In this document: positions 1 through 36,377 of the stretch, in pieces | Numbering within the stretch: position 1 is the stretch's first letter | How the letters are laid out: each line of letters begins with the position of its first letter | NCBI GenBank assembly: GCA_025356865.1 | Contig: JANXQJ010000037.1 | Location: forward strand, 1 to 36,377 | Length of the DNA: 36,377 bases | Reading direction: 5' to 3' | Source: Deltaproteobacteria bacterium | Lineage (GTDB): Bacteria > Desulfobacterota > Deferrimicrobia > Deferrimicrobiales > Deferrimicrobiaceae | Translations under genes and position numbers: made by a program | The notes under the pieces: model-generated | What the model saw: only the letters and a program-made list of their open reading frames with translations | Told to the model about the DNA's origin: nothing | The model's database searches: none

Positions 1-588
1 TTCAAGCCGGTCGGCGTCTCCCGCCGCCTCGTGATCCGCCCCTCTTGGGAATCCTACGAAGCGCAAAGCGGCGAGACGATCCTCATCATCGATCCCGGCC
101 AGGCGTTCGGCACCGGGACGCACGAGACCACGCAGATGTGCCTCCAGATCATCGACGACCTCTATGCGTCCGAACCGCACCCGCGCCACGTGCTCGACGT
201 CGGCACCGGCACCGGCATCCTCGGGATCGCGACCGCGAAACTGGGCGCCACCGAGGTGCTCGGCCTCGACAACGACCCGCTCGCCGTCGAGGTGTGCAAC
301 GAAAACGCATCGGTGAACGGTGTCGCGAACATCTTCCGCGCCACGGACACGCCGGTCGAAAAGGCGGTCGGCACGTTCGACCTCGTCATCGCCAACATCA
401 TCGCCGAGATCCTGACCGACATGAAAGGCTCGCTCCTCGCCCGCCTGGCGCCCGGCGGCCGGATCCTGCTCTCCGGCATCCTCGACGAAAAGGCCGGCTG
501 GGTCCGCGAAGAGTTCGAGGCCGAAGGGGCGAAGCTGATCGAGGAACGGCGCTCCGGACAGTGGGCGGCGCTCCTCCTCTCGAGATAA
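1..588 (+). CDS. prmA: Ribosomal protein L11 methyltransferase, 5'-truncated by the window edge
   Basis: Frame open from base 1 (FKPVGVSRRLVIRPSWE...); IDPGQAFGTGTHETTQMCL and DVGTGTGILGIA SAM-binding motifs; NIIAEIL motif. Confidence 0.95.
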   Translation, partial: FKPVGVSRRLVIRPSWESYEAQSGETILIIDPGQAFGTGTHETTQMCLQIIDDLYASEPHPRHVLDVGTGTGILGIATAKLGATEVLGLDNDPLAVEVCNENASVNGVANIFRATDTPVEKAVGTFDLVIANIIAEILTDMKGSLLARLAPGGRILLSGILDEKAGWVREEFEAEGAKLIEERRSGQWAALLLSR

Positions 589-605
589 CCTCCGGGACCC
601 CGCCC

Positions 606-1340
606 GTGCCCACCTTTTTCGTCGACCGGAAAAACATCTCCGAGGACACCGCGATCCTGACCGGAACCGAAGCGGGGCACATGCTCAAGTCGCTCCGGCT
701 CCGCGCGGGCGACGAGTTCCAATCCTTCGACGAAGACGGCACCCGCTACCGGATGCGGATACTCGAAGCGACCTCCGGCTCGATCCGGGCCGGGATCCTC
801 GAAACCTCGCCCCCGGAAGCAGGCCCAGCCGTTCCCGTGACGCTGATGGTCGGCATGCCCAAGGCCGACAAGATGGACTTCATCCTCGAGAAGGCGACCG
901 AGCTGGGCTGCTCCCGCGTCGTCGTCTTCCGCTCGTCCCGCACGATCCCCCGCCTCGACGCCCAGGACGCCAAAAAACGGATGCTGCGCTGGGAGCGTGT
1001 CGCCTTTGCGGCCGCCAAGCAGTGCGGTTCCGGGCGCGTTCCGCAAATCGAGGGGATTCTTCCCTACGCCGAAGCGCTCCGGATCGGATCGGAGTGCGAC
1101 GGACGCGTCGTCTTCTACGAAGGCGTCGGATCGTTCGGGCTCAAGAAGGTGCTCGGCGGCATGCGCGCGCCGAAGCGCGTCGCGCTGCTGGTCGGCCCCG
1201 AGGGCGGATTTTCGGAAGACGAGGTGCGGGAAGCGGAGAGCGCCGGATTCGTCCGGGCCGGGCTCGGTTCCCGGATCCTGCGCGTCGAGACCGCCGCCGT
1301 CGCGGTGCTGGGCATGGTAACATACGAGTTCGAAAACTAG
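606..1340 (+). CDS. rsmE: 16S rRNA (uracil1498-N3)-methyltransferase RsmE
   Basis: GTG start at 606; VPTFFVDRKN..., MVGMPKADKMDFILEKATELG, LLVGPEGGFSEDEV, LGSRILRVETAAVAVL are RsmE/SPOUT hallmarks. Confidence 0.95.
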   Translation: MPTFFVDRKNISEDTAILTGTEAGHMLKSLRLRAGDEFQSFDEDGTRYRMRILEATSGSIRAGILETSPPEAGPAVPVTLMVGMPKADKMDFILEKATELGCSRVVVFRSSRTIPRLDAQDAKKRMLRWERVAFAAAKQCGSGRVPQIEGILPYAEALRIGSECDGRVVFYEGVGSFGLKKVLGGMRAPKRVALLVGPEGGFSEDEVREAESAGFVRAGLGSRILRVETAAVAVLGMVTYEFEN

Positions 1341-1519
1341 GCCCGCAGTTCCCGCCACGATCCGTAGCGAGGTGGTGGAGACGGGCGTAGTTGCAAGACG
1401 CACGACGGGCGGACGACGCAGGCGTAGTTGAAACTACGTCGAGGAGACCGACCGAGAGCAACGCAGCAAATATGCCTGTATCCGGCGCCGTAGCAGGAAG
1501 GTGGCGGGAACTGCGGGCC
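1340..1519. repeat. Structured intergenic repeat, copy 1 (19-bp perfect terminal inverted repeats 1340-1358/1501-1519)
   Basis: GGCCCGCAGTTCCCGCCAC ... GTGGCGGGAACTGCGGGCC; internal hairpin CGTAGT-TGAA-ACTACG at 1423-1438; about 76/95 identities (hand count, ungapped) with 36283-36377. Confidence 0.85.
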
Positions 1520-1539
1520 CAATGAAGGGCGAAATCGCC

Positions 1540-2232
1540 ATGCACCAAAACGGCTACGCGGGGTTCTGGGTCAGGGCTGCCGCGCGCATCATCGACATCT
1601 TCGCCATCCTGGTGGTCTACTGGCTTTTCTATCTCGCCAACAAGCTGGGGGCCGCAATCGGATTCCTTCCGCCGCTCCCCGTCGAGCAGTCGACCTCGGG
1701 AGAAGGGTTCGCCTCCATCATCAACATCATCCGCGGCCTCTTCGTCCTCGGGTTCATCCCCTTCTATTTCGTCTGGCTTCACGGCACCTACGGACAGACC
1801 TTCGGCAAGATGGCGATGGGCGTCAAGGTCGTCAACCTCGACGGTTCCCGGCTGAACTACTGGCAGGCATTCCGGCGCTGGATGGTCGAGATCGTCTTCG
1901 GTTCCGTGCTCGGGGCCTTCCTGCTCGTGACGCTCGGGCTCCTGTGGATGATCCTCAACTTCGTCCTGGGGAAAATCGCCTCCTTCATTTCCATCGTCCG
2001 GTACCTGCAGGACGCCTTCGAGTGGGTCATCGGGCTCGCAATCATCCTGCTCGCCCCCATCCCGATCGCCATCATGTACGCGCCGGCGGCGTTCGACCTC
2101 CGGAAGCAGGGGTTGCACGACCGGATCTGCCACACCCTGGTCGTCCGCCACGAACGATCCCTGGCCGGTCCGATCCCGACCACCGAATCGGCCCACGCTC
2201 TGCTTGACAAGGACACTGAGGGCACCCTATAA
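1540..2232 (+). CDS. RDD family membrane protein (alternative start 1522)
   Basis: GFWVRAAARIIDIFAILVVYW RDD N-terminus; GQTFGKMAMGVKVV; several hydrophobic helices; C-terminal DLRKQGLHDRICHTLVV. Confidence 0.9.
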   Translation: MHQNGYAGFWVRAAARIIDIFAILVVYWLFYLANKLGAAIGFLPPLPVEQSTSGEGFASIINIIRGLFVLGFIPFYFVWLHGTYGQTFGKMAMGVKVVNLDGSRLNYWQAFRRWMVEIVFGSVLGAFLLVTLGLLWMILNFVLGKIASFISIVRYLQDAFEWVIGLAIILLAPIPIAIMYAPAAFDLRKQGLHDRICHTLVVRHERSLAGPIPTTESAHALLDKDTEGTL

Positions 2233-2233
2233 T
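2204..2233 (+). promoter_or_regulatory. Consensus sigma-70 promoter of tRNA-Phe (TTGACA 2204-2209, 18 nt, TATAAT 2228-2233)
   Basis: Both hexamers are exact consensus, 18-nt spacer, 18 nt upstream of the tRNA 5' end. Confidence 0.9.
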
Positions 2234-2251
2234 CCTAAATTCTTCGCAGGT

Positions 2252-2327
<76 letters not shown>

Positions 2328-2339
2328 TTGACTTCACAA

Positions 2340-2374
2340 GGGATTCCCGGCAATAACCGGGAGTCCCTTTTTTT
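2340..2374 (+). terminator. Rho-independent terminator after tRNA-Phe
   Basis: GGGATTCCCGG-CAATAA-CCGGGAGTCCC followed by TTTTTTT. Confidence 0.95.
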
Positions 2375-2403
2375 GCGCCGGATCCGATGCCATGCTTCAG
2401 CAT

Positions 2404-2431
2404 TAAAGTTTGCCGCTCCGCAGGCCGATAA
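2404..2431 (+). promoter_or_regulatory. Putative sigma-28 (FliA) promoter upstream of the MCP
   Basis: TAAAGTTT (2404-2411), 12 nt, GCCGATAA (2424-2431); matches the FliA consensus TAAAGTTT-N11-GCCGATAA except for one extra spacer base. Confidence 0.75.
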
Positions 2432-2475
2432 ATCGAGAAGGGTGAAATCAGATCGACTGGCAAAGGGGTGACGAC

Positions 2476-4089
2476 TTGCCGCAGATAAAACGATACTGGA
2501 ACCGGCTTGCGACCCGGCAGATGGCGGCCTCCGCTTCCCTGATCGTGGCCATCACCATCTTCCTTTCCCTTTTCACCTACGACCAGGCGCAAAAAACGCT
2601 CGTAGAGTCCATTCGGGACCGCGGGCGCACCCTGCTGACCGCGTTCGACGCCGACGCGTCCGACAAGATCGCCGAGGGCGACCGGGCCTATCTCTCCAAA
2701 TACCTGCAGGACCTGAGCTGGCGAGACCCCTCCGTTTCGTACGCGCTCGTCATCAGCGCCGACAACGTCGTGATCGCCCACACCGAAAAGGGGTTGGATG
2801 GAACCGCGTGGCGCCTCCCCAAGGGGGGGTCCAAGGGGACGATGAAGATCATCGAGCGGGTCGTTCCCTGGAAGAAGGGCTTCGTCCTCGAATTCACGAC
2901 GCTCCTCGAAGAGGACGGCAAGCGGCTGGGCGCGCTCCAGCTCGGCATCGACTACACCAAGGCGGCGGCCAGTCTCGGGGCGCTCGCCCGCAAGATCGCG
3001 CTGGCCGGCTTCGTCATGCTCGCCATAGCGTTGCTGATCGCCTCCAAGATGGCACGCCGGATCACGTCCGGGTTATCGCGGCTCTCGGCAACGGCCCGCA
3101 GGATCGCCGACGGCGACCTGACCGTCGAAGTGCTCGAATCCGGCGACAAGATCGAGGAGATCAAGGAACTGGCGCATGCGTTCAACGCCATGACCGGCGG
3201 CCTCCGGGGAATCCTCGACCGGATCGGGCAGAGCAGCAGCCGCCTGGGGTCCTTCGGCGACGACGTGGCGCGGATCATCCGGGACCAGGCCGAGAACACC
3301 TCCCAGCAGGCCACCTCGGTCTCCGAGATCACGGCGACCATGGAAGAGTTGTCCCGGACCTCCCACCAGATCGCCCGGAACGCCGAAGAGGTCATGAAGA
3401 CGGCCACGGACTCGGTCGACGTGGCGCAGGCGGGCACGGAACTCGGGAAAGCGGGCGTTGCGGCCACCGAGAAGCTCAGGAACAAGATCCTCAACATTTC
3501 ATCCAAGACTTCGCTTCTGAACGAGAAGTCGACCGAGATCGAGAAGGTCGTGGGAATGATCAAGGAGATCGCCGGCGAGATCCACCTGCTGGCGCTGAAC
3601 GCGGCCATCGAGTCCGCTGCCGCAGGCGAGCACGGGCGCCGTTTCGCCGTCGTGGCTTCCGAGGTCAGGCGCCTGGCCGAGAAGACGCGGGAATCGACCG
3701 AGATGATCCGGTCGACCGTCACCGAGATCCAGACCGCGTCCCGCGATTCCGCCAAGGTCACCCAGGAGGGGATCCGGGAGATGGAGGACTGGGAGCAGAC
3801 GGTCCAGGCAATCTCCTCGGCGTTCGAGGAAATCATCCGGCGGATCGAGACCACGTCGGAGGTCAGTTCGCAGATCTCGATGGCGACGAACCAGCAGACC
3901 AGCGCCAACGAGCAGGTGGTGCTGTCGATGCACCACGTGGCCGAAACGGCGCAGGCGTCGGTCGAGGGGATGAATGGACTGGCCGCCTCTTCGGGCGAAT
4001 TGTCCCAGTTGATCGAAGGGTTGTGCCAGGAAGCAGCGGCGTTCCGGCAAAAGGCGGATCAGGCCGGACCGGTCTCGACCAGGAAATAG
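2476..4089 (+). CDS. Methyl-accepting chemotaxis protein (two TM helices, periplasmic sensor region, HAMP, MCP signalling domain)
   Basis: TTG start with AAAGGGGT SD; TM1 SLIVAITIFLSLFTY; TM2 + HAMP SGLSRLSATARRIADGDLTVEV; hairpin-tip LLALNAAIESAAAGEHGRRFAVVASEVRRLAEKT. Confidence 0.93.
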   Translation: MPQIKRYWNRLATRQMAASASLIVAITIFLSLFTYDQAQKTLVESIRDRGRTLLTAFDADASDKIAEGDRAYLSKYLQDLSWRDPSVSYALVISADNVVIAHTEKGLDGTAWRLPKGGSKGTMKIIERVVPWKKGFVLEFTTLLEEDGKRLGALQLGIDYTKAAASLGALARKIALAGFVMLAIALLIASKMARRITSGLSRLSATARRIADGDLTVEVLESGDKIEEIKELAHAFNAMTGGLRGILDRIGQSSSRLGSFGDDVARIIRDQAENTSQQATSVSEITATMEELSRTSHQIARNAEEVMKTATDSVDVAQAGTELGKAGVAATEKLRNKILNISSKTSLLNEKSTEIEKVVGMIKEIAGEIHLLALNAAIESAAAGEHGRRFAVVASEVRRLAEKTRESTEMIRSTVTEIQTASRDSAKVTQEGIREMEDWEQTVQAISSAFEEIIRRIETTSEVSSQISMATNQQTSANEQVVLSMHHVAETAQASVEGMNGLAASSGELSQLIEGLCQEAAAFRQKADQAGPVSTRK

Positions 4090-4111
4090 GATCTCCCCGA
4101 CCCGGCCCGGG

Positions 4112-4675
4112 TCAGCGGTATTTCGAAATGTGCCTTGCGATCTCTCCGGCCGCTTTGGCCATTTCGGCAACAGCGCGTTCCGGGTCGCGGTCGAGACCGC
4201 TCTCGGCGCGCACCATCAGTTCCTGGCACGCCTTGCGGTCATCGCGCAACCGGGCGACGAACGCGTTGAATACGTCGGCGAGTATCGCCGCCTGGTCGCC
4301 ATCCCTGAAGAATACGGCGCGGATCGGTTCGCCCGAGATGAAGTTGTCGACGACGCGGTCCATGCGGTAGAGCGGACCCGCCACCTTGTGGATGGCGTAG
4401 ACGCACAACACCACCGTGACGATGCAGACGACCAGCGCATAGACCAGGACCGGAAGCCCGACGATCGGCAGCAGCAGCCACGGCTGGGTGAGGTTCTGCA
4501 GGGCGGCGTAGGCGGAGCCGTAGCCGCCCTCGAGCGGCCGGGAGAAGAGCAGGTACAGGGCACCGAACACGAGTGAGAGCCCCAGCCCGACGGTCAGTGC
4601 CAGCTTGACCAGGAAACGGGTGCCGTATCCCCCTTCGGTGATCCGGACCTTTGCGTTGCCGGCTTCGGCACTCAT
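4112..4675 (-). CDS. Short membrane protein with HAMP-like region, no output domain
   Basis: Two TM segments; AIHKVAGPLYRMDRVVDNFISGEPI is HAMP-like; ATGA overlap with the upstream gene. Confidence 0.75.
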   Translation of the reverse strand: MSAEAGNAKVRITEGGYGTRFLVKLALTVGLGLSLVFGALYLLFSRPLEGGYGSAYAALQNLTQPWLLLPIVGLPVLVYALVVCIVTVVLCVYAIHKVAGPLYRMDRVVDNFISGEPIRAVFFRDGDQAAILADVFNAFVARLRDDRKACQELMVRAESGLDRDPERAVAEMAKAAGEIARHISKYR

Positions 4676-5226
4676 GGCGCCAACCTCCCCAGTTTTTCTT
4701 TCAGCGCATCCCACCGGCTCCGGAATTCGGCATCGGCCAGTTTGCCCGATTCGAGCGCGGCCGCGTCGGCGCGGATTTCGTTGACGAGCACGAGCGTCTT
4801 GCCCCGGATCCCGTCCAGCCGGTCACCGAAGACACCGACCTCGGCGGGCCCGGGCGCCGCGGTCGGCGTCGACAGGTCGCCTTCGGCCGACTTGAGCAGT
4901 ATCTCGACCAGCCGGAGAATGCCCGCGTGTATCCGCCGAAGCAGCACGGCGAACAGGATGGACGTCGCGACAAGGAGCCCCCCCGCCATCACGAGCAGGT
5001 CGCGGACGATGACCTTGTAGACGAGCTGGAACGGCGTCAGGTCGTTCGCGAAATGGCCCTGGCTCGTCGCCTCCCGCAGCACGAGCTGGGCGTCCCGAAA
5101 GATCTGGAACGCGAGCAGCGCGCCGCCCAGCAGGATAATCGCGCAGAAAAGCATCGCGACCCGAAGCTGGAAGCGCGGGTTGATGAGGATGATCCGTCGC
5201 ATGTTGTACTGAGGCATGGTGTTCAT
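4672..5226 (-). CDS. Short membrane protein with HAMP-like region, no output domain
   Basis: Two TM segments (VAMLFCAIILLGGALLAF; LLVMAGGLLVATSILFAVLL) then RRIHAGILRLVEILLKSAEGDLST; ATGA overlaps at both ends. Confidence 0.75.
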   Translation of the reverse strand: MNTMPQYNMRRIILINPRFQLRVAMLFCAIILLGGALLAFQIFRDAQLVLREATSQGHFANDLTPFQLVYKVIVRDLLVMAGGLLVATSILFAVLLRRIHAGILRLVEILLKSAEGDLSTPTAAPGPAEVGVFGDRLDGIRGKTLVLVNEIRADAAALESGKLADAEFRSRWDALKEKLGRLAP

Positions 5227-5741
5227 ATTTTTTTGTGGCACCCGTCGCACAGCGCCGCGATCCCGAGGTTCTTGGGATCGGTGCGCCGCAGGTAGAAGGT
5301 TTTATAATAGCGGCCCGCGATGCTGCTCTCGGGCTGCTGGGTCGGCCAGGACTTGTCCTGGGAAAGATACGCCTTCTTGTGGGCAAAGTGGCAGGTGAGA
5401 CACATCATCTTCCCGTCGTCGTTCATCGGAAACTCGTCGGGGACGACCATCTTGCGGCCGTACTTGGCGGCAGGCCGCGAACCCACGGGATGGGTCCGGC
5501 CCAGGTGCTCCTTCGCATGGCAATCGTAGCACAGGGTGTCGGCATCGGCCGCGAAGCGGTCGGCCTCGAACCGGGATCCCGAGTAGACGTGGCAGCGAGG
5601 GCAGAGGTCGGAGCGCTGGAAAGAGGTGTGGGGGTTGGCCCGGGGAAATTCGTCTGCGGCGATCAAAATGAGTGCAGCCAGCCCCAGGAGCGCCAGCGCC
5701 GGGAACAGGTTCCTTTTCACCCGCCTGAGTATCGCAATCAT
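5223..5741 (-). CDS. Tetraheme c-type cytochrome, N-terminally anchored
   Basis: Four CXXCH motifs (CPRCH, CYDCH, CLTCH, CDGCH); N-terminal hydrophobic segment LFPALALLGLAALILIAA. Confidence 0.88.
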   Translation of the reverse strand: MIAILRRVKRNLFPALALLGLAALILIAADEFPRANPHTSFQRSDLCPRCHVYSGSRFEADRFAADADTLCYDCHAKEHLGRTHPVGSRPAAKYGRKMVVPDEFPMNDDGKMMCLTCHFAHKKAYLSQDKSWPTQQPESSIAGRYYKTFYLRRTDPKNLGIAALCDGCHKKI

Positions 5742-5859
5742 CGATTCCTTTATACATTTTTTGGGGGGCAAATAAAACACCGCTTTTTCCGGTTTGCCGG
5801 CGGCTCCGTCTGGTGTACTCTTTCGAGGAGTGGGGAGACATCGGAGGAACACGATCGAC

Positions 5860-7404
5860 ATGCCGTCCAAGCGCCTCATCTTAACCTTTCTTCTCCTCCT
5901 GTCCGCGCCTCCCGTATTGGCGGGCATCGACAATTCACACCACGACATCCGCCATTACCTGCCCGACAAGGACGCCTGCCTCGTCTGCCACGCCCGGAAA
6001 GACAGCAATTACTACGGGATGCTCGAGAACGACCTGGGCACCTTTGGCGGACAGTGCATTTTCCTGTGCCACTCGGGGAAAGGGATCCTCGCCGAAACCG
6101 AAACGCTGGTCCCCAAGTCCGGCCCCAGCGTCAACATGACGGATTACAGCACCACGCAGACGCCCGACTACACCTCCGTCTTCTTCACGCGTTCACACGG
6201 CCGGTGGCCCGAAAACCTCAAGAGCGGCAGCGGGCGCCCGGCGCCCTGGCCCCCGGCAGGCCTCAGCTGGCCCGCCGTCGCCGCGGGGACGCCGCTCGAG
6301 TGCACCTCCTGCCACTCGGTCCACGACAACAGCTACCCGCCGTTCCTCCTTTCCCCGCTGGCCGCCGAATATCCAGCCCTCGACGGCTTCTGCGACAAGT
6401 GCCACGTCGAGCGGGCGACCGGGAACATGAGCTCCGCTCCCGACGGCAACCATCCGGTCGATTTCATCGTCGACAACGCGATTGCCGCAGTGCGGTCCGA
6501 GAACGGGCGCCGCCCCAGGCGCATCCGGATCCAGACTTACGGCCGCGAGGACGGAACCGGCACCGTCAACGTGTTCGACGTCCCGACCCCGGCCCCGAAA
6601 TCGCTCAACGACAAGAACGTCTCCTGGGATATGGGAGGACATCTGGGTTCAGGTCGCAACGAGGCCATGTCGGCCTGGACGCCCCGGGGAGGGCGCCAGC
6701 AGATGGGCTGCTACACCTGCCACGCCGCCCACCGCCCCAATCTCAACGGCGAGCGGAACCTCAACGTCGTCAAGACCATCGACGCCGACGGCGGCTGGAA
6801 CCCGATCTGCGTGGGCTGCCACGGGGCGGCCATCTCCCTCAAGGGAGACCGCGAAGAGTGGAACGTGGGGATGACCCCGTGGGGGCACCCGTCGGGCGCC
6901 AATACCGCCAGGGACAAGAACGAGCAGTACACGACGTCGGCCGGCAACTTCAAGTTCAAGATTGCGCAGATCAGCTACCTCAGCCGCCAGGCGGGCAACC
7001 AGTTCGGCACCAACGGAGAACTGCTCTGCACGACCTGCCACCGGGTCCATTTCGGCGTCGCAGGCAGCAAGGGGCTGGTGGACATCGGTCAGCGCGGCAA
7101 GTCGATCTGCAAGAAGTGTCACAACGGCATCGGCATCCCGAACGAGACCGACTGGTCCAAGGGCGGCACCGTAGCGACCGGACACAACCAGGTCAACTCG
7201 CACCATGTGACGACGCCCGCCCCGGTCAAGATTTCCTCATCGACCACCAACGAGCCCCACCTGAAGACCAACGAGACGCCGCCGACCAAACTCCACATCC
7301 AGATGCCGACATGGGCCAATCCGACGACCGGCCTCGGGGATCTCACGACCAGCATGGACTGCCCCGATTGCCACGTCTTCGGCGGCACCGCCCACAACTG
7401 GTGA
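5860..7404 (+). CDS. Multiheme c-type cytochrome (eight CXXCH plus one CX3CH)
   Basis: Signal peptide MPSKRLILTFLLLLSAPPVLA; CLVCH, CIFLCH, CTSCH, CDKCH, CYTCH, CVGCH, CTTCH, CKKCH, CPDCH. Confidence 0.92.
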   Translation: MPSKRLILTFLLLLSAPPVLAGIDNSHHDIRHYLPDKDACLVCHARKDSNYYGMLENDLGTFGGQCIFLCHSGKGILAETETLVPKSGPSVNMTDYSTTQTPDYTSVFFTRSHGRWPENLKSGSGRPAPWPPAGLSWPAVAAGTPLECTSCHSVHDNSYPPFLLSPLAAEYPALDGFCDKCHVERATGNMSSAPDGNHPVDFIVDNAIAAVRSENGRRPRRIRIQTYGREDGTGTVNVFDVPTPAPKSLNDKNVSWDMGGHLGSGRNEAMSAWTPRGGRQQMGCYTCHAAHRPNLNGERNLNVVKTIDADGGWNPICVGCHGAAISLKGDREEWNVGMTPWGHPSGANTARDKNEQYTTSAGNFKFKIAQISYLSRQAGNQFGTNGELLCTTCHRVHFGVAGSKGLVDIGQRGKSICKKCHNGIGIPNETDWSKGGTVATGHNQVNSHHVTTPAPVKISSSTTNEPHLKTNETPPTKLHIQMPTWANPTTGLGDLTTSMDCPDCHVFGGTAHNW

Positions 7405-7412
7405 GAAACCCG

Positions 7413-9095
7413 ATGACCTCACGCCGACTCCCGATTCTCCTTGCCGCCGCGCTGGCGCTGCTCGCCTGCGTTGCGGCGTCGTCCATCGAAGCCGCGGCGC
7501 CGGCGCCGAAATGGCTGGCCGGCTTTCCGCTCCGGGCCGGCGATTCCGTCATCCTGATGTGGACTCCGATTCCGGGCGCCACCGGGTACCGACTGTTTCG
7601 CCAGACGGGCGACGCGCCATTCAAGGCGATCTACAGCGGTCCTTCGAACACCTATAACGACACGTCCGCACCGCAATCCGACACCGTCACGTACAAGGTG
7701 GCCGGCATCGTGAAAGACGCCGACTCCGAGTTGTCGGCACCCGGCACCCTGAAAATGGTCGAGCAGCTTCGCCCCCCCTCTTTTACGGGCGCCATCGGCT
7801 CGGCCAGTTTCATCACGCTGCGCTGGTCCTCCCCCATCGGCGCGATTTTCTCCAATATCTACAGGGCCGAAAGCGAAACAGGGGACTATACCCTCCAGGA
7901 GTCGATCCAGTTCGAAACATACACGGACCGGAAGGCCGAACGCGGCAAGACCTATTTCTACCGGATCGCTTCCGTCGGGAAAGACGGCAAGGAATCTCCC
8001 CCTTCGGCAACGATCCAGGCGTCGCTGCGCGACGCACGGGCGGGCGTGGAGGCGGGCGGCGTGAAACCCGTAATCCGGAAACTGGCGGCGAAGGGATTCT
8101 TTCGGGGGGAAGAACTCTACGAACTCAACCAGCCCTCCTATGCAGGCTTCACCCGGGAAGGCGAGTTGTACGTCCTCGAGCGGCGCGGCCTCCAGTTCTT
8201 CGACCACGAAGGCGTCTACAAGCGGCGGATCGCGTTCGACAGGTCATGGGGGCTTCCCGGCGGACTGGTGCAGGAGGCGGATGGCCATTTCCTGGTCCCC
8301 TTCTACGCCGAACAGGTGGTGCGCCGGATCGACCCCCTGGGCAAGCCGGCGGCCGAGCTTCGCTATCCCCCTTATGTCGAGAAAAAAGGAACCGCCCCGA
8401 AAAAGCCGGTCACCCCGGCAGATCCGGGCGAGGTCGAATCGGCCGAAAAGAGCCTGGCGCGACTTCCCCTGTATCGCAACAACCCGAACCAGGTCGCGAT
8501 CGACGGAAACGGCTACCTCTGGATCCTCGACGGGGTTCGCGCGCAGGCGATCAAGATCAACGGGAAGGGCGAAGAAATCGCGGCGATCGGACGCCCCCCG
8601 GGCACCTTCGACGAGCGGAACATGACCGAGTCCGACCTGCCGACCGCCAAGGGAATCCAGTACAACCCGGTCGACGGCAAGCTCTACGTGATCCTGGGCG
8701 TCACGGCGCAAATCAAGGTGATCGACCCCGGGAAGGCCAAGGTCGTGGCCACTTTCGGCGGACTGGGCACGAGCACCGCCATGTTCCAGGGAATCGGCGG
8801 GCTGGCGTTCCGGAAGAACGGCAACATCCTGGTGCTCGACCACCTGATGCAGGCCATCAAGGAATTCAATCCGAAGTACGGCTATCTCGCCACTTACGTC
8901 GACGTGGTCGAGCGCGACACGATCAAGCTTTCGAGCAACCTCCTGTCCAGTTTCGCCTTCGATGAAGAAGACCAGCGGTTTTACATCTCCAGCACGATGG
9001 GCAACCGGGTCTACAAGTTCGACATCCTGCCGCCGGCTCCGGTCGTCCCGCCTCCGCCCCCGCCAAAACCTCAGCCGAAACTGATCTGGAAATAG
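7413..9095 (+). CDS. Secreted protein with two fibronectin type III-like domains and an NHL-like beta-propeller
   Basis: Signal peptide; DSVILMWTPIPGATGYRLFR and ASFITLRWSSP...NIYRA Fn3 patterns; PNQVAIDGNGYLWILDG, KGIQYNPVDGKLYVI, GIGGLAFRKNGNILVLDH NHL-like repeats; proline-rich C-terminus. Confidence 0.82.
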   Translation: MTSRRLPILLAAALALLACVAASSIEAAAPAPKWLAGFPLRAGDSVILMWTPIPGATGYRLFRQTGDAPFKAIYSGPSNTYNDTSAPQSDTVTYKVAGIVKDADSELSAPGTLKMVEQLRPPSFTGAIGSASFITLRWSSPIGAIFSNIYRAESETGDYTLQESIQFETYTDRKAERGKTYFYRIASVGKDGKESPPSATIQASLRDARAGVEAGGVKPVIRKLAAKGFFRGEELYELNQPSYAGFTREGELYVLERRGLQFFDHEGVYKRRIAFDRSWGLPGGLVQEADGHFLVPFYAEQVVRRIDPLGKPAAELRYPPYVEKKGTAPKKPVTPADPGEVESAEKSLARLPLYRNNPNQVAIDGNGYLWILDGVRAQAIKINGKGEEIAAIGRPPGTFDERNMTESDLPTAKGIQYNPVDGKLYVILGVTAQIKVIDPGKAKVVATFGGLGTSTAMFQGIGGLAFRKNGNILVLDHLMQAIKEFNPKYGYLATYVDVVERDTIKLSSNLLSSFAFDEEDQRFYISSTMGNRVYKFDILPPAPVVPPPPPPKPQPKLIWK

Positions 9096-9118
9096 CCCGC
9101 CCTTCCTGAAATGCGGGC
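9095..9118. repeat. Short inverted repeat between convergent genes, resembles the ends of the structured repeat
   Basis: GCCCGC-N12-GCGGGC; on the minus strand GCCCGCATTTC is identical to the first 11 nt of the 36240 repeat copy. Confidence 0.5.
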
Positions 9119-9126
9119 GAACCGCC

Positions 9127-9867
9127 CTACTTGACCTCGGCCGTGGCCGTCGGGTCGAACGGGTTTGTTCGCAGCGCCAGAGAAAACAGATAAGGGTAAT
9201 CCGCCTTCAGGTGGTGCATGTAGGCGAGCCAGTCGGACGCCATCAAGGTGTAGGCACGCTTGACGTCGTTGGCCAGGTGCGCGGCATCGGCGCCGGCCGG
9301 CCGGTATCCGGGCGCCCGGTGCGCCAGTTCCTCGACCAGGTGGAACACGGCCCAGAGCAGGTCGGTGAAGGTGTCGTGTTCCAGCAGGTTCGGATTGGTG
9401 AGCAACCCCAGCAGGAATGCGCGTTTTTCGAGCAGGAACCCGCGCAAGGCGTCCATTTCGGAGAGCGCGCAGTCGACGGCATAGGGATGCCCCTCGAGCG
9501 CAGCGGCGAGGCGGGCGAAATCCTGCTCGCTCCACGAGCGTCCGTCCCGGAGCGATTGCCTGAGCGTCTCCGCATCACGGTCGAATTTCGTGAACAGTTC
9601 GAGGAGGCAGGTTCCCGCCTCGGTGTAGAACACGCCGATCACCATGTTGAGTTTCTTGAGCAGGACCGCCTTCTCCCGCTTCCGCATCATGGTGTCGAGC
9701 ATCAACGTTGCGAAGAGGACGTAGACCGGCAGGAATGCAAGGTTGCCCACCAGTCCCTGGCAGACGGTTTTCGCATCGCCGAACAACGCGTACTGGACCA
9801 GGTAAAGCAGGGCGGACGCGGCTGCCAAAGCGCCACCCATGATGAACTGCCAGCGCCGCCCGTTCAT
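9127..9867 (-). CDS. Conserved-type two-TM membrane protein of unknown function
   Basis: Two N-terminal TM segments followed by a soluble helical region; ATGA overlap with the upstream ydcF-like gene. Confidence 0.75.
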   Translation of the reverse strand: MNGRRWQFIMGGALAAASALLYLVQYALFGDAKTVCQGLVGNLAFLPVYVLFATLMLDTMMRKREKAVLLKKLNMVIGVFYTEAGTCLLELFTKFDRDAETLRQSLRDGRSWSEQDFARLAAALEGHPYAVDCALSEMDALRGFLLEKRAFLLGLLTNPNLLEHDTFTDLLWAVFHLVEELAHRAPGYRPAGADAAHLANDVKRAYTLMASDWLAYMHHLKADYPYLFSLALRTNPFDPTATAEVK

Positions 9868-10652
9868 ATCGTCTTTTCTCCTTTGATCGCCGCCCCCGAC
9901 CCGCGCAGCGTCAGCCGGTACCATCCGTAGCCCATATATTCCTTCAGCGCCATCGCGGTGGCATTCAGGCCCGAAGCGGTCGGCAGGTACTCCTGCCACC
10001 CGTACACCTTGCCCGGCCAGCTCCGGAACGACGACGGATAGGGCAGGACCTCGATGCCCTCGTATTCGAACAGGTATCGGGCACGCCGCATGTGAAAGGC
10101 CGAGGTGACGAGGATCGCCTTGCGGATCGACGACCGTTCCATCAGGGTTCGGGTGAAGGCGGCGTTTTCCCGTGTATCCCGGCTCTTCTCCTCGACGGCG
10201 ATCCGGCCGGCCGGAACACCCAGGTCGACGAGGAATCGGCGGATGATGGGCGCTTCGGGAGCGCCGTCCTTGAAAGGCGTTCCGCCGGAGACGATCAGGG
10301 GAAGCCCGGTGCGCTTCTGGAGGCGCGCGGCGGTCACGAGGCGGGGCATCATCTCCCCCGACGGCGCACCGATGCCGCTCGCATCGGGCGCACCGGACGC
10401 AACGCCGCCGCCGAGCAGGACGATCGCGCCGTCCTTCGGATCGGCGGGAATCGTCAGCCCTTTTTCGAGGTCGGCCATCAGCCGGTCGGGGACAGGTGTC
10501 GCTGAGAGCGCCCACAGGACGCCCGAGAGGAGCAGGGCGACGAAGCCGTTCACCCGGTTCCGGTTCCGCATCAGGCGGACCCCAAGAAACGCCAGGAGCA
10601 GGATGAAGATTCCGGGCGGGAGAATCATTTCGACGAGAAGGTATTTCAGCAT
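9864..10652 (-). CDS. YdcF/ElyC family protein (DUF218)
   Basis: DGAIVLLGGGVASG, LPLIVSGGTPF, EEKSRDTRENA, ILVTSAFHMRRARYLFE motifs. Confidence 0.9.
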   Translation of the reverse strand: MLKYLLVEMILPPGIFILLLAFLGVRLMRNRNRVNGFVALLLSGVLWALSATPVPDRLMADLEKGLTIPADPKDGAIVLLGGGVASGAPDASGIGAPSGEMMPRLVTAARLQKRTGLPLIVSGGTPFKDGAPEAPIIRRFLVDLGVPAGRIAVEEKSRDTRENAAFTRTLMERSSIRKAILVTSAFHMRRARYLFEYEGIEVLPYPSSFRSWPGKVYGWQEYLPTASGLNATAMALKEYMGYGWYRLTLRGSGAAIKGEKTI

Positions 10653-10660
10653 GCGGTCGA

Positions 10661-11170
10661 TTACACGCAACCCTTGCGGCGGAACAGGTCGGTCTTGAGG
10701 GAGGTGACGCGGTCGAGGAAGAGGAGTCCGTCGAGGTGGTCCATCTCGTGCTGGAGCACGACCGCCTCGAAACCGGTCGATTCGATGATGACCTGTTCGC
10801 CGTTCCGGTCGAGCGCATCGACCAATACCCACTGGGCACGCCGGACGTTGGCCGTGTAGTCGGGAACGCTCATGCACCCCTCGCGGATTATCTGGCTGCC
10901 GCCCATCGCAAGGACCTCGGGGTTGACGAGCACCAGCAGCCCGTGGTTTTCCTGCCGGCTCCCCTTTTTGTGCTGCGAGACATCGGCGATCACGACGCGC
11001 TCGGTCCAGCCGACCTGGGGGGCCGCGATGCCGACGCCGCCGGGCATGGCGCGCATCGTTTCGAGCAGGTCGTCGACTCGGGCCGACAACTCGCTCGAAA
11101 ACCGCTGGACCTTTCGGGCGGGCTCCTTGAGCACGGGGTCCGGGAATTTCAGGATGGGGAGGATCGCCAT
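10661..11170 (-). CDS. def: Peptide deformylase
   Basis: GVGIAAPQVG, EGCMSVPD, VVLQHEMDHLDGLLFLDR: the three deformylase motifs. Confidence 0.97.
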   Translation of the reverse strand: MAILPILKFPDPVLKEPARKVQRFSSELSARVDDLLETMRAMPGGVGIAAPQVGWTERVVIADVSQHKKGSRQENHGLLVLVNPEVLAMGGSQIIREGCMSVPDYTANVRRAQWVLVDALDRNGEQVIIESTGFEAVVLQHEMDHLDGLLFLDRVTSLKTDLFRRKGCV

Positions 11171-11187
11171 GGGCCGGTCGGGCGCTC

Positions 11188-11733
11188 CTAGAGTTCCAGC
11201 GTCTCGATCGGGCGGATCGAGATGGAGACGTGCAGTTCCTTGCGCAGCGATTCGAGCTCGGCTTCAAGCCCCGGCATATCGAAGTCGTCCGGGATGTCGG
11301 CCTCGATGATCATCACGTAGACCGGCCGTTCCTTAGACCCCACGACCTGCGTGTTGAGGTCGGTCACGTTGACGTTCCGGTTGGCCAGTTCCTGCGTCAC
11401 GCGGCAAACGATGCCCGGGCGGTCTGCGCCGTAGACCGAGAGGATGTGCGGCGAACCCCGGAACCCCTTCTCGCGCGAGAGGTCTCCGTCGTCCACCGGG
11501 TTGACCGACACCATCAGCCCCATCCCGGAACGCACGCCCGCAAACGCCCTGTCGAGGGCCTCGACCGAGGAAACACCCGGAAAGCCGACCACGAGGAGCA
11601 TCGCGAATTGCCCGGAAAGAATGGTGCTGCTCGAGTCCTCGATGTTGCACCCGAGTTCGAACAGGATCCGGCTGATGCCGGCGACGATGCCGGGCCGGTC
11701 GCGCCCCACCACGCTCACAGAAAAAAAGCCCAT
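11188..11733 (-). CDS. Tandem ACT-domain protein (GcvR-like)
   Basis: VVGRDRPGIVAGISRILFELGCNIEDSS and VYGADRPGIVCRVTQELANRNVNVTDL. Confidence 0.88.
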   Translation of the reverse strand: MGFFSVSVVGRDRPGIVAGISRILFELGCNIEDSSSTILSGQFAMLLVVGFPGVSSVEALDRAFAGVRSGMGLMVSVNPVDDGDLSREKGFRGSPHILSVYGADRPGIVCRVTQELANRNVNVTDLNTQVVGSKERPVYVMIIEADIPDDFDMPGLEAELESLRKELHVSISIRPIETLEL

Positions 11734-11815
11734 CGCCTGCCCCTCCCCCCGGTCAAACCTGTCTTTCGATGATATCACGCGGGCATCGACGCCCTCCACC
11801 CCGTACCAGGCGCCT

Positions 11816-12514
11816 TTACCGGTCGAGGGGCGAGGTGAACGCGGCGGCGTCGAGGATCTTGATGCGCTTTCCCTGGACGCGGATGGCGCCGTCGTCCTGC
11901 AGTTTCTTGAGGGTTCTGGAGAACGTTTCGGGGACGGTTCCGAGACGGGACGCCAGCAGCGTCTTGCTGAAGGCCAGTTCGTAGACCGCGCCGTCGGCGA
12001 CGGGGATGCCGCGGGCGCGAAGTTCTTCGGAGACGAACCAGGTGAAGCGCGTCCCGACGTCCTTGAGGGCGAGGTCGTCGACCAGGTCGGTCATCCGCCG
12101 CAGCCACCTGGAGAGCGCGGCGAGCATCCGGATGGCGAGGCGCGGGCACTTTTCGAGCAGCGAGACGACGCCCAGCCGGGGCAGGAAGATCAGCTCGGCG
12201 TCGGTGACCGTCGACGCGTGGGCCGGATAGGCGCCGCCTTCGAAGATCACCCCTTCCGCGAAAGACTGGCCCGGTTCGAGCAGGTGGAGCACCTGCTCCT
12301 TCCCCTCGGCCGACAGTTTGAATACCTTGGCCTTTCCGGACGCCACGACGTAGAAGCCGTCGGCCCGGTCCCCTTCACGGAAGATCGTCTCGTTGCGGGA
12401 GAAACGGCGCAGCGACGCCACGGCCGCAACCTGCGCGAGGTCTTCGGGGGGAAGGCCCGAAAAAAGCGGTGCGGCGCGAAGCGCCACGGCCAGGTCGATT
12501 GTCGGGGTCACCAC
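11816..12514 (-). CDS. Crp/Fnr family transcriptional regulator
   Basis: cNMP-binding fold (FREGDRADGFYVVASGKAKVFKLSAEGKEQVLHLLEPGQSFAEG) and C-terminal HTH (LASRLGTVPETFSRTLKKLQDDGAI). Confidence 0.92.
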   Translation of the reverse strand: MVTPTIDLAVALRAAPLFSGLPPEDLAQVAAVASLRRFSRNETIFREGDRADGFYVVASGKAKVFKLSAEGKEQVLHLLEPGQSFAEGVIFEGGAYPAHASTVTDAELIFLPRLGVVSLLEKCPRLAIRMLAALSRWLRRMTDLVDDLALKDVGTRFTWFVSEELRARGIPVADGAVYELAFSKTLLASRLGTVPETFSRTLKKLQDDGAIRVQGKRIKILDAAAFTSPLDR

Positions 12515-12527
12515 GTGCGACGGACCG

Positions 12528-13043
12528 CTATTTTACGGTGTAGGAAAACTTTGCGGCCGCCTTCTGCTTGCCCGAGGCGAACTCGATCTGGACAGAGTAC
12601 TCGCCGGCCTTCTGCAGGTCGATGTCCGCAAGGAACGGACCGCCGACCTGCTGCAACTCGGACTTGGCCTTCTTCTTGTCGGGGCCGGTCACCGTAGCCG
12701 TCGCCGTTCCGGCGGTCACGCCCTTGCCGGTGCCGGGGTCGATGACGGAGAGCGACAGCATGTGGGTCGAGGGGACCCGGCCGTCCTTGTCGGCTTCCTT
12801 CATCTTGACGTTCATCTCGCGACGGTCCCGGATCTTGACCTGGCACCGCCACGGGCCGAAAGCGCCGCCGTGGACGCGTTCGCCCAGGGAACCCATGGCC
12901 GAGTGCTTCGGATTGGGGCTCACGTTGTCCTGTTGCACCGCCTTCAAGTCGAGAACCGTCTTGTCCTTCTTCTCCGCCGCCGTCGCAGCGCCTGCCAGCA
13001 GCAGGGACGCCAGCAGCAGGCCGGAGGCCGTTATCTTCATCAT
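12528..13043 (-). CDS. Periplasmic Ig/FixH-like protein, paralog of the upstream gene
   Basis: Signal peptide MMKITASGLLLASLLLAGAATAA; C-terminal KAGEYSVQIEFASGKQKAAAKFSYTVK parallels KPGKYAVKVEIASGKEKGSAAFSYTVK of 13112-13633. Confidence 0.8.
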   Translation of the reverse strand: MMKITASGLLLASLLLAGAATAAEKKDKTVLDLKAVQQDNVSPNPKHSAMGSLGERVHGGAFGPWRCQVKIRDRREMNVKMKEADKDGRVPSTHMLSLSVIDPGTGKGVTAGTATATVTGPDKKKAKSELQQVGGPFLADIDLQKAGEYSVQIEFASGKQKAAAKFSYTVK

Positions 13044-13111
13044 CCGTCGATCTCCCTTCGGGAAAGTCATGAAGAGAGGATACACGCCCTCCGGCCCGTT
13101 TGCCAACACGA

Positions 13112-13633
13112 CTACTTCACCGTGTACGAGAACGCGGCCGACCCCTTCTCCTTGCCCGAGGCGATTTCGACCTTGACCGCGTATTTCCCGGGTTTCGGGA
13201 GGTTGACGTCGACGCCGAAGTGCCCCTGCATGGCCATCAGGCCGCTCTTGACGGACTTCCGGTCCGGGCCCCTCACGGTCACTTCGCCGCTTCCATCGGT
13301 GACCGCCGCCTGCGTCTTCGCGTTCGTCAGGGCGATGGCGATGTGGTGCGAATTGGGCATCGGCCCTTCCGACTTCATGCCGCCCGGCATCGACTTCATG
13401 TGCGCCTTCATGTCCATCAGCCGAACCTTGGAAAGCCAGGGACCCATCTTGCCTTCGTAAACCTTGTCGCCCATCTTCATCATGTCGAGCGCGGGGGGCG
13501 CCCCGCCTCCGCCGTGCTGCATCCCCGGCATGCTTCCGTGGTCGGCCGCCCGGACCAGGCCCGGCGAGAGCGCCAGCGCCGACACGGCCAGGATCGCCGC
13601 CATGCTTCCTGCCACAATAATGCGTTTCATCAC
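13112..13633 (-). CDS. Met/His-rich periplasmic Ig/FixH-like protein, putative metal-associated
   Basis: Signal peptide; DHGSMPGMQHGGGG and MKAHMKSMPGGMKSEGPMPNSHH; downstream of cusA. Confidence 0.8.
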   Translation of the reverse strand: MMKRIIVAGSMAAILAVSALALSPGLVRAADHGSMPGMQHGGGGAPPALDMMKMGDKVYEGKMGPWLSKVRLMDMKAHMKSMPGGMKSEGPMPNSHHIAIALTNAKTQAAVTDGSGEVTVRGPDRKSVKSGLMAMQGHFGVDVNLPKPGKYAVKVEIASGKEKGSAAFSYTVK

Positions 13634-13666
13634 GATCTCCTTTCGGTTATGGGTTCCAATCGGCCC

Positions 13667-16600
13667 TCACGCTTCCGCCGGCGCGCCTTCCGACGGCAGT
13701 TCCCGTTTCTTCCAGAGTTTGTAGATCGCCGGATACACCAGCAGTTCGAGCAGGAACGACGTGACGAGCCCGCCGAGCATCGGGGCCGCGATCCGCTTCA
13801 TGACGTCGGCGCCCGCCGAGGTGGACCACATGATCGGCAACAGGCCCATGAACGCCGCAGCGACGGTCATCATCTTGGGGCGGACCCGCTTCACGGCGCC
13901 GTGGATGATGGCCTCGTCGAGTTCCGCGAGGTTCCGCAGCAGTCCCCGCTTCCGTGCGTCCTCGTACGACAGGTCGAGGAACAGCATCATGAATACGCCC
14001 GTTTCGGCATCGAGCCCCATGAGCGCGATCATCCCCACCCACGCGGCGATCGACACGTTGTACCCCAGGATGAAAAAGAGCCAGATCGCCCCGATGGCCG
14101 AGAAGGGGACGGCCAGCATGACGATCGACGCCTTGAACGCGCTGCGGGTGTTCATGTACAGCAGGACGAAGATCAGCGCCAGCGTCACCGGAACCACCAG
14201 TTTCAGGCGTTCCCGGACCCGGATCATGTTTTCGTACTGGCCGCTCCACTGGAGGACATACCCGGTCTTGAGCCGGATTCCGCTCGCCACGATCCGCTTC
14301 GCCTCCTCCACGTAGCTGCCCACGTCGCGCCCCGCGACGTCGACGTAGACGTAGCCGGCGAGGAACCCGTTCTCGTTGCGCAGCATCGAGGGGCCGTCGA
14401 CCAGCCTGATATCGGCGAGTTGCGCCAGCGGGACCTGCCGCCCCGCCCCGCCCGGGACGGAGACAAGCACCCGGCCCAGCCGGTCGGGGTCCTCGCGAAG
14501 TTCTCTCGGATAGCGGAGGTTCACGGGATACCGCTCCCGTCCCTCGATCGTCGTCGTGATGTTCTGGCCGCCGATCGCGCCCATGATCGTGTCCTGCAGT
14601 TTCTCGACCGTCAGGCCGTAGCGGGCGAGTTGCTCCCGCTTCGGCTCGATATCGACGAAGTAGCCGCCGGTGACCCGCTCGGCGAAAACGCTGCGGGTGC
14701 CCGGGACGTCGCGCAGGATCCGCTCGAGTTGCTCGCCGATCCGCTGGACCTCCTGGAGGTCGCTGCCGTAGACCTTGATCCCGACCGGCGTTCGCACGCC
14801 GGTGCTCAGCATGTCGATCCGCGCCTTGATCGGCATGGTCCAGGCGTTGGTGACGCCGGGAAAGCGGACCACGGAATCCATCTTCGCCACCAGTTCGTCC
14901 CACGAGATCCGGTCGGGCCATATGGGACGGAGCACGGGCTTGATGAAATTCGGCGTCCGCCTCGAATACCAGCGCTCCTTGGCGCTCCATTGATCCTGCG
15001 GTTTCAGGACCACCGTCGTCTCCATCATCGAGAAGGGGGCCGGATCGGTCGACGTGTCGGCGCGACCCGCCTTGCCGAAGACGCGCTCGACCTCGGGGAA
15101 ACCCTTCAGCGCCTGGTCCTGCCGGATCAGCAGGTCCTGCGCCTGCGCCACCGAGAGCCCGGGGAGCGTCGTCGGCATGTAGAGCATCGTCCCCTCGTTG
15201 AGCGGCGGCATGAACTCGCTCCCCAGCTTGAAGTAGACGGGGATGCTGAGCGCCACCATCGCGAGCGCGGCGGCGACGACGGTTTTCGGGCGGCGCAGCA
15301 CGAAGCGGCACGCCGGATCGTAGATCCGGAACAGGGTCCGGCTGATCGGGTGTTTCTCTTCCGCGTAGTACTTGCCGACGAGCGCCTGCGTCGCGAACCG
15401 GGCCAGGAACTTCGGCTTGAATACGAACGGGTCGACGCGGGCGAACATCATCCGCAGCGCGGGGTCGAGCGTGATCGCCAGGATCGCGGCCAGCCCCATC
15501 GCCAGGTTCTTGGAAATGGCCAGCGGCCTGAAGAGGCGCCCTTCCTGGTCCACCAGCACGAAGACCGGGATGAATGCGACGGCGATGACGAGGAGCGAGA
15601 AGAAGACGGAGGGGCCGACCTCCTTCAAGGCATCGAGCCGAACCTTGTGGAAGTCGCCGATCCGCCCCCCGGCCTCCCACAGGTGGATCTTGTTGTAGGC
15701 GTTCTCGACCTCGACGATCGCGCCGTCGACGAGGACGCCGATGGATATGGCGATCCCCGCGAGACTCATGATGTTGACTGTCACCCCCATGTAGTAGAGC
15801 GGGATGAACGAGAGGAGCACCGAGACGGGGATCGTGAGGATCGGCACCAGCGCGGAAGGGACATGCCACAGGAAGAGCAGGATCACCAGGGAGACGATGA
15901 CCATCTCGACCACGAGCTCGTGCCTGAGCGTCCCGATCGCGCGGTGGATGAGGTCGGAGCGGTCGTATGTGGGGACGAACGCGACCCCCTTGGGCAGCGA
16001 CGGTTCCAGTTCCTTCATCTTCGCCTTGACCCGGTCGATCACGTTGAGCGCGTTCTCGCCGTGGCGCATCACGACGATGCCGCCGACGTGGTCGCCGGTC
16101 CCGTCGAGGTCGGAGACGCCGCGCCGGATCTCGGGACCCAGGGCGACGCGCCCGATATCCTTGACCAGGACGGGAACGCCGCCGGGCGTGGCCTTCACCA
16201 CGATCTGCTCGAAATCCTCGATCTTCTTCGCGTACCCGCGCCCGCGGACCATGTACTCGGCGCCCGCGAACTCGATCAGCCGCCCGCCCACCTCGTTGTT
16301 GGACTCGCGGATCGCCGCGGTCACCGTCTCGAGCGGGATGCCGTACGCCGAGAGCCGGTTCGGGTCGACCGTCACCTGGTACTGCTTCTGGTAGCCCCCG
16401 ATCGACGCCACCTCGGCCACGCCCTGGACCGACTGGATCGCGTAGCGGAGCGTCCAGTCCTGGTACGAACGGAGTTGTTCGAGCGACTGCGCTCCGGACC
16501 TGTCGACCAGGGCGTACTGGTAGACCCAGCCGACGCCGGTCGCGTCGGGGCCCAGTTCGGTCTGCACCCCGCCGGGAAGGCGGGACTGGATCTTCGATAG

Positions 16601-16981
16601 GTATTCGAGGACGCGGGAACGCGCCCAGTAGATGTCGGTGCCGTCCTCGAAGATCACGTAGACGTACGAGAATCCGAAGTCGGAGAAGCCGCGAACCGCC
16701 TTGACGTGCGGAGCCCCCAGCAGTGCGGTGACGATCGGATAGGTCACCTGGTCTTCGATGATGTCGGGCGACCGGTCCCACTTCGAGTAGACGATGACCT
16801 GCGTGTCGGAGAGGTCGGGCAGGGCGTCGAGGCGGATCTCCTTCAGCGTGTAGAAGGCGAACAGGCACGCGGCGGCCACCGCGAGCAGCGTCAGGTAGCG
16901 GTTTTCGGCACAGAATCCGATTATCCGCTGGATGGCCGTTTCCCGGCCGGATTCGCCCGGCGCTCCGCCACTCGGGTTCAT
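13667..16981 (-). CDS. cusA: CusA/CzcA-type heavy-metal RND efflux pump, predicted Cu(I)/Ag(I)
   Basis: LDALPDLSDTQVIVYSKWDRSPDIIEDQVTYPIV; ERVFGKAGRADTSTDPAPFSMMETTVVLKPQDQW; RIDMLSTGVRTPVGIKV; about 1104 aa with RND TM pattern. Confidence 0.96.
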   Translation of the reverse strand: MNPSGGAPGESGRETAIQRIIGFCAENRYLTLLAVAAACLFAFYTLKEIRLDALPDLSDTQVIVYSKWDRSPDIIEDQVTYPIVTALLGAPHVKAVRGFSDFGFSYVYVIFEDGTDIYWARSRVLEYLSKIQSRLPGGVQTELGPDATGVGWVYQYALVDRSGAQSLEQLRSYQDWTLRYAIQSVQGVAEVASIGGYQKQYQVTVDPNRLSAYGIPLETVTAAIRESNNEVGGRLIEFAGAEYMVRGRGYAKKIEDFEQIVVKATPGGVPVLVKDIGRVALGPEIRRGVSDLDGTGDHVGGIVVMRHGENALNVIDRVKAKMKELEPSLPKGVAFVPTYDRSDLIHRAIGTLRHELVVEMVIVSLVILLFLWHVPSALVPILTIPVSVLLSFIPLYYMGVTVNIMSLAGIAISIGVLVDGAIVEVENAYNKIHLWEAGGRIGDFHKVRLDALKEVGPSVFFSLLVIAVAFIPVFVLVDQEGRLFRPLAISKNLAMGLAAILAITLDPALRMMFARVDPFVFKPKFLARFATQALVGKYYAEEKHPISRTLFRIYDPACRFVLRRPKTVVAAALAMVALSIPVYFKLGSEFMPPLNEGTMLYMPTTLPGLSVAQAQDLLIRQDQALKGFPEVERVFGKAGRADTSTDPAPFSMMETTVVLKPQDQWSAKERWYSRRTPNFIKPVLRPIWPDRISWDELVAKMDSVVRFPGVTNAWTMPIKARIDMLSTGVRTPVGIKVYGSDLQEVQRIGEQLERILRDVPGTRSVFAERVTGGYFVDIEPKREQLARYGLTVEKLQDTIMGAIGGQNITTTIEGRERYPVNLRYPRELREDPDRLGRVLVSVPGGAGRQVPLAQLADIRLVDGPSMLRNENGFLAGYVYVDVAGRDVGSYVEEAKRIVASGIRLKTGYVLQWSGQYENMIRVRERLKLVVPVTLALIFVLLYMNTRSAFKASIVMLAVPFSAIGAIWLFFILGYNVSIAAWVGMIALMGLDAETGVFMMLFLDLSYEDARKRGLLRNLAELDEAIIHGAVKRVRPKMMTVAAAFMGLLPIMWSTSAGADVMKRIAAPMLGGLVTSFLLELLVYPAIYKLWKKRELPSEGAPAEA

Positions 16982-18435
16982 TTGCCGCCCCCGGTCATCC
17001 GGACGAGGGCAGCGCGGAGCCGCGACTCGGAGTCGAGGAGGAAGTTTGCCTGCACCGCGACCCGCTCGCCCGCCTTGACCCCGGACAGGATCCGGGCGCG
17101 GCCGTCTCCGCGGACGCCCACCTGCACCTCTCGCGGCTCGAAACCGCCGTTCCCCCCGTCGACGAAGGCGACGTGGCGCAGGCCGCTCTCGATCAGGGCG
17201 GAGTCGGGGATGACGACGCCCGTCGACGGTGCGGCGTCGATCGATACGTCCGCATACATCTGCGGCTTGAGTTTCAGGCCCGGATTGGGAAACTCGAAGC
17301 GCACCTTCAGCGTGCGGCTTTCCGGGGAGAGCACCGGGTTGACGAACGCCACCCGGCCGCGAAGCGCCGCGCCCGGGACCGAGGGAAGCGAGACGGAAGC
17401 GCCTTGCCCGATCCGGATCGCCCGCGCTTCGTATTCGTAGAGGTCGGCCTCGATCCAGATGCGCGACAGGTCGGTCACGGTGAGCAGTTCCGTGCCCGGG
17501 CCGACGCGCGTCCCGTCGAAGACGTTCTTGCCGGTCACGTAGCCCGAGACCGGGGAGTCGAGCGTGACCGTACGCTGCGCCTTCCCCGTCCGCTCGAGCT
17601 GCACGATGAAGCTTTCCGGAACGTCGAACAGCTCCAGGCGGCGGCGCGACGACTGGAGCAGTTCGTCGCCCAGTTTCCGGACATCCTCGCTCGAGGACGC
17701 CGAGAACTTCGCGGCCGTCTCCCGCGCCTTCAGGAATTCCTGCTGCGAGGCGAGCAGCTCGGGAGAATAGAGGGAAAGGAGCGGCTGCCCCTTCGAGACA
17801 TGCTGCCCGGTGGCGTTGACGTAAAGTTTCTCGACGTAGCCGTCGATCTTGGCCTGGACGCGCCGGATGCGCGCCTCGTCCGGAACGACGATGCCCGACG
17901 CCCTCAGGGAACCGCCGATCGTCTCGCGCGTCGCGACGGCGGTGCGGACGCCGGCCATCCGCAGGCTCTCGGCGCCGACCTTGATGGTTGCGTACCCTTC
18001 GACCGGCGCGGCGCCTCCGGCTGTTCCGACCCCCTCGCCGGTCAGTTCGTCCTCGTAGACCGGGACGTATTCCATCCCCATCTCGTCCTTCGATGGAACC
18101 GGCGAATGGACCTTGGGATTCATCGGATTGCGGTAGAAGGCGATCTTCCGTTCGCCCTTCGCGGGTGCCGCAGGCAGCGGCGGAGCGGCGGCCGCGGGAA
18201 CGCCGCCCTCGATCTTCGTCAGCGTCATCCCGCAGATGGGGCAGTTGCCCGGCTTGTCGGAGATGATGAACGGGTGCATTCCGCATGTGTACTTCTCGGC
18301 CTGCGCCGCGACCGGAGCCTTGCCGTCCTTCGAGTGATCGTGGCCCGCGTGACGGGAATATTGCCAGAGGACGGCGCCGGCCCCCGCAACGACGATTCCG
18401 GCCAGGGCAATCAGGACGATCCTTGTTCTCGTCAT
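16978..18435 (-). CDS. cusB: CusB-type periplasmic adaptor with N-terminal heavy-metal-binding motifs
   Basis: YTCGMHPFIISDKPGNCPICGMTL and YRNPMNPKVHSPVPSKDEMGMEYVPVYEDE; adaptor core AKIDGYVEKLYV...VSKGQPLLSLYSPEL; ATGA overlaps at both ends. Confidence 0.95.
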   Translation of the reverse strand: MTRTRIVLIALAGIVVAGAGAVLWQYSRHAGHDHSKDGKAPVAAQAEKYTCGMHPFIISDKPGNCPICGMTLTKIEGGVPAAAAPPLPAAPAKGERKIAFYRNPMNPKVHSPVPSKDEMGMEYVPVYEDELTGEGVGTAGGAAPVEGYATIKVGAESLRMAGVRTAVATRETIGGSLRASGIVVPDEARIRRVQAKIDGYVEKLYVNATGQHVSKGQPLLSLYSPELLASQQEFLKARETAAKFSASSSEDVRKLGDELLQSSRRRLELFDVPESFIVQLERTGKAQRTVTLDSPVSGYVTGKNVFDGTRVGPGTELLTVTDLSRIWIEADLYEYEARAIRIGQGASVSLPSVPGAALRGRVAFVNPVLSPESRTLKVRFEFPNPGLKLKPQMYADVSIDAAPSTGVVIPDSALIESGLRHVAFVDGGNGGFEPREVQVGVRGDGRARILSGVKAGERVAVQANFLLDSESRLRAALVRMTGGGK

Positions 18436-21170
18436 TTGGTGCCTCCGGAGGAGATGCTCTTCCCGACTGCCGCATCGAGCGACGCCCACGCCACGCCGAT
18501 ATCGGCCCTGCTGCGGGCCAGCGCGAGATTCGCCTCGAACCACCCGCGGTACGACTCGATCAGGTCGGCGAACGGGACCTTCCCGGCGGAATAGCCGCGC
18601 GACGACGTCTCGAGCGCGCTTCGGGAAAGGACCACGACGCGTTCGCCGTAAAGCGCCTCTTCCCGCTTCGCCTTGTCGAGTTCGAACCAGGCGTTGCGGA
18701 CGCCCAGAAGCGTGGCGGCCTCTTCCATCCGGAGGTCGCTCTTCGCCGCCTCGATCCGCTCCCTCAGTTCCCGAAGCCAGGCCGCCTGCGTTCCGTACGC
18801 GGGCGCCTTCGGCAACCCTTCGCCGACGAACGAGGCGGTCGACGACGGGAAAGCCTCCTTCGCCTCACCCATGGCGCCCGCACCGACACGGGAGATCTCG
18901 TCCCGGTCGTACCGAGACAGGTTCAGGCTGAAGCCGGGGTTGATCATCGTTTCCTGCATCGCGAGCATCCGTTCCATCTTCCCGATCTCGGCGCGCATCG
19001 CCCGCAGCTCCTGCCGCCATTCCGACGCCATCGCCTCGAGGCCGCCGATCGCGGGGAGCGGCGTCGCGAGATTGTCGGCCGCCGGGAAACCGATCCGGAT
19101 CGATGGGGGAAGCGCGAGCCCCTCCCGGAGCAGGGCCTCCGCGTTCTTCCGCGCCTCGTCGAGCGTGCGCAGTTCTTCCCGCGCTTTCTCGCGCGCGACC
19201 CCGACCTTGAGGACGTCCTGGAAAGTGCCCGCCCCCGCGGAATAGCGGGCCGACACGGCGGAGTTGAAGCCATCGAGGAGGTCTATGACGAGCGAGGCGG
19301 TTTCGCGGGCGGACTGGACGTAGACCAGTTCCCGGAGCGCCTTCCGGACCGACGTGACGGCGTCGCGCCGCGCTGCTTCAAGCCGTTCGCGGGCCGCCGC
19401 GGCATCCATCGAGACGACCTGCCCCTTGAGGGCCAGCACCCCGGGGAAAGGGAATTTCGAGGCGGCCATCGCCTCCGGGCTCTCCATCGCGCCGACGCCG
19501 GTCATCAAGGATGAAGCAAAAGCGCTGTATCGCCGGAGGATCGTGTCGAGATTCTCGACCTGTCCGTACCCCTCGAGGACGGCGCGAAACTCGTGTTCCT
19601 TCGAGGCGACGCGCGGGTTGCGCAGGAGCGCCAGCGTCTCGAGGTCGTGGAGTGAAAAACCGTCCCCGAGCGCGTTGCCGGCCGCGGTGTTGTCCGTCGC
19701 GGCGTCCTTCAACCGGTCTTTACGTGCCGGATCCGGTGCGAGGAAGGCCGCCTCCGGCGTCGCGGTTTCGAGGGCATTTTCCCAACGCGCCGATGCCTCC
19801 CGCAGTTTCAGGACCTCCGCGTCGAACTCGTCCTTCACGGCTGGTGACGCAGGTGCGCCATCGGCCTCGGTCAGCTTTTTCCCGGCCAGCTTTTCGAGGC
19901 GGGCGAGCCACTTCCCGTAGTCGGCCTTCGCGCGAGCGAGCGAGAGCTGGAAGTTGTAGAAGGCGGACTGCGCCTCGAGATAGTCGCTGAAGGAGCCCTG
20001 CCGTTGCCGGTAAACCGTTTCCGCGCCCTCGATCGCCCGCAATGCCTGCGGGAGCAGGTCGTCCCGGTAGAGGACGACGAGCCGTCCGGCGTTCTGAAGC
20101 CTGAAATAGGTGTCGCTGACCATCGTCCGCGTCTCGTTCTGCTGCGCCTTCCTCATCGATTCCATCGTCTCGAGGTCGGCGCGGGCGGCGCCCAGGCGCC
20201 CCGAATTCTTCCCCCGCCAGATCGGGAGCGCCATCCCCACCTGGAAACCGACCTGGTCGTTCCCGTTCAGTTTGCCGCGGGAGAAGCCGACGTTGAACTC
20301 GGGAATATTTTCGTACCGGGTGAGCGACACCATCGATTGGGCCTTCTCGACGCCCGCCTGCGCGACCCGGTTCTCTTCGTAATTCGCCTCGGCGGCCGCC
20401 TGGATACCGGGCAGGTCGAACACGACCGGGAGAACGGGGATTTCGGAGAGCGGCCCGATGGCCGCATCCGCCGGCCGGTCGAGGAGTGCGTTGAGGCGGA
20501 CCTTCCCGGTCTTTTCCAGTTCGTCCAGGAGCAGCGCGTCGTAGAGCAGCTGTCCGGATTGCGCCTGCGCCTTCATCACGTCGAAGAGCGCCGCCCGGTT
20601 CGCCGCGTAGGCACCCTCGCCCGCCTTCCTGAGCCGGTCGAGCAGCTCGCGGTTCTGCGCCGCCACCCGCTTCGCGTCGCGCAGATAAAGCAGTTCGTGG
20701 TACGACTCGCGGATCGCGACCACCGTGTCCCGGACCGCCGCATCGAGGCGGATCCGCGCGATTCGCGATTCGGCCTTCGAGACGTCGCCGGCCTTTCCCA
20801 GTCTGCCCGGCAGCGGGATTCCCTGCGTCAGGCGGATGTTCCAGTCGTCGGGCCGTTCCCGGTCGCCGAACGTCTCGGTCATGTACATCCCCTCGAACAT
20901 GACTTCGGGGTTCGCCCAGGCGGTATCGACCCGGTACTGCTCGACGGTGGAACGCCAACGGGCGCGCGCCGCCTTCACCATCGGACTGGACAGGTACGCG
21001 TATGCGGAGAGATCGGAGAGTCCGGGTCCGGCGACGATCTTCCGTTCGAGCGCTTCCCGCTCCGCGTCACCCGACGCGGAAAGGGGGAGGCCGGACGCCG
21101 CCGGTCCCCCTGCGGCAGCAAGGATCAGCAGCAGGGCCGGGAGGAGGAAGCGCGCGCCTGGTCTTGTCAT
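18432..21170 (-). CDS. Double-length TolC/CusC-like outer membrane efflux protein (two complete OEP modules in one 912-aa chain)
   Basis: Signal peptide; module 1 about aa 45-450, module 2 about aa 490-905; each has paired OEP helical/strand repeats; one uninterrupted ORF overlapping cusB by ATGA. Confidence 0.88.
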   Translation of the reverse strand: MTRPGARFLLPALLLILAAAGGPAASGLPLSASGDAEREALERKIVAGPGLSDLSAYAYLSSPMVKAARARWRSTVEQYRVDTAWANPEVMFEGMYMTETFGDRERPDDWNIRLTQGIPLPGRLGKAGDVSKAESRIARIRLDAAVRDTVVAIRESYHELLYLRDAKRVAAQNRELLDRLRKAGEGAYAANRAALFDVMKAQAQSGQLLYDALLLDELEKTGKVRLNALLDRPADAAIGPLSEIPVLPVVFDLPGIQAAAEANYEENRVAQAGVEKAQSMVSLTRYENIPEFNVGFSRGKLNGNDQVGFQVGMALPIWRGKNSGRLGAARADLETMESMRKAQQNETRTMVSDTYFRLQNAGRLVVLYRDDLLPQALRAIEGAETVYRQRQGSFSDYLEAQSAFYNFQLSLARAKADYGKWLARLEKLAGKKLTEADGAPASPAVKDEFDAEVLKLREASARWENALETATPEAAFLAPDPARKDRLKDAATDNTAAGNALGDGFSLHDLETLALLRNPRVASKEHEFRAVLEGYGQVENLDTILRRYSAFASSLMTGVGAMESPEAMAASKFPFPGVLALKGQVVSMDAAAARERLEAARRDAVTSVRKALRELVYVQSARETASLVIDLLDGFNSAVSARYSAGAGTFQDVLKVGVAREKAREELRTLDEARKNAEALLREGLALPPSIRIGFPAADNLATPLPAIGGLEAMASEWRQELRAMRAEIGKMERMLAMQETMINPGFSLNLSRYDRDEISRVGAGAMGEAKEAFPSSTASFVGEGLPKAPAYGTQAAWLRELRERIEAAKSDLRMEEAATLLGVRNAWFELDKAKREEALYGERVVVLSRSALETSSRGYSAGKVPFADLIESYRGWFEANLALARSRADIGVAWASLDAAVGKSISSGGTK

Positions 21171-21394
21171 CTCCCCTCCCCGTGACCGCCTGCGTGACCG
21201 GCCGCCGGCCGGGTGGCCTGGTTATCGGAGGCCCGGCAGCCACCGCACATGCCGGACAGGCACCCGGAACCGCCCGCCCCGTGCCGGAACAGGCATTCGA
21301 GCGCGAGGGTGGTCAGCACGGAGAGAATCACCGCGACGACAATCGCGATCAGCCAGCTCCGCCATGACGGGGATCGTTCCCGCCTGTGTTCCAT
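21167..21394 (-). CDS. Small single-TM protein with Cys-rich tail
   Basis: 75 aa; TM WLIAIVVAVILSVLTTLALECLF then CLSGMCGGCRAS and His/Gly tail; ATGA overlap with the tolC-like gene. Confidence 0.7.
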   Translation of the reverse strand: MEHRRERSPSWRSWLIAIVVAVILSVLTTLALECLFRHGAGGSGCLSGMCGGCRASDNQATRPAAGHAGGHGEGR

Positions 21395-21397
21395 CCG

Positions 21398-22132
21398 CTA
21401 GGTCCTCCGTTCCGGTGGGATCCCGCGACCCGCCTGGCCTGCGGGCCGGGCCGCCAGGAACCGGTCCTCGTCGACCCGTCCGTCGCGCAGGTGGATCGAC
21501 CGCGTTCCCCGTTCGACATTCGCCCGGTTGTGCGTCACCACCAGGATCGTCTTTCCCTGCCCGTGAAGCCGGGCAAACAGGTCGAGAATCTGGTCTCCCG
21601 TCCCGCTGTCGAGGTTCCCCGTCGGCTCGTCGGCGAGCAGGATCGGCGGATCGTGCACCAGCGCACGCGCGATGGCCACCCGCTGGCATTCACCGCCCGA
21701 GAGCTGCGACGGAAGCCGTTCCTCTTTCCCGGCCAGCCCGACGGACGCGAGGAGCGCATCGGCCCGTGCCCATTTCCCCGCGGCGGAACCCTTTTCCGGC
21801 GCCATCGGCACCATCACGTTTTCGCGGGCGGTCAGGTACGGCAGCAGGTGGTACGCCTGGAAGACGAAGCCGATCGTCTTCCCGCGGAAGTCGGCCAGCG
21901 CATCGGCGCGGAGGGTGGAGAGGTCGACCCCGTCGATCGTGATGCGCCCCCCGGTCGGGAGCTGCAATCCGCCCAGGATGCAGAGCAGCGTGCTCTTGCC
22001 CGCCCCCGACTCGCCGGTGATCACCGCATATTCGCCCCGGGCGATCGCGACGGAAACGCCGCGCAACGCGGTGGCGCTCGTTCCGTTCGACCCGTAGGTC
22101 ATCTCGAGTTCCTCGAGGGTGATGAACGACAT
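21398..22132 (-). CDS. ABC transporter ATP-binding protein (LolD/MacB type)
   Basis: Walker A GESGAGKST, signature LSGGECQRVAIARAL, Walker B ILLADEPTGNLD. Confidence 0.95.
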   Translation of the reverse strand: MSFITLEELEMTYGSNGTSATALRGVSVAIARGEYAVITGESGAGKSTLLCILGGLQLPTGGRITIDGVDLSTLRADALADFRGKTIGFVFQAYHLLPYLTARENVMVPMAPEKGSAAGKWARADALLASVGLAGKEERLPSQLSGGECQRVAIARALVHDPPILLADEPTGNLDSGTGDQILDLFARLHGQGKTILVVTHNRANVERGTRSIHLRDGRVDEDRFLAARPAGQAGRGIPPERRT

Positions 22133-22148
22133 TGTCCTTTATCTCCTT

Positions 22149-23300
22149 TTACAGGCTGCGGATCGCTTCGGTCGGCGAAAGTGCCGCCGCCCGCCTTGCC
22201 GGCGGGATCGTTCCGAGAAGCCCGAGCGATACCCCGAGCACCGTTCCCAGCGCCATGGCGCGCCACTCGACCGCGCCGCGCGCGATGCCGAAGAGCGGCG
22301 AGGCCGCGATCGCCGCGCCCGCGCCCGCCAGGGCTCCGGCAGCCGAGGCGGCAAGCGCGATCCAGCCCGTCTCCCAGAAAAGGAGCGACCGGATCGCCCG
22401 GCGGCGGAAGCCGACGGCGCGCAGGATGCCGATCTCGCGCGTCCGCTCCTGCACGTTGCCCATGATCGTGACGAACACCATCAGCCCGCCGATGCCGAGC
22501 ACGATCGCCGACACCCCGAGGCCGAGCCGCCGGAACTGGTCGACCGCCGCCTTCCGGCTCTCGACCACCGAGCGGATGGCCGATACCTTCGCGCCGGGCA
22601 TCTTCGCGCCGATCTCCCGGACGATATCCTCGATGGGACACTCGCGGCACAGCGCCGCCACCTCGAAGAAGGTGACGCCGTCCTTCACGCCGGCCAGTTC
22701 GCGGACGGCGGCGATATCGGCGATCACCATGCCGTCTTCCTTCTCTCCGGTCGGCTTCAGGATTCCCGCCACCCGGAACGTCCTTCCGCCCGACTCGAGG
22801 GTGCCGCCGGGGCCCTTGTCGAGCGCCGCCGCCGCCTCGAAGCCGAGGATGACGTCGTCCTTCCCCCCGATCTCCGCGCCGTCCACCTTCCACCAGGGTC
22901 GCGACTCGGCGAGATCGACGGGCCGCACCCCCATCCAGACCAGGTTTTTCCCGGAGGCGTCGGCCGCGGACAGGAACCAGGGAACCGCCAGCCGGATCCG
23001 CTCGCCGAGCGGGATCGACCGGATCGCCTGCTCGTCGGCCGCCGTCAGCCGGCCGTGCGACACCTGCGTGCCGCCCAGCGCGATGTCGCCGAACCCGAGC
23101 GAAAGCTGCTCGGTTCGAGGCGTGACCAGGATGTTGGCGCCGTACCGGTCGAGTTTGTCGCGCACCGCCCCTTCCATCTGCATCGTGATCGAGGAGATGG
23201 CGACGAAGGTGCCGATCCCCAGGAAGATGCCGAGCCCGGTGAAAACCGCCCGCGATTTCCGCCGGAGCAGGTTTTTCCGGGCCAAAGTCCGAATGTTCAT
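22149..23300 (-). CDS. FtsX/MacB-type ABC transporter permease
   Basis: N-terminal NLLRRKSRAVFTGLGIFLGIGTFVAI; three C-terminal TM helices; extracytoplasmic Cys motif CRECPIEDIV; terminal SPTEAIRSL. Confidence 0.93.
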   Translation of the reverse strand: MNIRTLARKNLLRRKSRAVFTGLGIFLGIGTFVAISSITMQMEGAVRDKLDRYGANILVTPRTEQLSLGFGDIALGGTQVSHGRLTAADEQAIRSIPLGERIRLAVPWFLSAADASGKNLVWMGVRPVDLAESRPWWKVDGAEIGGKDDVILGFEAAAALDKGPGGTLESGGRTFRVAGILKPTGEKEDGMVIADIAAVRELAGVKDGVTFFEVAALCRECPIEDIVREIGAKMPGAKVSAIRSVVESRKAAVDQFRRLGLGVSAIVLGIGGLMVFVTIMGNVQERTREIGILRAVGFRRRAIRSLLFWETGWIALAASAAGALAGAGAAIAASPLFGIARGAVEWRAMALGTVLGVSLGLLGTIPPARRAAALSPTEAIRSL

Positions 23301-23328
23301 CCGGTTGCCTCCAGGCGCTCCGCCCGAC

Positions 23329-23841
23329 TCAAGACGCCTTCCCGGGGAAGTAGCGCTTGCCGGCGAATATATCCGCCTTCTTGATGACGAGCGACTTCCC
23401 GGCCGCCGACGACGGGATGCCGTGCGGGTTGCAGCCGCCCTTCTTCTCGCCGATCTGGATCCCGGCGAACTTCATGTCGCAGTTGTTGCACACCATCTTG
23501 TCGTCCTCCTGCCGGTATCCCTTGCCGGAACGGTAGCAGGCGTCGCAGGCGTCGAGCGCCGCGCGGTACCGGCCGTCGGCGCTCTTGAGGGCGAAGTAGC
23601 GAAACTCGGTTCCCTCGTGCGCCAGGGAGAGGAAGAGCGCCTTGCCCGAATCGAGGGAAGCCAGCGGGATCCGGACCTCGTCGGCCGTCTCGACCACGCC
23701 CGCCGCCTTCGCCCGGTCGGCCGCGTTCTTCTTGAACACGTCCAGGACGCCGGCCCTCCCAGCTGAAGCCACGCCGATCATCAGCACCGCGCAAACCCCG
23801 ATCGCCGCCCATCCGCCGTACCGTCTTGAAGTTGCCACCAC
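23329..23841 (-). CDS. DUF2318-type periplasmic metal-binding protein
   Basis: DACDACYRSGKGYRQEDDKMVCNNCDMKFAGIQIGEKKGGCNPHGI; GTG(GTG) start preceded by GGGAGGAG SD. Confidence 0.85.
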   Translation of the reverse strand: MVATSRRYGGWAAIGVCAVLMIGVASAGRAGVLDVFKKNAADRAKAAGVVETADEVRIPLASLDSGKALFLSLAHEGTEFRYFALKSADGRYRAALDACDACYRSGKGYRQEDDKMVCNNCDMKFAGIQIGEKKGGCNPHGIPSSAAGKSLVIKKADIFAGKRYFPGKAS

Positions 23842-24011
23842 GTTCTCCTCCCGGTGTGACCGGCTCCGTCCGCACGACGCCGGTCCGTTTTCAGGTTGTG
23901 AGGTTGCACGGACCGCGCCAAGGCGAACCTTTGCCCGAAACAACCGGATAATCAGCGAGTTGGGAAAAGAAGGCCCGGAAAGCGCGACCGGGCGGGGGAG
24001 GTCCGGGAGAA

Positions 24012-24040
24012 GACTATTCTCCAGCCGCTGGAGAATAGTC
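24012..24040. promoter_or_regulatory. Perfect 13-bp inverted repeat with 3-nt centre in a divergent intergenic region; candidate operator
   Basis: GACTATTCTCCAG-CCG-CTGGAGAATAGTC. Confidence 0.65.
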
Positions 24041-24127
24041 GGCAATATGTGTTTTTCGATTATCTGTCGCGGATTTTGATATATCATTTCCGGTTGAGTA
24101 TGCCCTTCCCTTGATACAGGAGACTCC

Positions 24128-24937
24128 ATGAAGCGGTTCCTGCTACCCGTCGTCGCCTGCCTGCTCCTCTCACCCGCCCTCTCGGACGCGGGAGACTACC
24201 CCAGGGACGACATCCAGGTGTACGGAGTCCTCGAGCACATCGCGACGGCCGAAATGAACCCGACGACGAAAACCCAGCGCGGCCGCGACTGGGGATACGC
24301 CAAGGGATTCGGCATCGAGGCGACGCTCGAGGACGACTACCCCGAGTTGTGGCGCCCCCGCTTCGAGGTGACCACCGGCGACGTTTCCCACGAGGAAGCG
24401 GCGTTCGCGAAGGTCGTTTCCTCGAGCGCGTCCTTCGAACGGTTCCGCCTCGGGATCGACCACCTGTACCGTCTCCCCCTGAACGACCGGGTGGCCATCG
24501 AGCCCTTCTGGGGCGGCGAGGGGCAGTTCTTCCACCGCAGGGTCAGCGCGGGAAGCAACGGCGACGCCGAATTCGCCCGCTATGACGACTTCCGCTACGG
24601 CGTCTCCGCGCGGGCGGGGGCACGAATCGCCTTGAACGAACTCAAGGGCGTCCCGTACGACGAGGTGTCGGCCGCCCGTCCCGCCCGCACCTTCCACGCC
24701 GAGATCGGGGTAACCCTTCCGCTCTACTACGAGAACCGCCGGAAGACGTCCACCGGCCACCAGACCTCCCAGTCCGGCCGGTCGCCGGCCCTGTTCGTCG
24801 AAGCCGGAGGGAAGATCGGCAAGTTCCGCCCCGCCGTTTTCTACGAAGGGATCCGGTTCGGGTACCCGGACGGATTCCTGGGGCAGCCCCAGACTTCGAC
24901 CGACGTGTTCGGCGTCCGCCTCGGATACGCGTTTTGA
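24128..24937 (+). CDS. Outer membrane beta-barrel-like protein
   Basis: Signal peptide; alternating amphipathic strands; terminal TDVFGVRLGYAF ending in aromatic Phe. Confidence 0.75.
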   Translation: MKRFLLPVVACLLLSPALSDAGDYPRDDIQVYGVLEHIATAEMNPTTKTQRGRDWGYAKGFGIEATLEDDYPELWRPRFEVTTGDVSHEEAAFAKVVSSSASFERFRLGIDHLYRLPLNDRVAIEPFWGGEGQFFHRRVSAGSNGDAEFARYDDFRYGVSARAGARIALNELKGVPYDEVSAARPARTFHAEIGVTLPLYYENRRKTSTGHQTSQSGRSPALFVEAGGKIGKFRPAVFYEGIRFGYPDGFLGQPQTSTDVFGVRLGYAF

Positions 24938-24977
24938 TCCTCCGATAAAAATCCATCCCTTCCAGGGGGAGTCCAAG

Positions 24978-26750
24978 ATGCTCCGAAGCCCGTCCCGATT
25001 CGTATCACGCCTGCTGCCGTTCCTGGCCGTCCCGCTCCTCTTCGCGGGTTGCAACTTCTGGTCGGGCGGATCCGTCGAGACCACCTACGACGGGTCGTTC
25101 GCCTACCTCTCCGGATCGACGCCGGCAGCCGGTTCGAGCACGACGGCCGTCAGCGAACCGATCACCGTCGTCTTTTCCGAACCCATCGACAACACGTCCA
25201 TTTCCACGACCGGCTTTGTCGTGACGGACGACCTCGGGAACGTGCTTTCCGGGGAGCTTTCCCAGACGGCCGGCGCAAACCCGACCGCCTCCTTCACGCC
25301 ATACATGCCGATGCGCTTCGGCGCCACCTACACGGTCGCACTCTCGGGCATCCGGGACGCCGCCCGGCGGAAGGTGCTCACCCCCGCCTTCGCCTTCACA
25401 ACGGGCTCCGAACCGCTGGGCGCCGGCGTGCCGTTCCGGATCAGCCGGTACCCCGTGCTCCAGAACAAGGACTACGAGCCCGACATCATCGCCGACGGCG
25501 CCGGAAACTACGCGGTTACCTGGCGGTCGTCGAGCGTGGTGACCGGCCAGCAGACTTTCGGGACCGGCCTCCGGAAAGTCTCGCACGCCCTGGGCGGACT
25601 CTGGGGCCCGGGACTCATCATCCCGCCCGCCGGCGCGGATCCCCGGCTCCTCGAGATGCCCGGCGTCGACAACCAGCTGCTCCTCATGGGGACGTATGAC
25701 AACCTGATTGCCCGGCGGGTCTCGGACAACGGCACGGCGCTCGGCCCCGCCGAGACGCTGTACGCCCGCGCTCCTTCCGAGTCCCACAACCCATACGGGT
25801 TCGCCCGGAGCCGGAACGGCCGGTACGCCCTCCTCTGCCGCCCCGGCCCCTATGACAACGTGACCCACGACTATTCGCTCTTCGCGCGCATCCACGGCCC
25901 CGCCGGCTGGGACACCGCCCCCGGATTCCCGCTTACGGGGGTCTACAACAGTCGATTCTCCGGTTCGATCAACTCGTCCGGGATGGCGCTCGTCGTCTAC
26001 CAGTCCACGGCAGCCGATCTGGATGCGGCCCTCTTCGACCCGGCCACCGGCCAGTGGCGCGCCGCGGGAACGGGGATCGCAGGAGGAACGCTGACCGAGT
26101 CTTTCTCTTTCGGCAATTCCTTTTTCAAGACCGCGGCTGGAGACGACGGCACCGCGGTCGCGATCTGGATTGCGCCAAACGACAACGGGACCAAGGTCAA
26201 GTACCGGATCTTCTCGAGCGCGACCGGATGGAGCGGCACCACCGGCCTCTTCATCCCGCCCGCCGGCAACAACTGTTCCACCCCGTCGATCGCCGCGGGG
26301 CCCGGCGGCGTCTTCTTCGCATCCTGCTGGGTGGGGAACGACAACGTCGGGTTAACGCCCTATGCCGCCCGCTACGCCCCGGCCTCGGGCTGGAGCGCCT
26401 GGACGCCCCTGGGCGCGGGAGGGGGCAGGCTTTTTTCCATGATGCCCATTCAAATTGCGGTCGACGGCGGCGGGAATGGCTACTTCGCGTGGTCAATCGC
26501 GGTGCCGGACCCCGCTGACGAGATCGATTCGATCACCTCGACCCGCGCGGCCGCCTGGCGGGCCGGCACCGGCCCGGTCGATTTCGGCGTGTTGCGCAGC
26601 GATACCGGATCCAGCGAAAGCCTCGACAGTTTCGGCCTGGCCTTGAACTTTTCGATCGCCGCCAACGACGTCGGCGCGCTGGTCGCATTCGTCGAATGGC
26701 GCCTGGATGGGGGGGGGGAATACGACCTGTGGGGCGCCTTCCTGCGCTGA
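24978..26750 (+). CDS. Lipoprotein with N-terminal Ig-like (Big_5-like) domain and beta-rich repeats
   Basis: Lipobox LLFAGC; STPAAGSSTTAVSEPITVVFSEPIDNTSI...TTGFVVTDD pattern. Confidence 0.78.
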   Translation: MLRSPSRFVSRLLPFLAVPLLFAGCNFWSGGSVETTYDGSFAYLSGSTPAAGSSTTAVSEPITVVFSEPIDNTSISTTGFVVTDDLGNVLSGELSQTAGANPTASFTPYMPMRFGATYTVALSGIRDAARRKVLTPAFAFTTGSEPLGAGVPFRISRYPVLQNKDYEPDIIADGAGNYAVTWRSSSVVTGQQTFGTGLRKVSHALGGLWGPGLIIPPAGADPRLLEMPGVDNQLLLMGTYDNLIARRVSDNGTALGPAETLYARAPSESHNPYGFARSRNGRYALLCRPGPYDNVTHDYSLFARIHGPAGWDTAPGFPLTGVYNSRFSGSINSSGMALVVYQSTAADLDAALFDPATGQWRAAGTGIAGGTLTESFSFGNSFFKTAAGDDGTAVAIWIAPNDNGTKVKYRIFSSATGWSGTTGLFIPPAGNNCSTPSIAAGPGGVFFASCWVGNDNVGLTPYAARYAPASGWSAWTPLGAGGGRLFSMMPIQIAVDGGGNGYFAWSIAVPDPADEIDSITSTRAAAWRAGTGPVDFGVLRSDTGSSESLDSFGLALNFSIAANDVGALVAFVEWRLDGGGEYDLWGAFLR

Positions 26751-26755
26751 CCGGA

Positions 26756-26783
26756 TTGCATACCCGGGAATTGTCGCTAGAAT
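26756..26783 (+). promoter_or_regulatory. Putative sigma-70 promoter (TTGCAT - 16 nt - TAGAAT)
   Basis: Located between the 24978 and 26842 genes; partial match to consensus. Confidence 0.4.
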
Positions 26784-26841
26784 GGCCCATTGCGCACGAC
26801 CATTTTTCCCCGGACCGGTCGGGGAATCCGGAGGAGTTCGG

Positions 26842-27681
26842 ATGAGGAAAGGCCTGATCCCGCTCGTGCTTTCGAGCCTGTTGGCGATCCTCCCGGCGGC
26901 GGCCTCGGCCTTCTCCATGGGGCCGGCGTGGCGGCAGCTTCCGTGGACGACCGAAGACCGGTATTTCCTCGGCGCGAACAGCGACTTTTCGTCCCTCTCG
27001 ATGAAATCCTCCGGCAACGGCTTCTCCGACCAGACCCAGACGCGGTTCCGGGCGTACGGCGAAGGCGGAAAGGTGCTGCTGGACAGCACCACCGAAATCT
27101 TCGTCCGGGTGGGCGTCTCCCACCTCCAGGTCCGCGACGCATTCAACTTCGGCGCGAAGGCCGACCTCAACGGGGCCGCGCCGTACTATGCGGTCGGATC
27201 CCGGATCCGTCTCACGAAACAGCCCCCGCGATTCGACGACGAAACGGAACACCCCCGTTCCGACCAGCACTTTCGCGCCGGCGCATTCATCATGGCGTCC
27301 TGGGACGGCCGCGTCTCCACCACGGAAGACGTCAACTCAGGCGCGGGCCGGATGACCGTCGATCTCGAATCCAAAGGCATGTACTCGGCGACGGTGGGCA
27401 TCTCCCTCGAGACGCTGCTATCCGGCGGGTGGCACGCCTACGCGGTGCCGGCAGTGACCTTCTCGAGGACGGAACAGATGGGACGAAACCTCACCACGGG
27501 CGATTCGGCCTCGGCCACCTACATCACGAAAATGCCCGCCGGCGGAGTCCTCGGCATCCGGCACACCGGCTCCTTCCGGGACGCGATCGATACCGGGAAG
27601 GAACCTGGGCGCACGTTCGGCATCGAGGCGGGCTACCTCGGCGGTCCCACGGCCTCGGTCTTCGTGTCCCAGAGCTACTGA
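26842..27681 (+). CDS. Outer membrane beta-barrel-like protein
   Basis: Signal peptide MRKGLIPLVLSSLLAILPAAASA; amphipathic strands; terminal ASVFVSQSY; GGAGG SD. Confidence 0.72.
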   Translation: MRKGLIPLVLSSLLAILPAAASAFSMGPAWRQLPWTTEDRYFLGANSDFSSLSMKSSGNGFSDQTQTRFRAYGEGGKVLLDSTTEIFVRVGVSHLQVRDAFNFGAKADLNGAAPYYAVGSRIRLTKQPPRFDDETEHPRSDQHFRAGAFIMASWDGRVSTTEDVNSGAGRMTVDLESKGMYSATVGISLETLLSGGWHAYAVPAVTFSRTEQMGRNLTTGDSASATYITKMPAGGVLGIRHTGSFRDAIDTGKEPGRTFGIEAGYLGGPTASVFVSQSY

Positions 27682-27695
27682 CAGGAGATCAGCAG

Positions 27696-29090
27696 ATGGC
27701 TTCCTTCCGAAATATTTTCCTCTCGTTTCTCGCGATCCCGCTCCTTGCCTGCACCGGCGGCGGCTGGGACGGCGGGCCGCCGCGGGCCGGGGATCCCGTG
27801 TTCAACCGCGTTCCCGGAACCTACCTCGCGACCCAGACCGTCTCGCTTTCGTCGAAAACGCCCGAAGCCGAGATCCGTTTCACGACCGACGGGTCGACGC
27901 CGACCGACAACACAGGGACCGTTTACACCACGCCCCTGCTCATATCCGGCACGACGATTGTCACCGCGGTCGCGTTCAAGGGCGAACTCGCCCCCTCGCA
28001 TCCCATGGCGGGAACCTATACGGTTCTCGGAATCCGGTCGTTCAAGAGCGGCGCCAACCACACGGTCTTCCTGTGCACCGACAACACGGTGTGGTCGGTG
28101 GGGGGAAACCGGTACGGCCAGCGCGGCAACGGGACATTGAGCACCACCAACTACACGCCGTTCATGATCCCCGGGCTGAGGGACGTCGTCGCCATCGGGG
28201 CCGGGGATGACTCCACGTTCGCCCTGAAGCGCGACGGCACGGTCTGGGCCATCGGCAACAATTCCAACGGACAGCTGGGCGACGGGACGACAACTCGCCG
28301 GGAATCGGCCGTCCAGGTCCGGGGACTTTCCGGTGTCCGGGCAATCACCGCGGCCCATTTCCAAATCTACGCCATCACGAACGACAACACGCTCTGGGCG
28401 TGGGGGAAAAATTCCGACGGCCTGTTGGGCGACGGGACCACCACCGATCGGCTCGCGCCGGTGCTGGTACCCGGTTTGACCGATGTATCCATGGTCTCCT
28501 CGTCGCCCTTTCACGCGGTGGCGCTCAAGAACGACGGGACAGCGTGGTCGTGGGGATCCAATGGCTCGGGAGAGTTGGGCGACGGAACGCGCAACAGTTC
28601 CTCGATACCGGTCCAGGTGAGCGGACTGGCCGGCGCGGCGGCCGTATTCACAGAGGTTTGGACCTCCGGCGCCCTCATGTCGGACAACACGGTCACGACG
28701 TGGGGGAGGGCCTACCTTGCGCCGGGCGATCCCGGTTATTATAACGTCAGCCCGAAGGTTGCGCCGGGATTGTCCAATCTGTCCGCGATCGTTTTCGGAG
28801 GCACGACATACACGATCATTTGCGGAGGCACGGACGCATTCGCGGTCGGTTCCGGCGGCACGCTTCTTCAGAGGAATACCGGGTCCGCGAATTACAGCTG
28901 GGCGGTGTTCCCCGCGATGTCGGGAGCACCGGTGCTCGACATCGCAAGGGGCTACAACATTCCCGGCCGCGATCAATTCTTCACGGCGCTTTCGACCGAC
29001 GGACGCCTGTGGGGCTGGGGCGCCAACGACTTCGGCCAGCTGGGCCCCGGCGAGGCCGTTTTCAAAACCCCGACGCTTATCCAGTTCTGA
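27696..29090 (+). CDS. Lipoprotein with CHB_HEX_C-like domain and RCC1-type repeats
   Basis: Lipobox LLAC; GTYLATQTVSLSSKTPEAEIRFTTDGSTPT; repeats such as GTVWAIGNNSNGQLGDGTTT, NTLWAWGKNSDGLLGDGTTT, GTAWSWGSNGSGELGDGT, GRLWGWGANDFGQLG. Confidence 0.88.
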   Translation: MASFRNIFLSFLAIPLLACTGGGWDGGPPRAGDPVFNRVPGTYLATQTVSLSSKTPEAEIRFTTDGSTPTDNTGTVYTTPLLISGTTIVTAVAFKGELAPSHPMAGTYTVLGIRSFKSGANHTVFLCTDNTVWSVGGNRYGQRGNGTLSTTNYTPFMIPGLRDVVAIGAGDDSTFALKRDGTVWAIGNNSNGQLGDGTTTRRESAVQVRGLSGVRAITAAHFQIYAITNDNTLWAWGKNSDGLLGDGTTTDRLAPVLVPGLTDVSMVSSSPFHAVALKNDGTAWSWGSNGSGELGDGTRNSSSIPVQVSGLAGAAAVFTEVWTSGALMSDNTVTTWGRAYLAPGDPGYYNVSPKVAPGLSNLSAIVFGGTTYTIICGGTDAFAVGSGGTLLQRNTGSANYSWAVFPAMSGAPVLDIARGYNIPGRDQFFTALSTDGRLWGWGANDFGQLGPGEAVFKTPTLIQF

Positions 29091-29091
29091 C

Positions 29092-30993
29092 CTACACGTC
29101 GGGGTGCCTCACCACCAGCACCGCGATCTCGAGGCGGTGGCGCAACTCGTTGATGGTGGAACCGTGCACCACGTCGGCCAGGCCACGGTGGCCGTGGGCG
29201 CCGACGACGAGCAGGTCGATGCCGCGCTCCCGGACGATTTCGGCAATCGCACGCACCGGGTCCCCGTAACCCAGCACGGCTTCCGCATCGACGTCGAATT
29301 TTCCCAGATCGATGGCGTGCCGCTGCAGCCGCTCGAGGTCCTCGACACTTTCCCGGTCGCCCGCGTCCAGCCCCAGCGCCCGCGACGCAGCGCTTTCGAC
29401 GACGTGGACCAGCACGAGGCGCCCCCCCGACGCGGAAGCCATCGCGGCAGCGCGCGAGAGCACCTCGCGGTCGGTCGGCCCGAAATCGAGCGCCGCGCCG
29501 ACCTTCCGGAACGGCGGCGAAAGTTCAAGCGCGGGGATTTCGCCCCCCCCGTGGACACCCGGTTCCCCCGGTGCCCCTTTCCGCGTCCTTCCCCTCAGGT
29601 ACGGTTCGGCCAGCAGGTACAGGAGCAACAGGCCGAGCGCCACCGAGACCGGAGCCGCCACGAACCGCGTCGCCGACGCGCCCCCGCCGCCGCCCGCCAG
29701 CCACCCCGACAACGTGCCGAACAGCAGTTTGCCGTTCAGCGCCGTGATGAGCCCCGCGACCACCCAGGCGAGCGTCTTTTCCCACGCCGGGATCTCGAAC
29801 GCGCCCATCAGCTTCCGGTCGCTCACCATCCGGATGAGCGGGATCACGGCGAACGGCAGCTGAAGGCTCAGGACCACCTGGCTGAGCACCATCAGCCGCC
29901 CCGTCGCCTGCTCGCCCATCAACACGATCACGGCCACGGCCGGGATGATCGCGATCGCCCGCGTCACCAGCCGCCGCAACCACGGCTGCAGCCGGACGCT
30001 CAGGAACCCCTCCATGACGATTTGCCCGGCCAGCGTCCCCGTGATGGTGGAGCTTTGCCCCGCGCAGATCAGCGCAAGCGCGAAGAGCACCGGGGCGACG
30101 CCGCTCCCGACGATCGGCGCCAGCAGGCGGTGCGCGTCCTGGATCTCGGCCACCGCGAAGTGGCCGCTCCGGAAGAAGACGGCGGCCGCCATCACGAGGA
30201 TGGCCGCGTTGATCAGGAACGCGAGGTTGAGGGCGACGAACGAATCGACCCGGTTGAAGCGGAGCGCCTGCCTGAGGCCGCGCGCCGTCTTGACCACCTT
30301 GCGGGACTGCACCAGCGACGAGTGGAGGTAGAGGTTGTGCGGCATCACGGTGGCTCCGATGATCCCCACCGCGAAATAGAGCGCGTCGACATCGGGCAGC
30401 GTCGGCCAGAACCCCTTCACGATCCCGGGCAGGTCGGGCCTGGCCATCAGGACCTCGGCGAAGAAGCAGCCGCCGATGGTGACCACCATCACGAGGATGA
30501 ACGCCTCCATCCGCCGGATCCCCTTCTGGTGCAGGAACAGGAGGAGGAAGGTGTCGAGCACGGTGACCAGCACCCCCGCGACGAGCGGCAGCCCGAAGAG
30601 GAGCTGCAACCCCACCGCGGAACCGATCACCTCGGCCAGGTCGCACGCGGCGATCGCGGCCTCGCACAATAGCCACAGGACGATGTTGACGGATTTCGGA
30701 TAGCGCCGCCGGCACGCCTGCGCCAGGTCCTGCCCGGAGACCATCCCCAGCCGGGCGGAGAGCCCCTGCAGCAGGATCGCCATCGCGTTGGACATGAGGA
30801 GCACCCAGAGGAGCGAATAGCCGTACCGCGAACCGGCGGCGATATCGGTCGCCCAGTTGCCGGGATCCATGTAGCCGACGGAGACGAGGTAGGCGGGGCC
30901 GGCGAAGGCGAAGAGCCTCCTCAGCATCCCCGGTCGTTGCGGGATCGCGACGCTTTCGTGCACCTCGGAAAGCGATTTGTAGACCGGTTGCAT
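29092..30993 (-). CDS. NRAMP-family divalent metal transporter fused to a C-terminal universal stress protein domain
   Basis: GYMDPGNWATD and GATVMPHNLYLHSS NRAMP motifs; C-terminal ~150 aa with RLVLVHVVESAAS and GIDLLVVGAHGHRGLADVVHGSTINELRHRLEIAVLVVR UspA motifs. Confidence 0.92.
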   Translation of the reverse strand: MQPVYKSLSEVHESVAIPQRPGMLRRLFAFAGPAYLVSVGYMDPGNWATDIAAGSRYGYSLLWVLLMSNAMAILLQGLSARLGMVSGQDLAQACRRRYPKSVNIVLWLLCEAAIAACDLAEVIGSAVGLQLLFGLPLVAGVLVTVLDTFLLLFLHQKGIRRMEAFILVMVVTIGGCFFAEVLMARPDLPGIVKGFWPTLPDVDALYFAVGIIGATVMPHNLYLHSSLVQSRKVVKTARGLRQALRFNRVDSFVALNLAFLINAAILVMAAAVFFRSGHFAVAEIQDAHRLLAPIVGSGVAPVLFALALICAGQSSTITGTLAGQIVMEGFLSVRLQPWLRRLVTRAIAIIPAVAVIVLMGEQATGRLMVLSQVVLSLQLPFAVIPLIRMVSDRKLMGAFEIPAWEKTLAWVVAGLITALNGKLLFGTLSGWLAGGGGGASATRFVAAPVSVALGLLLLYLLAEPYLRGRTRKGAPGEPGVHGGGEIPALELSPPFRKVGAALDFGPTDREVLSRAAAMASASGGRLVLVHVVESAASRALGLDAGDRESVEDLERLQRHAIDLGKFDVDAEAVLGYGDPVRAIAEIVRERGIDLLVVGAHGHRGLADVVHGSTINELRHRLEIAVLVVRHPDV

Positions 30994-31003
30994 CTCTTGC
31001 GGC

Positions 31004-32185
31004 CTAATCGTCGGCGCCGTTCTGTCCGGACGGCAGGAAGAGCGTGAAGGCCACCCCGCCGCCCGGAAGGTTCTCGATCGACAGGTGCCCGTCGTGCTGG
31101 TCGGCGATCCGCGAGCAGATCGAGAGCCCGAGCCCGGTTCCCTCGTCGCGGGTCGTGAAGAAGGGGTCGAAGACGCGCTCGAGCTCGGCTTCGGGAATCG
31201 GGGGACCGGAGTTGGCCACCCGGACGAATACCTTCCACTCTTCGCCGTGCTGGAGCCGCCCGATCGCGAGGGTGAGGGTGCCGTGCCCGGCGGGCGCCAT
31301 CGCCTGGATCCCGTTGAGCGCGACGTTGAGCAGCAACTGGACGAGCTGGTCGGGGTCGGCCGAGACGACGGGTGGTGGATCGTCAATGCAGGGCGCCGTC
31401 TCGATCGAGACGCCGTGGCGGCGCGCCTGCGGGTCGACCAGTTCGACGACGCGGGCCACCACCTCGCGCAGGTCGGTCGCCCGCCGGTCGGGCGGCATCG
31501 GCCTCGCGAAGGAGAGGAAGCGGTCGGCCACCTGCGACAGGCGGTCGATCTCGGCCATGTGCAGGTCGAGCATCCGCCGTTCGGGGGTCCCTTCGGGGAC
31601 GACGTCGCGCAGGATCTCGGCGGTTCCCTTCATCGCGTGCAGCGGGTTCTTGATCTCGTGGGCGATCCCGGCGGTCATCTCGCCGAGCGCGCCCAGCTTC
31701 CCCGCCCGGATGAGCTGCTGCTCGGCGCGCCGGTGCGCATCGAGAGCCTGCGAGAGCGCCTTCGCAAGCCGCTGCGCCTTTCCCCGCTCGCGCCGCTCGC
31801 GGTCGACCAGCAGCCCCGCGACGATCGCGATGGCGTTGTAGAGGAAAAGTTCCAGCCCTTTTTCGATTGCCCCGCCGGGGTCGCGCGCGACGAGGCTGCC
31901 GAACGCGTGCGGCAGGTAGACGAGGGAGGCGAAGACCGAAAGCGCGATCGCACCGCGGGATCCGGCCGCGAAGGCGGCAAAGAGGATCGGCAGGTAATAA
32001 AGGCGCCGAAGCACATCGTGGACCCAGGGATATTCGGGACCGGTCGCGTAATGACCGACGGTGATGAGGAGGCAGGGGATCCAGGCGGCGAGCAGGATGC
32101 GCGGCGCAAATAGCGGCCTCAGGTCGTCCGCCACCCCGGCGAGGACGTCCCGGGCAGCCGGGGGCGCGTCAATGTCCCTTTTCAT
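31004..32185 (-). CDS. Multi-TM sensor histidine kinase
   Basis: H-box LGEMTAGIAHEIKNPL; N-box LLLNVALNGIQAM; G2 DEGTGLGLSICSRIADQHDGHL. Confidence 0.95.
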   Translation of the reverse strand: MKRDIDAPPAARDVLAGVADDLRPLFAPRILLAAWIPCLLITVGHYATGPEYPWVHDVLRRLYYLPILFAAFAAGSRGAIALSVFASLVYLPHAFGSLVARDPGGAIEKGLELFLYNAIAIVAGLLVDRERRERGKAQRLAKALSQALDAHRRAEQQLIRAGKLGALGEMTAGIAHEIKNPLHAMKGTAEILRDVVPEGTPERRMLDLHMAEIDRLSQVADRFLSFARPMPPDRRATDLREVVARVVELVDPQARRHGVSIETAPCIDDPPPVVSADPDQLVQLLLNVALNGIQAMAPAGHGTLTLAIGRLQHGEEWKVFVRVANSGPPIPEAELERVFDPFFTTRDEGTGLGLSICSRIADQHDGHLSIENLPGGGVAFTLFLPSGQNGADD

Positions 32186-33551
32186 AATTCCTGGTGATCC
32201 CGTGCTTTTCGATCCGGTAGACGAGGATGTGGCGCGGGATGCGGAGGTAGACGGCCGTCTGCGTGATGTTCCCCCCCTTGAGCCGAAGCGCCCGTTCGAT
32301 CACCCGCTTCTCGAGGTCGACGAGCGAGAGCCCGTCGGGCGGCAGCACGGGCCACTCTTCAGCGGTTGCCGGATCGGGTTCCGCCCCGCCTCGCGCGGCG
32401 GGCGGAGCGGGCGGCAGGTCGTCGAGCGACAGTTCGTCGCCGCGACACAGGACGGCCATCCGCTCGCAGGCGTTCTTGAGCTCGCGGACGTTGCCGGGCC
32501 ACGGCCTGCGGACCAGTTCGTCCATCACGCCGGGCGGAACCGACAGCTCGCGGCCGGCGGCGAACCTCGAGAGGAAATGGTCGACCAGAGCGGGGACATC
32601 CTCGGGGCGCTCCCGAAGCGGCGGCACGGGCAATTCGACGACGTTGAGGCGATAGTAGAGGTCTTCGCGGAACGCCCCCTCGCGAATCCGTTCGGCCAGG
32701 TCGCGGTTGGTCGCCGCCACGATCCGCACGTCGACCGCGACGGGCACGTCGGCCCCGACCACGTCGACCATCCTTTCCTGCAGCGCCCGGAGCAGCTTGG
32801 CCTGCAGCGGCAGCGGGATCTCGCTGACCTCGTCGAGAAAGAGCGTCCCCTTCTCGGCCTGCCGGAATCGCCCGGACCGGCTCTTGACCGCCCCGGTGAA
32901 CGCGCCGCGCGCGTGGCCGAACAGCTCGGACTCGAGCAGTTCGGCCGGGACCGCCGCGCAGTTGACCGCGACGAACGGCCCCTGCGCCCGGGGCGAGCGG
33001 ACGTGGATGCGCCTCGCGACCGCCTCCTTGCCGGTGCCGCTCTCGCCCGTGACCAGCACCGTGGCCTCGGATCGGGCCACCCGGTCGGCCATCTCGATCA
33101 GGCGCGCCATCGCGGAAGAACCGGAGACGATGTCGTGCTCGACGCCCGAGGCCCGGATCCGCAGCGTGCGCAACTCGTCGGCCAGCCGGCGCCGTTCGAG
33201 CGCCTTGCCGACCGAGAGGAGGAGCTGGTCGCGGTGAAACGGCTTTCCGATGAAATCCCAGGCGCCCTCGCGCATCGCCTCGACCGCGGTATCGACGTTT
33301 CCGAATGCGGTGATGACCAGCACCGGCACCTCGGGCGCGCGCGCGCGGACCGTCCGCAAGACGTCCATCCCGGAGACGCCCGGCATCTTGAGGTCGGTGA
33401 CGACCAGGTCGAACTTTTCGGGGAGGAACGCGGCGAGCCCCTCGTTTCCGTCGGCGGCGGCGCACACCTCGTACCCCGCCTTGCGAAGGTTGAAGAGCGC
33501 GACCTCCCGCCCCGCGAGGTCGTCGTCGATGAAGAGGATCCGGCCCGGCAC
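32169..33551 (-). CDS. NtrC-family sigma54-dependent response regulator
   Basis: Receiver LFIDDD...VVTDLKMPGVSG...KPFH; AAA+ GESGTGKEAVARRIH, GAFTGAVKSR; C-terminal Fis-type HTH; GTG start. Confidence 0.94.
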   Translation of the reverse strand: MPGRILFIDDDLAGREVALFNLRKAGYEVCAAADGNEGLAAFLPEKFDLVVTDLKMPGVSGMDVLRTVRARAPEVPVLVITAFGNVDTAVEAMREGAWDFIGKPFHRDQLLLSVGKALERRRLADELRTLRIRASGVEHDIVSGSSAMARLIEMADRVARSEATVLVTGESGTGKEAVARRIHVRSPRAQGPFVAVNCAAVPAELLESELFGHARGAFTGAVKSRSGRFRQAEKGTLFLDEVSEIPLPLQAKLLRALQERMVDVVGADVPVAVDVRIVAATNRDLAERIREGAFREDLYYRLNVVELPVPPLRERPEDVPALVDHFLSRFAAGRELSVPPGVMDELVRRPWPGNVRELKNACERMAVLCRGDELSLDDLPPAPPAARGGAEPDPATAEEWPVLPPDGLSLVDLEKRVIERALRLKGGNITQTAVYLRIPRHILVYRIEKHGITRNYEKGH

Positions 33552-33565
33552 CGAAAGCGCCCGCG

Positions 33566-34138
33566 CTACTCGACCGGGATCACCGCGCTGAGGATGCCCC
33601 TGAGATCGCCTACCTTGTAGCCGACCGCCTTGTCCTCCGGATATTTCTCGTCGAGCGCCCGGAGCACGTCCTCGGAAAGCGCGGATTTCTCGGCGTGGCA
33701 CGGGATGCAGGAGGCGCCCATCGTGATCGGCTTCACATACCGGAATACGGGCTTCCCGTCGAGTTTCTCCTTCCGGATCTCGTCGGACGGCATCATGCCG
33801 TCCCTGGCGAACCGTTCGAAGCGGGCCAGCGCCTCCTGCTCGAACGAATCGGGGGCGTTCCCCGGATTGCGGAGTTTGCTGGACGTCCGCTTGATCCGGA
33901 CACCGGTCGTGGTCTCGACTTCCTTGGAGACCGTCAGCGCCTGGTAGTAGCACTGGGGAAGCGACGCGCCGGCCCCCTTCTCGCGAACATTGGCGATCTG
34001 CTGGTCCCGAAGCGTGTCGGTCAGCACGTTGGCCGCCTGCCGCCCCTTTGCCAGCGCGTCATCTTCGGAAGTCGCCGCCCCCGCGGCCCCTCCTAAAACG
34101 AGCACGGCCGCTCCGACCATTGCGATTCTCTTGACCAT
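33566..34138 (-). CDS. DUF3365 (Tll0287-like) periplasmic single-heme protein
   Basis: Signal peptide; CYYQALTVSKEVETTTGVRIKRTSSKLRNPGNAPDSFE; CIPCH; GDLRGILSAVIPVE. Confidence 0.88.
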   Translation of the reverse strand: MVKRIAMVGAAVLVLGGAAGAATSEDDALAKGRQAANVLTDTLRDQQIANVREKGAGASLPQCYYQALTVSKEVETTTGVRIKRTSSKLRNPGNAPDSFEQEALARFERFARDGMMPSDEIRKEKLDGKPVFRYVKPITMGASCIPCHAEKSALSEDVLRALDEKYPEDKAVGYKVGDLRGILSAVIPVE

Positions 34139-34281
34139 GAAGCCCTCCCCCGCCGGCTCGCGGCCGGCACCGTCTCTCTGCTGTAATAGGGGCATTCTAG
34201 CGCAGATTCGCCCATTTCCGGAGACTGGGGGCACTACCCTGTGCTATTTTTCATGAGATACCCGCATGGAAAGGGACCACC

Positions 34282-35544
34282 TTGAAAAAACGGCTGCCCA
34301 CATGGAAAGGGGTTCTCCTTTTCCTCTCGATCCTGGGCCCTGGGATCATCACGGCGTCGGTCGACAACGATGCCGGCGGGATCACCACCTACTCGATCGC
34401 GGGCGCCCACTTCGGATACGCCCTGCTCTGGACGCTGATCCCGATCACGATCGCGCTGATCGTCGTCCAGGAGATGGTGGCCCGGATGGGCGTCGTCACC
34501 GGCAAGACGCTCTCCGACCTGATCCGCGAGAAGTTCGGCGTAAAACCGACCTTCCTGCTCCTGATCGCCCTCGTGATCGCCAACTTCGGGAACGTGGTCG
34601 CCGAATTCGCCGGGTGGGCCTCCGCCTGGGAGATCGCCGGCATCCCGCCCGCCGTCTCCGTGCCGGTCGGCGCGGTCGCCGTCTGGTTCCTCGTCGTCAA
34701 GGGGTCCTACCGGATCGTCGAGAAAGTCTTCCTGGTCGCCTGCCTCATCTTCCTGACCTATCCCATTGCCGCGGTGATGGGAAAACCCGACTGGATGGCG
34801 GTCGGCATCAACCTCGTCCGCCCGGTCGCCCGCTTCGACGGCGCCTACCTGACGGTGCTGATCGGGATGGTCGGCACGACCATCGCGCCGTGGATGCAGT
34901 TCTACCTGCAGTCGGCGGTCGTCGAGAAGCGTGTGCAGATCGAAAACTATTCGCTGACGCGGATCGACGTGATCTTCGGCTGCTTCGTGACCGACGCCGT
35001 GGCGCTCGCCATCATCGTGGCGTGCGGCGCGACGCTCTATGCGCAGGGAGTCACGATCGAGACGGCCGGGGACGCGGCGCGGGCGCTGGCGCCGCTGGCG
35101 GGCAGCTACGCATCGCATCTCTTCGCCATCGGCCTGGCCAACGCATCGCTCTTCGCGGCGTCGATCCTGCCGCTTGCGACGGCCTACTCGGTTTGCGAGG
35201 GGATGGGGTGGGAATCGGGGATCGACAAGAATTTCCGGACCGCACCGCAGTTCTTCTGGCTCTACACCGGGCTGATCGTGCTGGGGGCGTTCTGCGTGAT
35301 GGTGCCCGGCGCCCCGCTCGTCGCCATCATGTACGCCTCTCAGGTCGTCAACGGGATGCTGCTGCCGGCCGTGCTCATCTTCATGCTCAAGTTGATCAAC
35401 GACCGCGAACTGATGGGTAACTACGTCAACGGGAAAGTGTTCAACTCGGTCGCCTGGGCCACCACCTGGATCATGATCGTGCTGACCGCGATGCTCCTTG
35501 CCGTCACGCTCTTTCCGGGCCTCCCCGCCCTGCTCGGGTTGTAG
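34282..35544 (+). CDS. NRAMP-related transporter with non-canonical metal-site motifs
   Basis: NRAMP fold pattern; TM1 DAGG instead of DPGN, TM6 APW instead of MPH; TTG start with AAAGGGA upstream. Confidence 0.88.
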   Translation: MKKRLPTWKGVLLFLSILGPGIITASVDNDAGGITTYSIAGAHFGYALLWTLIPITIALIVVQEMVARMGVVTGKTLSDLIREKFGVKPTFLLLIALVIANFGNVVAEFAGWASAWEIAGIPPAVSVPVGAVAVWFLVVKGSYRIVEKVFLVACLIFLTYPIAAVMGKPDWMAVGINLVRPVARFDGAYLTVLIGMVGTTIAPWMQFYLQSAVVEKRVQIENYSLTRIDVIFGCFVTDAVALAIIVACGATLYAQGVTIETAGDAARALAPLAGSYASHLFAIGLANASLFAASILPLATAYSVCEGMGWESGIDKNFRTAPQFFWLYTGLIVLGAFCVMVPGAPLVAIMYASQVVNGMLLPAVLIFMLKLINDRELMGNYVNGKVFNSVAWATTWIMIVLTAMLLAVTLFPGLPALLGL

Positions 35545-35550
35545 GACGCC

Positions 35551-36240
35551 ATGCCGATCCGTGCCGGTGCAACCTGTTTCGTCGCCGTGTTCTCCCTGAA
35601 CCCGGCCGAGGCGGACGAGATCGCGGGTGCGGTCCGGGCATTCGGCGCGGAGTGCGCGGTCGCCCTCACCCCGGCCCGCCTGCGGGAAATCCTGATCGGC
35701 ACCCGGTGCAACGGCCTGCTCCTGAGCTTTCCGTCCATGATCCGGATCGATGCCGCCGGGAAGGCGCTGATCCGCACGCTCGAACAGATTTATCCGACGG
35801 CCCGCGCCAAGTGGAAGCCCTCGGACCGCTCCTTTTCCGTCATGGCCACGCACGGTTCGGTGGCGCGGACCCTGCCCGACTTCCTCTCGGCATGCGCCGT
35901 CTTCCCCGCCCGCCGGATTCGGGCCAGCGAACGGGTCGCCAAGACGCTCAACATCCACCTCTTCGCCGAAACCGGACCGGACGAACCGGAAAACACCTTT
36001 TCCCTCGACCTCTCGACAGGCGGAATCCTGCTCCATTCGACCGGCGAGTGGCGCATCGGCGACACCCCGCACCTTTCCTTCCTCGAACTGCCCTGGGACG
36101 CCCCCGTGAAAGCCGAGGTTCGGCACGTGTTCCCATGGGGCATCCCGTTCCACGCGCGCAGCATCGGTGTCCAGTTCGAGGGAATGGCGGCCGGGCACGC
36201 CGAAAACCTGAGGTTTCTCCTGTACGGGAAGAAGGACTAG
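35551..36240 (+). CDS. PilZ-domain-like protein
   Basis: RASER (RXXXR) and later LDLSTGGILL (D/NXSXXG), followed by a beta-rich C-terminus. Confidence 0.7.
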   Translation: MPIRAGATCFVAVFSLNPAEADEIAGAVRAFGAECAVALTPARLREILIGTRCNGLLLSFPSMIRIDAAGKALIRTLEQIYPTARAKWKPSDRSFSVMATHGSVARTLPDFLSACAVFPARRIRASERVAKTLNIHLFAETGPDEPENTFSLDLSTGGILLHSTGEWRIGDTPHLSFLELPWDAPVKAEVRHVFPWGIPFHARSIGVQFEGMAAGHAENLRFLLYGKKD

Positions 36241-36377
36241 CCCGCATTTCTCACCACGCTTCGTCGCTTTGGCGGCGCAGCCGGGCGTGGATACAAGGCG
36301 CGCGACCTGAGGGCGACGCAGGCGTAGTTGACACTACGTCGAGGAGCCCGATCGAGCGGAACGCAGTAGACACGCCC
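36240..36377. repeat. Structured intergenic repeat, copy 2 (truncated by the window end)
   Basis: Left end GCCCGCATTTCTCACCAC parallels copy 1; internal hairpin CGTAGT-TGAC-ACTACG at 36323-36338; GGGCGTG/CACGCCC stem at 36283-36289/36371-36377. Confidence 0.8.

Follow-up and report, generated by a model that had tools for sequence, protein, structure and literature searches.

A natural gene fusion joins an outer-membrane factor to its predicted barrel-less paralogue in a Cus-type efflux operon

The 912-residue protein encoded in the 36,377-nucleotide stretch of DNA analysed here (the window) is the product of two translationally coupled genes of a Cus-type operon, which we call OEP1 and OEP2, that have undergone a natural fusion. 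We consider it reasonably probable that the fusion covalently joins the channel of a Cus-type copper/silver pump to a barrel-less, membrane-free partner. The gene (18432..21170, like every feature given below on the (-) strand) is an uninterrupted ORF with an ATG start, 912 codons and no internal stops, and has four stretches matching Pfam OEP (PF02321; 3.5e-49 overall). The initial annotation had allowed for OEP being confined to one half; searched separately, both halves match, the first at 2.6e-39 and the second at 2.3e-12, each with two OEP repeats. Its picture of one uninterrupted chain with one signal peptide and weakly similar modules holds as well: the sole signal peptide is N-terminal (aa 1 to about 28, 21087..21170), with a basic start and a hydrophobic core (LLPALLLILAAAGGPAASG) modelled by AlphaFold as a helix at residues 5-19, inspection of the linker sequence revealed no second one, and the two halves are only about 25-28% alike. 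The chain thus comprises module 1 (aa 30-435, 19866..21083), a linker containing the fusion point (aa 436-490, 19701..19865) and module 2 (aa 491-905, 18456..19700).

But what did the gene look like before the fusion? Using the second half as a query against 99 relatives, followed by ORF analysis, and enlarging the set by a contig scan and a phylum sample, we obtained 38 distinct full-length OEP2 genes. In all 38 of these related loci, OEP1 and OEP2 are separate genes, and OEP2 has its own signal peptide. OEP2 lies directly behind OEP1 in every locus where the sequence reaches upstream, and cusB-cusA adjoin the pair wherever the contig extends that far. The two genes overlap by 4 nt (ATGA-type) in 20 or so of the 32 measured pairs and by 8 nt in three more. 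The source genome itself holds a second copy of the operon on contig C190, in which OEP1 and OEP2 are two genes; the fused operon is identical to it at 66% for OEP1, 69% for OEP2 and 87% for CusA. At the junction, the anchor-to-anchor distance is 79 nt in the fused copy versus 228, 264 and 294 nt in C190 and the congeners G001 and G002, respectively. The fused copy is thus short by 149-215 nt against the three congeneric copies, and its anchor distance modulo 3 differs from all of them. By alignment, what was lost comprises the stop codon of OEP1 as well as the start, the signal peptide and ~40 residues of the mature N terminus of OEP2, elements that in the relatives fall within the region of the linker. 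OEP1 and OEP2 occupy different frames in the relatives, and the deletion unites them in the fused copy. With the stop and signal peptide absent from the DNA and the frames joined, the chain results neither from read-through of a missed stop between two genes nor from a single-base error. The initial annotation had considered that homologues might appear as two genes with a missed stop between them: the homologues are indeed separate, but here the stop and the second signal peptide are gone and the frame has changed.

The fusion rests on one case among about 50 loci, found in a draft genome of 212 contigs that also contains the near paralogue on C190, and no other fused homologue was detected among 395 genomes of the phylum, further class samples and the contig scan. 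Long open frames at the OEP2 of G219 and G261 are not fusions in the loci examined, L067 and L075, where OEP1 is a closed gene of its own. The singularity of the case, the draft state of the genome and the presence of the paralogue would all suit an assembly or sequencing artefact in an organism that has two genes as its relatives do. We nevertheless regard this as very unlikely. Errors in short reads typically affect single bases, but the loss here is of at least 149 nt, takes in the stop, the start and the signal peptide, and leaves the frames matching. The C190 paralogue, with only about 72% DNA identity in this region, has diverged too far to yield a collapsed repeat. What is left of the OEP2 N-terminal region (DEFDAEVLKLREASARWENAL), moreover, is conserved and reads in frame. 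Both halves are also under purifying constraint, with dN/dS values against the C190 paralogue of 0.28 for module 1 and 0.24 for module 2 (CusA, 0.14). A contaminating contig was rejected because a single contig of congener G002 matches positions 1-13121 and 29111-36238 of the window colinearly, with DNA identities of about 72-83%; the window's contig genuinely belongs to this genus. Between these flanks, the G002 contig has only 3 kb, so the operon block is an extra copy that was either gained here or lost in G002. The left 13.6 kb of the window has no second copy in the source genome (G000), save for dispersed repeats and weaker paralogous matches.

By the phylogeny, the OEP1-OEP2 pair is old and its members travel together. 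Of 89 sequences placed in a tree, those of OEP2 form a single clade with 100/100 support; its sister is OEP1, with the exception of one single-OMF (outer-membrane factor) sequence that falls inside and one that falls outside. Within their respective clades, the window's modules 1 and 2 take corresponding positions, beside the genus copies. An internal tandem duplication within the gene was therefore rejected, the modules being separate in all relatives and their split ancient in the tree, and the 'tandem-duplicated TolC' of the initial annotation gives way to an ancient pair of separate genes that has been joined in this copy. The merging of two neighbouring genes into one protein suggests a partnership in which OEP1 and OEP2 normally act side by side.

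The coupling of the gene to cusB, already described in the initial annotation, is real: the stop of the fusion overlaps the cusB start (TGA/ATG, CCAAATGACG), and the end of cusB (16978) overlaps the likely start of cusA (16981). The CusB-type adaptor of the operon (16978..18435; HlyD_D23, 2e-74), whose gene thus shares an ATGA overlap with the fusion, carries an N-terminal heavy-metal-binding domain (HMBD, 9e-12). The cusA-type RND pump (13667..16981; TIGR00914, 1053 bits) has MMM at the positions of M573/M623/M672, the Cu(I)/Ag(I) site of E. coli CusA. This Met triad is present in every tested OEP2-linked CusA and also in one CusA from a single-OMF operon; a further RND pump encoded in the source genome lacks it. 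After cusA follows a gene for a secreted Met/His-rich protein of 173 aa (13112..13633), probably in the same operon, with similar DNA behind cusA in C190 and G002; a secreted relative of 193 aa is encoded at 12528..13109, one G001 gene being matched by both. Taken together, the Met triad in CusA, the heavy-metal-binding domain in CusB and the Met/His-rich secreted protein make a copper/silver role of the operon well supported. On the other side, the start of the fusion is overlapped by a gene (21167..21394) for a small Cys/His-rich, single-helix protein of 75 aa, for which a Pfam search gave no match. Further on lie a MacB/LolD-type ABC ATPase (21398..22132; PF00005, 9e-35), a neighbour conserved in C190, G001, G002, G046 and G081, an FtsX/MacB-type permease (22149..23300; FtsX, 6e-16; MacB_PCD, 2e-12) and an FtrD-like (DUF2318) protein with an uncertain start (23329..24129; PF10080, 1e-27).

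How can a chain with two such modules form a trimeric channel? We modelled the whole fusion with AlphaFold (41 alignment rows, mean pLDDT 82, pTM 0.51), and Foldseek matched the model to TolC, OprM, CusC and SilC with a probability of 1.00. Module 1 is predicted as a complete OMF protomer, with the usual helices and, in the single chain, four beta-strands (residues 89-94, 110-118, 291-301 and 304-314). Module 2 has the same helices, at high confidence, and no strands at all, and its expected hairpin sites, residues 553-574 and 743-795, are of low confidence. An OEP2 orthologue modelled alone (38 rows) likewise shows no strands, while its helical body matches TolC, OprM, CusC and SilC, again with a Foldseek probability of 1.00. 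As the predicted strands all lie in module 1, three chains could build a 12-strand barrel, and the stoichiometry problem raised in the initial annotation falls away if module 1 alone supplies the barrel. Similarly, its description of 'two complete outer-membrane efflux modules' stands as far as the OEP family in both is concerned, but module 2 would be incomplete, its barrel segments being predicted to be missing.

Sequence comparisons are in line with the models, in which module 2 is predicted to have lost the beta-barrel segments and kept a TolC-like helical body. In the genome search, the OEP matches in module 2 cover only positions 78-187 and 91-184 of the 187-position profile. The alternative, that module 2 still builds a shortened membrane barrel and the fusion comprises two genuine channel protomers, draws on the OEP homology across both halves, on a strand-like stretch left in OEP2 repeat 2 (PGFSLNLSRY) and on the fact that alignments as shallow as ours (38-41 rows) can hide strands. 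However, in one and the same model run, module 1 acquired four strands from fewer orthologue rows (15) than module 2 (25), which acquired none, so depth is not the cause of the missing strands. In addition, the first loop shrinks from about 41 residues in OEP1 to 32 in OEP2, and beta-type alternation in the loop segments drops from 3.6 to 2.6 and from 5.0 to 3.1. We thus judge a shortened barrel to be quite improbable and retain the prediction of a barrel-less module 2. Against PDB sequences, phmmer with the whole fusion returned no match at 0.01; the OEP2 profile matched VceC and TolC.

The segments of OEP2 that replace the barrel are marked by methionines. Seven conserved columns of the OEP2 alignment have Met in 54-90% of rows, and each lies within or next to a loop that replaces the barrel; leaving aside the start, OEP1 has two columns of this kind. 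In the fusion, these are the pair M556 and M562 in the first loop (19485..19505; Met in 79% of OEP2 rows each), the row M732, M735, M738 and M742 on the helix leading into the second loop (18945..18977; 82, 90, 85 and 64%) and M767 in the second loop itself (18870..18872; 54%). We infer from this clustering that module 2 could bind Cu(I)/Ag(I), while the Met row on the helix may be simple core packing. The helix tips of OEP2 keep the canonical Y-x-x-G, with Y643 and G646 in all rows (100%), Y860 in 97% and G863 in 95%. Tip 1 of OEP1 is without the glycine and mostly has D in its place. Some OEP2 proteins might be lipoproteins: Cys stands at the expected cleavage site in about 10 of 38 sequences, of which only 3 fit the strict pattern.

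We propose the following working model. OEP1 would be an ordinary outer-membrane factor, three chains of which form the 12-strand barrel and helical tunnel. OEP2 would be an ancient paralogue that lost its barrel segments, kept its helical body and helix-tip motifs, and resides in the periplasm; in the fused chain, module 1 would tether module 2 to the outer membrane in place of the OEP2 N terminus. Module 2 would then build another helical ring, free of the membrane and at 1:1 with the channel, located in the periplasm between channel and CusB, and the Met cluster at its former membrane end would bind Cu(I)/Ag(I) or hand it on. The simplest arrangement would place module 2 on the CusB side with module 1 above it. 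Trimeric assembly, stacking position and metal transfer are all conditional parts of this model, and a stacked second helical tunnel needs periplasmic room. More generally, and tentatively, a class of Cu/Ag RND pumps in deltaproteobacteria might possess a four-part conduit, with OEP1, a Met-lined barrel-less OEP2 tunnel and CusB docking, in which the fusion is the pair made permanent; we would put this somewhat below an even chance.

Module 2 could instead sit beside module 1, in a mixed six-module helical ring or as an outer collar, with the 12-strand barrel coming from module 1 only. Such lateral packing would fit the 1:1 ratio set by fusion and coupling, as well as the retention of Y-x-x-G on the OEP2 tips and the loss of the glycine on OEP1 tip 1, as if the docking surface were divided between the two. 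In CusBA, however, a CusB hexamer sits on a CusA trimer, to which a ring of twelve repeats is mismatched, and the fusion model gives no inter-module contact signal (pTM 0.51). We therefore regard the lateral arrangement as unlikely and favour the stacked one.

Finally, we would like to place the fusion and its partner family into the context of known systems. Papers on tripartite pumps describe outer-membrane factors as trimers of one kind of subunit, and our searches of the open-access literature turned up neither a barrel-less OMF paralogue nor OMF genes paired beside CusBA, nor any fusion of an OMF. That a normal channel in Cu/Ag operons is constantly accompanied by a barrel-less paralogue suggests an outer-membrane side made of two proteins. 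To us, the discovery of the OEP2 partner family is of greater interest than the fusion itself, which is good evidence for joint action of both proteins, sets their ratio at 1:1 and offers a single-chain target for structure work. CusC and SilC resemble module 1 in their OEP family membership, four strands, helical body and operon with CusB and a Met-triad CusA, but have one module per chain (about 430 residues), whereas the fusion carries a second, barrel-less one. TolC and OprM resemble module 2 in the helical body, as matched by the orthologue, and in the tip motifs it has kept; they differ in that module 2 lacks predicted beta-strands and carries conserved methionines in place of the barrel. 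Two paralogous subunits also work in one pump in the MdtBC heterotrimer (PMC8277102), but MdtB and MdtC are inner-membrane pump subunits, while OEP1 and OEP2 belong to the outer-membrane side and one of them is predicted to be without a membrane part. The nearest idea is YbjP (PMC13082787), a non-barrel lipoprotein partner of E. coli TolC and likewise a second protein beside an outer-membrane factor; YbjP, however, is a DUF3828 lipoprotein and not an OEP homologue, whereas OEP2 is a paralogue of the outer-membrane factor itself, coupled to OEP1 in the relatives and fused to it here.

OEP2, the predicted barrel-less paralogue encoded directly behind OEP1 in Cus-type operons, is unevenly distributed between classes. 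It was found in all 12 genomes sampled from the class of G046, a relative that also carries an OEP2 operon, whereas in the window's own class only 3 of 26 genomes have it, all within the window's genus, which suggests that OEP2 was laterally transferred into this genus.

Where the window has this Cus operon block (13.1-29.1 kb), contig C12 (locus L098) of the congener G002 carries 3 kb of different sequence, and the flanks on both sides are colinear between the two contigs. The CusA of the block is 87% identical to that of the second operon copy on contig C190 of the same genome. The block is thus an extra operon copy with diverged genes, either gained here or lost in G002. Near the operon lie two NRAMP-type metal transporters (29092-31386 and 34282-35544), one of them fused to a universal stress domain. 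Towards the window ends, a dispersed repeat of about 180 bp (1330-1525 and 36236-36366) has inverted ends, GCAGTTCCCGCCAC...GTGGCGGGAACTGC, and no match in Rfam; it has 39 matches within this genome and is also matched in 9 of the 19 further relatives sampled, and these matches frequently lie at contig ends.

A 75-aa single-helix protein (21167-21394), whose gene runs into the beginning of the OEP1-OEP2 fusion gene by a short overlap, has a CLSGMCGGC motif and a His-containing tail and matches no Pfam family. Upstream of OEP1-OEP2, genes for an FtrD-like protein, an FtsX/MacB-type permease and an ABC ATPase (21398-24129) possibly form a second, ATP-driven exporter that uses the same outer-membrane part as the Cus pump; the same three genes also precede the separate OEP pair in several relatives.
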